From: Alphaproteobacteria bacterium
Lineage (GTDB): Bacteria > Pseudomonadota > Alphaproteobacteria > Geminicoccales > Geminicoccaceae
Direction: 5' to 3'
NCBI GenBank assembly: GCA_027045875.1
Contig: JALUAG010000072.1
Coordinates: forward strand, 1-64,000
Length of the DNA: 64,000 nucleotides
Part shown: positions 1-64,000 of the stretch, piece by piece
Numbering within the stretch: position 1 is the stretch's first letter
Layout of the letters: each line of letters starts with the position of its first letter
The notes under the pieces: generated by a model
Told to the model about the DNA's origin: nothing
Database searches by the model: none
What the model saw: the letters and a program-made list of their open reading frames with translations, nothing else
Made by a program: the position numbers and the translations under genes

Positions 1-41
1 AGCGCCCACTCCGCATCCGTCAAATCGTGGCGACCCTTCAT
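1..41 (-). CDS. IS5-family transposase, N-terminal fragment (runs off the window)
   Basis: Read on the minus strand, an ATG at 39-41 opens a frame beginning MKGRHDLTDAEWAL, which then leaves the window. This is the typical N-terminus of IS5/IS427-type DDE transposases (usual form xxRHDLSDxEWxxIxPLLP). Only about 14 codons are visible, so neither catalytic residues nor element subgroup can be judged. The call rests on this short recognisable stretch. Confidence 0.7.
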   Translation of the reverse strand, partial: MKGRHDLTDAEWA

Positions 42-118
42 CTGCAAGCTCCCACCGTTCGGAAGCTTGAATCACATCCCCCCCAAAGGAAATCCCTTTT
101 ATGTTTTATGGGTACAGG
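1..118 (-). mobile_element. End of an IS5-type insertion sequence
   Basis: About 77 bases separate the transposase start from the gshB stop codon, as expected for the 5' non-coding end plus terminal inverted repeat of an IS5-group element. The sequence is much more AT-rich than the surroundings (around 90-112) and ends just before CTAG at 121-124, a target type used by some IS5-group elements. The exact boundary is inferred because the other terminal repeat lies outside the window. Confidence 0.5.
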
Positions 119-120
119 AC

Positions 121-1083
121 CTAGGCGGCGGTGCCGCGGTGCTCGGCGCGGCGCGCCTCGATGACGTCCCAGATGCGGGCCTCCAGCGACACCCCGTCGA
201 AACGGTCGATCTCCTGCAGGCCGGTCGGCGAGGTGACGTTGATCTCGGTCAGCCAGCCGCCGATCACGTCGATGCCGACGAAAACGAGCCCCCGCGCCTT
301 CAAGACCGGGCCGATCGCCTCGCAGATCTCGCGGTCGCGGGCATCGAGGCCGGCCTTCACCGCCTTGCCGCCGATGTGGAGATTGGCGCGGGCGTCGTCG
401 GGCGGCGGAATCCGGTTGATGGCCCCCGCCGCCTCGCCGTCGATCAGCACGATGCGCTTGTCCCCCTGCCGCACCTCGGGAAGGTAGCGCTGCACCATCA
501 GCGGCTCGTCCAGCACGCCCCGGAAGAACTCGATCAGACTGTTGAGATTGGTGTCCTCGGGCCGCAGGTGGAAGACGCCGTTGCCGCCGTTGCCGTAGAG
601 GGGCTTCACGACGATGTCGCCCTGCTCGCGGCGGAAGGCCTTGATCTCCTCGAGGTCGTAGGTGATCAGGGTCGGCGGCATGAGCTCCGCGAACTGGGTG
701 ACGAAGAGTTTCTCGGGCGCATTGCGGACCGAGGTGGGATCGTTCACCACCAGGGTCTCGGGATGGATGCGGTCGAGCAGATGGGTGGCCGAGATGTAGG
801 CGAGATTGAAGGGCGGGTCCTGGCGCATCAGCACCACGTCCATCGCCGCCAGATCGATGGTCTCGGGCGCGCCGGCGGTGAAATGGTTGCCGTGCTCGCG
901 GCGCAGGACGAAGGGCCGGGCGCGGGCGACGATGCGGCCGTGCCGGTAGCTGAGATCGTAGGGGGTGTAGTGATAGAGGGCGTGCCCCCGCTGCTGCGCC
1001 TCGAGACCGAGCACGAAGGTGCTGTCGGTGTCGATGTCGATCTGTTCGAGCGGATCCATCTGGATGGCGACGGCGAGGGACAT
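121..1083 (-). CDS. gshB: Glutathione synthetase
   Basis: Encodes 320 aa of the bacterial GshB ATP-grasp family, which joins gamma-glutamylcysteine to glycine using ATP in the cytoplasm, the last step of glutathione synthesis. Visible features are the N-terminal MSLAVAIQMDPLEQI block, the Gly-rich ATP-grasp loop LYGNGGNGVF, the NRIPPPDDARANLHIGG segment and the C-terminal metal-binding block DVIGGWLTEINVTSPTG. The ATG at 1081-1083 fits the family start better than the longer frame from 1167. The stop codon lies within a few bases of an IS end, so the last residues could differ from relatives. Confidence 0.95.
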   Translation of the reverse strand: MSLAVAIQMDPLEQIDIDTDSTFVLGLEAQQRGHALYHYTPYDLSYRHGRIVARARPFVLRREHGNHFTAGAPETIDLAAMDVVLMRQDPPFNLAYISATHLLDRIHPETLVVNDPTSVRNAPEKLFVTQFAELMPPTLITYDLEEIKAFRREQGDIVVKPLYGNGGNGVFHLRPEDTNLNSLIEFFRGVLDEPLMVQRYLPEVRQGDKRIVLIDGEAAGAINRIPPPDDARANLHIGGKAVKAGLDARDREICEAIGPVLKARGLVFVGIDVIGGWLTEINVTSPTGLQEIDRFDGVSLEARIWDVIEARRAEHRGTAA

Positions 1084-1205
1084 GCGGAGACTTCCCGATG
1101 CGAGGCGGGCCCGGCGACGGGAGAGAGATTGGAGGGCGGGCGGCCGCTTGACAACCCTGCCGCCCACCCGCTTGGTGACGGCAGGCGAGCGAGGAGGAAC
1201 GCGCG

Positions 1206-1574
1206 ATGGCCTACGACGACGACAATGTCTTCGCCCGCATCCTGCGGGGCGAGATCCCCTGCAAGAAGGTCTACGAGGACGACTACGCGCTGGCCTTCCA
1301 CGACATCAACCCGCTCGCGCCCGTCCATGTGCTGGTGATCCCCAAGGGGCGCTACGTCTCGATGGTGGACTTCCACCGGAATGCCAGCGACGCCGAGATC
1401 GCGGGTCTGTTCCGGGCGGTCGGCAGGGTGGCCGAGAAGCTGGGGTTGAACGAGAGCGGCTACCGTATCCTCGCCAACAACGGCCGCGACGCCAACCAGG
1501 AGGTGCCCCACCTCCACATCCATATCTTCGGCGGCGCGCCGCTCGGACGGATGCTCAAGAAGATCGAGCGCTGA
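1206..1574 (+). CDS. HIT family nucleotide-binding protein
   Basis: A 122-aa histidine triad protein, complete for the family. The motif HLHIHIF near residue 101 carries the catalytic histidine that attacks nucleoside phosphoramidates or dinucleoside polyphosphates in Hint-type enzymes. The N-terminus (YDDDNVFARILRGEIPCKKV) matches Hint proteins. It is divergent from gshB and converges on the VanZ-like gene, overlapping its 3' end by 20 bases. The physiological substrate cannot be told from sequence. Confidence 0.93.
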   Translation: MAYDDDNVFARILRGEIPCKKVYEDDYALAFHDINPLAPVHVLVIPKGRYVSMVDFHRNASDAEIAGLFRAVGRVAEKLGLNESGYRILANNGRDANQEVPHLHIHIFGGAPLGRMLKKIER

Positions 1575-1938
1575 CCCGGGAGCGGCGGGCAGGGCGCGCG
1601 GCGACCAGGAGGATCAGGCTGGCCAGCAGCCAGCCGGTCGCCGCCCCGCCGCCGTTGGCGAGGAGATCGCCGTAGTCGAACTGCCGGTAGGGAAAGAAGC
1701 TCTGGCCGAACTCCAGAACGGCGCTCAGGGCGAACGTCGTGAGCGCGATCAGCGCCAGCATCGCATGGGAACGGGCGAAGCTGAAGGCGATCCCGCTCAT
1801 CAGCAGGTAGACGACGAAATGCACCGTCTTGTCGGAGACGCCGCCCGGCAGGGCGGTGGGCGTCCAGGAGAGCCAGGCGAGAACGGCCCAGGCGACGATC
1901 CAGCCGGCCAGCAGCAGATGTCTCGTGAGCTCGCGCAA
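1555..1938 (-). CDS. VanZ-like integral membrane protein
   Basis: A 127-aa membrane protein with about four hydrophobic segments. It carries VanZ-family signatures: the DKTVHFVVYLLMSG segment, then an ExGQ...PxRxxDxGDLLANxxG block (EFGQSFFPYRQFDYGDLLAN). The family is named after the teicoplanin-resistance accessory protein, but most bacterial members have no assigned role. Its 3' end overlaps the convergent HIT gene by 20 bases. Confidence 0.75.
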   Translation of the reverse strand: MRELTRHLLLAGWIVAWAVLAWLSWTPTALPGGVSDKTVHFVVYLLMSGIAFSFARSHAMLALIALTTFALSAVLEFGQSFFPYRQFDYGDLLANGGGAATGWLLASLILLVAARPARRSRVSARSS

Positions 1939-2037
1939 TCCCGGTTCCCCGTGCCACGCGGTCCGTCCGCAGGGCGCAATCCCTGCGGACGGACCTTAGG
2001 CGCGCTCCCGTCCCGGCGTCAAACGAAGCCCCGGCGA

Positions 2038-3570
2038 TCACTGTGCGCGGCGGATGCGCCCCTCCACCGCGGGCGCGATCTTGCCGCCGAGACCCGCCAC
2101 ATGGTCCATCACCGCGGTCGCCATGAGGGTGGCGCCCGAGGCGTCGATCAGCACCTTCCCCTTGGCGAGCATGGCGTAGCCGTCACCGCCGCCCAGCATG
2201 TAGTCGTTGGTGGCAACCTTGTAGACCCGCGCGGGATCCAGCGGTTCGCCGCCCACCTCCACCTCGAGGATGCGCTGGCCGGCGGGCCTCTCGGGATCGA
2301 ACACGAACCGCATGCCCGACACCTGCGGGAAGCGTCCGGCCTTCTTCTCCACCTGGCTGACCCCGTTCTCGAGGGCCGCCAGCAGATCGGCGCCCTCGAG
2401 CGCGACCAGCACCGTCACGTTGCCGAAGGGCAGCTCGGTGAGGATGTCCTTGCGGGTGAGCACCGTGCCCGGCGGGTAGGTGCGGTCGCCGCGGATGCCG
2501 CCGCCGTTGGTGAGGGCGACCTCGGCACCGGTCACGGCGCGCATGGCGTCGGCCACGAGATTGCCGAAATTGCTCTCGCGGGTGCGCACGGTCTCGCGTC
2601 GGGTGTCCAGCTCCACCGCCGCGGTGCCGACCGGAACCCCGAGCTCCTCGTCCAGCTTCTCGTTCCAGCGCGCGACGATGGCCGCCACCTCGGGGTCGGG
2701 GGAGACGCCGGCATTGTCGCGGTAACGCCATTCGGGCCGCCACATCACGACGGGCTTGCCGCGCTTCTCGCCCCGTCGCAGCACGATGTCCACCACCGGC
2801 AGGTAGCGGGCATCGTAGCCGGCCTTGATCAGCAGCTTGCCGCCTTCGTAGAAGGTGATGGGATCGTGCTCGTGCCCGCCGAGGACGATATCGAGCCCGC
2901 GCACCTCCCGCAGGAGTTCGCGATCGGTCTCGAATTCGAGATGGGTGAGGGCGACCACGAGATCGGCCCCCTCGTCGCGCAGCTTTTCCGTCATCGCCCG
3001 CGCCGTCTCGAGCACCGGCGCGAAGCGGATGTCCGGTCCGGGCGAGGAGAGGACGGCGGTTTCGGGCAGCACGAGACCGAAGAAGCCGATCCGGAAACCG
3101 CCCACCTCCACCATGGCGGTGGCCTTCGTGCCCAGCGCCGGCGCGCCGTCCGGCCCCAGCATGTTGGAGCCGAGCCAGGTGAAACGGGAGGCGGCGAAGC
3201 GCTGGCCGGCGATCTCGGGTCCGAAATCGAATTCGTGGTTGCCCGGCACCGCGAGGTCGAAGCCGAGGGCGTTGAAGATCTCGATCATCTGCTCGCCCTT
3301 GGTGAGACCGGAAAGGACCGAAGGGGAGAGCAGATCGCCGCCGAAGGTGACGATGGTGTCCGGGTTGCGGGCCCGCTCCTCCTCGAACAGGGTCATGAGC
3401 TCGGCGAGACCCCCCACCCCCTTCTTGGGCGAGATCTCGTAGACGTCGTTGAGATGGAGAAAGGTGACCCGCGCCTCCTGGGCGGCGGCGCCGACGGCCA
3501 GCGACAGCGATACCACGGCGGCCATCGCGAGAGCGAGGAAGGAGCGTCGCGTCGGAGCGGGAACCGGCAT
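2038..3570 (-). CDS. Tat-exported 5'-nucleotidase / metallophosphatase (UshA-like)
   Basis: A 510-aa periplasmic bifunctional metallophosphatase/5'-nucleotidase. The N-terminus has a twin-arginine signal (TRRSFLALAMAAVVSL) ending near AAAQ. The metallophosphatase domain shows its metal ligands in order: HLND, GGDLLSPS, PGNHEFD, LTHLEFETD and GGHEHD. The C-terminal nucleotidase domain contains LTNGGGIRGD, which helps bind the nucleotide. The ATG at 3570 is chosen over 3609 because GGGAGG lies 8 bases upstream and the Tat motif then falls near the N-terminus. It likely releases phosphate and nucleosides from external nucleotides. It stands alone. Confidence 0.92.
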   Translation of the reverse strand: MPVPAPTRRSFLALAMAAVVSLSLAVGAAAQEARVTFLHLNDVYEISPKKGVGGLAELMTLFEEERARNPDTIVTFGGDLLSPSVLSGLTKGEQMIEIFNALGFDLAVPGNHEFDFGPEIAGQRFAASRFTWLGSNMLGPDGAPALGTKATAMVEVGGFRIGFFGLVLPETAVLSSPGPDIRFAPVLETARAMTEKLRDEGADLVVALTHLEFETDRELLREVRGLDIVLGGHEHDPITFYEGGKLLIKAGYDARYLPVVDIVLRRGEKRGKPVVMWRPEWRYRDNAGVSPDPEVAAIVARWNEKLDEELGVPVGTAAVELDTRRETVRTRESNFGNLVADAMRAVTGAEVALTNGGGIRGDRTYPPGTVLTRKDILTELPFGNVTVLVALEGADLLAALENGVSQVEKKAGRFPQVSGMRFVFDPERPAGQRILEVEVGGEPLDPARVYKVATNDYMLGGGDGYAMLAKGKVLIDASGATLMATAVMDHVAGLGGKIAPAVEGRIRRAQ

Positions 3571-3646
3571 GATGGGCAACCTCCCGGCATGATTCGTGAG
3601 CGGCGCCATGGTGGCAGCCCCTACGGGCTACGGCAAGCGCCCGGGA

Positions 3647-4366
3647 TCAGCGGGCCGGTGCCCGCCAGCCGCGGGCGATGAGCTCCTCTTCGGTCGCCTC
3701 GTCGACCATCCGCATGCCCATGCGCGCCTCGAGGGAGGCGAGCGGATCCTCGGACGCGCCGGCCGGTCGATAACCACCGGTCTCCTGCGGGGCCTCTTCG
3801 AGGAGCGCCACCACGCGCCAGCGCCCGTCCGGCTGCCGGCAGGCGGTGCCCGTCACCATGCGCGCTCCCCGCGGTTGCTCGAAGCGCCGGCACCAGCTCC
3901 CGTCGGCGCGCCGCAGGGTGAGGAGAGGGAGCACCTCACCCGGGCCCACGACGCCGGAAGGCGTGGTCTCGAGCGCCTGCGCGACCACCGCCTCGCCGTC
4001 TTCCGGCCCCATTCGGCTGCCCGCGAGGAAGCCGATCACGAGGGCCAGGGAGGCGGCGAGGGGGAGGGCCATCCGGCGCAGGTTCCACCGTCCCGCCCCG
4101 GGCCGCGACTCGGGGAAGGGGACCACCCGATCCGTCGCCCGTTCACGGGCCAGCCGTCGCACCCGCGCCTCCAGGGCCGCCGGTACCGGTTCCGCGAGCG
4201 TCGAGGCGAAGGCCGCCCGCGCGAGCGCCGCGCTCTCCCGGTAGAGGCGCACCCGTTCGCGTGCCGCCGCGTCGCGGGCGAGCAGCCGCTCGATGCGGGC
4301 GGCTTCCTCCTCGGGCAGTTCGCCGTCCGCGTAGGCCATCAGCAGATCGTCGTCGATGGATGTCAT
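3647..4366 (-). CDS. Anti-sigma factor, single-pass membrane protein
   Basis: A 239-aa protein with the layout of an ECF anti-sigma factor: an N-terminal cytoplasmic helical domain (DDDLLMAYADGELPEEEAARIERLL), one membrane segment near residues 90-112 (ALPLAASLALVIGFLAG) and an outer domain of about 120 aa. No HxxxCxxC zinc motif is visible, so it is not a classical ZAS domain. Its ATG shares bases with the TGA of the sigma gene (ATGA), implying translational coupling and a matched dose. It probably holds the sigma factor at the membrane until an envelope signal releases it. Confidence 0.85.
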   Translation of the reverse strand: MTSIDDDLLMAYADGELPEEEAARIERLLARDAAARERVRLYRESAALARAAFASTLAEPVPAALEARVRRLARERATDRVVPFPESRPGAGRWNLRRMALPLAASLALVIGFLAGSRMGPEDGEAVVAQALETTPSGVVGPGEVLPLLTLRRADGSWCRRFEQPRGARMVTGTACRQPDGRWRVVALLEEAPQETGGYRPAGASEDPLASLEARMGMRMVDEATEEELIARGWRAPAR

Positions 4367-4881
4367 GGTCCGGATCTCCCGGCTTGCGGCAGCGCCGCGC
4401 CACGGGGCGCCTCGAGCAGGGCCACGAGCCTGCGCCGGGCACGCCCCAGCCGGCTCATGAGCGTGCCGAGCGGTACCGCCAGACGCTCGGCCGCCTCGCG
4501 GTAGGACAGCCCCTCGATGGTCACCAGCACCAGCGCCAACCGCTGGTCCTCGGGCAGCTCGTGGATGGCGCGCCGTACCGCCGCCAGGGTGAGATGGTCC
4601 TCGGTCTGGCGGCGGCCGTCCGAGCCCGCGAGTTCGACCACGTCCTCGAGGCCCACGGTGGTGTCCTCCCCTTTGCGGCGGCGACAGCGATCGATCCAGC
4701 GGTTCTGCATGATCCGGTAGAGCCAGCTGTCGAGGCGGGTCCCCGGCGTGAAGCCGGCACGTCCCCGGAGCGCGCGTTCGCACACCTCCTGAACGAGCTC
4801 GTCGGCGTCCTCCGGATCGCGGCAGAGGGCGCGCGCCATCCGGCGCAGGCGGGGGAGCATGGCGACCAGTTCTCGTTCCAT
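4363..4881 (-). CDS. ECF-type RNA polymerase sigma factor
   Basis: A 172-aa group IV sigma factor with only regions sigma-2 and sigma-4. Sigma-2 includes the DADELVQEVCERAL and RLDSWLYRIMQNRWID blocks; sigma-4 includes LPEDQRLALVLVTIEGLSYREAAERLAVPLGTL, with the helix-turn-helix that reads the -35 element. It is cotranscribed with the anti-sigma gene through an ATGA overlap and divergent from a small exported protein and a secreted subtilase. The shared intergenic region holds mirrored promoter candidates, suggesting that it controls both arms and itself. Confidence 0.93.
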   Translation of the reverse strand: MERELVAMLPRLRRMARALCRDPEDADELVQEVCERALRGRAGFTPGTRLDSWLYRIMQNRWIDRCRRRKGEDTTVGLEDVVELAGSDGRRQTEDHLTLAAVRRAIHELPEDQRLALVLVTIEGLSYREAAERLAVPLGTLMSRLGRARRRLVALLEAPRGAALPQAGRSGP

Positions 4882-4918
4882 CGTCCTTCCGGTGACGCGG
4901 CCCGCGTCCCGCTCTTCT

Positions 4919-4952
4919 CTAACGGAAACGGCGGAAGCGGGAAAATCATCCC
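4919..4952 (-). promoter_or_regulatory. Candidate ECF promoter for the sigma/anti-sigma operon
   Basis: On the minus strand GGGATGA (4946-4952) is followed by CGTTTC after 15 bases and CGTTAG after 21. The plus-strand promoter opposite has the same GGGATGA, with GGTTCT and CGTAAG at the same distances. The identical -35-like element and matched spacing suggest recognition by the adjacent sigma factor. Which of the two downstream blocks is the true -10 is undecided; 15 bases is the more usual ECF spacing. Confidence 0.5.
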
Positions 4953-4959
4953 GCCCGGT

Positions 4960-4993
4960 GGGATGAAAGCGCGCCGTTCGCGGTTCTCGTAAG
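4960..4993 (+). promoter_or_regulatory. Candidate ECF promoter for the exported protein/subtilase operon
   Basis: GGGATGA at 4960-4966 is followed by GGTTCT after 15 bases and CGTAAG (4988-4993) after 21. It mirrors the candidate promoter on the other strand, the two GGGATGA boxes forming a perfect inverted repeat (4946-4952 and 4960-4966) with 7 bases between. The start codon at 5041 leaves a short 5' leader. Confidence 0.5.
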
Positions 4994-5040
4994 CGATGGC
5001 GCGAGCCGCCCCGAACCGGAAGCTTGCAGGGAGACGACGG

Positions 5041-5349
5041 ATGGGCTTTGGACGTATCGCGCTGGTGGCGATGATCCTCGGAGGGAAGAGCCTGATGCCG
5101 TACGAGCCGGTCCGGTCGGATGCCGTCGGCCGCAGCGCGGCGCCGGCGACGGCAGCCGGTGTGGGCGAGCGGGAGAAGGCCCCGGGTGGCGTGCGAGACC
5201 CCGCCTCCGGCGGTTCCCCGCCGGAGAGGATGTTGCCCGCCGGTCCGGCCGCCGCGGGCCCGACATCGGATGTCAGACCGGCCGTATCCGCGCGGGCGCT
5301 GGGGCGTCCCACCCTGTTCGACTTCCTCCGCGGGATCGTCGGTGACTGA
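5041..5349 (+). CDS. Small exported protein of unknown function
   Basis: A 102-aa protein with a hydrophobic N-terminus (FGRIALVAMILGG), an Ala/Pro/Gly-rich middle and a conserved-looking C-terminus (RPTLFDFLRGIVGD). I do not recognise a family. The ATG at 5041 is preceded by a good ribosome site (GCAGGGAGA). It is the first gene downstream of a candidate ECF promoter and overlaps the subtilase start by 8 bases, so the two are probably cotranscribed. It could be a substrate, leader or partner of the protease; that is inference. Confidence 0.6.
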   Translation: MGFGRIALVAMILGGKSLMPYEPVRSDAVGRSAAPATAAGVGEREKAPGGVRDPASGGSPPERMLPAGPAAAGPTSDVRPAVSARALGRPTLFDFLRGIVGD

Positions 5350-6901
5350 ACCCGTGCAACGCCGATCGAACGGCCACCCGCCGCGGGCGGGCCTGCCGCT
5401 CCTGCTGGCGGCGTTGCTGATCCTCGGCCTCGCCTCCGGCGCCTGGTTTCCGGCGGGCCCCGGTCCGTTCGCGAAGGCGGCATGGGCGGACGACGACGGG
5501 GGCGACGACGACGGAAATGATGACAGCGGTGACGACGGCGGCAGCAGCGACAACGGAGACGACGACGGGAACGGTGACGGCGGCGACGACGGAGACAGCG
5601 ACAGCGGAGACGATGGCGGGGACGGCGACGGCGACGACGGGAGTGACGGGGACGGCGACGGCGACGACGGGAGTGACGGGGACGGCGACGGTGACGACGG
5701 GAGTGACGGGGACGACGACAGCGCGGACGACGGGGACGACGACGGCGGAGACGGCGAAGAGGAGGACGAGGAAGGGGAGGAGGCGAGCGAGGAGGGCCAC
5801 TCTGCGGCCACCCACCGTCTCCTCCCGCAGTGGCCCGAGGGCGAGAGCGGCGACCCCTTCCGGCCCCGCGACAGCGTAGTGGTTGCCGATCTGTCGGCAG
5901 CGGAGCTCGCGCTTCTCGAGGCGCGCGGCTTCCGGGTGCGGGATGCCCTGCGTCTCCTCGGCCTCGAACTGCGGGTGACCCGCCTGCGCCCGCCGCCGGG
6001 CATGTCGGCCGAGGCGGCGGCGGCCGAGCTCCGCCGCCTCGTGCCGCGCCGCACGGTCGATCTCGATCATCGCTACCGGCTGCAGCGGGGCGGCTGCGAA
6101 GGGGGCGGTTGCTGGCAGCTCCGACTGGTCGACTGGACCGGCGACCTCGACGGCTGCCGGCCGCGCCGGCCGGTCGGCATGATCGACACCGGCGTCGACC
6201 CGGGCCATCCGGCGTTGCGGGAGGCGGTCCTCGAGGTGCGCCATCTGGTCGAAGGTGCGCGCGCCGATCCGGGCCATGGAACGGCCGTCGCCGCGCTGCT
6301 GGTGGGAAGGCGCGGGGTGGGTCTGCTGCCCGGCTCCCGGTTGCTGGTGGCGGACGTGTTCACGGTCGACGAGGCCGGGCCGGTCACCGGTCCCCTCGAG
6401 ATCGCCCGCGGCCTCGACTGGCTGCTGCGGAGCGGCGCGTCGCCCATCAACCTGTCGCTGGCCGGCCCCGACAACGCGGTCCTGCGCCTCGCGGTCGCCC
6501 GGGTGCTCGAGGGTGGAGGGATCCTGGTGGCGGCGGCCGGCAACGGCGGGCCGCGGGCGGCGCCCGCCTATCCCGCCGCCTATCCCGGCGTGATCGCGGT
6601 CACCGCCGTCGACCGCGAGCTCCGACCCTATCCGCGGGCCAACCGCGGTCCCTACATCGCCTTCGCTGCGCCCGGCGTCGGGCTCCCGGCCGGCGACGGC
6701 CGGTCCGCCGTCTCCGGCACCTCCTATGCCACCCCCTTCGTCACCGCTGCCGCCGCGCTGCTGCTCCGGGGCGGAGGAGCCCGCACCCCGGCGGCGCTCG
6801 AGGATGCGCTCGCACGCCGCGCCCGCGACCTCGGTCCGCCCGGCCGCGATCCCGTGTTCGGCTGGGGGCTCGTGCGTCGTCCGCGGGGCTGCGGATCCTG
6901 A
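5342..6901 (+). CDS. Secreted S8 (subtilisin-like) serine protease with an Asp/Gly-rich linker
   Basis: From a GTG start inside the end of the upstream gene, this encodes about 519 aa. A hydrophobic signal or anchor (residues 17-35) ends at AKAAWA. A roughly 100-residue linker follows, almost only Asp, Gly, Ser, Asn and Glu. After a spacer of about 130 aa comes the peptidase S8 domain, with Asp282 (GMIDTGVDPGHP), His312 (DPGHGTAVAALL), oxyanion Asn401 (AAAGNGG) and Ser461 (SGTSYATPF), so the triad is complete. The acidic linker may bind calcium or span the envelope. Pairing with an ECF sigma system suggests an envelope-stress or surface-processing role. Confidence 0.85.
   Translation: MTEPVQRRSNGHPPRAGLPLLLAALLILGLASGAWFPAGPGPFAKAAWADDDGGDDDGNDDSGDDGGSSDNGDDDGNGDGGDDGDSDSGDDGGDGDGDDGSDGDGDGDDGSDGDGDGDDGSDGDDDSADDGDDDGGDGEEEDEEGEEASEEGHSAATHRLLPQWPEGESGDPFRPRDSVVVADLSAAELALLEARGFRVRDALRLLGLELRVTRLRPPPGMSAEAAAAELRRLVPRRTVDLDHRYRLQRGGCEGGGCWQLRLVDWTGDLDGCRPRRPVGMIDTGVDPGHPALREAVLEVRHLVEGARADPGHGTAVAALLVGRRGVGLLPGSRLLVADVFTVDEAGPVTGPLEIARGLDWLLRSGASPINLSLAGPDNAVLRLAVARVLEGGGILVAAAGNGGPRAAPAYPAAYPGVIAVTAVDRELRPYPRANRGPYIAFAAPGVGLPAGDGRSAVSGTSYATPFVTAAAALLLRGGGARTPAALEDALARRARDLGPPGRDPVFGWGLVRRPRGCGS
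5621..5714 (+). repeat. 30-bp tandem repeat coding the Asp/Gly linker
   Basis: A 30-base unit beginning GAGTGACGGGGACGGCGACG recurs at 5641-5670 and 5671-5700 with one difference, with partial copies before (5621-5640) and after (5701-5714). Each unit codes ten residues of the SDGDGDGDDG type. Because the unit is a multiple of three, copy number can change by slippage without breaking the frame. Confidence 0.85.
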
Positions 6902-6920
6902 TCCGCTGCCGCCGGATCGC

Positions 6921-7490
6921 TCAGTCGAGGGGCCGGACGAAGGTGAAGGCCCCGCGCGGCTCGCCGAGCGCGAAGCCGGTGGCGGCATCCGCCGGATAGC
7001 GGGCGCGAATGGCGTTCATGGTCTGGGGATCGACCTGGCTGCCGTGGCAGGTCAGGCAGATCCGGCCCGTCGGGATCGCCTTCATGTAATGCAGATATTT
7101 CCTGCCGCCGGTGTCCACCACCGCGGCATATTCGATCTTCGTCGGATCCTCGCCTGCGGCGACCCGCTCCAGAAAGCGCATCAGCACCGCCCGTTCCTCC
7201 GGACTGGGCGCGTTGCGCGGATTACGCACCCGAAGCGCGGTACGCCCTACCGCCCAGCCACTCTCGTTGGAGATCGCGGTGGCGTTTCCCGGTGCCTCGG
7301 CTCCGCAGACGCCGATGGCGTGCGGCGCGCCGTCGTCCTCGATGGCCGCCAGCAGCGCTCCCTTGAGCTCGGTGACATAGGTCCTGGCGAGGCCGCGCGC
7401 CTCCTCGACGAGACCGGCCGGCGGTTCCGCCGCCCCGGCCGCTGGGGCCAGGAGCACGGCGATCAGGAGGGGCAGGGCGAGTCTGCGCAT
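6921..7490 (-). CDS. Exported haem-binding protein, DUF3365/Tll0287-like
   Basis: A 189-aa protein with a signal peptide (RRLALPLLIAVLLAPAAGA). The body matches the Tll0287-like (DUF3365) fold, which covalently binds haem c: a CLTCH motif lies near residue 146, followed by GSQVDPQTMNAIRARYPADAATGFALGEPRG, typical of the family. The ATG at 7490 is preferred to the in-frame GTG at 7508 because GGAGGA sits 10 bases before it. Members are small periplasmic cytochromes or sensor modules. It is divergent from the next ORF and has no evident operon partner. Confidence 0.85.
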   Translation of the reverse strand: MRRLALPLLIAVLLAPAAGAAEPPAGLVEEARGLARTYVTELKGALLAAIEDDGAPHAIGVCGAEAPGNATAISNESGWAVGRTALRVRNPRNAPSPEERAVLMRFLERVAAGEDPTKIEYAAVVDTGGRKYLHYMKAIPTGRICLTCHGSQVDPQTMNAIRARYPADAATGFALGEPRGAFTFVRPLD

Positions 7491-7528
7491 GGCGTCGAAT
7501 TCCTCCACTGACAGGATCGGTATATGCG

Positions 7529-8017
7529 ATGATGCTAATAAACATGCTCCGCCCCCTGCCGAAGACGACCGAACGTCGCAGCCGTGGTTTTCCCGCTACG
7601 CTGCGGACGCCGACCCCTTCGAATGCGGCTTTCGGCCGGGCGGTCAGTCGGTGTTCCTCCACCCCCGAAGGCGGTGATCGGGCCGGGCATTGCTGTCCGC
7701 CGGGTGGCACCACCCGCGACATCGAGGTCTACTGGTCGGTGTCGGATGCGGACAAATACGACAAGTGGAAGATCTACCGGAAGAAGAAGGAAGCTTCCAC
7801 CCGGGGCAAGGACCACTGCGATTACAATTCGAAGACCCGCAAGATCGAGAACAACTTCTATGTCATTCCCGATCTCGAGATCGGCGAGGACTACCGGCTC
7901 GAGCTCGAGGGCAGGAAGGCCAAGAACGGCAAGTGGAAATGCCTCCTGAAGGCGGTGCTGCGCGGCGTCGACTATTCGCCCTGGCTGAGCAACGGCGGCA
8001 TCTGCGTCAACTTCTGA
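7529..8017 (+). CDS. Orphan hypothetical protein, possibly a gene fragment
   Basis: The open frame codes 162 aa, but only the C-terminal two thirds looks like real protein: a Lys/Asp/Tyr-rich beta-type segment (DIEVYWSVSDADKYDKWKIY ... YVIPDLEIGEDYRLELEG) ending in GGICVNF. That part recalls a fibronectin-III-like strand pattern, but I do not recognise a family. Codon use is poorer in GC than in neighbouring genes. The first 55 residues are Arg/Pro/Ser-rich and unlike a natural N-terminus, and no clear ribosome site precedes 7529, so the gene may be truncated and the true start lost. Confidence 0.4.
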   Translation: MMLINMLRPLPKTTERRSRGFPATLRTPTPSNAAFGRAVSRCSSTPEGGDRAGHCCPPGGTTRDIEVYWSVSDADKYDKWKIYRKKKEASTRGKDHCDYNSKTRKIENNFYVIPDLEIGEDYRLELEGRKAKNGKWKCLLKAVLRGVDYSPWLSNGGICVNF

Positions 8018-8065
8018 GCCGCCCCGACCGGTGGGCCCGGGAAGGGCGCACCGGCCGGGGCTGGA

Positions 8066-9484
8066 TCAGTGGGCGACCATGACGTGGCGGACCACGGTGT
8101 AGTCCTCGAGCGCATAGAGGCTCATGTCCTTGCCGTAGCCCGAGCGCTTGAGGCCGCCGTGGGGCATCTCGTTGACCAGCATGAAATGGGTGTTGATCCA
8201 GGTGCATCCGTACTGGAGCGCCGCCGCGGTGCGCATGGCCTTCGCAATGTCCTTCGTCCACACGCTGGAAGCGAGGCCGTATTCGGAATCGTTGGCCCAG
8301 GCGATGGCCTCCTCCACATCGGAGAAGCGGGTCACCGAGACAACGGGGCCGAACACCTCCTTCTGGACGATCTCGTCCTCCTGCCGGGCGCCGGCGATCA
8401 CCGTGGGCTCGTAGAAGAAGCCGTTGCCGGGGACGATCCGGCCGCCGGTGACCACCTCCATGTGGGGCTGGGAGGCGGCGCGCTCGACGAAGGAGGCGAC
8501 CCGCTGACGCTGGCGCTCGGAAATCAATGATCCGATCTCGGCGTCCGCCTCGGGACCGAAGCGGATCCCTTTCACCGCCGCCGCGAGGTCGGCCACCAGA
8601 TTGTCGTGGATGCGCGCAGCCGCATAGATGCGGCAGGCGGCGGTGCAGTCCTGGCCGGCGTTGTAGTAGCCGAAGATGCGGATGCCCTCGACCACCGCCT
8701 CGAGATCGGCATCGTCGTAGACGATCACCGGCGCCTTGCCGCCGAGCTCGAGATGGGTGCGCTTGAGGTTGCGGGCGGCCGCCTCCAGCACCTTCTGGCC
8801 GGTGGCGACATCGCCGGTCAGGGAGATCATCCGCACCCGGTCGTGGGCGGCGAGCGGGGCCCCCACCGTCTCACCGCGGCCGGTAATGATGTTGACGACG
8901 CCTTTCGGGTAGATCTCGGCCAGGATCTCGGCCAGCGTCAGCGTGGTGAGCGGGGTCTGCTCCGAGGGCTTGAGGACCACCGTGTTGCCGGCGGCGAGCG
9001 CCGGGCAGAGCTTCCAGGCGGCCATCATCAGCGGGTAGTTCCAGGGGGCGATGGAGGCCACCACGCCGATCGGGTCGCGGCGGATCATGCTGGTGAAGCC
9101 TTCCATGTACTCACCCGCCGCCGAGCCCGGCAGGCAGCGGGCAGCACCCGCGAAGAAGCGGAAGCAATCGACGATCGCCGGCAGCTCGTCTTCCTGCACC
9201 CGCTGCAGGGGCTTGCCGCAATTCGCGGATTCGAGCTTCGCGAATTCCTCGGCCCGGGCTTCCAGCGCATCGGCGACCCTGGCGAGCATCGCCGAGCGCT
9301 CGGCGGGCGTCGTCCGGGCCCAAGCCGGAAAGGCCCTCTCGGCGGCGGCCACGGCGGCGTCGATCTGGTCCGGCGAGGCCTCGGGCACCTCGGTGATGGT
9401 CTCGCCGGTGGCCGGATTGAGAATGGTCTCCGCCGGTCCTTCGCCGGCGACGAAGGCGCCGTCGATCAGCAGCTTGGTCTGCAT
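8066..9484 (-). CDS. patD: Gamma-aminobutyraldehyde dehydrogenase (PatD-like)
   Basis: A 472-aa NAD(P)-dependent aldehyde dehydrogenase. The catalytic Cys lies in GQDCTAACR and the general-base Glu in [11 protein letters not shown]-binding [21 protein letters not shown] and KPSEQTP are present. The sequence pattern and its place as last gene of a putrescine-type ABC operon match E. coli PatD (YdcW), which oxidises 4-aminobutyraldehyde to 4-aminobutyrate. Other aminoaldehydes or betaine aldehyde are possible substrates. The gap to the upstream permease is about 30 bases. Confidence 0.85.
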
Positions 9485-9515
9485 GGTCGGTACTCCCTTG
9501 CGAAGGCTCGATCCC

Positions 9516-10322
9516 TCATTTGCCCGTCCCGTGCATGCTCTCGGTGCCGCGGGTCAGGCGATAGGCCAGAAGGATGGGCAGGAAGGTGACGGCGATGACG
9601 AACACCGCCACCACGTTGGTCACCGGCCGCTGGCGCGGCCGCACGAGTTCGGACAGCATCCAGATGGGCAGCGTCGTCTGCTGGCCGGCGGTGAAGGTGG
9701 TGACGATGACCTCGTCGAAACTGAGAGCGAAGGCCAGCATGCCGCCGGCGAGCAGGGCGGTCGCGAGATTGGGCAGCAGCACCCAGCGGAAGGTCTGGAA
9801 GCCGTCGGCGCCGAGGTCCATCGCCGCCTCGAGGAGCGAAGGCGAGGTGCGGCGCAGCCGGGCGATGGCGTTGTTGTAGACGACGACGATGCAGAAGGTG
9901 GCGTGGCCGGTGACGATGGTCCAGAAGCTGAAGGGAATGTCGAGAAGGCCGAAGGTGGAGCGGAGCGCGATGCCGGTGATGATGCCCGGAAGGGCGATGG
10001 GCAGCACGATCAGCAGGGTGATGGCGTCGCGGCCGAAGAAGCGGGCCCGCCACAGCGCCGCCGCGGCCAGCGTGCCGAGGAGGATGGCGAGCGCGGTGGC
10101 CACGAGCGCCACCTCCACGCTGAGCCAGAGCGCGTCCCAGATGTCCTGCCGGTTCCAGGCGACGGCGAACCATTTGAGGGTCAGCCCGGGCGGCGGGAAC
10201 TGGTAGCTCTTGTCCTCGGTGGTGAAGGCGTAGAGCAGGATGAAGGCGATCGGCAGGTGGAGATAGAGGAGCCCGCCGGCGGCCGCGATACGGAGGCCGA
10301 GGCCCGCCCGCTCAGAGCGCAT
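9516..10322 (-). CDS. Polyamine-type ABC transporter permease (PotC/YdcV-like)
   Basis: A 268-aa inner-membrane permease with about six transmembrane helices. The EAA loop that docks with the ATPase is visible ([29 protein letters not shown]). The order ATPase, PotB-type permease, PotC-type permease, aldehyde dehydrogenase matches the ydcSTUV-patD operon. Its start overlaps the end of the previous permease gene by 11 bases. Confidence 0.9.
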
Positions 10323-11268
10323 CGAACGCCCCCAGCCGTCGGGCGACGGCGAGATAGACGGCCATGATGACGATCGGCACGACGGAGAAGGCGGCGGCCA
10401 GCGGCACGTTGCCGGCGGTGCCCTGGTGGATGTAGACGGCCTGGCCCAGGAACAGCTTCGAGGTGCCGATGATGTAGGGGATGATGTAGTCGCCGAGGGT
10501 CAGGGAGAAGGTGAAGATGGAGCCGGCGACGATCCCCGGAAAAGCGAGCGGCAGCACCACGTAGCGGAAAGTCTGGCGCGGCCGTGCCCCGCAGTCGGCG
10601 GCGGCCTCGAGGAGCGAGGGCGGCACCCGCTCCAGCGCCGCCTGGGTGGGCAGGATCATGTAGGGCAGCCAGATGTAGGTGAAGACCAGGAACATGCCGA
10701 TGTAGGAGATCGACAGGGACGGCCCGCCCACCACCGGCAGGGAGAGAAGGGCATCCAGCAGCCAGGAGGTGCCGGTACGCTCCGCCGCCCAGCTGATCAC
10801 CCCTTCCTTGGCGAGGATCAGCTTCCAAGCGTAGACCCGCACGAGATAGCTGGACCAGAGGGGCAGCATCACCCCGAGGTAGAAGAGCGCCTTGCCGCGG
10901 GGGGTGGAGAAGCGCGCCGCATAGTAGGCGATGGGAAAGCCGATCAGCCCGCAGGCCAGCGTGACGGCCGCCGCCATGCCGGCGGTGCGCCGGATGATGT
11001 CGAGGTTGGCCGGCTGGCTGAGCAGCTCGTACCAGGTGGCGAGGGTGAATTCGTAGACGATCTGGCCGGTGAAACTGTCGAGGCGGAAGAAGCTGTGGGC
11101 GAGGAGCGCCAGCAGCGATCCCAGATAGACGATCCCCAGCCACAGAAGGGGCGGCAGCAGCAGAAGCAGGGTAAAGAGGCGGGAATGGCGCCAGAGGAAG
11201 GTGGACAGGCGGCGCAGCCGGCCCGCCCCCGGAGTCGCCAGCGGGAAAGCGGATGTGGCCGTGCTCAC
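10312..11268 (-). CDS. Polyamine-type ABC transporter permease (PotB/YdcU-like)
   Basis: A 318-aa permease. A GTG start at 11268 overlaps the TGA of the ATPase gene (GTGA), and the protein then begins [13 protein letters not shown] before its first membrane helix. Six helices and the EAA motif ([29 protein letters not shown]) identify the binding-protein-dependent permease family. The longer open frame reaching 12150 is a shadow of the ATPase gene and is not used. It forms the membrane channel with the PotC-like subunit. Confidence 0.9.
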
Positions 11269-12353
11269 CGGCCGGTCTCCCGCAGCGGCCGCATGGCGTC
11301 GCGCCGCCAGCCGAGACGGATCTCCCGGCCCGGCGCGAGGGCACCGTCGGTGCCCTCGGTGTTGGGCCGCTCCACCACCAGCTCGAGACCGTCGGACAGG
11401 ACCAGGCGCAGCCGCGTGCTGGCGCCGTGGTACTGGATGTCGGTGATCCGTCCCCTGGTCTCGATATCGACGGCGCCGGCCGGCGGATCGAGCAGGATGC
11501 GTTCCGGGCGCAGCGAGAAGGGCCGGCGCTCGCCCGTGAATCGGACGGCGGCCTCGGCGTCGACGATGTTGGAGATGCCGACGAAACCCGCCACGAAGGC
11601 GGTGCGGGGGTGCTCGTAGATCTCGGGCGGGGTGCCGATCTGCTCGATGCGGCCGCGATTGAAGACCGCCACCCGATCGCTCATGCCGAGCGCTTCCTCC
11701 TGATCGTGGGTGACGTAGACGAAGGTGATGCCGAGCTCGCGCTGCAGGCCCTTGAGCTCGCTCTGCATCTCCTGGCGGAGCTTGAGGTCGAGGGCCCCCA
11801 GCGGTTCGTCGAGGAGCAGCACCTCGGGCTCGTTGACGAGTGCCCGGGCGAGCGCCACCCGCTGTCGCTGACCGCCCGAGAGCTGGGCCGGGCGGCGGTC
11901 CTCGAGGCCGGCGAGCTTGACGAGGGCGAGCGCCGCCTCCGCCTTGCGGATGCGTTCCGCGCGCGGCACCCTCTTCACCCGGAGACCGAAGCCGACATTG
12001 TCGAGCACGTTCATGTGGGGGAACAGGGCGTAGTCCTGGAACACCGTGTTCACCCGCCGCTCGTAGGGCGGCACCCCCCGCATCGGCCGGCCGAGGAGGT
12101 GGATCTCGCCGGCATCGGGCTCCTCGAAACCGGCGATCAGGCGCAGACATGTCGTCTTGCCGGAACCCGAAGGACCCAGCATCGAGAAGAACTCGCCCGG
12201 CGCGATCTCCAGATCGACCCCGTCGACCGCGCGCACCTCGCCGAAATGGCGATGCACGCCGAGAAAGCGGACCGCCGGCTCCGCCATCGCGGCCCTACGT
12301 CCCCGGATCGACGGGGACGGGGCCGCGACGCCGACGGTCACGGCCCCCTCCAT
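11265..12353 (-). CDS. Polyamine-type ABC transporter ATPase (PotA/YdcT-like)
   Basis: A 362-aa ATPase with Walker A GPSGSGKTT, signature LSGGQRQRVALARAL, Walker B LLLDEPLGALD and the switch histidine in VYVTHDQEEAL. A C-terminal TOBE-type domain follows (FSLRPERILLDPPAG). It powers import by the two permeases. An alternative start at 12287 (MAEPAVRF) would remove a low-complexity N-terminus of 22 residues; the upstream ATG has a GAGGG-type ribosome site. Confidence 0.92.
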   Translation of the reverse strand: MEGAVTVGVAAPSPSIRGRRAAMAEPAVRFLGVHRHFGEVRAVDGVDLEIAPGEFFSMLGPSGSGKTTCLRLIAGFEEPDAGEIHLLGRPMRGVPPYERRVNTVFQDYALFPHMNVLDNVGFGLRVKRVPRAERIRKAEAALALVKLAGLEDRRPAQLSGGQRQRVALARALVNEPEVLLLDEPLGALDLKLRQEMQSELKGLQRELGITFVYVTHDQEEALGMSDRVAVFNRGRIEQIGTPPEIYEHPRTAFVAGFVGISNIVDAEAAVRFTGERRPFSLRPERILLDPPAGAVDIETRGRITDIQYHGASTRLRLVLSDGLELVVERPNTEGTDGALAPGREIRLGWRRDAMRPLRETGR

Positions 12354-12362
12354 CGGCGGCCC

Positions 12363-13523
12363 TCACCGTCCGCCGAGGATGGCGATGTAATCGGTCACCC
12401 ATCGATAGTAGGGGACGCATGTGCCCTGGGTTTCGCACTGCGCGCGCGGCGTCTTCCAGAAATGGATGCGGTCGAAGTTGTCGATGCCGTTCTTCTTGCA
12501 GCCGTCCGGCCCCAGCAGCTCGTTGCCCTCGCAGGCCGCCGGCACCACCGGCACGGAACCGAACCAGGCCGCGAGGTCACCCTGCAGCTTCTTGTTGAGG
12601 GAATGCTCGAGCCACATGTAGGCGCAGTTCGGATGCGGCGCATCGACGTGCATCATGGTGGTGTCCGCCCAGCCGGTGGCACCCTCCTCGGGGATCGTGC
12701 TGCCGATGGGGAAGCCCTTGCTTTCGAGGAGGTTGACCTGGAACGGCCAGGAGCTCGAGGCGACCACGCCCTCGTTCACGAAATCGTCGATCTGGACGAA
12801 GGGGTCGTGCCAGTAGCGGTGGACGATCTTGCGCTGCTGGCGCAGGAGGTCGAGGGCCGCCTTGTACTGTTCCTCGTTGAGCTCGTAGGGGTCCTCGATC
12901 CCCAGCTCCGGCCGGTGGGCCATGAGATAGAGGGCCGCGTCGGCGATGTAGATGGGACCGTCGAAGGCCTGTACCCGGCCCTTGTTGGACTTGCCGTCGG
13001 GCAGGGTCTGCTCGACGAATACGACGCTCCAGCTCCGGGGCGGCTCCGGGAACACCTCCGAGTTGTACATCAGCACGTTGGATCCCCACTGATAGGGCAC
13101 GCCGTAATGCTTGCCCTCGACGGTGTGCCAGGGGGCGTTCTGGAGGCGCGGGTCGATGGTGTTCCAGCTCGGGATGAGGTCGATGTTGATCTCCTGGACC
13201 CGCTTTCCGTAGATGAGGCGCAGCGAGGCGTCGCCCGAGGCGGTCACCAGGTCGAAGCCGCCCTCGTTCATGAGCGCCACCATTTCGTCCGAGGTGCCGG
13301 CGGTCTTGACCCGCACCTTGCAGCCGGTCTCGGCCTCGAAATCGGTCACCCAGTCGTAGGCGGGATCGGTCTCGCCGCGCTCGATGTAGCCCGGCCAGGC
13401 GACGATATCGACGGCACCCTCGCCGGGACCGATCTCCTGGAGCGGGGCGGCGTTGGCCACATTGGCGAGGAGCAGGGCAACCCCGCTCAGACTCGCCGAC
13501 AGGCGCTTGGCGGTGTGGGCCAT
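12363..13523 (-). CDS. Polyamine-type periplasmic binding protein (PotD/YdcS-like)
   Basis: A 386-aa exported solute-binding protein. The ATG at 13523 follows a strong ribosome site (GGAGGGAGGAACC) and gives a signal peptide ending near ANA-APLQ. The mature part shows the PotD-family pattern (VDIVAWPGYIERG ... YGVPYQWGSNVLMYNSEVF ... PEEGATGWADTTMMH), consistent with binding putrescine or a related diamine. It is first in the five-gene operon. The operon order, identical to ydcSTUV-patD, is the main support for the substrate. Confidence 0.88.
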   Translation of the reverse strand: MAHTAKRLSASLSGVALLLANVANAAPLQEIGPGEGAVDIVAWPGYIERGETDPAYDWVTDFEAETGCKVRVKTAGTSDEMVALMNEGGFDLVTASGDASLRLIYGKRVQEINIDLIPSWNTIDPRLQNAPWHTVEGKHYGVPYQWGSNVLMYNSEVFPEPPRSWSVVFVEQTLPDGKSNKGRVQAFDGPIYIADAALYLMAHRPELGIEDPYELNEEQYKAALDLLRQQRKIVHRYWHDPFVQIDDFVNEGVVASSSWPFQVNLLESKGFPIGSTIPEEGATGWADTTMMHVDAPHPNCAYMWLEHSLNKKLQGDLAAWFGSVPVVPAACEGNELLGPDGCKKNGIDNFDRIHFWKTPRAQCETQGTCVPYYRWVTDYIAILGGR

Positions 13524-13599
13524 GATGGTTCCTCCCTCCTTTTCGGTGCGATGCGCGGCGCACGCATCCTCCCGCGTCATGCTGCGCCCCGGGGCCGTC

Positions 13600-13647
13600 T
13601 TTGTAAAATGCGAAGTTTCGAACCGAATTATCGGATTTTTCGATATC
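13600..13647 (-). promoter_or_regulatory. Operator/promoter region of the putrescine-type operon with a LysR box
   Basis: This short AT-rich patch between the LysR stop codon and the binding-protein start contains ATC-N9-GAT (13630-13644), the classical LysR-type half-site arrangement, and CGAA-GT-TTCG (13611-13620), a second inverted repeat. A weak sigma-70-like pair, TTCGGT and TACAAA with 16 bases between, reads toward the operon. The adjacent LysR protein is the natural candidate to bind here; that is inference. Confidence 0.5.
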
Positions 13648-14556
13648 TCAGCGTCCCCGCGCCGTCCGATGCCCCCGGCAGAGGGCCAGGAAGGCGTGCA
13701 CCCGCGGGCTCACCAGCGAGCCCTTGCGCCAGACGAGCCCGACATCGACGGTGGGCAGCGGATCGGCGAGCTGGCGCGCCTCGAGCCGGTCGCCCTCGAG
13801 CGACCAGCGGCGGAAGGCCATGAGCGGCAGCACCGCGAGCCCCGCTCCCGTGGCCACCAGCGAGCGCACCGCCTCGACCGACCCCGTACGCAATACGATG
13901 TTGGCGGTGAGCCCGGCCCGACGCCAGCAGTTCTCGATGGTGCGCGCGAGCTCGTCGGCGGTGAGCGCGATCAGCGGTTCGGCGGCGATGTCGGCGAGAC
14001 CGATGGCCTCGTGGCCCAGCAGGCGGTGGCTCGCCGGCAGCCAGAGGACGAGGGGCGAGCGTTCGAGGATCTCCCATTCCAGCGCCTGGCGGTTCTCGAG
14101 ATGGGAGACCAGCAGCAGCGCCGCGTCCAGCTCGCCGCCGATCAGCAGGTGTTCGATGTAGGCACGGCTGTCCTCGTGCACCCGCACCTGGACCTGCGGG
14201 AAGACGCGGCGGTGGCGGGCGAGCAGGTCGGCCAGGAAGTAGCCCGACACCATGCTGGAGACGCCGAGATCGAGGCTGCCCGCCTCGGCTTCCGGGGCCT
14301 CGCGCAGGGCCCGCCCGGCCTCGGAGACCGCGGCGAGAATCCGTTCGGCGTGGCGCAGGAAGGTCCAGCCCGCCTCGGTGGGGACCATGCCGCGGGCGTG
14401 GCGTTCGAAGAGGGCCGTGCCCGCCTCGGCCTCGAGCGCCTTGACGGCGCCGGTGACCGTCGACTGGGCGACGCCCAGCATCTGCGCCGCCGCCGAGACG
14501 GATTCGCTCTCGGCGACGGCGACGAAGTAGCGGAGGTTGCGCAGCGTGATCGGCAG
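13648..14556 (-). CDS. LysR-type transcriptional regulator with apparent CTG start
   Basis: About 302 aa. The winged helix-turn-helix reads LRYFVAVAESESVSAAAQML then GVAQSTVTGAVKALEAEAGT, and the co-inducer domain follows. The first ATG in frame (14481) would cut away the first half of the DNA-binding helix. Upstream of it, back to the in-frame TGA that ends the previous gene at 14575, there is no ATG, GTG or TTG. GGGGAG at 14563-14568 stands six bases before CTG at 14554-14556, making CTG the best start; ATC at 14548-14550 is another option. It precedes the putrescine-type operon on the same strand and likely controls it. Confidence 0.8.
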   Translation of the reverse strand: MPITLRNLRYFVAVAESESVSAAAQMLGVAQSTVTGAVKALEAEAGTALFERHARGMVPTEAGWTFLRHAERILAAVSEAGRALREAPEAEAGSLDLGVSSMVSGYFLADLLARHRRVFPQVQVRVHEDSRAYIEHLLIGGELDAALLLVSHLENRQALEWEILERSPLVLWLPASHRLLGHEAIGLADIAAEPLIALTADELARTIENCWRRAGLTANIVLRTGSVEAVRSLVATGAGLAVLPLMAFRRWSLEGDRLEARQLADPLPTVDVGLVWRKGSLVSPRVHAFLALCRGHRTARGR

Positions 14557-14574
14557 GGCCAGCTCCCCGGGCGG

Positions 14575-16008
14575 TCAGCCGCGACTCTTGCGGACGATGG
14601 TGGCGACGTCCACGCCCAGCACGGCTGCCGCCTTGCGCTTGCTGCCGTAGCGCCGGATCGCGTCGGCGATCAGGCTCCGTTCGAAGCGCCGCACCTGCTC
14701 GCGCAGGCCCGGAGAGCCCGCATCGCCGTCCGACGCCTGCCCGTCGGCCTCGGGAGGGGCGATCGGGGCGGTTTCCTCCTCGGCCACCCGGTCGCCCTCC
14801 GTGAGCATCTCGGGCAGGTGCCAGGGCTCCGCGACATCGTCGCACATCACCGCGAGATGCTCGACGATGTTCTGGAGCTCCCGGATGTTGCCCGGAAAAC
14901 GGTATTCCAGCAGGCGGCGGAGGCAGGCGTCGCTGAGACGGAACGGCTGGCCGCGGCGGATCCCGGCCTCGCGCACGAAGAGATCGACCAGTTCGGGGAT
15001 CATCTCCCGGCAGGCGCGCAACGGCGGGATGCGCAGCGAGATGGTGCTCAGGCGGTAGAACAGGTCCCGCCGGAACCGTCCGCGCTCGACCATCGCGCCG
15101 AGGTCGCGGTTGGTGGCCGCGACGAGCTGGACCCGTACCCGCCGCATGCCCGTGGCGCCGAGCCGGGTGACCGTCCGGTCCTCGAGGAAGCGCAGCAGCT
15201 TGGCCTGGCAGGCGAGCGGGATCTCGCCGACTTCGTCGAGGAAAAGCGTACCACCGTCGGCGGCTTCGATGAGGCCGCGCTTGCCGCGCTGCAGGGCGCC
15301 GGTGAACGCGCCCCGCTCGTAGCCGAACATCTCGGATTCGAACAGGCTCTCGGGGATGCTGGCGCAGTTGACGTGGACGAAGGGGGCGCGGCGTCCCGCC
15401 GACCGCTCGTGCAGACAGCGGGCGATCAGGGTCTTGCCCACGCCCGATTCGCCCGTCAGCAGCACGCGGCTGCCGAGGCGGAGCGCCCGCAGGCCCATCT
15501 CCAGGATCCGTCGATTGTGGCTGCCGGCCACCATCCGGTGGAGGCACTCGCCGTCGGTGCCCCGGGCTTCGTCGAGGGAGGAGGCGCCCGCCGCCGTTCG
15601 GCGGATGGCCTCGAGATCGCGCTGGACGACGACGAACAGCACGAGATCGCCGTCGGCGTCGCGCACCGGCCGCATGAGCGTGAGCACCTCGCGACCGTCC
15701 ACGGTGCGGTCGACGCGCTGCAACCGGCTGCCCCGGCGCAGGGCCTCCAGCGCCGCCTCGCCCAAGAGCGGGCTCTCCTCCACCAGCTCGCCGAACGGCC
15801 GCCCGAGATGTGCCCGCCTGTGCACCTCGTGCAGCGCTTCGGCGGCGCTGTTCATGAACCGCAGGATCCCCTGCCCGTCGACGACGAGCAGGGGATCGGG
15901 GAGGAGATCGGCGATCATCGCGAAGCGGCCGTCGGCGAGCCATGCCGCGAGTTCCCGGGGCGAGGTCAGGAGTGCGCCGATGCCGCCCGTGGGTGGTGCG
16001 AAACGCAT
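14575..16008 (-). CDS. Sigma-54-dependent activator with N-terminal PAS domain
   Basis: A 477-aa enhancer-binding protein. Residues 30-140 form a PAS domain (PDPLLVVDGQGILRFMNSAAEAL). The AAA+ domain carries Walker A GESGVGKT, the sigma-54 contact loop GAFTGA, Walker B LFLDEVGEI and the arginine-finger region. A Fis-type helix-turn-helix ends the protein (RYGSKRKAAAVLGVDVATIVRKS). It starts 5 bases after the PAS-sensor stop codon, so the two are cotranscribed. A strong -24/-12 promoter 1.6 kb away, in front of the divergent amine operon, is its probable target. Confidence 0.92.
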   Translation of the reverse strand: MRFAPPTGGIGALLTSPRELAAWLADGRFAMIADLLPDPLLVVDGQGILRFMNSAAEALHEVHRRAHLGRPFGELVEESPLLGEAALEALRRGSRLQRVDRTVDGREVLTLMRPVRDADGDLVLFVVVQRDLEAIRRTAAGASSLDEARGTDGECLHRMVAGSHNRRILEMGLRALRLGSRVLLTGESGVGKTLIARCLHERSAGRRAPFVHVNCASIPESLFESEMFGYERGAFTGALQRGKRGLIEAADGGTLFLDEVGEIPLACQAKLLRFLEDRTVTRLGATGMRRVRVQLVAATNRDLGAMVERGRFRRDLFYRLSTISLRIPPLRACREMIPELVDLFVREAGIRRGQPFRLSDACLRRLLEYRFPGNIRELQNIVEHLAVMCDDVAEPWHLPEMLTEGDRVAEEETAPIAPPEADGQASDGDAGSPGLREQVRRFERSLIADAIRRYGSKRKAAAVLGVDVATIVRKSRG

Positions 16009-16013
16009 CGCGT

Positions 16014-17243
16014 CTATCCTCCTCCGCCGTCCGCGGACGGAGCCTGCGGCAGCGCCGCCGGCCGGGCGCCCTCCTCCGCCGGCACGGGAGCGCTCGCCTC
16101 GAGGAGGCGCAGCACGGCGATGAAACTGTCGCCGTCGTCGACGTCGGTCGTCAGGGTGAGGGTGACCTGCACCCTCCGCTCGCTCCCGTCCGCGCGCATC
16201 ACGCGGCCGGTGAAGCTCGCGCGCGATCCCGGTTCCATCTCGCGACGCCGGGCGAGGAGCCGCTTGAGCTCGAGGATGCCCGAGACGTCCCGGCCGAGCC
16301 ATTCCCCGACCTTCCACCCGAGCAGCTGTTCGAAGGCCGGATTCGCCGCCTTCAGGAGGCCGTTGCGGTCGAAGACCAGGATCGGATCCGGGACCGCGGT
16401 CAGGATGTCCCGGTACTGGTGTTCCATCTGCACGAGCTTGTTCTGGGTCCGCTTGAACTGGGTGACGTCCCGCACCGTGCCCCACATGCGGTACAGTTTG
16501 CCGTCCCGGATGTCGCAGCGGACCGTGTTCTCCACGTACATCGCCCGTCCGTCGTGCCGCACGTCGAGGGACAGCACGTCGTCGATCGCGAAGCCGGCGT
16601 CGATCAGCTGCTGGACGAACGCCTCGTTCTCGGGGCTGCGGGGGAAGTAGAGGTTGACCGGCTGGCGGCGGATGTCGAGGTCGTCCGGCAGGTTGTAGAG
16701 ACGCGTGAACGCCCGGTTGCAGACCCCCCAGTAGCACTCGTTCTCGAACACCTGGCGGATGATCTCCCGATCGGTTCCGCCGAGATCCACCGGTTCCGCG
16801 TATTCGATGCACCACATGGGCTCGCAGGAAGTCTCCACGAGGCCGCGCAGCACGTCGTAGGAACGGGTCACCTCCCGCAGACGACGGGAGAGCGCGCCCG
16901 GTTCCAGCGCGGCGAGACACCAGGCCCGCCGTCCCCGCCAGGACACCGCCCGCGCCCGGGCCTCGACCGACACTTCCGTGCCGTCGCGATTCCGGAGCTC
17001 GAGCTCCACGGGCTCGTTCTCCTCCGCACGGCCGGAAAGGAGGGCACGGAGCCGCGCGCAGCTCGCCGGGCTCGCGAGCGCCCCGATCTCGAGGTCGAGG
17101 AGTTCGGCCGAGGTCCGTCCGAGGATCCGTTCCGCCTCCGCGTTGCAGGCGAGCACGCGGCCCTCCTCCGAGAGGAGCAGCATCAGGACGGGGGCCCGAT
17201 CCGCGAGGATCTCCAGCGCGTCTTCCCGTGCCGCAATCGGCAT
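16014..17243 (-). CDS. PAS-repeat sensor protein without kinase or output domain
   Basis: A 409-aa soluble protein with three PAS-like domains: residues 10-110 (VLMLLLSEEGRVLACNAEAERIL), 120-270 (EPMWCIEYAEPVDL ... MWGTVRDVTQFKR) and 280-390 (PDPILVFDRNGLLKAANPAFEQLL). No histidine kinase, GGDEF, EAL or DNA-binding domain follows; the C-terminus is low complexity. GGAAGGGA precedes the ATG at 17243. Being cotranscribed with a PAS-bearing sigma-54 activator, it may pass a ligand or redox signal to that protein by direct contact. This is inference. Confidence 0.8.
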   Translation of the reverse strand: MPIAAREDALEILADRAPVLMLLLSEEGRVLACNAEAERILGRTSAELLDLEIGALASPASCARLRALLSGRAEENEPVELELRNRDGTEVSVEARARAVSWRGRRAWCLAALEPGALSRRLREVTRSYDVLRGLVETSCEPMWCIEYAEPVDLGGTDREIIRQVFENECYWGVCNRAFTRLYNLPDDLDIRRQPVNLYFPRSPENEAFVQQLIDAGFAIDDVLSLDVRHDGRAMYVENTVRCDIRDGKLYRMWGTVRDVTQFKRTQNKLVQMEHQYRDILTAVPDPILVFDRNGLLKAANPAFEQLLGWKVGEWLGRDVSGILELKRLLARRREMEPGSRASFTGRVMRADGSERRVQVTLTLTTDVDDGDSFIAVLRLLEASAPVPAEEGARPAALPQAPSADGGGG

Positions 17244-17464
17244 CGCGGTTCCCTTCCATCGTTGCGCGGCGGGTCGCCGGGGCATCGGTTCCTCCGGTTT
17301 CCACCCCGCCGCGACGCGCCCGTCGGTACCGGGCCGCGCATGGTTGGCCCTGACTGCCTGCGCCGAGTCAACCAAGGACCGTGCCAGTTCGATGCAGCCA
17401 TGCGATTCAATCGCGTGCGGCCGTCGGGTTCAACTCCCCCGGAGGCGCGCACGGCCTCTCCCAG

Positions 17465-17520
17465 TGATGCGAACATGCATCGTGATGATGCACAATTGCA
17501 GCAATAGCACAATGACGCAT
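17465..17520. promoter_or_regulatory. Repeat cluster, probable enhancer (UAS) for the sigma-54 activator
   Basis: A small AT-richer patch with several symmetric elements: GATGC-N6-GCATC (17466-17481), TGCATC-GTGAT-GATGCA (17476-17492), ATTGC-A-GCAAT (17495-17505), a direct repeat GCACAAT (17490-17496 and 17507-17513) and a further GCATC at 17517-17521. It lies about 150-180 bases upstream of the -24/-12 promoter, the usual enhancer distance, between the divergent regulator and target operons. Confidence 0.55.
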
Positions 17521-17648
17521 CGGTAAAGCTCGTGCCCCGCCGGCCCGAAGCGTGGCGCGGGTCGCGGCCGACCACGCTCCCGGACGACCGCGGGGAGCGG
17601 CCGATAGCGCCCCTTCGACACAGGGGGAACGGGAGAGCCCTTCGCAAG

Positions 17649-17663
17649 TGGCACGGGGCTTGC
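17649..17663 (+). promoter_or_regulatory. Sigma-54 (-24/-12) promoter of the amine operon
   Basis: TGGCACGGGGCTTGC matches the RpoN consensus TGGCAC-N5-TTGC exactly. The invariant GG (17650-17651) and GC (17662-17663) are separated by ten bases. It reads toward the operon that begins at 17753, and a sigma-54 activator is encoded just upstream in the opposite direction. Transcription should start near 17675. Confidence 0.85.
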
Positions 17664-17752
17664 GTGGCCGGAATCGCGAACGCCCGGCTGGGCCTCGGGA
17701 CGAGCCTCGTCTCGCCACCGAGGGAAGCACGGATCGACAAGGGGGGGCGGCG

Positions 17753-17920
17753 ATGAAGCGTCATCTCACACCGGAAATGCAGCAAGAGCTCGAGAAGCGG
17801 ATCGACAGCATCGAAAAGGGCCATCTGCCCGATCCGATGCACGTCCGCGAATGGTGGCTGCCGCTGGCCATAACCGGCCTGATCGTCCTGTTCCTGTACC
17901 TCGTCGCGGCAGGCCAGTGA
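17753..17920 (+). CDS. 55-aa single-span membrane protein, partner of the NCS1 transporter
   Basis: A 55-aa protein: about 30 polar, charged residues (MKRHLTPEMQQELEKRIDSI) followed by one membrane helix (PLAITGLIVLFLYLVAAG, about residues 35-53). The ATG has a purine-rich ribosome site. It is the first gene after the -24/-12 promoter and 49 bases before a 465-aa transporter. Small membrane subunits of this size accompany several transporter families; here it may be an accessory subunit of the NCS1 carrier. I do not recognise a named family. Confidence 0.75.
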   Translation: MKRHLTPEMQQELEKRIDSIEKGHLPDPMHVREWWLPLAITGLIVLFLYLVAAGQ

Positions 17921-17969
17921 GCCTCGGACGGGCGGGACGTTCGGCACCAGCACAGGGAGGGCAACGACG

Positions 17970-19367
17970 ATGAGCGGCGAACGGCATGTCGAGCGCGAGG
18001 TCTATTTCGGCATTCTGCCGGTGCTTCGCGGCGAACGGCAGTTCGGTCTGCTGGATTTCATTCTCATCCAGGTGGGGTTCGGGATCGCGGCCTGGAGTTT
18101 CCTGGTCGGCGGCTACACCGGGTTCGTGCTGCCGGCGCTGCCGGCCACGGCGGCCATTCTGTTCGGCAACGCGCTGCCGCTGCTGCTGCTCTGCCCGCTG
18201 GCGATCCTCTTCGTCCGCTACGGGGTGGAGACCTTCATCGGCGCCCGCTCGAGCCTCGGCCCGGTGGGCAGCAACATCTTCCTCGTGATCTTCGCCGTTC
18301 TCAATCTCGGCTGGATCACCATGGCCTGCTTCATGCTCGGCGAATCGGCGATCCGCGTCGTCGCCGCGTTCGGCGGTCCCGAAAGCCTCCAGTCGAGGGA
18401 GATCGGGGCGCCGATCTTCGCCATCGTCGCGTTCGCGGTCGCCTGGTGGATCGCCCACGGCGGACCGCTCGCCATCAAGTTCTTCATCCGCATCGGCGTG
18501 CCGGCGATGTTCCTCATCATCTGCGGCCTCATCCTCTACATCTTCGCCGCCCAGGGCATGGACAAGGTGCTCGCCGCCCAGCCCAGCGAGGCCTACGACA
18601 GCATGCGCCGCAGCCTCGCCTCGGCGATCGAGTGGAACGTCGGTCTGGGCTTCTCCTGGCTCCCCTATTTCGGCCAGTGGAACCGCCTCGCCCACAGCGA
18701 GAAGAGCGGCGTCTGGGGCACCTATCTCGGCTGGGGCGTGGTGCTCAACGTGGCCGCCATCCTGGGTGCCCTCACCGCGCTCCTCGTGGGCAGCTACGAG
18801 CCGACCGAGTGGATGGTGCAGGCGGGCGGACCCCTCTTCGGCCTGTTCGGCCTGGTGCTGCTGATCCTGGCCAACCTGACCTCGGCCTCGGTGCTGGTCT
18901 ATTCCCAGGGCATCAGCATCAAGACCGTCTTCCCCCGCTGGAACTGGACCCTGGCCTGCCTCACGGCGGTGCCGGCGGCGCTGCTGATGCTCACCCCGAC
19001 CGTCTACGACGGCTACGTCACCTTCCTCGGCTACGTGTCCTTCATCATGGCGTCGTTTGGCGGCGTCATGGTGGCCGACCTCATGTTCGTCAAGAAATGG
19101 CGGATCTCGATCCGCGATCTCTACGACAACGACGGCGGCATCTACCGTTACGTCAACGGGATCAACTGGGCTGCCTACGTTGCGGTGGTGATCGGCGGGA
19201 TCTTCTACTTCTGGACCTACGATCCGGTGGCCGACCGTGCCGGCCCGCTGTTCGAGTACATCACCGCCGGCATTCCCACCTTCTTCATCAGTGCCGTTCT
19301 CTACGTGCTGCTCGCCCGCGTGCCCGCCCTCACGGGAGAGAGCGGCTCCGCACGCGCCGTCGCCTGA
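17970..19367 (+). CDS. NCS1-family permease (nucleobase:cation symporter type)
   Basis: A 465-aa integral membrane protein with about twelve helices. The general NCS1/cytosine-permease pattern is present: GARSSLGPVGSN in the N-terminal half, WNVGLGFSWLPYFGQWNR in the middle, and a conserved YDGYVTFLGYVSFIMASFGGVMVADL region. NCS1 carriers take up purines, pyrimidines, hydantoins, thiamine or related N-compounds with a cation. Placement before an amine dehydrogenase suggests that it imports that enzyme's substrate or a precursor, so a nucleobase substrate should not be assumed. Confidence 0.8.
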   Translation: MSGERHVEREVYFGILPVLRGERQFGLLDFILIQVGFGIAAWSFLVGGYTGFVLPALPATAAILFGNALPLLLLCPLAILFVRYGVETFIGARSSLGPVGSNIFLVIFAVLNLGWITMACFMLGESAIRVVAAFGGPESLQSREIGAPIFAIVAFAVAWWIAHGGPLAIKFFIRIGVPAMFLIICGLILYIFAAQGMDKVLAAQPSEAYDSMRRSLASAIEWNVGLGFSWLPYFGQWNRLAHSEKSGVWGTYLGWGVVLNVAAILGALTALLVGSYEPTEWMVQAGGPLFGLFGLVLLILANLTSASVLVYSQGISIKTVFPRWNWTLACLTAVPAALLMLTPTVYDGYVTFLGYVSFIMASFGGVMVADLMFVKKWRISIRDLYDNDGGIYRYVNGINWAAYVAVVIGGIFYFWTYDPVADRAGPLFEYITAGIPTFFISAVLYVLLARVPALTGESGSARAVA

Positions 19368-19425
19368 ACTCGTGGCCGGCCCCGGGGTGCCGGGGCCGGC
19401 CGCTCGTCACGCAGGGAGGAGGACC

Positions 19426-21630
19426 ATGGCCCGCGATCCGAAATACGACATCCTGTTCGAGCCCATCCGCATCGGGCCGAAGACCATGTGGAACCGGTTC
19501 TGGCAGACCACCCACTGCGCCGGACCGGGATCCGAGCGGCCCGGAGCCCAGGCCTACTTCCGGGCCATGAAGGCGGAGGGCGGCTGGTCGGCGGTGTTCA
19601 CCGAGTTCTGCTCGGTCCATCCCGAATCCGACGAATACCCCTTCACCAGCGCCCGTCTCTGGGACGAGGGGGACGTCATCAACCTGCGCCTGATGTGCGA
19701 CATGCTGCACGAGCACAATGCGCTGGCCGGCGTCCAGCTCTGGTACGGGGGCATGCATTCCCTGTGCTTCGAATCCCGTGAAGTGCCGCGGAGCGCGAGC
19801 TGCCTGCCCTCCAATCTCTTCCCCTCGCGCTGCGCCTATTCGACGGAAATGGACGAGGACGACATCAAGGCCGCCATCAACATGTACGTCGAGGCGGCCA
19901 AACGGGCCGAGCAGGCCGGCTTCGACATCCTCGAGGTCTCGGGCGGCGACAGCACCCTGCCGGTGCAGTTCCTCGACCACCGCTACAATCACCGCACCGA
20001 CCGCTACGGCGGCTCGTTCGAGAACCGCGCCCGCTTCTACGTCGAGCTCATGACGGCGCTGATGAAGGAGTTCGGCGACCGCCTTGCCGTCACCACCCGC
20101 TTCGAGGTCGATACGCTGCTCGGTCCGGACGGCATCGAGGCGGAGGAGGAGGGCATCCGCTTCGTCGAGCTGCTCCATCGCGAGGGGGTCTGCCACGCCT
20201 GGTCGGTGAAGATCGGCGACTACGAGGAGTGGGGCGAGGACGCGGGGCCGTCCCGCTGGCGCAAGACCGGCTGGATGCTGCCCTTCGTGCGTCAGGTGAA
20301 GAGCGTCGTCGGTCCCGACATTCCGGTGGTCACCAACGGCCGCTACACCAGTCCCGACGACATGGTCGCCATCATCCAGAAGGGAATCGGCGACATCATC
20401 GGCGCCGCCCGGCCCTCGATCGCGGATCCGTTCCTCCCGCGCAAGATCATGGAAGGGCGGATCGAGGACATCCGCGAATGCATCGGCTGCAACATCTGCG
20501 TCTCCCGCTTCAATCACTTCGGACAGCTCAACTGCACCCAGAACGCCACCTCGATGGAGGAGTACCGGCGCGGCTGGCATCCGGAAAAGTTCGACAAGAC
20601 CGAGAACCCCTGTTCGGTGCTCGTGGTCGGCGGCGGCCCGGCCGGCATGGAATGCGCACGGGTGCTCGGGGAGCGCGGCTACGACGTCCATCTCCGTGAG
20701 GCCGAGGCCGAACTGGGCGGTCACTGGCGATGGGTCTGCAAGCTGCCGAGGCTCCAGGAATGGGCGCGGGTCATCACCTACCGCGAGATCCAGCTCGGCA
20801 AGCTCAAGAACGTGGAAGTCCATCTCGGGGTCGGGCCGATGTCGGCCGACGACGTGCTGTCCTACGGCGCCGACAAGGTGGTCATCGCCACCGGCTCGTT
20901 CTGGCGCACGGACGGGCTGGGCGCCGAAACCCATCACCCGGTGCCCGGTGCCGACGCCTCGCTGCCTCACTGCGTGACGCCCGAGCAGCTGATGGCCGGC
21001 AAGCCGGTGGGCGACCGCGTGGTGGTGCTCGACGGTGACGGCCATTTCATGGGCATCGCCGTCGCCGAGATGCTGGCCGATCAGGGCAAGAAGGTGACCC
21101 TCGTGACGAACATGTCGGAGATCGCCGAGTACGGCGTCTTCACGATGGACGTCATGAACAACAAGAGAATGATGTACAACAAGGGGATCGCCCACTACCG
21201 CAACCACTGGGCCGAGCGGATCGAACCGGGCCGCATCACTCTCTTCTACCTCTATCGTCACGGGCCCGATCTCGCCGGTCCGCGCACCGGCCATGTCCCG
21301 CGCTTGCCCGAGCGCGACGATACCTTCGACATCGAATGCGACACCGTGGTGCTGGTGACCGCCCGGCTGCCCAACGACCGGCTCTATCGCGAGCTGCGCG
21401 CGCGCAAGTCGGAATGGGCCGAGAACGAGCTCCTGGCGGTCTATCGCTGCGGCGACTGCCACGCCCCGAGGCAGCTCCACAACGCGATCTTCAGCGCCCA
21501 CCGGCTGGCCCGGGAGTTCGATTCGCCGCATCCCCAGTATCCGCTGCCCTGGATCCGCGAGCGGCAGATCTGGGGGCACGAGACCTTCCCCAGGCTGGGC
21601 GATGCCCGGCCCCGCGTCGAGGTCGACTGA
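19426..21630 (+). CDS. Trimethylamine/dimethylamine dehydrogenase-family iron-sulfur flavoprotein
   Basis: A 734-aa enzyme colinear with trimethylamine dehydrogenase. The N-terminal Old-Yellow-type barrel keeps Cys31, the residue that covalently binds FMN in TMADH (WQTTHCAGPG). The [4Fe-4S] cysteines are C352, C355, C358 and C370. The C-terminal part has nucleotide-binding folds (VLVVGGGPAGMECARVLG). Of the TMADH aromatic bowl, Tyr60 and Trp355 correspond to Phe61 and Phe362, while the Trp in EEWGEDAG is kept, so the substrate is probably a different amine. Electrons should pass to the ETF encoded next. Alternatives include dimethylglycine-, N-methylproline- or histamine-type substrates. Confidence 0.85.
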   Translation: MARDPKYDILFEPIRIGPKTMWNRFWQTTHCAGPGSERPGAQAYFRAMKAEGGWSAVFTEFCSVHPESDEYPFTSARLWDEGDVINLRLMCDMLHEHNALAGVQLWYGGMHSLCFESREVPRSASCLPSNLFPSRCAYSTEMDEDDIKAAINMYVEAAKRAEQAGFDILEVSGGDSTLPVQFLDHRYNHRTDRYGGSFENRARFYVELMTALMKEFGDRLAVTTRFEVDTLLGPDGIEAEEEGIRFVELLHREGVCHAWSVKIGDYEEWGEDAGPSRWRKTGWMLPFVRQVKSVVGPDIPVVTNGRYTSPDDMVAIIQKGIGDIIGAARPSIADPFLPRKIMEGRIEDIRECIGCNICVSRFNHFGQLNCTQNATSMEEYRRGWHPEKFDKTENPCSVLVVGGGPAGMECARVLGERGYDVHLREAEAELGGHWRWVCKLPRLQEWARVITYREIQLGKLKNVEVHLGVGPMSADDVLSYGADKVVIATGSFWRTDGLGAETHHPVPGADASLPHCVTPEQLMAGKPVGDRVVVLDGDGHFMGIAVAEMLADQGKKVTLVTNMSEIAEYGVFTMDVMNNKRMMYNKGIAHYRNHWAERIEPGRITLFYLYRHGPDLAGPRTGHVPRLPERDDTFDIECDTVVLVTARLPNDRLYRELRARKSEWAENELLAVYRCGDCHAPRQLHNAIFSAHRLAREFDSPHPQYPLPWIRERQIWGHETFPRLGDARPRVEVD

Positions 21631-21713
21631 AGGGCGGGCCCGCCTCGTGCCCGGTCCGGGCATGAGGTGGGCCACTTCCCCGGGAGACGGTCCGGCAAGG
21701 GCGAGCGCTGGTC

Positions 21714-24700
21714 GTGAACGAACCGACCCGTGAGCTGTTCTGGTCCCTGGACGGGACCCAGATCCTGCTCTTCTACCTCGGCGCTGCGCTGGCCGGGGGT
21801 GTCTTTCTGGCGGGTTGCTGGCGGCTCTTCGACCGCTACCGGCGTGCGCGACGCCTCCCGTCCCTCCCGGACCTCCGGGCCGGTCTCGGGCGGGCGCTGG
21901 TGGACGTGCTGAGCCAGCGCACCGTCCGGCGAAGGGACGCGCTGGCCGGCTGGGCCCATACGGCCGTCTTCGCGGGCTACCTGATCGGCGCGATCGGCAC
22001 CGCCGTCATCACCGTCGAATACGATTTCCTGGCGCCCCTTTTCGATATCCGCTTCTGGCGCGGCGACTTCTATCTCTGGTACAGCCTGATCCTGGACCTC
22101 GGCCATCTCGGCCTCACCGTCGGCCTCCTCGTTCTGATCGGCCGTCGGCTGCTGCTTCGTCCGGCGAAGCTCGACTATCGCCGCCGCTACCGGGGCGAGC
22201 GGGAACGCGGACCCACGGCCCGCCGCCGGTGGCTCGAGGACTGGGGCTTTCTCCTGTTCCTGCTCGCGGTGGAGATCACCGGCTTTCTGCTCGAAGGTGC
22301 GCGGCTCCTCATGGAGCAGCCGGCCTGGGCGGCCTGGTCGCCCGTCGGACGTGCCGTCGCCGCCCTGCTGGCCGCCGCCGGCATGGACGGACAGGCGGCG
22401 GCGTCGTTCCGTGTCTTTTTGTGGTGGCTGCACGGGGCGCTCGCGCTCGGTTTCACCGCTGCCATCCCCTGGTACAAGGCGCGCCACATGCTGCTCGCCG
22501 TCGGCTCCCTCGCGGTTCGGGACCGCAACGCCCTGCGCCGGCTGCCGCGCGAACCCGAGGAGGCGGGCGAGGCCGGCATCGGCGGGACCGGGGATCTGAC
22601 CTGGAAGGATCTTCTGGATCTCGATGCCTGCACCCGCTGCGGTCGCTGCCACGAGGCCTGCCCCGCGCGCACCGTGGGCGCGCCCCTGAGCCCGCGGGAT
22701 CTGGTGCTCGATCTCGGGGAGGCGGTCCGGCGGCAAGGTCCCATCGACCTCGCCGGCGGCACCATCGCGGCCGAGACGCTGTGGTCCTGCATATGTTGCG
22801 GGGCCTGCCAGGAGATCTGTCCGGTCGGCATCGAACATCCGCCGCTCATCGTGCGGATGCGGCGCCGGCTGGTCGAGCGCGACGAGCTCGACCCCCTGCT
22901 GCGCACCACCCTCGATCAGGTCGCGAACACCGGCAACAGTTTCGGCGAAAACCCGCGGAAGCGCGGCCACTGGACGCGCGAGCTCGAATTCCGGGTCAAG
23001 GATCTGCGCCGAGAACCGGCGGAATATCTGTGGTTCGTCGGCGACTACGCCTCCTTCGACCCGCGCAACCAGCAGGTCAGTCGCACGGTGGCCCGCCTGC
23101 TGCGGGCCGCGGGGGTGGACTTCGGGCTGCTCTTCGAGGAGGAGCGCACCGCCGGCAACGACGTGCGGCGGATCGGCGAGGAGGGGCTGTTCGAGGAGCT
23201 CGTCCGCACCAACCGCGATGCCATGGCGGCGGCGCGGCTTTTCCGCCGCATCCTGACCACCGACCCGCACAGCTACAACACCCTGCGCAACGAGTACCCC
23301 GACTGGGGTGCGATGCCGCCGGTGGTGCATTACAGCCGTCTGCTGCTGGAGCTCCTGGAGAGCGGCAGGCTGCGGGTGACGAAGCCGCTCGGATACCGGG
23401 TCACCTTCCACGATCCCTGCCATCTCGGGCGGCTGAACGGGGGCTACGAGGCGCCCCGCAAGGTGCTCGAGCGCATCGGATGCGAACTCGTCGAGATGCC
23501 CCGCAACCGGGACAATTCCTTCTGCTGCGGCGCAGGTGGCGGCCAGATCTGGATGACCCCGGACCCGAAGCGGGAGAAGCCGTCGGAGAACCGCCTGCGG
23601 GAGGCCGCGTCGCTGGGCGGGATCGACGTGTTCGTGACCTGCTGTCCCAAGGATCTCGCCATGTTCGAAGACGCCCGCAAGACGGGAGGCCACGAACGGG
23701 ATTTCGTCGTTCGCGACCTCGCGGAACTGGTGGCCGAGGCGGTGGAACTCGGCCTGCTCGAACCGAAGGATCTGCCCGACCTACTCGAACGCATCGTCGA
23801 CGCGGCGGCGCAGCGCTGGGTGGAGCGGGTCGAACGGAGGCTCGGGGACCGGCTGCCCGGGCTCGTCGAGGCCGCGCGGACCGAAGGGCGGGAGGCCCCG
23901 GGGACGGAGCCGGTTCCGGATGCCGGCGGCGAAGGCGGCGAGGCTCGCGACGGGGAGCCGGCGTCCCGGTGCGCGCCGGCCGAAACCGGTCCGGCGCCTG
24001 CACCCGAGCCGCCGTTCCTGCCGATGCGCTGGGAAGCGCCGAGGCCGCTCGCTCCGGCCCCTCTTCCCGACTACGAGGTTCCCGAGAAAACCGGGCCGCG
24101 CATCCTCGTCGCCGGAAAGCGGGTGGCGGTTCTGGGGGACGAATTCTCGCTCGCGCCCGATGGGCGGGACGTGTGTCCCGAGGCGCTCGACCATGCCCTC
24201 AACGAATGGGACGATGCGGCGCTGGAGGCGGCCCTCCAGTTCGTGGAACGGCAGGGGGCGGGTGAAGTCGTGGCCGTGTCGGTGGGTCCGGAGGATGCGG
24301 AGGCCGCGCTTCGAAGGATGCTCGCCAAGGGGGCCGCACGTGCGGTCCGGATATGGCACCCGACGCTGGAGCGGGCCGATCCGGCGCTGGTGGCCCGGGC
24401 CCTCGCCGGCGTCGCCGTCAAGGAGCGGCCGGACCTTCTCCTCACCGGCGTCCAGTCCGCCGATTTCGCCCATGCGGCGACGCCGGGCCTGGTCGCCGGC
24501 ATGCTGGACTGGCCGTTCGTCCAGACGGTCGTCTCCCTGGAACGCGAGGGAGATCTCCTCCTGGTCGAGCGGGAGCTCGAGGGGGGCCTCCGGGAACGGG
24601 TCGAGCTTCGTACGCCCGCCGTCCTGGCCGTCCAGACCGGTTCCTACGCGCCGCGCTACGCCACCATGCGGATGATCAAGCAGGCGCGCAGGAAGCCGCT

Positions 24701-24860
24701 CGTGGTCCTCGACGCCGAGGGAGTGGCGGATGGCAGCAGCGCCTATCGGCTGCGCGGGATGCGGGTCCCGGAACGGTCGAGAGCCGAGATGCTCGAAGGC
24801 AGCGTGGAGGAGATCGCCGCCCGCATCGCCGCCATCATACGCAGCAGGAGGGAGGGCTGA
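21714..24860 (+). CDS. Fusion: DgcB-like membrane Fe-S oxidoreductase with C-terminal EtfB
   Basis: A 1048-aa protein from a GTG start. Residues 1-260 hold about six membrane helices of the NarI-like type. Residues 300-375 carry two ferredoxin motifs (CTRCGRCHEACP from C306, CICCGACQEICP from C359). Residues 430-720 contain two CCG-type cysteine-rich domains (FHDPCHLGRLNGG, NSFCCGAGGG near C604, VTCCPKD). A Pro/Ala-rich linker leads to residues 793-1048, an electron-transfer flavoprotein beta subunit (RILVAGKRVAVLGD ... YAPRYATMRMIKQARRKPL). It should take electrons from the flavoprotein through ETF and deliver them to the quinone pool. In dimethylglycine-type operons these are normally separate genes. 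Confidence 0.85.
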   Translation: MNEPTRELFWSLDGTQILLFYLGAALAGGVFLAGCWRLFDRYRRARRLPSLPDLRAGLGRALVDVLSQRTVRRRDALAGWAHTAVFAGYLIGAIGTAVITVEYDFLAPLFDIRFWRGDFYLWYSLILDLGHLGLTVGLLVLIGRRLLLRPAKLDYRRRYRGERERGPTARRRWLEDWGFLLFLLAVEITGFLLEGARLLMEQPAWAAWSPVGRAVAALLAAAGMDGQAAASFRVFLWWLHGALALGFTAAIPWYKARHMLLAVGSLAVRDRNALRRLPREPEEAGEAGIGGTGDLTWKDLLDLDACTRCGRCHEACPARTVGAPLSPRDLVLDLGEAVRRQGPIDLAGGTIAAETLWSCICCGACQEICPVGIEHPPLIVRMRRRLVERDELDPLLRTTLDQVANTGNSFGENPRKRGHWTRELEFRVKDLRREPAEYLWFVGDYASFDPRNQQVSRTVARLLRAAGVDFGLLFEEERTAGNDVRRIGEEGLFEELVRTNRDAMAAARLFRRILTTDPHSYNTLRNEYPDWGAMPPVVHYSRLLLELLESGRLRVTKPLGYRVTFHDPCHLGRLNGGYEAPRKVLERIGCELVEMPRNRDNSFCCGAGGGQIWMTPDPKREKPSENRLREAASLGGIDVFVTCCPKDLAMFEDARKTGGHERDFVVRDLAELVAEAVELGLLEPKDLPDLLERIVDAAAQRWVERVERRLGDRLPGLVEAARTEGREAPGTEPVPDAGGEGGEARDGEPASRCAPAETGPAPAPEPPFLPMRWEAPRPLAPAPLPDYEVPEKTGPRILVAGKRVAVLGDEFSLAPDGRDVCPEALDHALNEWDDAALEAALQFVERQGAGEVVAVSVGPEDAEAALRRMLAKGAARAVRIWHPTLERADPALVARALAGVAVKERPDLLLTGVQSADFAHAATPGLVAGMLDWPFVQTVVSLEREGDLLLVERELEGGLRERVELRTPAVLAVQTGSYAPRYATMRMIKQARRKPLVVLDAEGVADGSSAYRLRGMRVPERSRAEMLEGSVEEIAARIAAIIRSRREG

Positions 24861-24863
24861 GGC

Positions 24864-25832
24864 GTGCCGGGGACACTGATCCTGGCCGACCATGTCGGCG
24901 GCCGCATGGCCGGTTCGACCGCCGAGCTGGTGGGAGCGGCGAAGGCGCTGGGGAGACCGTTCGGCGAGCCCTGCCGCTGCCTGCTGATCGGCGATCGGGA
25001 CCTGTGCGCGCGGGCGGCGGAGCTGTCCTTCGAAGGAGTGGACGAGATCCTCACCGTCGATGTCGGGAGTTCGGATTTCGACGCCACGCGGTGGGCCGCG
25101 GTGCTCTTCCGGGTAGCAGCCGCGGAACGGCCGCGCCTCGTGCTGGTCCCGCACAGCGCCAACGGCATGGCGGTGGCGCCCCTGCTCGCCGCCGAACTCG
25201 GGTCCGGCCTCGCCACCGACGTGTTCGGGATCCGCGTCGAGGGACAGGAACTCGTCGCGGTCCGCGGTGCCTACGGCAACAAGCTCGAGATGGAGGTGGA
25301 TTTCCCGGGTCGCGAGCTGGTCGTGCTGACCCTCCGCGGCGCGAGCTTTCCGCCGGCGGCAGCGGGCGGAGCGGCGACCGTCCGCGCCTGGCCTCTGCCG
25401 GCCGAGGAGCTTCCCCGGTCGGTGCGCCACGGGGGCTACGTCGAGGCTCCGGCATCCGACGTCGATATCGGCAAGGCCGAGTTCATTCTGGCGGTGGGAC
25501 GCGGCATCGGCGACCGGGAGAATCTGCCGCGCTTCGCCGCCCTCGCCGAGCGGATGGGCGCGACCCTCGGCTGCTCACGTCCGATCGTCGACGCCGGCTG
25601 GTTGCCGAAGGCCCATCAGGTGGGCCAGTCGGGCAAGGTGGCGGCGAGCTGCAAGCTCTACCTTGCGTTCGGGATCTCGGGGGCGGTACAGCATCTCTAC
25701 GGGATGAAGCACGTCGAGACGATCATCGCCGTGAACACGGATCCCGCGGCCCCCATCTTCAATGTCGCCACCTACGGCGCCACGGTCGATCTGTTCGAGC
25801 TCGCCGACGCCCTCGAGCGCGAGTTCGCGTGA
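24864..25832 (+). CDS. etfA: Electron transfer flavoprotein alpha subunit
   Basis: A 322-aa EtfA. The C-terminal FAD-binding domain is clear (GQSGKVAASCKLYLAFGISG, then a VNTDPAAPIFNVATYG block). The GTG start lies 4 bases after the fusion-gene stop codon with GGAGGG upstream. It must pair with the EtfB domain carried at the C-terminus of the previous protein, since no free etfB is present nearby. The heterodimer would accept electrons from the TMADH-type flavoprotein. It is the last gene of the sigma-54 operon and converges on the TRAP genes. Confidence 0.92.
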   Translation: MPGTLILADHVGGRMAGSTAELVGAAKALGRPFGEPCRCLLIGDRDLCARAAELSFEGVDEILTVDVGSSDFDATRWAAVLFRVAAAERPRLVLVPHSANGMAVAPLLAAELGSGLATDVFGIRVEGQELVAVRGAYGNKLEMEVDFPGRELVVLTLRGASFPPAAAGGAATVRAWPLPAEELPRSVRHGGYVEAPASDVDIGKAEFILAVGRGIGDRENLPRFAALAERMGATLGCSRPIVDAGWLPKAHQVGQSGKVAASCKLYLAFGISGAVQHLYGMKHVETIIAVNTDPAAPIFNVATYGATVDLFELADALEREFA

Positions 25833-25916
25833 CCTCGCGACCGGACGGTGCGAAGGCAAGGCGCCCGGCTCCCGCATGTCGGCGGCAGGAGGCCGGGCCC
25901 GGTGCCCCGGGTCGCC

Positions 25917-27248
25917 TCAGGGGCCGTAGAGCTGACGCGGCAGCCACATGGCGATGTCCGGGAACAGCATGATCAGGATGAGGGCGATCACCTGCAGGAA
26001 CATGAACTCGAACATGCCCCGGTAGATGCTGGTGAGCGACCACTGCGGCACCACCTGCTTGAGGTAGTACGCCGACATCGCCACCGGGGGCGAGAGGAAG
26101 GCCGTCTGCAGGTTGACCGCGATCAGGGCCGCGAACCAGACCATGTTGAGCCCCAACGCGTCCACCGTCTGCTTGGCCACCGGATAGAAGATGGGCAGGA
26201 AGACGAGGATCACCGCCGGCCATTCGAAGGGCCAGCCGAGAATGAACACGAGGAGCATGATGAGGGCCAGCATGGCCCACGGGGACATCTCGAGGCCGAG
26301 CAGCGTCTGGGTGATGAGATCCGCCGAACCCATGCGCGCGAACACCGCACCGAAGATGTTCGAGGCCACCGCGAGGAACAGCACCAGGCTCGAAGTCACG
26401 AGCGTGTTCTGGAGGGCGGCGACGAAATTGGTCCAGGTGAGCTTGCGATAGGCGGCGGCGAGGACGATCGCGCCGAGGGCGCCCATGCCGGCCGCTTCGG
26501 TGGGGGTGGCGAGACCGGCGAGGATGCTGCCGAGCGCGGCGGTGATGAGTGCCGCCAGCGGTACCATGCCGAGGACCACCTCGCGCAGGATCACCCAGCC
26601 CGAGCTCGCCCGTTCCTCCACGGGCATCGGGGGGCCGAGGCTCGGCCTGAAGAACGAGCGACCGAGGGCATAGAGGATGTAGAGCGCGGCCAGCAGAAAG
26701 CCCGGACCGAAGGAGGCGGCGTAGAGCTGCACCACCGAGATGCCCATCACGGGCCCCATCACGATGAGCATGACGCTCGGCGGGATGAGGATGCCCAGCG
26801 TACCGCCGGCGGTGATCACGCCCGCCGACAGCCGGGCGTCGTAGTTGGCCTTGATCATGATCGGCGCGGCCATGATGCCGAGCACCGTGACCGCCGCGCC
26901 GACGATGCCGGTGGCCATGGCGAACACGGTCGCCGTCGCCAGCACCACGAGATAGAGCGCGCCGCGCATCGGTGCCAGCAGCAGCCGGAAGGCCTGGAAC
27001 AGCCGTTCCATGAGCCCCGCCTGTTCGGTGATGAAGCCCATGAGGATGAAGAGCGGCACCGCCGCCAGCTCCTCCACCTTCATGAGACCGATGGTCTGGA
27101 AGTAGGCGAGGCTGAAGACCAGCTTGCCCAGCGCCAGATAGCCGAAGCCGAAGGCCAGGGCGAGCAGGGTGAAGGCGATCGGGAATCCGAGGAAGATGAT
27201 ACCGATCAGCAGGGCCAACATGATGAGCCCGATGATTTCCGTGCCCAT
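25917..27248 (-). CDS. TRAP transporter large permease (DctM family)
   Basis: A 443-aa membrane protein with about twelve helices, the ion-coupled permease of a tripartite ATP-independent periplasmic transporter. Family blocks include FLGFPIAFTLLALAFGFGYL, GGTLGILIPPSVMLIVMGPVMG and LATPTEAAGMGALGAIVLAA. The ATG at 27248 overlaps the TGA of the small-subunit gene by one base (TGATG). It belongs to the mannitol/chloroaromatic/keto-acid branch of DctM. The longer frame to 27644 is not used. Confidence 0.93.
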   Translation of the reverse strand: MGTEIIGLIMLALLIGIIFLGFPIAFTLLALAFGFGYLALGKLVFSLAYFQTIGLMKVEELAAVPLFILMGFITEQAGLMERLFQAFRLLLAPMRGALYLVVLATATVFAMATGIVGAAVTVLGIMAAPIMIKANYDARLSAGVITAGGTLGILIPPSVMLIVMGPVMGISVVQLYAASFGPGFLLAALYILYALGRSFFRPSLGPPMPVEERASSGWVILREVVLGMVPLAALITAALGSILAGLATPTEAAGMGALGAIVLAAAYRKLTWTNFVAALQNTLVTSSLVLFLAVASNIFGAVFARMGSADLITQTLLGLEMSPWAMLALIMLLVFILGWPFEWPAVILVFLPIFYPVAKQTVDALGLNMVWFAALIAVNLQTAFLSPPVAMSAYYLKQVVPQWSLTSIYRGMFEFMFLQVIALILIMLFPDIAMWLPRQLYGP

Positions 27249-27799
27249 CAGATCTGCACCTCCTCGGCCGGGGTCAGCAGCTCGCCGGTCTTCACCGCAT
27301 GATAGGCCTTGATGACCTCGGAGACGGCCTGGATGAGCAGGAGGAGCGCGGACAGCGGTACCATCGCCTTGAAGGGCCACATCACCGGCCGCCAAGCGGT
27401 CGCCTCCGAGCGCTCCATGATGTCGAAGGCGTAGACTGTCTCCTCCCAGCCGACCCACAACACCATGGCGATGCCCGGGAACAGGAACACGACATAGCCG
27501 ACGAGGTCGATCAGCCCCTTCGTCCGCGGGCTGAACTTGTGCCAGAACAGATCGGTGCGGATGTGGGCGCCCTTGCGCAGGGCGAGCGCGGTACCGAGCA
27601 TGAACATGCTGCCGTAGAGCATGTAACTGAGCTCGTAGGCCCATGTCGTCGGGGCGTCGAAGCCGTAGCGCGCGAACACTTCGTAGGAGATCACGGCGAC
27701 CAGAGGCACGGCCATCCAGGAGAATACGAAGCCGGTGATCTCGGTGAAGCGATCGATGATGTTGCAGATCCGGAGCAGCTGCTCCTCTTCGAACGACAT
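27248..27799 (-). CDS. TRAP transporter small permease (DctQ family)
   Basis: A 183-aa protein with four membrane helices and the DctQ-type blocks PTTWAYELSYMLYGSMFMLG and LALRKGAHIRTDLFWHKFSPR. It forms the membrane complex with the large permease. It follows the binding-protein gene, from which it is separated by 88 bases holding a 13-bp perfect hairpin. Confidence 0.92.
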   Translation of the reverse strand: MSFEEEQLLRICNIIDRFTEITGFVFSWMAVPLVAVISYEVFARYGFDAPTTWAYELSYMLYGSMFMLGTALALRKGAHIRTDLFWHKFSPRTKGLIDLVGYVVFLFPGIAMVLWVGWEETVYAFDIMERSEATAWRPVMWPFKAMVPLSALLLLIQAVSEVIKAYHAVKTGELLTPAEEVQI

Positions 27800-27850
27800 G
27801 ACGACCCCTCCGCCCTCTTGGTCCGATGTTCGTGCGATGATCGGGAACGG

Positions 27851-27881
27851 AAGGCCGCCGCGGGGGCGCCGCGGCGGCCTT
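27851..27881 (-). terminator. Strong intercistronic hairpin in the TRAP operon
   Basis: A perfect 13-bp inverted repeat (27851-27863 with 27869-27881) with a 5-base loop lies 7 bases beyond the binding-protein stop codon. No T-run follows on the minus strand, so it is more likely an mRNA-stabilising or partial-termination element that raises binding-protein expression over the permeases. Confidence 0.7.
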
Positions 27882-27887
27882 CGCAGA

Positions 27888-28997
27888 TCACTCCTCGCGC
27901 GGCCAGTAGTAGTCCGCGATGAGCGAGTAGGGCGGGAAGTAGAACCGCTTGGAAGGCACCACGATGCTCGCGTAGGCCTTCTTCGATTCCAGTACCTTCT
28001 TGAAGAAGGGATTGTTGGCGGCGTGCTCGGCCGCGAGCTCGTCCCAGGCCTCGAGGAAGGCGGTGAGAATGTCGGGCGGGGTGTTCTTGATCACCGTGCC
28101 GTACTTCTCGCGCAGCTCCTTGAGAGCTTCGGCGTTCTGCTTCTGCCACTTCACCCACCAGCGCATGAAGGTCTCGCTGGCCGCCGACTGGATGGCTTCG
28201 CGCTGCTGGTCCGTGAGGCTCTCCCAGACGTCGCCGTTGATGATGACGTCGGAGATGGTGACGGTCTCGTGGACGCCCGGTGAGTAGTGGTACTTCCAGA
28301 CGTTCTGGAAGCCGAGGCGCAGGTCCTCGACACCGCCCACCCATTCGGCGCAGTCGATGACGCCACGCTCGGCCGAGGGCAGGATCTCGCCACCGGGCAT
28401 GTTGACGACGGCGAAGCCCATCCGCGACCAGATCTCGTTGGCGATGCCGGTCTGGCGGCATTTGAGGCCCTTCATGTCCTCGAGATTGGCGATCGGGCGC
28501 TTGAACCAGCCGAACGCCTGGGGACCGGCCGGCAGGATCGGAATGGCAACGATGTTGAGCCTGAGCTCCTTCTTCCAGAACTCCTCGTAGAGCTCCTTGC
28601 CGCCGCCTTCGTAGAACCATCCCATGTGGTCGAGCATGTCGAGACCGTACGGGCCGCCCGGGCCGCCGGTGAACAGGATCGAGGCCGGGTGGCGACCCTG
28701 CAGATAGCCGGTCCAGATGTGGCCGCCGTCGATGACCCCCCGGTTGACGGCGTCGTGCACCTCGAAGGCCGGCACCACCTGCCCCGCCGGCATGGTCTTG
28801 ATCTCGAGCTCGCCGTTCGTCAGTGCCTTCACCCGCTCGGCGAAGAAGACGAAGTTCTCGTAGAGCGTCAGCGACGCCGGCCAGGCGGCCTGCATCTGCA
28901 GGACCCTGGTCTGGGCGGCCTCGCCGGGACCTGACATGGCGAGCACGCCGGCGAGCGCCGTTCCCACGGCGAGCGCGGTGAGTCGATTGACCATCAT
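27888..28997 (-). CDS. TRAP transporter periplasmic binding protein (DctP/TakP type)
   Basis: A 369-aa exported binding protein with a signal peptide ending near GEAA-QTRV. The mature part matches the TakP-like branch (LQMQAAWPASLTLYENF, ILPAGPQAFGWFKRPI, LKCRQTGIANEIWSRMG); the conserved Arg in the last block normally contacts a carboxylate. Two ATGs are adjacent; the second (28994) is better spaced from GGGAGGG. The ligand is probably a 2-oxo or other organic acid. It is first in the operon and convergent to the amine operon. Confidence 0.88.
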   Translation of the reverse strand: MMVNRLTALAVGTALAGVLAMSGPGEAAQTRVLQMQAAWPASLTLYENFVFFAERVKALTNGELEIKTMPAGQVVPAFEVHDAVNRGVIDGGHIWTGYLQGRHPASILFTGGPGGPYGLDMLDHMGWFYEGGGKELYEEFWKKELRLNIVAIPILPAGPQAFGWFKRPIANLEDMKGLKCRQTGIANEIWSRMGFAVVNMPGGEILPSAERGVIDCAEWVGGVEDLRLGFQNVWKYHYSPGVHETVTISDVIINGDVWESLTDQQREAIQSAASETFMRWWVKWQKQNAEALKELREKYGTVIKNTPPDILTAFLEAWDELAAEHAANNPFFKKVLESKKAYASIVVPSKRFYFPPYSLIADYYWPREE

Positions 28998-29223
28998 CTA
29001 CCCTCCCTGCGGAAAGCCTCCAGTTGACGGCGGAGCCGACCTGGCCTCGGCGAAACGCGGCCGTTTTTCGACTTGTCATCGCTCCGCCGGCGGCAGGATA
29101 ACAGAGCGTTTTCCCGCTGTGAACGGCAGCCGCCGCCGAAGGGCCCGCCGCGGCGGCTGGGCAGGGCCGCCCGGGCGGCCTATTTCCGGTGGCGGCGAAG
29201 AACGGTTGCGGGTCGGAGAAACG

Positions 29224-29907
29224 GTGGACGAGCGGTATCGGAGTACGACCGGTGAGGCGGCGGAGGAGACCGCCGAGGCCCTCGAGGAAGGGCGCCGGCT
29301 GTTCGCGCAGCCCGTGCGCTTCCTCGTCGGCGTCGCCGATGCGGCCCAGCTGCCCCCGGCGGCGCTGCCCGAGGTGGCCTTCGCCGGCCGGTCCAACGTC
29401 GGCAAGTCGAGCCTGCTCAACGCCCTCGTCGGGCGCCGGGGGCTCGCCCGTACATCCAAGACGCCGGGCCGCACCCAGCAGCTCAACTTCTTCGAACTCG
29501 GCGGCCGCCTCGTTCTCGTGGACCTCCCCGGATACGGCTACGCGGCGGCGCCCAGGGCCAAGGTCGAGGCCTGGAGCGGCCTCGTGCGCGATTACCTGCG
29601 CGGTCGCCCCAGCCTGCGGCAGGTCTGCCTGCTGATCGACGCCCGCCACGGGGTCAAGCGCAGCGACGAGGAGATCATGGAGCTGCTGGCGCAGGCCGCG
29701 GTGCCCTTCCGGCTGCTGCTGACCAAGGGCGATCTGCCGCGCCGCGAGGCGCTGGCGGCACGACTGGCCGAAGCGCGGGCGCTGAGCCGCCGGCGCCGTG
29801 CCGCCCTGCCCGAACCACTGGTCACCAGCGCCCGGTTGGGCTACGGCATCGCCGAACTGCGGGCGCGGCTGGCATCGATCGCCCAGCCGCCCGAAGACGG
29901 AAGCTAG
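29224..29907 (+). CDS. engB: Ribosome biogenesis GTPase EngB/YsxC
   Basis: A 227-aa GTPase needed for 50S subunit assembly. The G motifs are in order: [14 protein letters not shown] (G1), [12 protein letters not shown] (G2), DLPGYGYA (G3), LLTKGD (G4, as TKxD) and TSARLGYG (G5). The GTG at 29224 is preceded by GGAG. It lies 2 bases before argB, a common alphaproteobacterial arrangement. Confidence 0.92.
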
Positions 29908-29909
29908 AG

Positions 29910-30821
29910 ATGGCCGAGCCGGAGACGGAACAGAGGGACGTTCACCGCGTCGCGCGCACCCTGATCGAGGCGCTGCCCTACATGCGCCGCTACAGCGGCG
30001 ACACCTTCGTCGTGAAATACGGCGGTCACGCGATGGGGGAGGAGGCGCTGGCCCGCGAGTTCGCCCGCGACATCGTGCTCCTCAAGCAGGTGGGCATCAA
30101 TCCGGTGGTGGTTCACGGCGGCGGACCGCAGATCAAGGCGATGCTCGACCGGCTGCGGATCCGCAGCGAGTTCGTGGACGGGCTGCGGGTCACCGACGCC
30201 GCCACCGTCGAGGTGGTGGAGATGGTGCTGGCGGGGCGCATCAACAAGGAGATCGTGAGCGCCATCCAGGAGGCGGGCGGCAAGGCGGTGGGCATCTGCG
30301 GCAAGGACGCCCGCCTCATCCGGGCGCGGCGGATCACCCGCCGGCGGCGCGATCCGGAGAGCAACATCGAGCGGATCGTCGATCTCGGCTATGTGGGCGA
30401 GCCCGAGGCCGTCGACCGGACGGTGCTCGACGTGCTGGCCGGCAGCGAGATCATCCCGGTGGTGGCGCCCATCGGCGCCGGGCCCGAGGGGGAGACCTAC
30501 AACATCAACGCCGATGTGGCGGCCGGTGCCATTGCCGCCGCGGTCGGCGCCCGCCGGCTGCTGATGCTGACGGATGTGGCCGGGGTCCTCGATGCCGAGG
30601 GGCGCCTCCTGCCCTGGCTCACGGTGGCGCGGGCGCGCGAGCTCATCGCCGGCGGCGTCATCTCGGGAGGCATGATCCCCAAGATCGAGACCTGCATCCG
30701 GGCGGTCGAGGCGGGGGTGGGAGCGGCCACCGTTCTCGACGGGCGGATCCCGCACGCGGTGCTGCTGGAGATCTTCACCGAACACGGCGTCGGCACCCAG
30801 ATCCGGGAGGCGCCGGCGTGA
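29910..30821 (+). CDS. argB: Acetylglutamate kinase
   Basis: A 303-aa amino-acid kinase catalysing ATP-dependent phosphorylation of N-acetylglutamate, the second step of arginine synthesis. Visible blocks are [11 protein letters not shown] (ATP-binding Lys), [26 protein letters not shown] and [11 protein letters not shown]. The length is normal and the extended N-terminus resembles arginine-sensitive forms. It starts 2 bases after engB. Confidence 0.96.
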
Positions 30822-30900
30822 CCGCGGCGCCCTCCCGGCTCGCCTTGACAGCCATCGGGCCGCACCATACATCGAGCCCGGTCCCGCGGACCGCGGATCC

Positions 30901-30975
30901 GGCGGAGTAGCTCAGCGGTAGAGCAGCGGAATCATAATCCGTAGGTCGGGGGTTCGAATCCCTCCTCCGCTACCA
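30901..30975 (+). tRNA. tRNA-Met (anticodon CAT)
   Basis: A 75-nt cloverleaf with encoded CCA. The acceptor GGCGGAG pairs with CTCCGCT (first pair G-U), the anticodon stem-loop is GCGGA-ATCATAA-TCCGT with CAT at 30933-30935, and the T-loop is GGTTCGAATCC. The initiator hallmark (unpaired 1-72 with three G-C pairs in the anticodon stem) is absent, so it is an elongator tRNA-Met; a lysidine-modified tRNA-Ile2 cannot be fully excluded. Confidence 0.95.
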
Positions 30976-31220
30976 CCCCGTGACTCTCCCGATTCGCTCC
31001 GGTCACCCGGCGATCCGTCCCGCGGCAGCCTTACGGCGAATCCGCACAGGACGTCATCCCTCGCGTGAAGACCGCCCACGGTTGCGTTGCACGCAGCTCG
31101 AACGCCGATCGAGGGGCGTTCGGGCCGACGTCGGCGGTGGTGTGGCGCGACAGATAAGAAGGAGGGTCGCGACAGACAAGCGGCCGCGCTGCTGTCAGGT
31201 CTCCTGGTTCTGGTCCTGCA

Positions 31221-31457
31221 TCAGACGTCATCGGCCAGCAGGAGGCCGATCCAGTTCACTCCCCGGTCGTAGCTGAAATATTGGAGGATCGCCGATTTGC
31301 CGGCGGCAGTGGTGATCGTCGGCGGCGAGCCGCCGGGCCATGTCGTGATGGCCGGATGCGCCCATTGTCGCCCGCCGGTGGCGTCCTGGCGGACCCGCAC
31401 ATGGACGAAGACGAGGTCGCCGGAAGCGGGCCGAGGTACGTCCGCCTTTCGGTGCAT
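31221..31457 (-). pseudogene. Phage tail-protein C-terminal remnant
   Basis: A 78-aa minus-strand frame whose last 60 residues show the pattern found at the C-terminus of phage tail fibre/collar-type proteins: VRVRQDATGGR, TTWPGGSPPTITTAAGKSA and YFSYDRGVNWIGLLLADDV. No upstream part of a tail gene remains and no other phage genes are nearby. It sits just downstream of a tRNA gene, a common phage integration site, and is best read as a relic. Confidence 0.6.
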
Positions 31458-31568
31458 CCCCGCGCGAACGGGGGAGCCCAGCGCGCCCGAGAGCGAGCCC
31501 GGCCTTCAGCGCATGCAGCCCCCGATCGATCCGGTCACCACTGCTCATTGCCATGGGCGTCCCTCGAT

Positions 31569-31878
31569 TCAAGCAATGTTCGGAGCTCCGCGATCAAGCG
31601 GCGGGAGTTCTTCGGTGATCGTCTTCCACAGGATATCGGGATCGAGATCGAAATAGGCATGGATCAGACGATTGCGCATGGCGACGATCGCCGACCAGGG
31701 AACCGATGCGCGGGTCTCCGGCGCGAGCCTCGCCGATGATCTCCACCGCACGCACCAGTGCGAACAGCAGCATGCGATCCCGGTCGAGATCCGGCCGTTG
31801 CCGGCCGGCGACGAATTGGCGAGCGGTTTCGGCGGCCTCGATCATGTGGCGGATGCGGACGACGTCTTCAGGCCGCAT
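31569..31878 (-). pseudogene. Frameshifted HepT-type (HEPN, DUF86) toxin gene
   Basis: The N-terminal half ([20 protein letters not shown] ... AVEIIGEA) is in one frame from ATG 31878; the C-terminal half (PETRASVPWSAIVAMRNRL then IHAYFDLDPDILWKTI) is in another. The switch lies near 31719-31729 and can be repaired by a one-base change. The RNase motif RxxxxH (RNRLIH) is in the displaced half, so the intact toxin is not made. Its start overlaps the mntA stop codon, the normal MNT-HEPN arrangement. Confidence 0.75.
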
Positions 31879-32170
31879 ACTGTTCTTCCGCGCCGTGCAA
31901 CTCCTCGTTCCGGAAATGCCGGCTGAGATCGCGGGGCGTGCGGAGATCCACCTTGCGCCCGCCCAACGGCGTCGAGAGCTCGGCCTCGATCTGCGCGAGA
32001 CCGATCAGTCCCGGCTCCTTTCCGGGTTCGAACTCCACCAGCAGGTCGACATCGCTCGCCTCGCCCGCCACACCCTTCGGCACCGACCCGAACAATGCCA
32101 GACGCCGGATGTGATGCCGCCGGCAGAGCTCGGCCAGCGCGCGTTGATCACGGAACAGTCGCGTCGTCAT
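31868..32170 (-). CDS. MNT-type nucleotidyltransferase antitoxin (MntA-like)
   Basis: A 100-aa minimal nucleotidyltransferase. It keeps the catalytic GSx10DxD signature ([20 protein letters not shown]). In MntA-HepT systems this enzyme AMPylates a tyrosine next to the HEPN active site and so silences the toxin. Here the partner gene is frameshifted, so the antitoxin may be a leftover. The gene lies in a decayed accessory patch between two tRNA genes. Confidence 0.88.
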
Positions 32171-32727
32171 GCGACACCTCTCCCCGGCAAACCTCCGCTG
32201 GCGGGCAGTCTACAACAATTCGCCCTGTGCCTGCGTGCGCGAGCGCGGAAGCGATGACGCGAGCGGCCGGGCATCTCGACTGCACCGTTCACGACACTCC
32301 CCTCAGCCTCTGCTTGCGCGAGATCTTCCGCGAAACCGGCAGGGCCTTCCAGACCGATTTCGACGGGTGCCTCCTCCGTGACAACGCTTTGCTCTTCCGC
32401 CCGCTATTGTGACGCGGGTCCGCCTGCTGCGGTGTTTCTCCGGGCGGTACATCCTTGCGCGAGCGCGCAAGCCGACATCGGTGCAGCATCGTCGCAACGG
32501 ACGTGCGTGCCGACAGGCACCGTTGCGTCTCGAAATCCGCGCAGACACCCGACGTGGCCCGGGCGTTCGGCTCGCGTTCCACCTCTGGACTTGTCATGTT
32601 CCCAACGGCGCGACTATCGAAGATGGCAGTTCGCGGGCCGTACGCCCGGGCCGGAGCCGCTGGGGCCGGATGCCAAGGTGACCGGGCGGTACGGGCGGCG
32701 CATCGGGCCGACGTCGAGGCAGGACGG
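32171..32727. other. Non-coding stretch without recognisable genes
   Basis: Several short frames are open here but none shows a known motif, a plausible start signal or homologous-looking protein. The stretch lies between the MNT gene and a helicase fragment, and its lower coding quality than the core genome fits eroded accessory DNA. Confidence 0.5.
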
Positions 32728-32943
32728 ATGCTGGAAAAGTATGCGATCGAGCGTTTCGCGCCTGGGGCGCTGGTATGTGCCCGCGAGCGGGAATGGGTGG
32801 TGGTGGCGCACGAGGTTCCCGGTGTCCTGCGGCTGCGTCCGCTCGACGGCGGAAAAGACGACACGCGGCGGAGTGCAGTGTCAGACGCCCGCTCTGGCGA
32901 GACACTTCTTTCGATCCGGCTGCGGCCGATATCCGGTCTGTGA
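32728..32943 (+). pseudogene. N-terminal remnant of a defence-type SNF2/DEAD helicase (DrmD-like)
   Basis: From ATG 32728 the frame reads ERFAPGALVCAREREWVVVA then HEVPGVLRLRPLDGG, the N-terminal module (FxPGxLVRARGREWVVLP...LRLRPLGG) that I associate with large helicases of phage-defence islands, including DISARM-type proteins. After about 48 residues the match fades and the frame stops at 32943; scattered similarity (DTSFDPAAAD) appears in another frame. No helicase motifs remain, so this is a relic of a much longer gene. Confidence 0.45.
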
Positions 32944-33160
32944 ACCGCAGACACCGCTGCACGCCGTCGAACTCGATCGACGACCCGCTGTTCGGGCCGT
33001 GATCCTCGGCCATAGGACAGCGGTGGTCCGTGTTTCGCGGATCGATCCGGAGGCGGGAACGCAACCCGTCGGCAGGCTGGTTTTGCCTTCGCGTGACGAC
33101 AGGGTGACGACAAGCCGAATCTCGCCGTGGCGGATTGTCCGTCTAACCCCTTGATTTCCC

Positions 33161-33236
33161 TGGTGGAGCCGAGCGGGATCGAACCGCCGACCTCCTGCGT
33201 GCAAAGCAGGCGCTCTCCCAGCTGAGCTACGGCCCC
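33161..33236 (-). tRNA. tRNA-Ala (anticodon TGC)
   Basis: A 76-nt cloverleaf on the minus strand with encoded CCA. The acceptor is GGGGCCG, the anticodon stem-loop CCTGC-TTTGCAC-GCAGG with TGC (33201-33203 on the plus strand), and the T-loop GGTTCGATCC. It closes the accessory patch that begins after tRNA-Met. Confidence 0.96.
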
Positions 33237-33272
33237 TCGCGCGGCCCTATATGACCGCGATTGGCCCGGCCT

Positions 33273-33908
33273 TCAAGACGGAGGCGAATCCGCCCGCGCC
33301 GCCGCCAGCAGCGCCGCCACCGCCCGGGCGCGATGGCTGAGGGCAGCCTTTTCCGCCGCCGTCATCTCGGCGAAGGTGCGCTCTTCGCCCTCCGGAACGA
33401 ACACCGGATCGTAACCGAACCCGCCTTCGCCCCGCGGTGGCCAGACGATCTCGCCCTCGACCCGGCCCTCGAACTCGCGAACCTCTCCGTCGGGCCAGGC
33501 GAGGCAGAGGGCGCAGACGAAGGCGGCCCGCCGGTCGGCCGCCTCGAACCCGCCGGAGCGATCGGAGAGCTCCTCCCGGAGGCGGCGCATGGCAGCAGTG
33601 AAATCCTTCTCCGGTCCGGCCCAGCGGGCCGAATGGATGCCGGGCGCACCACCGAGCCCGGCGACCGCGAGCCCGCTGTCGTCGGCGAGCGCCGGCAGGC
33701 CCGAGGCGCGGGCGGCGGCCAGCGCCTTGATGCGGGCATTGTCGGCGAAACTCGAGCCGCTCTCCTCCGGCTCCGGAAGGCCCAGCTCGTCGGCGCCGAC
33801 CAGCGCGACGGAGAGCGGCGCCAGCAATGCGCGGAATTCGCGCAGCTTGCCGGGATTGTGGGAGGCCAGCACGAGCTTGCCGCCGCGCAGGGCGGAAAGG
33901 CGGCTCAT
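33273..33908 (-). CDS. rdgB: dITP/XTP pyrophosphatase (Ham1/RdgB)
   Basis: A 211-aa house-cleaning enzyme that hydrolyses dITP and XTP, preventing misincorporation. Signatures: [14 protein letters not shown] (SxNxxK), [26 protein letters not shown] and GGFGYDPVF near the C-terminus, and SHRARA. Its ATG overlaps the rph stop codon (ATGA), so the two are coupled. Confidence 0.95.
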
Positions 33909-34627
33909 CGCCCGGCGAGGGCCGCCCGCTGGCGGGCCACGAGCTCGCGGATACCCTTGCGGGCGAGCTCCCGCATGGCGTCGAACTGGGCGTCACGGAT
34001 CGGAAAGTCCTCGGCCGTCACCTGGATCTCGACGATGCCGCCCGAGGCCGAGAGGACGAAATTGGCGTCCGCCTCGGCGGTGCTGTCCTCCTCGTAGTCG
34101 AGATCCAGCACCGCCTCGCCGCCCAGGATGCCGCAGGAGACCGCGGCCACCTCCTCGCGCAGCGGCAGCCGCGGCAGTTCACCCGCCGCCACCAGCCGCG
34201 CGAGGGCCTGGTGGAGCGCCACATAGCCGCCGGTGATGGCCGCCGTCCGGGTGCCACCGTCCGCCTGCAGCACGTCGCAGTCGACCAGGATCTGGCGCTC
34301 GCCGAGGCCGTCGAGCTCGGCCACCGCCCGCAGCGAGCGACCGATCAGGCGCTGGATCTCGTGGGTGCGGCCGCTCTGCCGGCCACGGGCCACCTCGCGC
34401 TGCATGCGGGTGTGGGTGGCGCGCGGCAGCATGCTGTATTCGGCGGTGATCCAGCCGCGGCCGGTGTTGCGGAGCCAGCTCGGCACCCGCTCCTCGACGG
34501 TGGCGGTGCACAGCACCTCGGTGTGGCCGAAGCGCACGAGACAGGACCCTTCCGCGTACCGGTTGACGCCGGTCCGGAACTCCACCTCGCGCAGCTCGTC
34601 GGGCGCCCGCCCCGAGGGTCGCGCCAT
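33905..34627 (-). CDS. rph: Ribonuclease PH
   Basis: A 240-aa phosphorolytic exoribonuclease that trims tRNA 3' ends. Family blocks: [69 protein letters not shown] and [18 protein letters not shown]. The ATG at 34627 gives the standard N-terminus. It is cotranscribed with rdgB. Confidence 0.96.
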
Positions 34628-34701
34628 GTGCCTCGCCCTGTCCCGTTGCACCGGACCTGTCCCTAGCGGAAAGCGGGAAGCGGCGCAAACGCGACGGGTC
34701 C

Positions 34702-36570
34702 TCAGCCGGCGCCGCTCGCCTCCAGGCGCTCGATGGCCTCCTCGGCCTCGAGCCATGCCGCTTCGGCGGCCGCGATCTCGCCTTCGATGCGGGCGAGCTG
34801 CCGCCGCAGCTCGGCGATCTCACTGCCGTCGCCGTAGGTCCCGGGGTCGGCGAGGCGGGTCTCGATCGCCCGTCTCTGGGCGTTCAGTTCCTCGAGCCAG
34901 CGCTCCGCCTCGCGCGCCTTCCTGCGAAGCGGCACCAGCGCCGCCCGCCGCTCGCGGGGGCGGGGCCGCGGCGGTGCCGGCCGCGCCGGCCGTCGCGACC
35001 GTTCCTGCCGGCGTTCCTCGAGGAGGCTCCGGCGGTAGTCCTCGAGATCCCCCTCGTAGGGCGTCACGCGACCGCGGGCAACGAGCCACAGGCGATCGCA
35101 GACCAGCTCCACGAGGTGGCGATCGTGGCTGACGAGCAGGATCGCGCCCGGGAACTCGAGCAGGGCACGGGCCAGGGCCTCGCGGGAATCGATGTCGAGA
35201 TGGTTGGTGGGCTCATCGAGGATCAGGAGCTGGGGATCGCCCACCGTCATGCGGGCGAGGCAGAGGCGCGTCTTCTCCCCGCCCGAGAGGTGGCGGGCCG
35301 GGGTTTCGGCCCTCTCCTGGACGAGGCCGAAGCGGGCGAGGCGCGTCCGCAGACGTTCTTCCGGCTCCTGCGGCAGCAGGCGGGCGAGATGGGTGATGCC
35401 GTCGGCATCCGGATCGAGATCCTCGATCTGGTGCTGGGCGAAGAAGCCGACGGCGAGCCCCCGTGCCCGCCGCAGCGTGCCGGCGAGGGGGGCGAGACGC
35501 CCGGCGACCAGCGCCGCGAAGGTGCTCTTGCCGTTGCCGTTGGCGCCGAGGAGGCCGATCCGGTCGTCGGGGTCGATGCGGAGGTCCAGTCCGGCCAGCA
35601 CCGGGCGGCCGTCGTAGCCCGCCGCCACCCCCTCCATGGTGACGAGCGGGGGCGGCGGGACGCGGGCGACGGGAAAGGCGAAGCGTACCTCGGGATCGTG
35701 CACCGCCTCCTCCACGGGCGCCATGCGGGCGAGCCGCTTGAGCCGGCTCTGGGCCTGGCGGGCCTTGGTGGCCTTGGCCCGGAAACGGTCGACGAAGGCC
35801 TGCAGCCGTCGCCGCTCCGCCTCCTGCCGTTCGCGCAGCCGCGCGAGGCCCAAAAGCCGCTCCGCGCGCGCCCGGAGAAAGCGGTCGTAGCCGCCGGGAT
35901 AGACGAGGAGCCGGCCGCCTTCGAGATGGCAGATCCGGTCCGGGACCCGGTTCAGCAGATCGCGGTCGTGGCTCACCAGGAGCAGGGTGCGGGGATAGCG
36001 CCGCAGATGCTCCTCGAGCCAGGCCGCCGCCTCGAGGTCGAGATGGTTGGTGGGCTCGTCGAGGAGCAGCAGATCGGGTTCGAGGAAGAGAAGGGAGGCG
36101 AGGGCCACCCGCATCCGCCAGCCGCCCGAGAAGGTGGCGAGCGGTCGGTCCTGATCCTCCTCCGAAAAGCCCAGGCCGCGAAGGATGCGGGCGGCGCGCG
36201 CCGGTGCCGCCTCGGCGCCGATCTCGGCGAGGCGCGTGTGCACCTCGGCGATCTCGGAGGCTTCATGGGCCCGTGCCGCCCGCTCGAGCAGCCGGCTGCG
36301 CTCGCGGTCGGCGGCCAGCACGGCCGCGAGCGGGGTCACCTCGCCGCCCGGCGCCTCCTGGGCGATGCGGCCGATGCGGATGCCGCGCCGCAGTCGCACC
36401 TCCCCCGCATCCGGGGCGAGTTCGCCCGCGATCAGGCGCAGCAGGCTCGTCTTGCCAGTACCGTTGCGGCCCACGAGACCCACGCGCCGGCCGGCGTCGA
36501 GGCGGAGATCGGCATTCTCCAAGAGCAGCCGCCCGCCCAGGCGCAGCGTCACCTTCTCGAGGGTGAGCAC
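34702..36570 (-). CDS. ABC-F family ATPase (YheS/Uup-like)
   Basis: A 622-aa soluble protein with two ABC domains and no membrane part. Domain 1 has [21 protein letters not shown] and [12 protein letters not shown]; domain 2 has [21 protein letters not shown] and [13 protein letters not shown] charged linker lies between them and a coiled C-terminal extension follows ([14 protein letters not shown]). ABC-F proteins act at the ribosomal E-site in translation. The start is GTG. It is followed closely on the same strand by rph after 74 bases. Confidence 0.93.
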
Positions 36571-36585
36571 GGACGCGCTCCGGGC

Positions 36586-37575
36586 TCAGTGCCCACCGCG
36601 ATACCGGCGAAACCAGGCGGCGAAACGGGCGAGCCCCTCCTCGATGCCGATGCGCGGCTCGTAGCCGAGATCGCGGCGGCTCGCCTCGATGTCGGCGAAG
36701 GTCTCCACGACGTCGCCGGGCTGCATCTCGGCGTAGCGGATCTCCGCCCGCCGCCCGAGCGCCTTCTCGAGGGCGCGCACGAAGGCCTCGAGCTCGACCG
36801 GCCGGTTGTTGCCGAGATTGTAGATGCGATGGCGCACGCCGTCGGGCCGGGGCTCCGGCAGACGGTCGAGGGCCGCCAGCACGCCGGCGGTGACGTCGTC
36901 CACATAGGTGAAGTCGCGCCGCATGCGGCCCCGGTTGTAGAGGGTGACGGGGCGTCCCTCGGTGATCGCCTCGGCGAAGCTGTAGTAGGCCATGTCCGGC
37001 CGTCCCCAGGGGCCGTAGACGGTGAAGAAGCGCAGGCCGGTCTGGGGCAGGTCGTAGAGGCGGGCGTAGGATTCGGACAGCAGCTCATCGGCCCGTTTGG
37101 TGGCGGCGTAGAGGGAGACCGGATGGTCCACCCGATCCTCGACCGAGAACGGCATCTTGCGGTTGGCCCCGTAGACCGAACTCGAGCTCGCGTAGACCAG
37201 CCGGTCGCAGCGGGGCAGCCGGTGGCGGCAAAGTTCGAGGATCACCATGTGGCCGACGAGGTTGCTGCGCACGTAGGCCATCGGCTGCTCGAGGGAGTAG
37301 CGCACGCCCGCCTGGGCGGCGAGGTGCACCACCGCCTCCACCTCCCGCCCGTGCGTTTCGGCCCAGACGTTCATCGCCTCCTCCTCGGCGATGTCGAGGG
37401 GAAAGAAGGTGAAGCCGGGATGATCGCGGAGCCGCGCGAGGCGCGCCTCCTTGAGGGCGGGATCGTAGTAGGGGACGAGATTGTCGATGCCCAGCACGCG
37501 CTCGCCCCGCGCCAGCAGGGCCTCGCTCACGTGCAGGCCGATGAAGCCCGCGGCACCGGTAACCAGGATCGCCAT
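36586..37575 (-). CDS. NAD-dependent epimerase (UDP-glucuronate 4-epimerase type)
   Basis: A 329-aa short-chain dehydrogenase/reductase. The NAD site is VTGAAGFIGLHVSEALL, the catalytic Ser/Tyr/Lys set appears in YASSSSVYG and SLYAATKRADELL, and LRFFTVYGPWGRPDMAYYSF is typical of UDP-glucuronate 4-epimerases, which supply UDP-galacturonate for envelope polysaccharide. The stop codon lies 15 bases before the ABC-F start on the same strand. Confidence 0.88.
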   Translation of the reverse strand: MAILVTGAAGFIGLHVSEALLARGERVLGIDNLVPYYDPALKEARLARLRDHPGFTFFPLDIAEEEAMNVWAETHGREVEAVVHLAAQAGVRYSLEQPMAYVRSNLVGHMVILELCRHRLPRCDRLVYASSSSVYGANRKMPFSVEDRVDHPVSLYAATKRADELLSESYARLYDLPQTGLRFFTVYGPWGRPDMAYYSFAEAITEGRPVTLYNRGRMRRDFTYVDDVTAGVLAALDRLPEPRPDGVRHRIYNLGNNRPVELEAFVRALEKALGRRAEIRYAEMQPGDVVETFADIEASRRDLGYEPRIGIEEGLARFAAWFRRYRGGH

Positions 37576-37582
37576 CGCCCGT

Positions 37583-38113
37583 TCAGCCGTCCCCGTCCTC
37601 GACGTAGACGCGGAGCATGCGGTCGGGTCGCTCGGGAGGCTCGCCCGGCGCCAGGGCGTCCACCACCTCCATGCCCTCGATCACGCGTCCCCAGACGGTG
37701 TACTGGCCGTTCAGATGCGGCGCCGGCGCGGTCATGATGAAGAACTGGCTGTCGGCGCTGTTCGGATCGCGGGTCCGGGCCATGCCGACGACACCCCGCT
37801 CGAAGGGAATGTCGGAGAACTCGGCCGGCAGTTTCCCCTTACCGGAGCCGCCGCGCCCCGTGCCGGTGGGATCGCCGGTCTGGGCCATGAAACCCGGGAT
37901 CACCCGGTGGAAGACGACGCCGTCGTAGAAGCCTTCCCGGGCGAGCTCGGTGATGCGGGCCACGTGCTTCGGCGCGACCTCCGGCATCATGGCGACGACG
38001 ATGCGCCCCTTGGTGGTCTCGATCACCAGACGCGGGGCGGGATCGGCGCTGGCGGTGTGGGTCATGAGGATCGCTCCGAACAGGAGGGGCAGGAGGGACA
38101 GCAGCTTGCGCAT
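37583..38113 (-). CDS. Periplasmic peptidyl-prolyl cis-trans isomerase (cyclophilin)
   Basis: A 176-aa cyclophilin with a signal peptide (RKLLSLLPLLFGAILMTHTASA). Active-site blocks FHRVIPGFMAQTGDPTGTGRGG, MARTRDPNSADSQFFI and YTVWGRVIEGMEVVD are present. The ATG at 38113 places the signal peptide at the very N-terminus. It catalyses proline isomerisation during protein folding in the periplasm. It lies 7 bases before the epimerase gene. Confidence 0.92.
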   Translation of the reverse strand: MRKLLSLLPLLFGAILMTHTASADPAPRLVIETTKGRIVVAMMPEVAPKHVARITELAREGFYDGVVFHRVIPGFMAQTGDPTGTGRGGSGKGKLPAEFSDIPFERGVVGMARTRDPNSADSQFFIMTAPAPHLNGQYTVWGRVIEGMEVVDALAPGEPPERPDRMLRVYVEDGDG

Positions 38114-38189
38114 CGGAACCTCGCCGGCGATGGATGGTCCGCAGGTGAGGTAGCGCAGGCGGTGGGCGAACCCAAGGGCGAAGGCACGG

Positions 38190-38666
38190 TCAGCCACTTT
38201 CCCGCGCATCGAGGGTCCGGATGGCCTCGCGGGCGAGCTGGTCGGCGCGTTCGTTCAGCGGGTCGCCGGCATGGCCCCGGAGCCAGTGCCATTCCACCTC
38301 GTGGATCCGGCAGAGCTCGTCGAGGCGCTCCCAGAGATCGCGGTTGCGGACCGGCTTCCTGGCGGCCGTGCGCCAGCCGCGGCGCTTCCACCCTTCGAGC
38401 CATTCGCTCATGCCGCGCTTGAGATACTCGCTGTCGGTGTAGATCCGGACCCGCATCGGCCGCTTGAGCGCCTCCAGTGCCCGGATCGCGGCCAGCAGTT
38501 CCATCCGGTTGTTGGTGGTCCCGGGCTCGGCACCAGAGAGCTCGCGGCGCCGTCCCTTCCAGACCAGGACGGCGCCCCAGCCGCCCGGTCCCGGGTTGCC
38601 GCTGCAGGCCCCGTCGGTGTGGATCTCGACCACCTCCTCCGGGGCGGGACGGTCAGTCGAGCCCAT
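38190..38666 (-). CDS. rnhA: Ribonuclease HI
   Basis: A 158-aa RNase H1 that cleaves RNA in RNA-DNA hybrids. The catalytic carboxylates are visible in [37 protein letters not shown] and [11 protein letters not shown]. The gene overlaps the end of thrB by 14 bases, and the ispH-thrB-rnhA order is common in alphaproteobacteria. Confidence 0.96.
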
Positions 38667-39615
38667 AGGCCGCCGGCCCGCGGATGCCGCGATGGAAGCG
38701 CAGCTTGCGCAGGTATTCGAGAGGGTTCTTGGGCTGGACGAGGGCGCCCTCGACGCGGTGCAGCCAGTCGTGGAGGCGGGTGAGCAGGAAGCGCATGGCG
38801 GCGCCCCGGGCGAGGATGGGCAGGGCCTCGAGTTCGGCACCCGACAGGGCGCGCACCTCCCGGTAGCCGCGCAGCAGGGCACGGGCCTTGGTGATGTTGA
38901 ATTCGGCCAGGGGCTCGAAGCACCAGGCGTTCATGCAGATGGCGAGATCGTAAGCCAGGAGATCGTTGCAGGCGAAATAGAAGTCGATCACCCCGGTGAC
39001 CGCGTCGCCCGCGAAGAAGACGTTGTCGGGGAAGAGATCGGCGTGGATCACGCCGGAGGGGAGATCGCGGGGCCAGTTGCATTCCAGGGTTTCGAGCTCG
39101 CGCGCGAGTTCCTCGCCGAGGCCGGCCTCGACCTCGTCGGCGCGCGGGGCGGAGAGCGCGAACAGGGGACGGAGAGCGGGTACCGCGAGACCGTTGTCGC
39201 GCCGGAGCGCGAAATCGAGACCGTCGAGATGGAGCCGCGCCAGGATGCGGCCGAGGGCGTCGCAGCGTTCGGGGGTGATGCGGCGGGGCGAGCGTCCCTC
39301 GAGGAAGGTCACGATCGCCGCCGGCTTGCCGTGGATGTGGCGCAGCGTCCGCCCCTCGCGGTCGCGGAGCGGCACCGGGCAGGGAAAACCCTTGCCGGCC
39401 AGATGGTCCATGAGCCCGAGGAAGAAGGGGAGATCGGCGGGATCGACCCGCTTTTCGTATATCGTGAGGATGAAGCGGCGGGTCTCGGTCACCAGGAGAT
39501 AGTTGGTGTTCTCGACCCCCTCGCGGATCCCGTGGAAGGCGGTCAGCGGCTCGAGATCGTAGGCCTCGAGGAACGCGAGGATCTCTTCGAGACCGAGATG
39601 GGTGTAGACCGCCAT
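38653..39615 (-). CDS. thrB: Homoserine kinase (ThrB, aminoglycoside-phosphotransferase fold)
   Basis: A 320-aa kinase of the APH-like ThrB family found in alpha- and some gammaproteobacteria. N-terminal [25 protein letters not shown], the catalytic [11 protein letters not shown] and [20 protein letters not shown] blocks are present. It phosphorylates homoserine in threonine synthesis. Confidence 0.95.
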
Positions 39616-39682
39616 GAAGGCCCTACCGTTCCGCGCCGGAGGGGATCGCGCGCCCGCTCACCTCGCCGCCCGCCGCCCCTCT

Positions 39683-40660
39683 CTATTCCGCGGCCCGCAC
39701 GGCTTCCTCCGCCGAGGGAATCGGCGGCAGCCGGAAGGAGACGTTCTCCTCCGCCGTCGTCACCTCCTCCACCTCGACCGCGAAGCGGTGGCGGAAGGCG
39801 TCGATCACCTCGCGCACCAGGACCTCGGGGGCAGAGGCACCGGCCGTGAGCCCCACCACCGTCGGACCGCGCAGGCGCCGCCAGTCGATGTCGGCACTGG
39901 ACTGGATGAGCTCCGCCCGGGCGCAGCCCGACTGCCTCGCCACCTCCACCAGACGCAGGGAATTGGAGGAATTGGGGGCGCCCACCACGAACACCAGATC
40001 GGCCCGGCGGGCGATGGTCGCCACGGCCTGCTGCCGGTTGGTGGTGGCATAACAGATATCCTCCCGCCGCGGCTCGACAATGGCGGGGAAGCGGCGGCGC
40101 AGAATGGCGCGCAGCACCGCCGTGTCGGCGACCGAAAGGGTGGTCTGGGTGGCGAGCGCCACCCGCGCCGGATCCGGCACCTGCACGGCCTCGGCGTCCG
40201 CCGCCGTCTCCACGAGCAGCACGGTGCCCTCGGGCACCTGCCCCATGGTGCCCTCCACCTCGGGATGGCCGGCATGGCCGATCAGGAGCACCGTGCGGCC
40301 GGCGGCCACGTGGCGCTCGACCTCGCGATGGACCTTGCTCACCAGCGGACAGGTGGCATCCGCGAAACGCAGCCGGCGGCGGATCGCCTCCCGGGGCACG
40401 CGCTTCGGAACCCCGTGGGCGGAGAAGACCACGAGCGCCCCGTCGGGCACCTCGTCGAGTTCCTCGACGAACACCGCGCCGGCTCGCCGGAGCTCCTCGA
40501 CCACGTGCCGGTTGTGGACGATCTCGTGGCGCACGTAGACCGGCGGGCCGTTCTTCGCCAGCGCCTCGCGGACGATGGCGATCGCCCGGTCGACACCGGC
40601 GCAGAAGCCGCGCGGGCGGGCCAGCAGGATACGGATGGACGGCTTCGAGGGCGGCGTCAC
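39683..40660 (-). CDS. ispH: 4-hydroxy-3-methylbut-2-enyl diphosphate reductase
   Basis: A 325-aa [4Fe-4S] enzyme, last step of the MEP isoprenoid pathway. Cluster cysteines lie in [25 protein letters not shown] and near [28 protein letters not shown] and [11 protein letters not shown] are also typical. It leads the ispH-thrB-rnhA group. Confidence 0.96.
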
Positions 40661-40734
40661 GTCGGCTCCCGGGCAAGGAGGGCCTCGGTGTCGCTCCGCC
40701 TATCACAAACGCGCGCGTGACGCGAGAGCGGTCG

Positions 40735-41874
40735 TCAGCCGCGGAGGATGCGGATCTGCCGGGTGAGGATGCGACCGGTGACCTCGGCACCTTCGGGCAG
40801 CACGGGACGGTCCGGCTCGTGGGGCTCGTCGACCAAAAGCTCGATCCCCGCCACCTCGACACCGTAGCGCACCAGCATGCCCAGGAACTCGGCCCGCACG
40901 ACGCGCCCCGAGAAGGTGAAGAACTCGTTGCTGTCGCCGCCCGCCGGATTCCCGCCCAGATGCACGATCTGGGGCCGGAACAGGGCGTGGGCGCGCCCTT
41001 CCGGTTCCGCGGCGGCGACCGGGAAGCGGAACCCGCCGCGGCCGGAGAAGAGACGCCTGCCGCCGTCGGCCAGTACCTCCCCCTCGATCAGATTGGCGGA
41101 GCCGAGGAAGGTGGCGACGAACAGATTGGCCGGCCGGTCGTAGAGCTCGACCGGCGCGCCCACCTGCTGGATGAGGCCGTCGTTGAGCACCGCCATGCGG
41201 TCGGAGGTGGTGTTGGCCTCCTCCTGGTCGTGGGTGACGAAGATCGTGGTGATACCGAGCTGGCGCTGGAGCTGCTTGAGCTCGCGTCGTACCTGCACGC
41301 GCAGATTGGCGTCGAGATTGGAGAGCGGTTCGTCCAGCAGGAGCACCCGCGGCTCCACGACGAGCGTGCGGGCGAGCGCCACCCGCTGCTGCTGACCGCC
41401 GGAAAGCTGCGACGGCCGGCGGTCCGCGAACTCGGCGAGACCGACGAGCTCGAGCGCGCGCCGCACCCGCGGTGCGATCTCGCTGCGGCGCATGCCCCGC
41501 TCCTCAAGGCCGAAGGCCACGTTCTTCCAGACCGTCATGTGCGGCCAGAGGGCGTAGGACTGGAACACCATGCCCACGTTGCGCTTCCAGGGCGGCTCGT
41601 CGGTGATCTCCTCCTCGCCGATGAGGATGCGCCCCGAGGGCTTCGGCCCGAAGCCGGCAATGGCCCGCAGCAGCGTCGACTTGCCCGAGCCCGAGGGACC
41701 GAGGAAGGCGAAGAACTCGCCGGGCTCGATCACGAGATCGACCCCCTTCAGCACCTCGTTGGCTCCGAAGGCGAGGCGCAGCCCCTCGATCACCAGCCGT
41801 TCGGCCTTGGGCCCGGCGCGGCCCGGCGCCGTTGCGCCGGTCGCGGAGATGGCTGGCTGGGAATGCTCGTTCAC
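40735..41874 (-). CDS. ABC transporter ATPase (ferric/organic-ligand type, FbpC-like)
   Basis: A 379-aa ATPase from a GTG start just after the permease stop codon. Walker A GPSGSGKST, signature LSGGQQQRVALARTL, Walker B LLLDEPLSNLD and FVTHDQEEANT are present, with a C-terminal regulatory domain (HALFRPQIVHLGG). It powers the adjacent fused permease and belongs to the branch that serves iron(III), thiamine, phosphonate or similar binding proteins. Confidence 0.92.
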   Translation of the reverse strand: MNEHSQPAISATGATAPGRAGPKAERLVIEGLRLAFGANEVLKGVDLVIEPGEFFAFLGPSGSGKSTLLRAIAGFGPKPSGRILIGEEEITDEPPWKRNVGMVFQSYALWPHMTVWKNVAFGLEERGMRRSEIAPRVRRALELVGLAEFADRRPSQLSGGQQQRVALARTLVVEPRVLLLDEPLSNLDANLRVQVRRELKQLQRQLGITTIFVTHDQEEANTTSDRMAVLNDGLIQQVGAPVELYDRPANLFVATFLGSANLIEGEVLADGGRRLFSGRGGFRFPVAAAEPEGRAHALFRPQIVHLGGNPAGGDSNEFFTFSGRVVRAEFLGMLVRYGVEVAGIELLVDEPHEPDRPVLPEGAEVTGRILTRQIRILRG

Positions 41875-41876
41875 GA

Positions 41877-43598
41877 TCAGGCTCCCTGGGCGACGGCGAG
41901 GCGGCGGTCGGCTTCCTCCACCTCGCGCGAGCGTTCGACGAACCGGTGGGAGAGATATGTGGCGATGCCGACGAGAAGCACCGCCAGCACCCCGAGGGCG
42001 GCCCCCGGCCCCCGGCCCGCGGCGGTCTGCATGTAGACGTAGATGCCGTAGGCCACCGGCGCGTCGCTCTCGGCGGAGACCAGCATGATGGTGGCGGAGA
42101 GCTCGACCGCCGCGGTGGCGAAGGAGGTCACGAAGCCGGCCATGATGCCCCCGGCCATCAGCGGCACGACGATGCGGTGGACCGTCCGGAACCGGCCGGC
42201 ACCGAGATTGAGGGCGGCTTCCTCGAGGGCGATCGACACCTGCTGCAGCGCCGCCGTGCAGGCCCGCAGCGCGTAGGGCAGGCGGCGGATCATGAGGGCG
42301 ACCACGATGATCACCCACCAGGAGGCGAGGGGCTTGTCGACGAACGGCACCTGGAAATCGTGGAACACGCGCAGATAGCCGATGCCCAGCACCACACCGG
42401 GAACCGCCACCGCGGCGGTGCCGAGATAGTCCAGGATCTGCCGGCCGGGAATACCGGTGCGCCACACCAGATAGGCGATGGCGGTGGCGAGGATGACGTC
42501 GAACAGGGCGGCGAGGCCGGCGTAGATGAGGGTGTTGGTGATGTAGGGCATCGCGGTCGAGAACACCTCGCGGTAGTGGGCGAGGGTGTAGGCGTCGGGC
42601 AGCACCGAGAACGACCAGATGGTGCCGAAGGAGAGCAGCAGCAGCCCGATGTGGGGGGTGAGCACGATCAGCAGGATGATCAGGATCACGAGCCAGGCGC
42701 CGAGCCTGCCCCAGGTCCCGAGATCCCGCTTGCCGAGCCCGCCGCCGCCCTTCTCCAGCGAGGCGTAGTCCCGTCCGCGGGTGACGAAATAGGAGAGCCA
42801 CAGGGAGAACAGCGAGAAGGCGACGAGGATCACCGAGATCACGTAGCCCATGGGATCGGTGATGCCGATCGAGGAGATCCGCAGATAGGCCTGCGGCGCC
42901 AGCATGTTGTTGACGTTCAGGAGGAGCGGCGTGCCGAGATCGTCGAACACCTTGAGGAAGACGAGGGCGGCGCCGGCCACGTAGCCGGGCATGGCCAGCG
43001 GGAAGACGATCCGCCGGAACAGCCGGAAACCGTAGGAGCCGAGGTTCTGGGCGGATTCCTCGACCGAGCGGTCGATGTTGGCGAGGCTGGCCGAGAGGTT
43101 GATGAGGATGAAGGGGAAATAATGGATGGCCTGCACCAGGATGACGCCGTTGAGCCCCTCCATGAAGGGGATGGTGAAGCCGAAATACTCGTCCAGCAGC
43201 AGGTTGATGGAGCCGTTGGCGCCGAAGATCATCTGCATCGCCACGGCGCCCACGAAGGGCGGCATGATGAGCGGGATGACGCCCAGGGTCTGGAGCAGGG
43301 CGGCGGCGCCGAAACGGAAGCGGGTGGTGAAATAGGCGAGCGGAATGGCGATCAGGCTCGCCACCACCACCGACATGGCGGCCACGTACAGGGAATTGTA
43401 GAAGGACTCCCGGAACAGGGAGGTGTTGAAGAAATCGAGGAAATTGACGAGGGTGAAGGCGCCCGTGTCCGGTTGCTGGAAGGCCACGTAGATGACCTTG
43501 CCCACCGGTATCACGAGAAAGACGAGCAGCACCAGCAGTACGAAGCCGCCGGTACCGAAGGCACCCCACTGTCCGCGGCCGGCGAAGATCATCGGCAA
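41877..43598 (-). CDS. Fused ABC transporter permease (FbpB-like)
   Basis: A 573-aa membrane protein with two tandem permease halves, about twelve helices in total. Each half carries an EAA-type loop (ESAQNLGSYGFRLFRRIVFPLAMPG and EEAALNLGAGRFRTVHRIVVPLMAGG). Such fused permeases are typical of ferric-ion, thiamine and related ABC importers. It lies between the binding-protein and ATPase genes. Confidence 0.92.
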   Translation of the reverse strand: MPMIFAGRGQWGAFGTGGFVLLVLLVFLVIPVGKVIYVAFQQPDTGAFTLVNFLDFFNTSLFRESFYNSLYVAAMSVVVASLIAIPLAYFTTRFRFGAAALLQTLGVIPLIMPPFVGAVAMQMIFGANGSINLLLDEYFGFTIPFMEGLNGVILVQAIHYFPFILINLSASLANIDRSVEESAQNLGSYGFRLFRRIVFPLAMPGYVAGAALVFLKVFDDLGTPLLLNVNNMLAPQAYLRISSIGITDPMGYVISVILVAFSLFSLWLSYFVTRGRDYASLEKGGGGLGKRDLGTWGRLGAWLVILIILLIVLTPHIGLLLLSFGTIWSFSVLPDAYTLAHYREVFSTAMPYITNTLIYAGLAALFDVILATAIAYLVWRTGIPGRQILDYLGTAAVAVPGVVLGIGYLRVFHDFQVPFVDKPLASWWVIIVVALMIRRLPYALRACTAALQQVSIALEEAALNLGAGRFRTVHRIVVPLMAGGIMAGFVTSFATAAVELSATIMLVSAESDAPVAYGIYVYMQTAAGRGPGAALGVLAVLLVGIATYLSHRFVERSREVEEADRRLAVAQGA

Positions 43599-43621
43599 TT
43601 CCGTTCGTCAGGGGACGAAGC

Positions 43622-43649
43622 GCGCGAGGGAGGAGCCTCCCTCACGCGC
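43622..43649 (-). terminator. Intercistronic hairpin after the binding-protein gene
   Basis: GCGCGAGGGAG and CTCCCTCACGCGC form a near-perfect stem (one small bulge) between the binding-protein stop codon and the permease start. No T-run follows on the minus strand. As with the TRAP operon, it may boost the first gene by protecting its mRNA end. Confidence 0.5.
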
Positions 43650-43682
43650 CTTTGTCGCCTCGCTTCGGGGCCGGCGGACCGG

Positions 43683-45029
43683 CTACCGCACCATCGCCAG
43701 GGCCTGCTCGGCCAGCGCCTTGGCCTCGGCGTAGTTGGCCCGCACGAAGTCGTCCCATTCCTGCTCGACCTCGGCCTGGCGCCCGGTCACCTTGTCGGTC
43801 GCCTTCTTGCGCTTCTTCTTGAAGACGCCGGCGAACTCGGGATCGAGCGACTTCGCCTCGTCGATGGGCAGCGCCGCCACCAGCTCCCAGCCGCGGGCCA
43901 CCAGCTTGGCGGCCTCCTCATTGGGCTTGGCGGCCAGCGCCGCTTCCGCATCCTGTAGCGCCTTGGTCGCGGCCTGCAGGTCGTCGAGGCGGTAGGTGAT
44001 CATCACGTCGAACAGGGAGTTGACGAGATTGTATCGGGCCTTGGACTTCTTGACGTCGAAGGCCACCGAGGCGCCGATGTCACCCTCGAAGGGATTGGGC
44101 AGATCCGGAGCCTCGGCATAGATCTCCGGCCGTACCGGCAGGCGGCGGATCTTGGGGTCGAGGAGCAGCCGCTGGCCTTCCGGCGACAGCACGAACTCGA
44201 TGAAGGCCGCCGCCGCTTCGGGATGCGGCGCGTTGGCGACGATCGCGATGTTGGCCGGCACCAGGGTGGTGGTGGAGGGATAGCGGAACTCCACCGGATA
44301 GCCGGACGCCTTGGAGGAGAAGCCGAAGAAGTCGATCACGATGCCGATGCCGAAGTCGCCGGAGTTGACCCCGGACGGCACGCCGAAGGAGCGCTCGGTG
44401 ACCGTCTTGAGGTTGCCGCCGATGCGCTTCCACAGCGCCCAGCCGTCCTCCCAGCCGAGGCCCTGCAGCACCGTCTCGACGGTGAGATGGGTGGTGCCGG
44501 AGCGCGACGGCGCCGACATGCCCACATGACCGAAGTAGACCGGCTTGGCGAGATCCTCCCACTCCGCCGGCTCCGGCAGCTTCTTGGCCTTGAGATAGCG
44601 GGTGTTCCACATGAACCCGTATCCCGAGGCGGCGAAGCCCTTGTAGTAGCCGTCGGGATCGTTGATGGGGAAGACTCCCACCTTGTCGGGGATCCCGGTC
44701 GCCTTCACCTCGTACTTGGCGAGCAGCCCGTCACCCTTGAGCACCTCGAAGGCGTCGGGGGCCGAGGCCCAGAAGATGTCCGAGGTATTGTTGGAGGCCG
44801 TTTCCTGGATGTATTTCACGCCGGCGGTGGTCTTCTTCTTGAGCATCTCCACCGTCATGCCGGGATATTTCTTCTCGAAGGCCTCTTTGAAGACGTTGGT
44901 CAGGTCCTTCGGGAAGGAGGTGACGACCACCAGCTTGTCGCCGATCTCCTGGGCCGAAAGCGATGGCGACCAGGCCTGCGCGAGACCGAGAGCGGCGAGC
45001 GCCACCCATCGCATGGCACGGACCGACAT
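43683..45029 (-). CDS. ABC transporter periplasmic binding protein (ferric/family-1 type)
   Basis: A 448-aa exported binding protein with a signal peptide ending near SLSAQE. It shows the family-1 pattern [40 protein letters not shown] and [17 protein letters not shown]. It is longer than usual, with a C-terminal Lys-rich helical extension ([14 protein letters not shown]). The ligand is uncertain: iron(III), phosphonate or a sugar phosphate are all seen with this architecture. Confidence 0.85.
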
Positions 45030-45294
45030 GTGCAACCCTCCCTTGTCGTCGTTGCGCACAAGCGTCAGATTTGCGCCTCTTTGGAAGGCTAACACGAGCC
45101 TACGGGCAGCGAAAGCTCCGGTCGGGGGCGAGGCGCGGGCAGGAGGCTCTTCGGTGTCGAGGGATCGACCGCGGCATACCCGGGTGGCGCGGAATCGCCG
45201 GGGGAGAACGGCCCTCGATGGCGGTTCACCACTCGTTAAGGGCGTCGGCCTAGGGTCGACGGTGCCGGTCAACGGCAGCCTCGAGTCCCGGTCA

Positions 45295-45390
45295 CAGGGG
45301 GCGGCCCCCGCCTCGGCGGGGGCCGCAACCTGCCGGGGCCAGATCTCCTCCACTTGCGGCTCCCGTGCCTGCGGGAGCCGTCTTTTTTCC
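45295..45390 (+). ncRNA. Candidate small RNA with anti-Shine-Dalgarno segment
   Basis: A structured intergenic block: a perfect 10-bp hairpin (45301-45310 with 45317-45326), then an apparently single-stranded stretch containing CTCCTCC (45345-45351), then an 8-bp hairpin followed by a T-run. The layout of hairpin, CU-rich open segment and terminator resembles alphaproteobacterial trans-acting sRNAs that pair with ribosome-binding sites. The 5' end and promoter are not clear. Confidence 0.4.
45358..45388 (+). terminator. Rho-independent terminator
   Basis: GGCTCCCG (45358-45365) pairs perfectly with CGGGAGCC (45372-45379) around a 6-base loop and is followed by GTC and six T residues (45383-45388). 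On the plus strand no protein gene ends upstream, so it must terminate a non-coding transcript or a read-through one. Confidence 0.8.
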
Positions 45391-45489
45391 CGCCGTCTTG
45401 GATCTCCTCTGCCGCTGCCCTATGTTGGCCGCGGATTCCGCCCGCCCCGGCGCGGCGGAGCACGGGTGCTGGATGCCGGACGGATCGCG

Positions 45490-46446
45490 ATGAGCGTGCT
45501 TCTCGATTTCGAAAAACCGATTGCCGAGCTCGAGGGCAAGGTCAAGGAACTGCGTCTCCTGATGGACGGCAGCGATCTCGATCTGGCCGAGGAGGTGCAG
45601 CGGCTCGAAGCGCGCGCCGCCAAGCTCCTCTCGCAGACCTACGCCAAGCTCACGCCTTGGCAGAAGACCCAGGTGGCCCGGCATCCCGACCGGCCCCATT
45701 TCGGCGACTACGTCGAGGCCCTGATCGAGGATTTCACGCCGCTGGCGGGCGATCGCAGCTTCGGCGAGGACACCGCGCTCGTGGGCGGGATCGGTCGCTT
45801 TCGCGGACGCTCGGTGATGGTGCTGGGGCACGAGAAGGGGCGCGAGACCGAGGACCGGGTGCGCCACAATTTCGGCATGGCCCGCCCGGAGGGCTACCGC
45901 AAGGCAGTGCGGTTGATGCGCCTCGCCGAACGCTTCGGCCTGCCGGTTCTCTCCTTCGTCGATACCCCCGGCGCCCATCCCGGCGTGCGGGCGGAGGAGC
46001 GCGGCCAGGCCGAGGCCATCGCCCGCTCCATCGAGACCTGCCTCGATCTCCGGGTCCCCCTGGTCGCCACCATCATCGGCGAGGGAGGCTCGGGCGGGGC
46101 CATCGCGCTCGCCACCGCCGACCGCGTGCTGATGCTCGAACACTCCATCTATTCGGTGATCTCCCCCGAGGGCTGCGCCGCCATCCTGTGGCGCAACGCC
46201 GAGAAGGCGGCCGAGGCGGCGGGCGCCCTCAAGCTCACCGCCCAGGATCTGCTGGATCTCGGCCTGATCGACGAGATCGTGCCGGAACCGCTGGGGGGCG
46301 CGCATCGGGCCGGGGCCACCACCACCGCCCGCGTCGGCGAGGCCGTCGCCCGCCATCTCGAGGAGCTGGAGCACCAGGAGGGCGAGGAACTGCGCGCCGC
46401 CCGCCGTCGCAAGTTCCTGGCCATGGGCAGCGAGGACGCCGCCTGA
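45490..46446 (+). CDS. accA: Acetyl-CoA carboxylase carboxyltransferase subunit alpha
   Basis: A 318-aa AccA that with AccD transfers the carboxyl group from biotin to acetyl-CoA, the first step of fatty-acid synthesis. Blocks [53 protein letters not shown] and [12 protein letters not shown] are diagnostic. The ATG at 45490 is at the family start. Confidence 0.96.
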
Positions 46447-46452
46447 GGGCGG

Positions 46453-47199
46453 TCACGGGGCCACGCCGCGCCGACGCAGCCGCCTGTAGATCACCGGTGC
46501 CAGCGACAGCAGGGCGAGACCGAGCAGGGGCAGCAGGATCGAAGGCTCAAGAACGAGGGCCAGATCCGGCTCGCCACCGGCGTCGAACACCGCCCCGAGC
46601 CCCGCGCCGACGCTCGTGTACACGATGCAGCCGGGAATGATTCCGAGCAGGGTGCCGAGGGTATAGGTGGAAAGGGGCATGCCCAGCACCGCCGGCACCA
46701 GGTTGACGAGCCAGAAGGGGAACACCGGCACCAGCCGCAGCACCAGGAGATAGCTCAGGCAGTTGCGGTTGAAGCCTTCGCGCATGCGGGTGAGCCACGG
46801 TCCCGCGCGTGCCCGCAGGGGTTCGCCGAGGGCGCTGCGGGCGATCAGGAACACGAGGACGGCACCCGCCGTGGCGCCGATGGTGGCGTAGACGGCGCCC
46901 GCCACCACCCCGAACAGAAAGCCGCCGGCCAGGGTCAGTACCGCGCCGCCGGGCAGCGACAGGGCGGTGGAGGCCGCATAGACGAGTACGAAGGACAGTG
47001 CCGACAGCACGGGGTAGCGATCGACCCAGGCGAGCAGCAGGGCCCGCTCGCGCCGGAGCGCCTCGAAGCTCAGATAGTCGGTGAGCCCGAGCAGATAGAG
47101 CAGGAGCGCGAGGGCGGCGAGAAGAGCCAGCGGCCACAGCCGGAAACGTGCCCGGCGGGCAGCGTCGTCGCCGCCGACCCGTGTCGTCCTTCCGTTCAT
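46453..47199 (-). CDS. TVP38/TMEM64 family (VTT-domain) membrane protein
   Basis: A 248-aa membrane protein with about six hydrophobic segments. The VTT/SNARE-associated core is visible: LSLPGGAVLTLAGGFLFGVVAGAVYATIGATAGA and LRLVPVFPFWLVNLVPAVLGMP. Bacterial relatives (DedA superfamily) are implicated in lipid scrambling or transport. Its start overlaps the stop codon of the disulfide oxidoreductase gene (ATGA), an association often seen for these two families. Confidence 0.88.
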   Translation of the reverse strand: MNGRTTRVGGDDAARRARFRLWPLALLAALALLLYLLGLTDYLSFEALRRERALLLAWVDRYPVLSALSFVLVYAASTALSLPGGAVLTLAGGFLFGVVAGAVYATIGATAGAVLVFLIARSALGEPLRARAGPWLTRMREGFNRNCLSYLLVLRLVPVFPFWLVNLVPAVLGMPLSTYTLGTLLGIIPGCIVYTSVGAGLGAVFDAGGEPDLALVLEPSILLPLLGLALLSLAPVIYRRLRRRGVAP

Positions 47200-48647
47200 C
47201 CGAACCTGCCGAGAAAGCGCACCAGGCGGCGGATGCCCGGCCCGAACAGGACGGGTTCGAAATAGCGCCCGGCGGCACGTTTGACGATTTCGCCGCGGGT
47301 CGGATAGGGCAGCACCAACGCGGCCAGGGCCGAGGCGCCCTTTCCCTGCTGGAGGGCCATGACGACCGGGGCCAGCAGATCGTCCACCCCCCGTCCGACC
47401 AGCCCGGCACCGAGGATCCGCCCGCGGCGGCCGAGCACGAGCTTGATCATCCCCTCCTCCTCGCGCTCGGTGCGCGCGCGGTCGTTCTCGGCGAAGGGAA
47501 TGCGGACCACCCGTGGTGCGAACCCGCGGGCCTCGGCCTCCGCCTCGGTGAGGCCGACCTGCGCGAGCTGCGGCTCGGTATAGGTGACCCGGGGCACGAG
47601 CTCGAGGCGGGCGCGGGCCGGCAGGCGCAGGATGGCGTTCCTGAGCACGATGCCGGCCTCATAGGCGGCGGCATGGGTGAAACGCGGGGCATCCTCCACC
47701 ACGTCACCGACCGCGAAGACCCGCCGGTTCGTCGTCCGCATCCTGCGGTCGACGGTAATCCCGGCGGGCCCGTACGCGATATCCGCCTCCTTGAGACCGA
47801 GATCCGCCACCGCCGGCCGTCGTCCCGTCGCCACCAGGAGATGGCTGCCCGTGATCCGCTGCTCTTCGCCCGCGCTCTCGATCACGAGGGCGGGGCCCGG
47901 CTCCGCCCGCGTCACCGTCACACCCTCGAACAGCGTGACGCCCTCCTCCATAAGCCGGCGACGCAGGGGGGCGACCAGTTCCGGATCCTCCCGCGGCAGC
48001 ATCGGCCCGAGATCGAAGAGCGCGACCTCGGCACCGAGGCGCCGGAAGGCCTGGGCCAGCTCGCAGCCGGCGGGGCCGGCGCCCAGCACCAGCAGGCGCT
48101 CGGGCCGGTGTGCGAGATCGAAGACGGTATCGCTCGTGAGGAAATCGAGCTCGGCGAGACCGGGCAGCGACGGCACCGCCGGTCGCGAGCCGGTGGCGAT
48201 CACGAAGCGGCGCGCCCGCACCTCCCGCTCCCCCGCGCGCAGCCGGTCGGGCGCCAGGAAGCGGGCGCGGGCGCGCATCACGGTGACACCGAGGCCTTCG
48301 AAACGGGCCTCGCTGTCGTGGGGAGCGATGGCGGCGATCACCTCGCGCACATGGCGCAGCACGGCGGCGAAGTCCACCTCCGGTGGAGCGGTGCGGATGC
48401 CGAAACGGCCCGCTTCCCGGACCGCCTGCGCGGCGGCGGCGGCGGCGATCAGGCTCTTCGAGGGCACGCAACCGGTGTGGAGACAGTCGCCACCCATGCG
48501 GTCCGCCTCGATCAGCACCGTGCGCGCACCCATCTGCGCGGCACCGGCGGCCACGCTGAGGCCTCCCGATCCGGCACCGATGACGCAGATGTCCGCCTCG
48601 AGGCGGGTCGCGGTCGGCAAATGCAGGCTCCCCCGGTCCGTGTTCAC
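47196..48647 (-). CDS. FAD-dependent pyridine nucleotide-disulfide oxidoreductase (mercuric-reductase-like)
   Basis: A 483-aa flavoprotein of the MerA/dihydrolipoamide-dehydrogenase family. FAD motif VIGAGSGGLSVAAGAAQMG, redox-active pair GGDCLHTGCVPSKSL, NAD motif VLGAGPAGCELAQAFRRLG, FAD motif VFAVGDVVE and the C-terminal dimer domain are all present. The C-terminal Cys pair of true mercuric reductase is absent, so mercury is unlikely as substrate. A GTG at 48647 with AGGAA upstream is preferred to the GTG at 48683. It is coupled to the VTT gene. Confidence 0.88.
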   Translation of the reverse strand: MNTDRGSLHLPTATRLEADICVIGAGSGGLSVAAGAAQMGARTVLIEADRMGGDCLHTGCVPSKSLIAAAAAAQAVREAGRFGIRTAPPEVDFAAVLRHVREVIAAIAPHDSEARFEGLGVTVMRARARFLAPDRLRAGEREVRARRFVIATGSRPAVPSLPGLAELDFLTSDTVFDLAHRPERLLVLGAGPAGCELAQAFRRLGAEVALFDLGPMLPREDPELVAPLRRRLMEEGVTLFEGVTVTRAEPGPALVIESAGEEQRITGSHLLVATGRRPAVADLGLKEADIAYGPAGITVDRRMRTTNRRVFAVGDVVEDAPRFTHAAAYEAGIVLRNAILRLPARARLELVPRVTYTEPQLAQVGLTEAEAEARGFAPRVVRIPFAENDRARTEREEEGMIKLVLGRRGRILGAGLVGRGVDDLLAPVVMALQQGKGASALAALVLPYPTRGEIVKRAAGRYFEPVLFGPGIRRLVRFLGRFG

Positions 48648-48747
48648 GAACCGATTCCTAGCGCCGCGGGATACCGGATGCACCTAACCGCTGCGTGATC
48701 GGCCGCCCCGCTTGCCGCGATCGCCCGCGCCCGTTAGATGCCGGGCC

Positions 48748-49254
48748 ATGTCGCAAGCGCGTGATCGCCTGTTCGCCCTCTTCGAGGCGCTCGGTATCGC
48801 CACCGAGACCTTCGCGCACCCGCCCGTCTTCACCGTCGAGGAAGCGGAGCGCCACACCGGGCATCTGCCTGGTGCGCGGACCAAGAACCTGTTTCTGGAG
48901 GACCGCAAGGGCGGGCTGTGGCTCGTTGTCTGCCGGGCGGAGCAGCCGGTGCGGATCAACGCCCTCGCCCGTATCCTGGAGGCGCCGCGGATGAGCTTCG
49001 GCAAGCCCGAGCGGCTCGCGGAGGTGCTGGGGGTGATCCCCGGCGCCGTCACCCCCTTGGCACTCGTCAACGACGAACGGCGCCGGGTCCGGCCGGTGCT
49101 CGACGAGGGGCTGCTGGCCGCTGAGCGGCTCGGCTTCCATCCCCTCGACAATGCCGCCACCACCGTCATCCGGCGGCGGGATTTCCTGCGTTTTCTCGAG
49201 CATCTCGGCTACCGGCCGACGGTCGTCGACCTCGCGCGCACCCTGGAGGGCTGA
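48748..49254 (+). CDS. YbaK/ProX-type aminoacyl-tRNA deacylase
   Basis: A 168-aa single-domain editing enzyme. Blocks FAHPPVFTVEEAERHTGHLPG, KNLFLEDRKG, RMSFGKPERLAEVLGVIPGAVTPLAL and FHPLDNAATTVIRRRDFLRFL match the ProX (prolyl-tRNA(Pro) deacylase) group, which hydrolyses mischarged tRNA such as Ala-tRNA(Pro). It lies just upstream of the glycine-riboswitch promoter and is transcribed in the same direction. Confidence 0.9.
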   Translation: MSQARDRLFALFEALGIATETFAHPPVFTVEEAERHTGHLPGARTKNLFLEDRKGGLWLVVCRAEQPVRINALARILEAPRMSFGKPERLAEVLGVIPGAVTPLALVNDERRRVRPVLDEGLLAAERLGFHPLDNAATTVIRRRDFLRFLEHLGYRPTVVDLARTLEG

Positions 49255-49261
49255 CGGTGCC

Positions 49262-49289
49262 TTGACGCCCGGAGGGCGGCGAGTAGTCT
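49262..49289 (+). promoter_or_regulatory. Sigma-70-type promoter of the gcv operon
   Basis: TTGACG (49262-49267) and TAGTCT (49284-49289) are 16 bases apart. A start near 49297 would place the first aptamer about 12 bases into the transcript. Confidence 0.6.
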
Positions 49290-49308
49290 GGATGGCGGCC
49301 GGAAATCG

Positions 49309-49490
49309 CCGATGGGAGAGTCCGTTCGCGCTGCGGCGTGGGAACGGCGCCGAAGGAGCAACCGCCCCGGAAACTCTCAGGCACCAGGACCATCGGTGAG
49401 TTGGCCCTCTGGAGAGCGGGTGCAGCAGGCACTCCACCGAAGGGGACGGGACCGCGCGGTCCCGGAATCTCTCAGGTTCGGGACAGAGGG
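49309..49490 (+). promoter_or_regulatory. Tandem glycine riboswitch
   Basis: Two consecutive glycine aptamers. Aptamer 1 is closed by CCGATGG (49309-49315) with CCATCGG (49390-49396); aptamer 2 by CCCTCT (49405-49410) with AGAGGG (49485-49490). Each has the GGAGAG/GGGAGAG and CTCTCAGG core blocks (ACTCTCAGGCACCAGGACC and TCTCTCAGGTTCGGGACAG). It precedes gcvT, the classic context, and should switch the glycine-cleavage operon on when glycine is plentiful. Confidence 0.95.
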
Positions 49491-49541
49491 GGCGGACACG
49501 GGCACAGGGCCCGTGTGTGCCCGAACCCGGGGGTTCCGACC

Positions 49542-50639
49542 ATGGCCTCTCTCGCGCGGACACCGCTCTACGATCTCCATCGCGAACTGGGCGCCCGCAT
49601 GGTGCCGTTCGCCGGCTACGAGATGCCGCTGCAGTACCCGGCCGGCATCCTCGCCGAGCACCGCCACTGCCGTGCGCAGGCGGCCCTGTTCGACGTCTCC
49701 CACATGGGCCAGCTGCGGATCCGCGGCGAGGATCCGGCGACCGCCCTCGAGCGGCTGGTCCCCGCCGACATCCGCGGGCTGGCGGTGGGGCGCAACCGCT
49801 ACACCATGTTCACCAACGAGGCGGGCGGCATCCTCGACGATCTGATCGCCGGCCGCGAGGAGGACGGCCTGTTCCTCGTCGTCAACGCCGCCCGCAAGGC
49901 CGCCGACCTCGCCCACATGAAGGCGGCCCTGGAGCCGGCCTGCCGGGTGGAGCCCGTCGAGGACCGGGCGCTGCTCGCCCTCCAGGGACCACGGGCGGCG
50001 GCGGTGCTCGCGCGCCTGGAGCCCGCCGTCGATACGCTGCGCTTCATGCAGTCGGGCTGGTTCGAACTGGGCGGCGTCCGCTGCCGGGTGGCCCGAAGCG
50101 GCTACACCGGCGAGGACGGGTTCGAGATCTCGGTACCGGCCGCGGCCGCGGTGGAGCTCGCGCGGCGCCTGCTCGCCGCCCCGGAGGTGGCACCAGCCGG
50201 GCTCGGCGCCCGCGATTCGCTGCGGCTCGAGGCGGGGCTCTGCCTCTACGGCCACGACATCGACGAGCGCACGACGCCGGTGGAGGCCGGTCTCGCCTGG
50301 ACCATCGGCCGCCGACGGCGCGAGGAGGGCGGGTTTCCCGGCGCCGGGACCATCCTCCGCCAGCTTCGCGAAGGGGCGCCGCGGCGTCTCGTGGGGCTGC
50401 GCCCGGAGGGACGCGCGCCCGCGCGGGAGGGGACCGAGATCCGTGTGCCGGGCGGCGAGGCGATCGGCCGGGTCACGAGCGGCGGCTTCGGTCCCACGGT
50501 GGGCGGGCCGGTGGCCATGGGCTACGTCGACGCCGCGCACAGGGAGCCCGGGACCCGGCTCGAACTGCTCCTGCGGGGACGGGCCGTCGCCGCCGAGGTC
50601 GTGCGCCTGCCGTTCGTTCCCCACCGCTACCGTCGCTGA
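49542..50639 (+). CDS. gcvT: Glycine cleavage system T protein (aminomethyltransferase)
   Basis: A 365-aa tetrahydrofolate-dependent aminomethyltransferase. The [25 protein letters not shown] and [13 protein letters not shown] blocks, [14 protein letters not shown] and the catalytic-Asp-containing region are present. It releases ammonia and forms 5,10-methylene-THF from the aminomethyl group held by GcvH. It is first in the riboswitch-controlled operon gcvT-gcvH-gcvP. Confidence 0.96.
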
Positions 50640-50652
50640 AGGGAGGATCGCT

Positions 50653-51027
50653 ATGACGACCTACTATACCGAAGAGCACGAATGGATCCGGGTCGAGGGC
50701 GACAGCGCCACCGTCGGCATCAGCGAGCATGCCCAGGAGCAGCTCGGCGACATCGTCTTCGTCGAGCTGCCGGAAGTGGGGCGGCGCCTCGCCAAGGGGG
50801 AGCAGGCGGCGGTGGTGGAGAGCGTCAAGGCGGCGAGCGAGGTCTACGCGCCCGTCGGCGGCGAGGTGACGGAAGTGAACACCGCCCTCGAGGACAAGCC
50901 CGAGCTCGTGAACCAGGACGCCGAGGGCGAGGGCTGGTTCTTCCGGATGACGCTGGCCGATCCCGGTGAGCTCGACGGGCTGATGGACCGGGAGGCCTAC
51001 GCGAAATACGTCGAGAGCCTGGCCTGA
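50653..51027 (+). CDS. gcvH: Glycine cleavage system H protein
   Basis: A 124-aa lipoyl carrier that shuttles the aminomethyl group between P and T proteins. The lipoylated lysine sits in [20 protein letters not shown], and [17 protein letters not shown] is the usual N-terminus. It lies 13 bases after gcvT with GGGAGG as ribosome site. Confidence 0.97.
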
Positions 51028-51053
51028 GGGCCGGCGCGGACAGGAGGAAGGGA

Positions 51054-53951
51054 ATGGGCGAGTCGTCGCTGCGGGCGCTGGGACCCGCCGGGGAGTTCGT
51101 GGACCGTCACACCGGCCCGCGGGAAGAGGACATCGCGGCGATGTGCGCCGCGATCGGCAAGCCCTCGCTGGAGGCGGTGATCGACGCCGCGGTACCGGAA
51201 CAGATCCGCACCTCCCGGCCGCTCGACCTGCCGCCGCCGCTGAGCGAGGCCGAGGCGCTGGCCCGGCTCGCGGAATACGCCGACGCCAACGCGCGTTACA
51301 CCTCGCTGATCGGCATGGGCTACTACGGCACCGTCACGCCGCCCGTCATCCTCCGCAACCTCCTCGAGAATCCCGGCTGGTACACCGCCTATACCCCCTA
51401 TCAGGCGGAGGTCAGCCAGGGACGGCTGGAGGCGCTCGTCATCTTCCAGCAGATGGTGATGGACCTGACGGGGATGGAGCTCTCCAACGCCTCGCTGCTC
51501 GACGAGGCGACGGCCGCTGCCGAGGCCATGGCCATGGCCCGGCGCGTGGCCCGCGTCCCGTCCAACCGCTTCTTCGTCGATCGCGACACCCATCCCCAGA
51601 CCCGGGCCGTGATCCGCACCCGGGCCCGGTTCCTCGGCATCGAGGTGGTGGAAGGCGACCCGCTCGAGGATCTCGAGGAGGGCACCTGTTTCGCCGCCCT
51701 CTTCTCCTATCCCGGCTCCTCGGGCGAGGTGCGCGATCTGCGGCCGATGATCGAGCGCATCAAGGCCGGCCGCGGGCTCGCCGTGGTCGCCACCGATCTC
51801 CTCGCCCTCTGTCTCCTCACGCCGCCCGGCGAGATGGGCGCCGACATCGTCGTCGGCTCGGCCCAGCGTTTCGGCGTGCCGATGGGCTACGGCGGTCCGC
51901 ACGCCGCCTTCCTCGCCACCCGCGACGCCTACAAGCGCAGCATGCCCGGCCGCATCATCGGCGTCTCGGTGGACAGCCGGGGCCGGCCCGCCTACCGCAT
52001 GGCTCTGCAGACGCGCGAGCAGCACATCCGCCGCGAGAAGGCCACGAGCAACATCTGCACCGCCCAGGTGCTGCTGGCGGTGATCGCCGGCATGTACGCG
52101 GTCTGGCACGGAGCCGAGGGGCTCACCAGGATCGCGGAACGCGTGCACCGCCTCACCCGGGCGCTGGCCGAAGGGCTGCGCCGTCGCGGAATCGAGGTGC
52201 GGACGCGCAGCTTCTTCGACACCCTGGTGGTGGCGGTGCCCGGGCGCGCGGGCGAGATCCACGGGCGCGCACGCGCATCGGGCATCAATCTGCGGGAGAT
52301 CGACGGCGATCATGTGGGACTGTCGCTGGACGAGCGCAGCGACCCGGCGCTGGTGGCGCGGCTGATCGGCATCCTCGCGGGCGGGACCGCGGAGGCGGCG
52401 GAGATCGAGGCCCTCGACCGGGAGGCCGCCGAGGTCGTCCCGCAGACGCTGCGGCGCCGCTCGCCCTTCCTCACCCATCCCGTGTTCTCGGCCTATCGCA
52501 GCGAGACCGAGATGATGCGCTATTTGCGGCGCCTGCAGAGCCGCGACGTGGCGCTCGATCGCTCGATGATCCCGCTCGGCTCCTGCACCATGAAGCTCAA
52601 CGCGGCGGCCGAGATGATCCCGATCACCTGGCCCGGTTTCGCCGATCTCCATCCCTTCGTGCCCCGGGAGCAGGCGGAGGGCTACCGGCGCCTGATGGCC
52701 GATCTCGAGACCTGGCTCGCCGAGATCACGGGCTTCGACGCGGTGTCCTTCCAGCCCAACGCCGGCAGCCAGGGGGAATACGCGGGTCTCCTCGTCATCC
52801 GCGCCTATCACGAGGCGCGCGGCGAGGGGGAGCGCGACGTGTGCCTCATTCCGAGCTCCGCCCACGGCACCAATCCGGCCAGCGCCGCGCTGGCGGGGCT
52901 GCGGGTGGTGACGGTGGCCTGCGACGAAAACGGCAACATCGATCTCGGGGATCTGCGGGCGAAGGCGAGCGAGCATCGCGGCCGGCTGGCGGCGCTGATG
53001 GTGACCTATCCCTCCACCCACGGCGTGTTCGAGGAGGCGATCCGCGACATCTGCGCCATCGTCCACGAACACGGCGGGCAGGTCTATTTCGACGGCGCCA
53101 ACCTCAACGCCCTCATGGGGCTCGCCCGGCCGGCCGAGCTCGGCGCCGACGTCTGCCACATGAACCTGCACAAGACCTTCGCCATCCCCCACGGCGGCGG
53201 TGGTCCCGGCATGGGACCGATCGGGGTCAAGGCCCATCTCGTGCCCCATCTGCCCGGCCATCCGGTGGTGCCCATCGGCCCCGCCGAGGGGACGGCCGCG
53301 AGCGTCGGCACCATCGCCGCCGCGCCCTTCGGCTCGCCCTCGATCCTGCCCATCTCCTGGTCCTTCATCGCCATGATGGGCGCCGAGGGGCTGAAGCGGG
53401 CGGCCGAGGTGGCGATCCTGAACGCCAACTACGTGGCCCACCGCCTCCAGGATCACTTCCCGGTGGTCTACCGGGGGCGCGGCGGCATGGTGGCGCACGA
53501 GTGCATCATCGATTTCCGGGCCATCAAGGCGGAGACCGGCATCACCGTCGAGGACGGCGCCAAGCGCCTCGTGGATTTCGGCTTCCACGCCCCGACCATG
53601 TCCTGGCCGGTGCCCGAAACGATGATGATCGAGCCCACCGAGAGCGAATCGAAGGTGGAACTCGACCGCTTCTGCGAGGCGATGATCGCCATCGCCGAGG
53701 AGATCGCCGAGGTGCGGGCGGGTCGGGTGGAGGCCGCCGACAGCGTGCTGCGCCACGCGCCGCACACCGCCGATCTGCTGTTCGAGGACTGGCGGCGGCC
53801 CTACGATCGGCGCCGCGCCTTCTCCCCGCGGCCCTGGGTGGCCGCCGACAAGTACTGGCCGCCGGTGGGACGCGTGGACAACGTCTACGGCGACCGGCAC
53901 CTGCGCGTGACCCTGCCCGAGGAGATGCCGCAGGGCGTGGCCGCCGAGTAA
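51054..53951 (+). CDS. gcvP: Glycine dehydrogenase (decarboxylating), single-chain P protein
   Basis: A 965-aa PLP enzyme that decarboxylates glycine. It is the fused form, carrying both halves that some bacteria split into gcvPA and gcvPB. The N-terminal half has [18 protein letters not shown] and [13 protein letters not shown]; the C-terminal half has the PLP-binding lysine in [17 protein letters not shown]. It ends the gcv operon before a strong hairpin. Confidence 0.97.
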
Positions 53952-53964
53952 CAGTCGGCCGGTG

Positions 53965-53997
53965 CCGCCCGACCGGAGGGTGCGGCCGGTCGGGCGG
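53965..53997 (+). terminator. Hairpin at the end of the gcv operon
   Basis: CCGCCCGACCGG (53965-53976) pairs perfectly with CCGGTCGGGCGG (53986-53997) over 12 bp with a 9-base loop, 13 bases after the gcvP stop codon. No T-run follows, so termination may be partial or factor-assisted; the TSUP gene downstream may still receive some read-through. Confidence 0.6.
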
Positions 53998-54064
53998 TCC
54001 GCTTGACTCGGGATGTCCCCGGGCGTTGAGTGGCGCCGCCGTCTGCTGCCGGGCGCCTGTGCCG

Positions 54065-54970
54065 ATGGACATCTACCTGCCGATCGCCGAACTGTCGGTG
54101 AACCTCTTTCTGCTGCTCGGACTCGGCGGTGTGGTGGGCTATCTGTCCGGACTTTTCGGGGTGGGCGGCGGTTTCATCATGACCCCGCTGCTCATTTTCA
54201 TCGGCATCCCGCCGGCGGTGGCGGTGGGCACCCAGACCTCGCAGATCCTGGCCGCCTCCTTCTCCAGCGTGCTTTCCCACATGCGCCGGCGCACGGTCGA
54301 TCTGCGCATGGGCTCGGTGCTGGTGGCGGGCGGTCTCGTGGGGTCCCTCGTCGGCGTCCTGCTGTTCCGCTGGCTGCGCCAGATCGGGCAGATCGACACC
54401 GTGATCAGCCTCGGCTACGTGCTGTTCCTGGGCTCGGTCGGCGGGCTGATGCTGGTCGAGGGGCTCGCGAGCTGGCTGCGGCTGCGGCGGGGCGGCGGTC
54501 GCCAGCGGCGGCGCCATCTGTGGCTGCACAAGCTGCCGCTGCGCATGCGCTTTTCGGCATCGCGCCTCTACATCAGCATCATCCCGCCGCTCCTCGTGGG
54601 CTTCCTCGGCGGCATTCTCGCCGCCATCCTCGGCATCGGCGGCGGCTTCGTCCTCATCCCGGCCATGATCTACCTGATCGGCATGCCGACCACGGTGGTG
54701 GTCGGCACCTCCCACTACCAGATCGCCATCGTCGCGGCCCTCACGGGCTTCCTCCACGCCTACGCCAACCAGACGGTGGACATCGTGCTCGCCGTGCTGC
54801 TGATCGCCGGCGGGGTGGTGGGGGCCCAGTACGGTACCCGCGCCTCCGCCTATCTCCGCGGCGAGCAGGTGCGGATGCTGTTCGCCGTCCTGGTGCTCGC
54901 CGTCTGCGGCAAGCTGCTTTACGACCTCGTGGTGCCGCCGGCCGATCTCTACAGCATCGCCAAGGGGTGA
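54065..54970 (+). CDS. TSUP family (sulfite exporter TauE/SafE-like) permease
   Basis: A 301-aa membrane protein with about eight helices in two repeats, each with the TSUP glycine motif: GLFGVGGGFIMTPLLIFIG and AILGIGGGFVLIPAMIYLIG. TSUP carriers move sulfite, sulfoacetate, thiosulfate or other small organic acids. The ATG at 54065 opens right before the first helix. The substrate here is unknown; location after gcvP is not evidence of function. Confidence 0.9.
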   Translation: MDIYLPIAELSVNLFLLLGLGGVVGYLSGLFGVGGGFIMTPLLIFIGIPPAVAVGTQTSQILAASFSSVLSHMRRRTVDLRMGSVLVAGGLVGSLVGVLLFRWLRQIGQIDTVISLGYVLFLGSVGGLMLVEGLASWLRLRRGGGRQRRRHLWLHKLPLRMRFSASRLYISIIPPLLVGFLGGILAAILGIGGGFVLIPAMIYLIGMPTTVVVGTSHYQIAIVAALTGFLHAYANQTVDIVLAVLLIAGGVVGAQYGTRASAYLRGEQVRMLFAVLVLAVCGKLLYDLVVPPADLYSIAKG

Positions 54971-54982
54971 GTTGCGGCCGGT

Positions 54983-55534
54983 TCAGACGCGCGCCGCCCG
55001 CTCGCCGGCGGCGAGGGCGAGCCCGGCGTCGAAGGCTTCGGCGTTGAGATCGCGGTAGCGCGCCGGCGCCAGCCCCACCACCTTCTCGCGCAGGAGCGCC
55101 ACCGGCACGAAGCCGCCGATGGCGGTGAGCGCGGCCAGGGCCACGATGTTGGCCACCCGGGGACTGCCCACCCGCACCGCCGTCTCCCACAGGGGCAGGC
55201 GGTGGAGGGCGAAGGGGCCGCGGACGGCCGAGGTCACCTTTCTGCCGTCGCAGAGGACGGTGCTGCCGGCGTGCAGCAGGCCGTCCGAGGCATGCGCCGC
55301 CGGCTTGTCGAGGATCACCAGATGGTCGAGGGCGGTGACCAGCGGATAGTCGGCGAGATCGTCGGTGACCACCAGATCGGCGCGCGACAGGCCGCCCCGG
55401 GAGGTGGGTTCGTAGGACTGCGACTGGGCGACCCGACGGCCCGCCGAAACCAGTGCCGCGGCGAGAATGCGCCCCGCCAGGATCAACCCCTGCCCGCCCG
55501 AACCGGACAGCCGGATCTGCAGCACCTCCGCCAT
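54983..55534 (-). CDS. korC: 2-oxoacid:ferredoxin oxidoreductase gamma subunit (KorC-like)
   Basis: A 183-aa gamma subunit. RLSGSGGQGLILAGRILAAALV and SQSYEPTSRGGLSRADLVV are the family blocks. It forms the KOR enzyme with the alpha and beta subunits encoded just upstream, oxidatively decarboxylating a 2-oxoacid (probably 2-oxoglutarate) with CoA and ferredoxin. It is last of five same-strand genes; GGGGAGGAGAG precedes the ATG. Confidence 0.92.
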   Translation of the reverse strand: MAEVLQIRLSGSGGQGLILAGRILAAALVSAGRRVAQSQSYEPTSRGGLSRADLVVTDDLADYPLVTALDHLVILDKPAAHASDGLLHAGSTVLCDGRKVTSAVRGPFALHRLPLWETAVRVGSPRVANIVALAALTAIGGFVPVALLREKVVGLAPARYRDLNAEAFDAGLALAAGERAARV

Positions 55535-55553
55535 CTCTCCTCCCCGTCCCCGC

Positions 55554-56396
55554 TCAGTCCCGCCGCGCCGCGGCGGTCATGGCGTCGTAGAGCTCGCGGT
55601 ACTCGGGCAGCTCCTTCCTGACGAACACCCCGGTCGGGAACGGGTTGGGGCGGAACGGACGGTCCACCCGGTTGCCCCAGCTGTCGGGCCGCATGCCCGC
55701 CTTCTGCCGCAGCACCATTTCGGGCGAGTTGCCGAGGGCGTTCTTGCGGCCGAAGATCTCGGTGCAGTCGGAGATCACCTCGACGAAGGAGAAGCCCTTG
55801 TGGGCGATGGCCTCGCGGAGGAGGTTCTTGAGGGTCGGCACCTGCAGGGTGGCCTCGCGACCGACGAAACTCGCGCCCGCGCCTTCGGCGAGCTTGCAGG
55901 CGTCGAAGGTGGGCTCGCGGTTGCCGGCCGGGGTGGTCGTCGTGTAGCGCTCGGCGGAGGTGGTGGGCGAGACCTGCCCGCCGGTCATGCCGTAGACCTC
56001 GTTGTTGAGCAGCAGGCAGGTGAGATCGAGATTGCGCCGGCAGGCGTGGATCAGATGGTTGCCACCGATGGCGAGACCGTCGCCGTCACCGGTGATGACG
56101 ATCACCGTGAGGTCGGGACGGGCGAGCTTGAGGCCGGTGGCGAAGGCGAGGGGGCGGCCGTGGGTGACGTGGAAGGTGTTGGCGTCCACATAGGCGGAGA
56201 GCCGGCCCGCGCAGCCGATGCCCGAGACCACCGCGAGCCGGTCCTTGTCGATGCCCAGCTCGTGCACCGCCCACAGGAGTGCCCGCAGAGCGAGCCCGTG
56301 CCCGCAGCCCGGGCAGAGGAAATGCGGGAACATCTCGAGGCGCAGGTATTCCCGGATATCGAAGCGGTCGGCACTCGTAAGGGCGATCTCGTTCAT
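55554..56396 (-). CDS. korB: 2-oxoacid:ferredoxin oxidoreductase beta subunit (KorB-like)
   Basis: A 280-aa TPP-binding subunit. LCPGCGHGLALRALLWAV, GIGCAGRLSAYVDANTFHVTHGR and the TPP/Mg site GDGDGLAIGGNHLIHACRRN followed by LLNNEVYGMTGGQVSPTT are present. Its ATG overlaps the alpha-subunit stop codon (ATGA). Confidence 0.95.
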   Translation of the reverse strand: MNEIALTSADRFDIREYLRLEMFPHFLCPGCGHGLALRALLWAVHELGIDKDRLAVVSGIGCAGRLSAYVDANTFHVTHGRPLAFATGLKLARPDLTVIVITGDGDGLAIGGNHLIHACRRNLDLTCLLLNNEVYGMTGGQVSPTTSAERYTTTTPAGNREPTFDACKLAEGAGASFVGREATLQVPTLKNLLREAIAHKGFSFVEVISDCTEIFGRKNALGNSPEMVLRQKAGMRPDSWGNRVDRPFRPNPFPTGVFVRKELPEYRELYDAMTAAARRD

Positions 56397-57529
56397 CCGA
56401 CGAGCTCCCGGGCGGCGGCCACGATCGCATCCGGCGCGACCGGCTCGCCGTCGTAGCGGGGCAGGCCGCGGACCCGCACCCCGTCGGGAGCGAGACGTTC
56501 GATCTCGAGCACGAGCTGACCGGCGTTCATCTCGGGAACGAGGATCGCCCTGGCGCTTTCGGCCTGCCGTCGGAAACGCCCTTCGGGAAACGGCCACAGG
56601 GTGACGGGACGAAAGAGGCCGGCCTTCACCCCCGTGCGGCGCAGCTCGCGGACCGCGGCCCTGGCGGCGCGGGCGGTGATGCCGACGGCGACGATCAGCA
56701 CGTCGGCGTCCGCGGCTTCCACCGTCTCCACCCGCTCGATCAGCGGGCGATGGCGGTCGAGCTTGCCGAGGAGACGGTCGAGGAGCGCCGCCACCTGCGC
56801 CGGTTCCTGGGTGGGAAAGCCGCGCTCGTCGTGGGTGAGACCGGTGGTGTGGGCACGATAGCCGTCGCCGGGCCGGGCCATCGCCGGTATCAGATCCTCA
56901 CCGGCGGCGTAGGGGCGGTAGGCCTCGCGCGGAACCTCCGCCCACCGGCGTTCGACCACCGCCTCGGGCGGCGGCGGTTCGGTGGCCACGGTCTCCACCA
57001 GATGGCCGAGGGTCTCGTCGTAGAGCAGCACCACCGGCAGCCGCAGCCGCTCGGCGAGCGCGAAGGCGCGGATGGTCTCGGTATAGATCTCCGCCACCGT
57101 GTGGGGCGCCAGCACCACGATCGGATGGTCGCCATGCGTGCCCCAGCGCGCCTGCATGAGGTCGCCCTGCGAGGGTCGCGTGGGCATGCCGGTGGAAGGG
57201 CCGCCGCGCATCACGTCGACGACCACGCAGGGGGCCTCGACCATGATCGCGTAGCCCAGGTTCTCCTGCTTGAGCGAGAAACCCGGGCCGGAGGTGGCGG
57301 TCATCGCCTTCATGCCACCGAGCGAGGCCCCGACCACCGCCGCCATGGAGGCGATCTCGTCCTCCATCTGGATGAACACGCCCTCGACCCGGGGCAGCTC
57401 GGCCGCCATCCATTCGGCGATCTCGGAGGAGGGGGTGATGGGATATCCCGCGTAGAAGCGGCAGCCGGCGGCGATGGCTCCGAGGGCGCAGGCGGCGTTG
57501 CCCTGGAGGTTGCGCAGACCGTCCGTCAT
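56393..57529 (-). CDS. korA: 2-oxoacid:ferredoxin oxidoreductase alpha subunit (KorA-like)
   Basis: A 378-aa alpha subunit without its own gamma domain. GNAACALGAIAAGCRFYAGYPITPSSEIAEWM, MEDEIASMAAVVGASLGG, TATSGPGFSLKQENLGYA and GMPTRPSQGDLMQARWGTHGD are typical of 2-oxoglutarate-type enzymes. Its ATG overlaps the end of the IorB-KorD fusion gene by 4 bases. Confidence 0.95.
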   Translation of the reverse strand: MTDGLRNLQGNAACALGAIAAGCRFYAGYPITPSSEIAEWMAAELPRVEGVFIQMEDEIASMAAVVGASLGGMKAMTATSGPGFSLKQENLGYAIMVEAPCVVVDVMRGGPSTGMPTRPSQGDLMQARWGTHGDHPIVVLAPHTVAEIYTETIRAFALAERLRLPVVLLYDETLGHLVETVATEPPPPEAVVERRWAEVPREAYRPYAAGEDLIPAMARPGDGYRAHTTGLTHDERGFPTQEPAQVAALLDRLLGKLDRHRPLIERVETVEAADADVLIVAVGITARAARAAVRELRRTGVKAGLFRPVTLWPFPEGRFRRQAESARAILVPEMNAGQLVLEIERLAPDGVRVRGLPRYDGEPVAPDAIVAAARELVG

Positions 57530-58488
57530 CGGGCGGCTCCGACCGCGTCGGCGCCGACGTCGGCTCCGGCCGGCGCCGCTTCCGCCGGCAGTTCCTTGTG
57601 GAGACGGATGGCGAAATCGGGACACAGCCACTCGCACAGGCGGCAGCCGGTACAGGCTTCGGGATCGGTGGGCACGACGATCTGCTCGGCATCGAGGGCG
57701 AGACAGCGCTCGGGGCAGAACTTCACGCAGATGTCGCAGCCCTTACACCATTCCCGCGTGATCTCGAGCCGGTTGACGATCCGTCCGAGGAGGGGATCGG
57801 CCGCGGGCGGCGCCGGCTCGGGCGCCGGTTCCGGCAGCACCGCGTTCTCCACCCAGGCCCGTCCGGCGAGGAAGGCGGCGCGGTTGACGTCCACCGTCTT
57901 CGGCGGCACCAGGCGGGTGATCACCTCGAGCCAGGCCTCCTCGGGAAAGTCGAGGGCGGTCGACAGCACCCCGAGCAGCACCGTGTTGGCGGCCCGTTCG
58001 TTGCCGAGATCGCGGGCGATGCCGGTGGCGTCCAGGGCGTAGCCGGTGCCGAGCCGACCGATGATCTCGGCCGGCGTGCTGCGGGCATACCGGGGCGCCA
58101 CGCCGCGCCCGCGGTCACGGCAGGCGAAGGGCGGCACGATGCGGCGCACGTCGGAGATGAACACGCCCTTCTCGGGACGCAGGTAGTGCAGCCAGCGCAG
58201 CCCCTCGGCCCATTCGAGGGCGAGCAGCACATCCGCCTCGCCTTCGGGAATCAGCGGAGAGTGGACCTTGGCACCGAAGCGCACGTGGGAGAACACGGCA
58301 CCCCCCCGCTTGGCCATGCCGTGCACCTCGGACTGCTTCACCTCGAGCCCGGCCGCCTGGCACAGGGTCGCCAGCACCTTGGAGACCATCAGGATCCCCT
58401 GGCCGCCGACGCCGACCATCAGCACCGAGACGACGGTTTCGGTGGGGGAGGATCCGCTTCCGGCCCGGTTCGGTTCCTGGATGCGCAT
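57526..58488 (-). CDS. Fusion: indolepyruvate oxidoreductase beta subunit with KorD-like ferredoxin domain
   Basis: A 320-aa protein. Residues 20-205 are the IorB/gamma-type domain (LMVGVGGQGILMVSKVLATLC, SEVHGMAKRGGAVFSHVRFG). Residues 230-300 are a dicluster ferredoxin (WCKGCDICVKFCP and CTGCRLCEWLCPDFAI) that closely resembles the separate delta subunit (KorD) of 2-oxoglutarate oxidoreductases. The KOR genes downstream lack a korD, so this domain probably serves that enzyme too, physically linking the two complexes. The ATG at 58488 lies 4 bases after the iorA stop codon. Confidence 0.85.
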   Translation of the reverse strand: MRIQEPNRAGSGSSPTETVVSVLMVGVGGQGILMVSKVLATLCQAAGLEVKQSEVHGMAKRGGAVFSHVRFGAKVHSPLIPEGEADVLLALEWAEGLRWLHYLRPEKGVFISDVRRIVPPFACRDRGRGVAPRYARSTPAEIIGRLGTGYALDATGIARDLGNERAANTVLLGVLSTALDFPEEAWLEVITRLVPPKTVDVNRAAFLAGRAWVENAVLPEPAPEPAPPAADPLLGRIVNRLEITREWCKGCDICVKFCPERCLALDAEQIVVPTDPEACTGCRLCEWLCPDFAIRLHKELPAEAAPAGADVGADAVGAAR

Positions 58489-58492
58489 CGCC

Positions 58493-60292
58493 TCACCTCG
58501 CCCCGACCGGTTCGACGTCCTGCGGCTGCGGAGCCCGGATGCAGTTGGAGGGGCAGATCTGGGCACAGAGGGTGCAGCCGATGCACATGCCGGCGTCGAT
58601 CTTCACCTTGTGATGGCCGTCGTACATCGCCTCGTCCCAGGAGATCGCCGGGCAGCCGAGGTTCATGCACATCTGGCAGGCGACGCAGTTCTCGCTGTCC
58701 ACCTCGAGCGGCACGCCGCGGATGCGCACCGGATCGAGCACGCAGGGCCGGTTGGCGACGATCACCGACACGCCCCGGTGCTCGGTGGCCTCGCGCACCG
58801 TCTGGTAGAGAGTGCCCATGTCGTAGGAATCGACGCTGCGCACCCAGCGCACCCCGAGCGACCGGCAGAGTTCGGCGAAATCGACACGCGGCCGCGGTTC
58901 GTCGCGCAGGCTGCGGCCGGTGCCGGCATGATGCTGGCCGCCGGTCATCGCCGTGATCTGGTTGTCGAGAATGAGCACCGTGATGTCGGCGTTCATGTAG
59001 ACGGCGTCGATCAACGGCGGGATGCCGGAGTGCAGGAAGGTGGAATCGCCGATGGTGGCGACGATCGGACGGGTTTCGGTGCCCGCCAGGGCGAGGCCCA
59101 CGGCGTTGCCGATGCTGGCCCCCATGGCGACGCAGGTGTCGATCGCCTTCAGGGGTTCGATCGCCGCCAGGGTGTAGCAGCCGATGTCGCCACAGACCCG
59201 TGCGTTGACCGCCCGAAGGGCCATGTAGCTCGACATGTGCGGACAGCCGGCGCAGAGGAGCGGCGGGCGCGGGATCGCTTCCGCGGCGAGGCGGGAGGCG
59301 CGACCGTCCTCGTCGAGGATGCCGGCGGCGACGAACCCCCGCCGCACGATCTCCGGCGAGAGCTCGCCCGCCCGCGGAAAGAAGGCCTTGCCCTCGACCG
59401 CGATCCCCATCGCCCGGAGCTGCTCCTCGATCAGGGGCTCGAGCTCCTCGACCACGATCAGCCGCTCCACCGACCGGGCGAACTCGGCGATCACCTTGCG
59501 GGGCAGCGGCCAGGAGGAGGCGAGCTTGAGGACGGAGGCCCGCGGCAGCACCTCCTTGACGTAGGCATAGGCCAGGCCGACGGTCACCACCCCGACCGCC
59601 GGATCGCCCGGCTCGAGGCGGGTGAGCGCCGATTCCTCGAACCAGGCGCCGATCTGCTCCTCCCGTGCCAGCACCGCCGGCCGGTTGGCGCGGGCGTGGG
59701 CGGGCAGGGTGACGGTGCGCAGCGGGTCCTCCGGAAAGCGCCGTGCCTCGGGGGTGATGCGGCTGCCGAGATGGACCGGCGAGCGGGTGTGGGAGAGCCG
59801 CGTGGTGGAGCGCAGCACCACCGGCGTCGCGAAGGCCTCCGAGAGGTCGAAGGCGATGCGCGTGTAGTCGAGGGCCTCCTGGGCGTCCGCCGGCTCCAGC
59901 ACCGGCACGCAGGCGAAGCGGGCGAAGATGCGAGTATCCTGTTCGTTCTGCGAGGAGTGCATGCCCGGATCGTCGGCGACGGCGACCACGAGGCCGGCGT
60001 TGACGCCGAGATAGCTCAGCGACATGAGGGAATCGGAAGCCACGTTGAGGCCCACGTGCTTCATCGCGCACAGCGCCCGCCTGCCGGCGAAGGAGGCGCC
60101 GGTGGCGATGTCGAAGGCCGTCTTCTCGTTGGTGGCCCACTCCGCCCGCACGTCCTCCGGCGGGTATCGGGCGAAGCTTTCGACGATCTCGGTGGACGGC
60201 GTTCCCGGATATGCGACCGCCACCCCGATCCCGGCCTCCCACGCGCCGCGTGCGATGGCCTCGTTGCCCATCAACGGCTCGACGGATCCCAC
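58493..60292 (-). CDS. iorA: Indolepyruvate ferredoxin oxidoreductase alpha subunit
   Basis: A 599-aa IorA, which oxidises indolepyruvate and related aryl pyruvates from aromatic amino-acid transamination. It has an N-terminal PP domain (LMGNEAIARGAWEAGIGVAVAYPGTPS), a TPP domain (LCAGCPHMSSYMALRAV, GDIGCYTLAAIEPL, IGDSTFLHSGIPPL) and a C-terminal dicluster ferredoxin (CVACQMCMNLGCP, CIGCTLCAQICP). A GTG at 60292 is taken as start; the longer frame from a TTG at 60391 overlaps the regulatory site. First gene of the IOR/KOR operon. Confidence 0.93.
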   Translation of the reverse strand: MGSVEPLMGNEAIARGAWEAGIGVAVAYPGTPSTEIVESFARYPPEDVRAEWATNEKTAFDIATGASFAGRRALCAMKHVGLNVASDSLMSLSYLGVNAGLVVAVADDPGMHSSQNEQDTRIFARFACVPVLEPADAQEALDYTRIAFDLSEAFATPVVLRSTTRLSHTRSPVHLGSRITPEARRFPEDPLRTVTLPAHARANRPAVLAREEQIGAWFEESALTRLEPGDPAVGVVTVGLAYAYVKEVLPRASVLKLASSWPLPRKVIAEFARSVERLIVVEELEPLIEEQLRAMGIAVEGKAFFPRAGELSPEIVRRGFVAAGILDEDGRASRLAAEAIPRPPLLCAGCPHMSSYMALRAVNARVCGDIGCYTLAAIEPLKAIDTCVAMGASIGNAVGLALAGTETRPIVATIGDSTFLHSGIPPLIDAVYMNADITVLILDNQITAMTGGQHHAGTGRSLRDEPRPRVDFAELCRSLGVRWVRSVDSYDMGTLYQTVREATEHRGVSVIVANRPCVLDPVRIRGVPLEVDSENCVACQMCMNLGCPAISWDEAMYDGHHKVKIDAGMCIGCTLCAQICPSNCIRAPQPQDVEPVGAR

Positions 60293-60377
60293 GGCTCGCT
60301 CTTTTCCTTCTTCTGCTGTACGGCCCAAAGTGCCCTGTCGGGTAGTCCACCCATAGGGGCCCCCGTCGGCGAAAAAA

Positions 60378-60391
60378 TTGACCGAAATCAA
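60378..60391. promoter_or_regulatory. FNR/FixK-type box upstream of the IOR/KOR operon
   Basis: TTGACCGAAATCAA matches TTGA-N6-TCAA, the core of FNR/FixK sites, and is the only clear palindrome in the iorA upstream region. It lies 86 bases before the iorA start codon. Oxygen-sensitive ferredoxin-linked oxidoreductases are plausible targets of low-oxygen control. Confidence 0.5.
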
Positions 60392-60498
60392 TGGCGACCC
60401 GGAACAACTACCGGGGATTGATTGGTCGCTCGTGCAAATTTCCCTTCAGTCGAGATCCCGCTGTCCTGCGGTGGTCCGCAGCGACGCGATCCCGCCGC

Positions 60499-60978
60499 TC
60501 AACGTTTCCCCTTCTTGTAGGTTCCGACGAGATCGGCGCGCGCCAGCACGTGCCCCTCGATCGCCTGCAGCAGACGGTCCTTGGTCACGGCACCGAGGTT
60601 CGGCAGCACGGTGTCGAGGGCGTAGAGCTTGTGGAAATAGCGATGGCGGCCGATGGGCGGGCAAGGGCCGCCGTAGCCGGCCTTCTTCCAGTCGTTCAGT
60701 CCCTCCCTGGCCGCCTCGGGCATCGCCCGGCGGCTGGCACCTTCGGGCAGGGAGCGGACCTCGGCCGGGATATCGTAGACCACCCAGTGTACCCAGACGA
60801 GCCGCGGCGCCTTCGGGTCCGGGGCATCCGGATCGTCCACCACGAGCACGAAGCTCCGGGTTCCGGGCGGCGGATCGCTCCAGACGAGCGGCGGAGAGAT
60901 GTCCTCGCCTTCGCAGGTGTAGCGGACGGGGATCTCGTCACCGGCGGAGAATGCCGGTGAGATCAGCGTGAAAGCCAT
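60499..60978 (-). CDS. PEBP family protein (YbhB/YbcL-like)
   Basis: A 159-aa phosphatidylethanolamine-binding-protein homologue. FTLISPAFSAGDEIPVRYTCEGEDISPPLVW, VDDPDAPDPKAPRLVWVHWVVYDIP and GRHRYFHKLYALDTVL are the conserved blocks around the anion pocket. The ATG at 60978 has GGGGGAG 8 bases upstream. An in-frame hydrophobic stretch precedes it (SALAVFLWIAALFP), but no ATG, GTG or TTG lies in a useful place to add it as a signal peptide. Cellular role unknown. Confidence 0.88.
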   Translation of the reverse strand: MAFTLISPAFSAGDEIPVRYTCEGEDISPPLVWSDPPPGTRSFVLVVDDPDAPDPKAPRLVWVHWVVYDIPAEVRSLPEGASRRAMPEAAREGLNDWKKAGYGGPCPPIGRHRYFHKLYALDTVLPNLGAVTKDRLLQAIEGHVLARADLVGTYKKGKR

Positions 60979-61395
60979 GGAAGAACTCCCCCAGGGGAAC
61001 AGGGCTGCGATCCAGAGAAAGACGGCGAGGGCGGAGCGCAGGAGGTCGATTATGCATCGGTCCGTCCGCCGTTCCGGCACCGCTCCGTGCCGCCGGCCGC
61101 CGAACGGGGGGATCTTCGACCCCCGCTCGGACGGACGGTCGGGGAGGATCCGGTGAAGGTCGGGGTTCGGCCGGGCGGACATCGTTTTCTCTTCTCTTCT
61201 TTTCTCTTCTCTGCTCTTGGTCTTCTCTCACCGTCCGGCCCCGTGAGAGAGCCCGACGGCCACCGCGTTCCGGCAGCGCCCGCCAGCGTGCGCGGCGCGA
61301 GGGCCGATGGCCCCCGCATTTTCGCGGTCGGACGGGCGGTTAGGACGCGCACCTTGAAACATCAAGGCACGTTGCGGCGAATTTGGCAAGCCGTG
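60979..61395. other. Intergenic region with a polypyrimidine tract and a short palindrome
   Basis: No gene is evident. Positions 61190-61236 form a strongly strand-biased TTCTC-type pyrimidine run on the plus strand. CCTTGA-AACA-TCAAGG (61352-61367) is a perfect 6-bp hairpin 29 bases past the end of the permease gene and may act as a weak terminator for it. Confidence 0.5.
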
Positions 61396-62763
61396 TCATT
61401 TCGGCGTATCTTGCCGCATACTCCGCCGGTCGCGCGCCGGTCCCCGATCGTGGAAGAACAGACGCCGTTCGCTGAACAGCAGTTCGGCCACCACGACCGC
61501 CAGATAGGCGGAACCGATCCAGGCGAGGTTGGCCGGGGCCTCGTGCCAGAGGTAGCCCATCAGCGCGAGCCAGGAGGCGAGGGAGAAGAGCAGCCCGGCG
61601 AGGGCTACGATGCCGCGTTCGCCCGACCGTCGCCGCAGCCGCCAGGCCGACCAGTTGACCACCGCGAAGATCAGCAGGAAGGTCGAGCTGGCGAAGGAGG
61701 AAATGATGGAGAGGTCGGCGAGGTTGACGAACAGCAGGGTCATGGCGGTGATCAGCACGAGACTGGCCCAGGGGACCCGCCCGTGCCTCGCCATCACCCC
61801 GAACACGTTCGGCAGCGCCCGTTCCCGGGCCATGACCATCCCCAGCCGGGCGGTGCCGAACAGGGTGGCGTTGATCGCCGAGGCGGTGGAGAACAGGGCG
61901 GCGATGCCGATCAGCAGGAACCCCGCCTGACCGAGAAAGGGTTTCGCCGCCACCGCGAGTGCATATTCCTTGTAGCGCTGGATCTCCTCCGGCAGCAGAT
62001 TGCCCACCGCGACGAAGGAGACCAGGAGATAGATGGCGATGGTGATCAGGATCGAGCCCACGATCCCCGGTGCCAGATCGCGTTCGGGCGCCTCCATGTC
62101 GCCGATGGCGTTGGGCACGAGCTCGAACCCCTCGTAGGCCACGAAGATGAGCGCGGCGCCCAGGATCACGCCGCCGTAGCCGTGGTCGAACAGGGGCAGC
62201 AGATGGTCGGCCTTCACGTAGAAGAGGCCGATCACGGCGAACAGCAGCAGGACGATCACCTTGACGATGACGATGAGGAGCTCGCTCTCGCCGCTCGCGG
62301 CGATGCCGTAGAGATTGACGCCGAGGAAGGTGAGCAGGACGAGGCTTGCGAGCAGGTGGTGCACGGCCGGGGTGCCGCCGCCCAGCATGGCACTGCCGTA
62401 GACCCCGAAGGTGTATGCGTAGAGCGCCATCGTACCGACATAGCCCACGAGCAGAAGCCAGCCGCCGATGGCGGCGATGTTGGGATGGCGGAAGGCGTGC
62501 TCGAGGAAGGTGAAGCTGCCGCCGCTCGAATGGAAGAGGAGGCCCAGCCGCACGTAGGAGAACCCGGTCAGGAGCGCCACCGCGCCTCCCACCAGGAAGG
62601 CGAGCGGCGCGGCGTGGCCGGCCTCGGCGATGGCGAGACCGAGCACCGAGAAGATGCCGCCGCCGACCATGCCGCCCACCCCCATGGCGATGATCTCCCC
62701 CCGGGTGAGCCTGCGGTCCCTCATCCGGCGGCCGGCACGATTCCCGTCGTCGCCCGCGATCAC
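61396..62763 (-). CDS. APC-family amino acid permease
   Basis: A 455-aa membrane protein with about twelve helices. GEIIAMGVGGMVGGGIFSVLGLAIAEAG is the APC-superfamily helix-1 motif, and VAYEGFELVPNAIGDMEAPERDLAPG in the middle matches helix 6 and the following loop. A GTG at 62763 with GGAGGG upstream is preferred to the ATG at 62724. The substrate is an amino acid or amine, not resolved further. Confidence 0.88.
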   Translation of the reverse strand: MIAGDDGNRAGRRMRDRRLTRGEIIAMGVGGMVGGGIFSVLGLAIAEAGHAAPLAFLVGGAVALLTGFSYVRLGLLFHSSGGSFTFLEHAFRHPNIAAIGGWLLLVGYVGTMALYAYTFGVYGSAMLGGGTPAVHHLLASLVLLTFLGVNLYGIAASGESELLIVIVKVIVLLLFAVIGLFYVKADHLLPLFDHGYGGVILGAALIFVAYEGFELVPNAIGDMEAPERDLAPGIVGSILITIAIYLLVSFVAVGNLLPEEIQRYKEYALAVAAKPFLGQAGFLLIGIAALFSTASAINATLFGTARLGMVMARERALPNVFGVMARHGRVPWASLVLITAMTLLFVNLADLSIISSFASSTFLLIFAVVNWSAWRLRRRSGERGIVALAGLLFSLASWLALMGYLWHEAPANLAWIGSAYLAVVVAELLFSERRLFFHDRGPARDRRSMRQDTPK

Positions 62764-62875
62764 GCCTTTTCCCTCCGCTGGTCCGCGATCCGCCGGTCGT
62801 CCGCCCCCCGCACCGCCGACGGTCAGCCCCTCCTGCCCTAGGCCCGCAAGGAGGCCGTGGTCGCGGTGCGCCGCC

Positions 62876-64000
62876 TCAGCCCTCGAGCCGCTTCTTCAGG
62901 AGTTCCTGGACCATCTGCGGGTTGGCCTTGCCGCGGGTGGCCTTCATCACCTGGCCCACGAACCAGCCGATCACCTTGGGGTTCTTGCGGTACGTCTCGA
63001 CCTGGCCGGGATTGTCGGCGATCACCTTTTCGACGATGGGCTCGATGGCCGAGGTATCGGTGACCTGGCGGAGGCCCCGTTCCTCGACGATGCGCTCGGG
63101 GTCCTCGCCGGTCTCGAACATGATGGCGAACACATCCTTGGCGAGACGCCCCGAGAGCACCTTCTCGTTCAGGAGATCGATCAGCCGGCCGAGCTGGTGG
63201 GGGCGGATCGGGCACTCCTCGATGCCCTTGCCGGCCCTGTTGAGGGCGCCGAACAGCTCGGTGATCACCCAGTTCGCGGCCTGCTTGGCATCGCGGCCCG
63301 CCGCCACCTCTTCGAAATAGTCGGCGGTGGCGCGCTCGGCCACCAGCACCCCGGCATCATAGGGGGTGAGGCCGAATTCGCGGATGAAGCGCTCCTTCTT
63401 CTCGTCCGGGAGCTCCGGCAGGCTTTCCCGGATGCGCGCGACGAAGGCTTCCTCGAGCTCCAGCGGCAGCAGGTCGGGATCCGGGAAGTAGCGGTAGTCG
63501 TGGGCTTCCTCCTTGCTGCGCATGGAGCGGGTGACGCCGCGCCCCGAATCGAACAGGCGGGTCTCCTGTTCGATCACGCCGCCGGCCTCCAGGATCTCCA
63601 CCTGGCGGCGCGCCTCGTACTCGATGGCCTTCGCCACGAAGCGCATGGAATTGACGTTCTTGATCTCGCAGCGGGTGCCGAACTCGCGGCTGCCGACCCG
63701 GCGCACCGAGACGTTGGCGTCGCAGCGGAGCGAGCCCTCCTCCATGTTGCCGTCGCAGGTGCCGAGATAGCGCAGGATGGAGCGCAGCTTGCGCATGTAG
63801 GCGACGGCCTCCTCGGGCGAGCGGATGTCGGGCTCGGAGACGATCTCCATGAGCGCCACGCCGGAGCGGTTGAGGTCGATCAGGGTGCGGTCCGGCAGCT
63901 GGTCGTGCAGCGACTTGCCGGCATCCATCTCGAGATGGAGGCGGGTGATGCCGATCGCCTTGGTGCGGCCGTCGGGAAGGTCGATCAGGAGCTCCCCCCG
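62876..64000 (-). CDS. gatB: Aspartyl/glutamyl-tRNA amidotransferase subunit B, 3' part (5' end outside)
   Basis: The last 374 codons or so of GatB, open to the window edge. [60 protein letters not shown] and the C-terminal YqeY-like domain ([29 protein letters not shown]) are present. GatB supports amidation of Glu-tRNA(Gln) or Asp-tRNA(Asn). The N-terminus and start are beyond position 64000. Confidence 0.96.

Follow-up and report, generated by a model that had tools for sequence, protein, structure and literature searches.

A membrane Fe-S quinone reductase module fused to EtfB, and next to a TMADH-family dehydrogenase, suggests a tethered ETF in Alphaproteobacteria

ETF is usually cited as the model of a soluble carrier that moves between dehydrogenases and the membrane. 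In a contig of a Geminicoccaceae genome (GCA_027045875.1, JALUAG010000072.1), of which we analysed positions 1 to 64,000 (the window, 64,000 nucleotides), one gene joins a membrane iron-sulfur module to EtfB, and the question is raised whether ETF is here a fixed part of its own quinone reductase. No earlier description of such a fusion was found in the open-access literature searched.

The fusion gene is a single open frame, from a GTG at 21714 to a TGA at 24860, that codes for 1048 residues and has no internal stop (Table 1). Pfam matched the protein to a Fer4 dicluster domain at residues 300-373 (E down to 7e-11), a CCG domain at 563-646 (1.5e-17) and an ETF domain at 825-1001 (7.6e-35). 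The N-terminal part matched mycobacterial EtfD (9ojn) at 2e-67 overall, most strongly over 337-790. Residues 796-1043 aligned to residues 2-259 of the 264-residue Methylophilus EtfB (1o94_C; 2e-55), so that the EtfB domain is complete. These matches bear out the initial annotation, which had read the gene as a DgcB/HdrD-like module followed by a complete-looking EtfB.

Table 1. Features of the fusion operon and its island in the window, and of the repeat protein in unfused operons.
Feature	Position	Strand	Evidence
17.9-kb island, absent from the syntenic site in a same-genus genome	8062..25915	.	genome comparison
Aminobutyraldehyde dehydrogenase, above the curated cut-off of PRK13473	8066..9484	-	same island
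Polyamine-type ABC importer (YdcS-like binding protein, ATPase, two permeases) and LysR regulator	9516..14481	-	same island
PAS/sigma-54 interaction-domain activator, divergent	14575..17304	-	profile matches
Exact sigma-54 promoter consensus TGGCAC-N5-TTGC	17649..17663	+	pattern search
55-aa small membrane protein, first gene past the promoter, before the NCS1 permease	17753..17920	+	without family match
NCS1-type permease	17970..19367	+	Pfam/NCBIfam
TMADH-family amine dehydrogenase, 734 aa, start ATG 19426 after GGAGGAGG	19426..21630	+	homology, alignment
Fusion gene: DgcB/EtfD-type membrane Fe-S quinone reductase module, linker and EtfB, 1048 aa	21714..24860	+	frame, Pfam, homology; fusion conserved in other genomes
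N-terminal membrane domain, residues 1-295	21714..22598	+	homology, alignment
Two [4Fe-4S] motifs, residues 302-373, CxxCxxCxxxCP twice	22617..22832	+	Pfam, alignment
First CCG-like domain, cluster D1 cysteines lost (GDYASF, ERTAGND, TTDPHS), His519 kept	23025..23294	+	alignment
Second CCG domain, residues 563-646: HDPC, FCCG, CCPKD; noncubane D2-type cluster site	23400..23651	+	Pfam, alignment
Linker, residues about 677-793: likely helix, Pro/Ala/Glu-rich stretch, conserved LPxYExPxK before EtfB	23742..24092	+	
EtfB domain, residues 794-1048, AMP-type, nearest Methylophilus TMADH ETF beta	24093..24860	+	Pfam, alignment
etfA, 322 aa, intact FAD-binding domain	24864..25832	+	Pfam, alignment
LRV/HEAT-like repeat protein between DgcB and EtfB	L108 9926-11311; L109 7934-9379; L112 7984-9567; L113 7839-9473; L115 6970-8577		

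The solved EtfD contains heme b (His78/His241), two [4Fe-4S] clusters, a noncubane cluster D2 and a linear [3Fe-4S] cluster D1 (PMC13083937). In the fusion, His82 aligns with the heme ligand His78, while the match of a second histidine, His258, to His241 is uncertain from sequence. Both residues are conserved across the DgcB set, as are the cysteines of the cubane [4Fe-4S] clusters, and His82 and, by inference, His258 are the likely ligands of heme b. The D2 site retains four of its five cysteines (C569, C604, C605 and C644) and the histidine (His519). The last D2 cysteine, Cys712 of EtfD, is replaced by Asp647 in the window and by Asp in most TMADH-linked DgcB proteins, and is a Cys in the unfused G274; because of this replacement, the D2 cluster may be different in the TMADH-linked DgcB proteins. 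The D1 cysteines are absent from the fusion. Their loss was reported for DgcB and FadF, and the authors proposed from it that ETF electrons enter these proteins directly at D2 (PMC13083937). An AlphaFold2 model of the fusion from a four-sequence alignment (mean pLDDT of 48) was uninformative on docking and was not used for fold searches.

The etfA gene, which the initial annotation had placed directly after the fusion, begins 3 nt past the stop codon. Its product exhibits the FAD domain PF00766 (1.2e-30) with FAD motifs as in 1o94_D, and both EtfA and the fused EtfB are nearest to the AMP-type ETF solved with Methylophilus TMADH (1o94). The EtfB segments NEWD and GVQSADFAHAAT align with NEWD and GVQSSDQAYAST of Methylophilus, at positions that we take to contact AMP by analogy with the human ETF record, and the PRYA segment is kept. 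The key AMP- and FAD-site residues are thus present in EtfB and EtfA. The window holds no other etfB, as had been noted, and elsewhere the genome encodes another etfBA (contig C36) and an ETF-QO (contig C32). Considering that these are present, the ETF of the island is a second, dedicated system.

The initial annotation had also counted on an amine dehydrogenase, a TMADH-like protein, and had compared the genes with dimethylglycine-type pathways. The enzyme is encoded directly before the fusion, and the TMADH family was preferred as its label to a dimethylglycine pathway, since the protein matches TMADH (1djn) over its whole length with an E value of 1.6e-232 and TMADH is its closest relative among solved proteins. 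Cys30, which forms the flavin link, and the [4Fe-4S] cysteines are kept. The substrate pocket is altered: relative to TMADH (with active-site numbering and roles that we assume from the TMADH literature), the replacements are Y60F, Y169S, H172D, Y174T and W355F, with Trp264 and Asp267 kept, so that the aromatic cage Tyr60/Trp264/Trp355 and the set Tyr169-His172-Asp267 are incomplete. L003, G116, G274 and the named unfused species described below have the full active-site set. The enzyme of Shinella sp. PSBB067 (L110 3591-5795) is 72% identical to that of the window and shares its pocket, with Phe60, Ser/Thr169, Asp172, Thr174 and Phe355. With these changes in the aromatic cage and at Tyr169/His172, the substrate of the window enzyme is probably not TMA either, and the common pocket suggests that the two enzymes form a TMADH paralogue group with another amine specificity. 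Together with the aminobutyraldehyde dehydrogenase and the polyamine-type importer of the island (Table 1), it suggests that the amine would be a diamine- or polyamine-like compound. The TMADH homologue of G225 presents another pocket again (Ala60, Ala174).

The fusion operon lies on an accessory island, since the segment 8062-25915 is absent between collinear flanks in a same-genus genome: window positions 25916-30975 and 3042-8061 align in order with a single contig of that genome, on which 21 bp separate the two flanks. The argB gene lies 4 kb downstream of etfA and shares 94% identity with the copy in the same genome. In Shinella, a sigma-54 activator likewise adjoins the operon, an exact TGGCAC-N5-TTGC occurs at L110 3522-3536, about 55 nt before the TMADH gene, and an aminobutyraldehyde dehydrogenase, 65% identical to the window copy, is encoded nearby. 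Allowing for one mismatch at most, the sigma-54 pattern occurred twice in the whole window against 2.9 expected, which is no enrichment. The exact site of the window counts because of its position and of the Shinella copy. A one-mismatch site at 17372-17386 on the reverse strand lies upstream of the divergent activator gene, and is possibly autoregulatory.

A scan of species genomes returned two full-length relatives, one fused (L003, a Proteobacteria MAG, in the order TMADH / fusion / EtfA) and one unfused (L004, an Actinomycetota MAG, in the order TMADH / EtfB / EtfA / DgcB); the survey outside Pseudomonadota was small. Within the class, the fusion is present in 6 of 385 genomes including that of the window (G000, G046, which is the same genome as L003, G111, G116, G225 and G317), and a seventh candidate, G394, breaks off at the end of its contig ahead of the linker. 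In another family of the class, that of G317, the fusion is seen directly in 11 of 21 genomes (G317, G225, G111, G774, G777, G778, G779, G781, G783, G786 and G787), and in two more it is interrupted at contig ends. None was found among 30 genomes of the window's own family. The complete record of Shinella sp. PSBB067 (NZ_CP069303.1) contains the fusion with TMADH before and EtfA after, and the same order is seen in G116 and in G225, in which EtfA is interrupted by a contig end. In G317, where the fusion and EtfA are present, the 6 kb upstream of the fusion yielded no TMADH gene.

Trees built separately for the two halves placed all fused forms in one clade, with supports of 100/99 for DgcB and 99/99 for EtfB. 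Because the fused forms group together in both trees, they are most simply explained by one fusion event. The sister lineage of this clade has the same genes unfused. In G274 the order is TMADH / DgcB / EtfB / EtfA, with about 20 bp from the DgcB stop to the EtfB start, and in Paracoccus aminovorans and the betaproteobacteria Azoarcus sp. KH32C, Cupriavidus and Paraburkholderia it is TMADH / DgcB / repeat protein / EtfB / EtfA. In these operons, as in L004, the same four proteins are clustered while DgcB and EtfB are separate. The repeat protein, leucine-rich-variant/HEAT-like and matching Pfam LRV, stands exactly between DgcB and EtfB, in the place of the linker of the fused clade; it may be a scaffold with the role of the linker.

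The linker of the window fusion counts about 115 residues (about 677-793) and is rich in Pro, Ala, Glu and Arg; its length varies from 80 to 173 residues across the fused forms. Between close relatives, the differences in the linker amount to 0.35-0.51 at third codon positions versus 0.09-0.21 at first and second positions, and the linker is therefore translated. A helix-like stretch after the CCG domain is conserved in the fused linkers, as is the segment LPxYExPxK just before EtfB, which is absent from the free EtfB proteins examined. Across the fused linkers compared, no common start codon preceded by a Shine-Dalgarno-like sequence was found. Several fused forms do present start-like codons where the linker meets EtfB, preceded by a weak purine-rich stretch, on account of which some free EtfB could conceivably arise from internal starts.

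We consider it quite probable that the operon encodes a private tethered wire, leading from the amine dehydrogenase to ETF, to the [4Fe-4S] clusters, to heme b and to quinone. We infer the tethering itself, the pairing with EtfA, the motion of the tether, the direction of electron flow, the insulation and the amine substrate, and the scheme would operate as follows. The fusion would act as an ETF:quinone oxidoreductase like EtfD, DgcB and FadF, anchored in the membrane and bearing its own EtfB on a flexible arm, and the EtfA from the next gene would combine with this EtfB into a tethered AMP-type ETF. The TMADH-family dehydrogenase would oxidise the amine and pass the electrons, via its 6-S-cysteinyl FMN and [4Fe-4S] cluster, to the FAD of the tethered ETF. 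The arm would then swing ETF to the D2-type CCG cluster of the same polypeptide, from which the electrons would reach the two [4Fe-4S] clusters, heme b and quinone. Such a tether would raise the local concentration and isolate the amine electrons from the general pool of ETF, run separately by the cell. The path from amine dehydrogenase through ETF to the membrane, as first proposed for this locus, is supported with a TMADH-family enzyme at its head, its direction being the presumed one. The single fixed assembly proposed along with it would also require that the dehydrogenase be bound and that EtfA stay with the tethered EtfB.

Known systems share parts of this plan. Mycobacterial EtfD (9ojn) has a membrane heme b domain, which the fusion probably shares, together with two [4Fe-4S] clusters and CCG domains as in the fusion, and delivers ETF electrons to quinone (PMC13083937), the job proposed here for the fusion module. 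Its long disordered C-terminal tail, placed against ETF by the AlphaFold3 model of that paper (PMC13083937), resembles the arm of the fusion; unlike the fusion, it bears no EtfB on this tail, it has the linear [3Fe-4S] cluster D1, and it serves fatty-acid oxidation through a free ETF. Pseudomonas DgcB and Bacillus FadF have the domain plan of the fusion and have likewise lost the D1 cysteines, whereas their EtfB is separate and their C-terminal tail is short or absent (PMC13083937). The ETF-QO of the mitochondrial type performs the same task from ETF to quinone, but is a protein unrelated to the fusion and is encoded separately in the genome. Among solved proteins, the dehydrogenase, EtfB and EtfA are closest to those of Methylophilus methylotrophus W3A1 (1o94), whose ETF is also AMP-type but a free heterodimer, whereas in the window EtfB is the C-terminal domain of a membrane protein and the dehydrogenase has an altered substrate cage.

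Other readings of the same data were weighed. The fusion could serve mainly stoichiometry or folding, with the linker cleaved or EtfB started internally and the working ETF free and mobile. A long, disordered-looking linker of varying length and the start-like codons near the EtfB border in some genomes would fit this, but the failure to find an internal start common to the genomes, the two conserved linker segments and the maintenance of the fusion across a clade make it improbable. A reverse flow, in which quinol would feed the membrane module and ETF so that the flavoenzyme reduces an unsaturated substrate, is very unlikely. The TMADH family falls within the OYE/2,4-dienoyl-CoA reductase superfamily, and OYE-type reductases are among the NCBIfam matches of the window flavoenzyme, all of them below cut-offs; the whole-length TMADH match with Cys30 and the [4Fe-4S] cysteines nevertheless speaks against it, as does the aminoaldehyde dehydrogenase alongside in two genomes, which amine oxidation would predict.

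Less likely still is that EtfB has degenerated into a docking domain with no working ETF. Some of its positions do differ from human EtfB (NPFC to NEWD, LVAVK to LVAGK), but the working Methylophilus ETF itself has NEWD and GVQSxD, and an EtfA with FAD motifs still adjoins the fusion; we rejected this reading on the match of the AMP-loop residues. As to an assembly or annotation artefact, the window genome is a draft of 110 contigs with 2.3% estimated contamination, and the gene is missing from same-genus relatives. There is nevertheless hardly any chance of it, and it was rejected: the same fusion occurs in many independent genomes, including the complete Shinella record, and together with the codon-position pattern of the linker this excludes an artificial join, in agreement with the initial view of a frame open through 1048 codons. 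A contaminant contig was rejected by the argB identity and the collinear flanks.

Returning to the tethered wire, a broader reading can be put forward tentatively, as somewhat less likely than not. The fused clade would have made ETF a permanently tethered domain of a quinone reductase, a private amine-to-quinone wire beside the general pool; the window and Shinella would have combined it with a TMADH paralogue for a new amine substrate, and sister lineages would use a repeat-protein scaffold instead of a covalent linker. The 2026 EtfD structure paper states that the docking site of ETF on EtfD-type reductases is unknown, perhaps on account of weak binding (PMC13083937). As the natural fusion would hold donor and acceptor together, it offers a ready-made sample for solving the ETF-reductase complex, and a means to test whether the mobility of ETF matters. 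The fusion operon of the window also points to a route for an amine that is probably not TMA.

Follow-up and report, generated by a model that had tools for sequence, protein, structure and literature searches.

A candidate anti-Shine-Dalgarno small RNA gene, conserved between sister species, upstream of accA in Geminicoccaceae

Introduction

The alphaR8 family of small RNAs (sRNAs) is defined by a single-stranded 10-mer, UUUCCUCCCU, with a weak hairpin upstream and a Rho-independent terminator downstream, and several copies per genome have been reported (PMC12559287). In Caulobacter, the same source describes repression of many targets by the sRNA SisA, likely through the 10-mer with its anti-Shine-Dalgarno (anti-SD) signature. 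Members of alphar14 are described as carrying CCUCCUCCC in the unpaired regions of each of their three hairpins (PMC10746234). NfeR1, an anti-SD sRNA, is a trans-sRNA of 123 nt (PMC10746234, PMC3927594) that was reported to be Hfq-independent (PMC10746234). Structured RNAs described in Pelagibacter include a glycine riboswitch that lies on the minus strand, with glcB and accA on either side (PMC2704228).

Here we analyze a candidate RNA upstream of accA in a bacterium of the Geminicoccaceae, where an earlier reading of the letters alone (the sequence-only reading) had proposed a trans-acting sRNA resembling alphaproteobacterial sRNAs with exposed CCUCC motifs. The resemblance held for the architecture, but the tests of membership in alphaR8 and alphar14 failed.

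Results

The window is the whole 64,000-nucleotide stretch that was analyzed (positions 1 to 64,000 of contig JALUAG010000072.1, forward strand), taken from a 3.53-Mb assembly of 110 contigs (GCA_027045875.1) whose genome is labelled G000. An ABC-transporter operon on the minus strand and accA on the plus strand are separated by a gap, 45030-45489, which has the 460 bases given in the sequence-only reading. The three genes to the left of the gap encode a solute-binding protein, a permease and an ATPase, all on the minus strand, and accA lies on the plus strand; thus, as that reading had noted, within those 4 kb the terminator is fed by no plus-strand gene. The same reading had described the gap as otherwise empty and had started the block at 45295. 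The first statement did not hold, and the second probably does not either, since conserved sequence reaches upstream to 45222 and the RNA therefore probably begins near 45260. The features of the locus are as follows.

43683-45029, minus strand: solute-binding protein gene of the divergent ABC transporter operon (Pfam SBP_bac_6, E 3.7e-26)
45222-45261, plus strand: conserved upstream region with GGTTCACCACTCGTTAAGGG, a probable promoter or activator site (69 of the 74 columns of 45222-45295 identical in the sister species G002)
45262-45284, plus strand: 5' stem-loop TGCCG-GTCAA-CGGCA (45263-45277) and following bases, with the RNA start placed at about 45260 (45262-45311 identical in G002)
45285-45339, plus strand: long hairpin 1, with an 11-bp core at 45301-45326 and outer pairs 45285-45298/45329-45339 (from the fold; core pairs kept in G002)
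45340-45355, plus strand: single-stranded linker with the anti-SD motif CTCCTCC at 45345-45351 (from computed unpaired probability)
45356-45388, plus strand: intrinsic terminator, 11-bp stem and T6 (terminator scan; pairs kept in G002)
45398-45426, plus strand: putative accA promoter element, TTGGAT-17-TATGTT (TTGGAC-17-TATCTT in G002), proposed from position and conservation
45490-46446, plus strand: accA, acetyl-CoA carboxylase carboxyltransferase alpha (Pfam ACCA, E 1.6e-141)

G002 is a sister species in the same genus, with 95% identical AccA and the same transporter-accA junction; its orthologous locus is L018. A scan of genome contigs for accA gave no close relative among the at least 80 loci listed, the best of them being 70% identical. 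Elsewhere in the window, a glycine riboswitch aptamer (RF00504, 65.4 bits) was found at 49303-49402 on the plus strand.

Two hairpins around CTCCTCC and a T-run terminator can be read directly at 45301-45326, 45345-45351 and 45356-45388, as the sequence-only reading had described. The core of hairpin 1 is GCGGCCCCCGC-CTCG-GCGGGGGCCGC (11 bp), the linker reads CAGAUCUCCUCCACUUG, and the terminator stem, GCGGCTCCCGT-GCCT-GCGGGAGCCGT (45356-45381; nine Watson-Crick and two G-U pairs), is followed by a C and then by T6 (45383-45388). This was the sole terminator-like site in 44500-46200 by terminator scan. By itself such a pattern is not rare, shuffles giving a mean of 1.2 (sd 1.1), and the case therefore rests on the combination of parts and on their conservation. 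The predicted fold of 45290-45390 reached -65.6 kcal/mol (z -4.88), and that of the longer transcript, 45257-45390, reached -88.6 kcal/mol (z -6.07), with none of 200 dinucleotide shuffles as good in either case; very G+C-rich hairpins arise easily in this DNA, which counts against the sRNA-gene reading. Every base of the linker had a computed unpaired probability of 0.81-1.0 in G000 and of at least 0.86 in G002, except for the less open 45342-45343 (0.38 and 0.54) in the latter, and CTCCTCC itself was predicted to be unpaired at 0.93 or above in both species. The 5-bp 5' stem was likewise predicted in both, with the pairs that extend it partly broken in G002.

Alignment of 45222-45388 with G002 gave 150 identical columns of 167, without gaps. 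Identity in the flanks was 122/206 (45030-45221, 59%) and 71/101 (45389-45489, 70%), and at third codon positions 212/318 in accA and 265/343 in the solute-binding protein gene (67-77%). An identical run of 50 bases, 45262-45311, starts well before 45295; the linker (45328-45355 in this comparison) keeps 25 of 28 columns, with its GGGGCCAGATCTCCTCCA unchanged. Between 45257 and 45390 there were 15 differences, of which four fell in the 84 paired columns, an under-representation with a hypergeometric P of 0.003 when sites are treated as independent and with the structure derived from one of the two compared sequences. Of the 42 predicted pairs, 38 were identical, one changed compatibly (G-T to G-C, in the terminator) and three were broken outside the core hairpins, including the outer pair 45295-45332 of hairpin 1. 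All 22 core pairs (11 in hairpin 1 and 11 in the terminator) persist in G002, and three of the four loop bases have changed in each of these two hairpins. Loss of the structure in relatives, which would have spoken against the proposal, was thus not seen in the one informative close relative. The RNA is known from two genomes only, so covariation cannot be tested; the pattern of conservation is nevertheless that expected of a structured RNA. A coding stretch or an N-terminal extension of AccA is unlikely because nonsynonymous changes predominate in every frame (synonymous to nonsynonymous codon changes 3:7, 2:7 and 2:8).

Beyond the sister species, the element was rare. Reading by eye of the 400 bases upstream of accA at 30 loci found it in two and found it absent from 28 (20 from the same family outside the genus and eight from other families), and among 31 genomes of the family a search by pattern likewise returned it in two. 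A covariance model search in relatives had been suggested with the original proposal. Model R3, built from the two sequences of G000 and G002, gave strong matches (157 bits) in those two genomes only among 96 relatives. Weak R3 matches in G028, G081, G070 and G008 were dropped after reading: three lack a terminator after the match, and that in G070 has a hairpin and terminator, with CTCCTCC absent. The third genus member, G001, is uninformative, because its assembly lacks the RNA and a full match to accA alike. A repeat element was also considered, and a DNA-level search of G000 found no second copy; apart from the locus and its reverse, palindromic match, the best E was 0.018. With strong matches confined to 2 of 96 relatives, the RNA looks young or fast-evolving.

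These data point to a genus-specific, plus-strand intergenic sRNA gene of some 125-130 nt, extending from near 45260 to 45388; this is probably what the element is, and its linker, AGAUCUCCUCCA, would block Shine-Dalgarno sequences. Transcription of the RNA would start from a promoter within the conserved upstream region (45222-45261) and stop at 45388, at the intrinsic terminator. Hairpin 1 and the terminator hairpin are predicted to leave the linker between them open, and AGAUCUCCUCCA could then pair with purine-rich Shine-Dalgarno sequences of mRNAs and block their translation, as the motif and the studied anti-SD sRNAs suggest. Hfq may assist the candidate RNA; hfq is encoded in the genome (E 1.6e-30). 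Just downstream of the terminator, accA would start from a promoter of its own. Against the sRNA-gene reading, a promoter scan found no match to the sigma-70 consensus in 45222-45261.

Two further arrangements were observed. At 45225-45256, TTCA-N7-TTAA is followed 11 bases further on by TAGGGT, a possible CtrA-type promoter; TTCA-N7-TTAA (45225-45239) is a candidate CtrA-like box. Upstream of the alphaR8-like locus L011, a similar TTAA-N7-TTTA, 11 bases from TATGAT, was seen by eye and is again a possible CtrA-type promoter.

A search for candidate targets with the pattern GGAGGAGAT-N(1,10)-ATG gave 16 sites in G000, 2 in G001 and 16 in G002, against 4, 0 and 1 with the reversed pattern as control. 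Protein comparison took 28 of the 34 sites (four without a locus and two with frames of 20 residues or fewer were excluded). Three G000 sites had a counterpart, two of them inside longer open frames and one before an 87-residue alanine-zipper lipoprotein. GGAGGAGAUC precedes the start of this alanine-zipper major outer-membrane lipoprotein in three genus members (L188, G000:C25:19406-19418; L193 in G002; L179 in G001; PF11839, E 4.8e-07 for the G000 protein). The start region, GGAGGAGATCATG, is identical in the three, and its GGAGGAGATC is complementary to the linker over 10 bases. The linker-lipoprotein duplex was predicted at -24.6 kcal/mol (80-base leader), and the five best of 1512 window ATG contexts (40 bases each) at -27.8 to -32.0 kcal/mol. 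Since this energy is no better than that of chance window contexts, no target is claimed, and the lipoprotein as a conserved candidate target is suggestive only.

The best-surviving alternative, though an unlikely one, is that the locus yields no regulatory RNA and that the hairpins act as a terminator or insulator against stray or antisense transcription in the divergent gap, with CTCCTCC incidental. The absence of target evidence for the candidate RNA fits this account, as does the finding that terminator-like patterns alone are equally common in shuffles. However, an insulator would need neither the identical run, which begins 39 bases before the hairpin core, nor the conserved columns of the linker.

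A cis-acting 5' leader of accA, in which transcription arrives from upstream and the terminator serves as an attenuator tuning accA, seems slightly less likely again. In both species the terminator does lie on the accA strand, some 100 bases upstream of the start of accA. The putative accA promoter element that separates the two, 63 and 61 bases upstream of the start codon in G000 and G002, matches the consensus at only 7 of 12 positions, below the promoter-scan threshold, which leaves room for a leader; its conservation between terminator and accA argues the other way. Further, both hairpins are highly stable and stand apart from each other, and no alternative antiterminator pairing appeared among the predicted structures shown. 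No Rfam family reached its gathering score at the locus, and the element was absent from all 28 accA loci read outside the genus. Of these, the 20 from the same family lack the RNA by eye, and in 14 of them a TTGAC lies no more than about 160 bases from the start; accA thus seems not to need the RNA. In our reading, accA probably has a promoter to itself and the terminated RNA would form a unit apart from it; the promoter-like element ahead of accA, though modest, speaks for a separate sRNA gene rather than an accA leader.

Other RNAs of the genome and family carry anti-SD motifs. L010 (G000:C31:2603-2674) is an alphaR8-like RNA with the exact 10-mer (type sequence TGTGACACCCGACTTGAGGCGTTTCCTCCCTA), and L009 (G000:C46:44984-45064) represents a second alphaR8-like type, with UUUAGCCUCCCUGAUCUACUUGG (type sequence CAGACGTTTAGCCTCCCTGATCTACTTGG); each type has 12 rows in family alignment A1. 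A third RNA (L012/L164, G000:C66:41772-41868), composed of a strong hairpin, CUUGUAUUCUCCUCCA and a terminator, directly follows the stop codon of nrdJ, the gene for B12-dependent ribonucleotide reductase (NCBIfam NF005736, residues 716-1222 of 1222, E 1.5e-224, with 485 residues compared). Ten of 145 genomes, from five genera and without exception from the window's family, contain the 15-mer TTGTATTCTCCTCCA, always after the same protein C-terminus (L160-L169). Model R2, built from nine of the ten nrdJ loci (all but L161, which a contig end truncates), found the nrdJ RNA under stricter filters in only two of 190 class genomes, both of the window's family. This RNA looks like a 3'UTR-derived anti-SD sRNA; a literature search found no report joining nrdJ and an sRNA in alphaproteobacteria. 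It weakly resembles Rfam BjrC68 (RF02353; 21.7 bits vs gathering 39), an RNA named in PMC4842269.

The nrdJ RNA shares with the accA locus a strong hairpin, UCUCCUCCA and a terminator, and each matches the model of the other weakly. R2 scored 19.9 bits at the accA locus (E 0.013) and 16.5 bits at its orthologue (E 0.073; 92 kb searched), and conversely R3 gave the nrdJ RNA 27.2 bits (E 0.019). R2 scores at four nrdJ loci, all training rows, were 85-100 bits, and alphaR8-like L011 scored 21.8. The nrdJ RNA differs, however, in lying after the nrdJ stop codon, in occurring in five genera and in having CUUGUAU before the motif. With its weak R2 score and its position before accA, the accA-locus RNA was not accepted as a member of the nrdJ 3'UTR RNAs. 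A common origin of the two is possible, but the similarity is too weak, and L011 scores better on R2, so that it is not proven. In a broader and improbable scheme, the family would run layered anti-SD sRNAs: alphaR8 copies, a 3'UTR RNA freed from the nrdJ mRNA, and a duplicate of this 3'UTR RNA, specific to the genus, that settled upstream of accA and acquired its own promoter. Because the linker matches GGAGGAGAUC before the lipoprotein start in three genus members, the accA-locus RNA could in that scheme possibly couple fatty-acid supply to envelope lipoprotein synthesis.

Membership in alphaR8 was examined with Rfam and with a family-specific model. RF00519 over the Rfam cut-off was absent from 29 of 31 same-family genomes; the cut-off is strict for this group, and with matches over it in only two genomes the family would go undetected by Rfam in most of the group. 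Seven further sub-threshold RF00519 matches lie in the genome at E<=10, five above 20 bits, and the same search matches 14 of 14 control genomes. Model R1 was built from 24 same-family alphaR8-like RNAs, picked by eye from 35 loci for a CCTCCC core. The selection omits L048, which with one other locus makes up the family matches above the Rfam cut-off. R1 has only four base pairs and its E-values are rough, as borne out by a stray match (16.3 bits, E 0.0018) at 60652-60731, which falls within a gene for a phosphatidylethanolamine-binding protein encoded on the opposite strand. Training rows L009 and L010 scored 89.1 and 72.8 bits, and L011, not a training row, 25.5. That the accA-locus RNA is a divergent member of alphaR8 (MmgR/SisA-D) is very improbable: its hairpin, CU-rich single strand and terminator follow one another as in alphaR8, and it has a weak RF00519 match (21.3 bits vs gathering 41), but 13 of the 14 control genomes contain RF00519 matches at E<=1, so that this score says little, the orthologue L018 has no Rfam match at E<=5, R1 gives no match at the locus or its orthologue at E<=10, and UUUCCUCCCU is absent from the locus.

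Discussion

The element upstream of accA is a real conserved feature and most likely a lineage-specific anti-SD sRNA gene of an ordinary kind, with a putative function. The original proposal of an sRNA with an exposed SD-pairing stretch is borne out in part, in that the element is conserved, structured and separately terminated, with CTCCTCC predicted to be open; the narrow range among the 96 relatives searched qualifies it. If the proposal is correct, a lineage-specific sRNA with a simple anti-SD linker would be added to the known kinds, and several different RNAs in one genome would carry the same kind of ribosome-site-blocking element.

Among described systems, the glycine riboswitch between glcB and accA in Pelagibacter is something other than the accA-locus RNA. 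In alphar14 (NfeR1) and in SmelA075, reported with the same loop motif (PMC3927594), the anti-SD motif is unpaired, as predicted here, but the accA locus has one CUCCUCC in a linker and not three hairpins of the alphar14 type. The alphaR8 RNAs (MmgR of Sinorhizobium meliloti and SisA-D of Caulobacter; Rfam RF00519, 'suhB') combine a hairpin, a single-stranded anti-SD and an intrinsic terminator, as does the RNA described here. Their core is the 10-mer, compared with AGAUCUCCUCCAC at the accA locus, and their upstream hairpin is weak, whereas that of the accA-locus RNA is a very strong, G+C-rich stem of 11 bp, with the terminator present.
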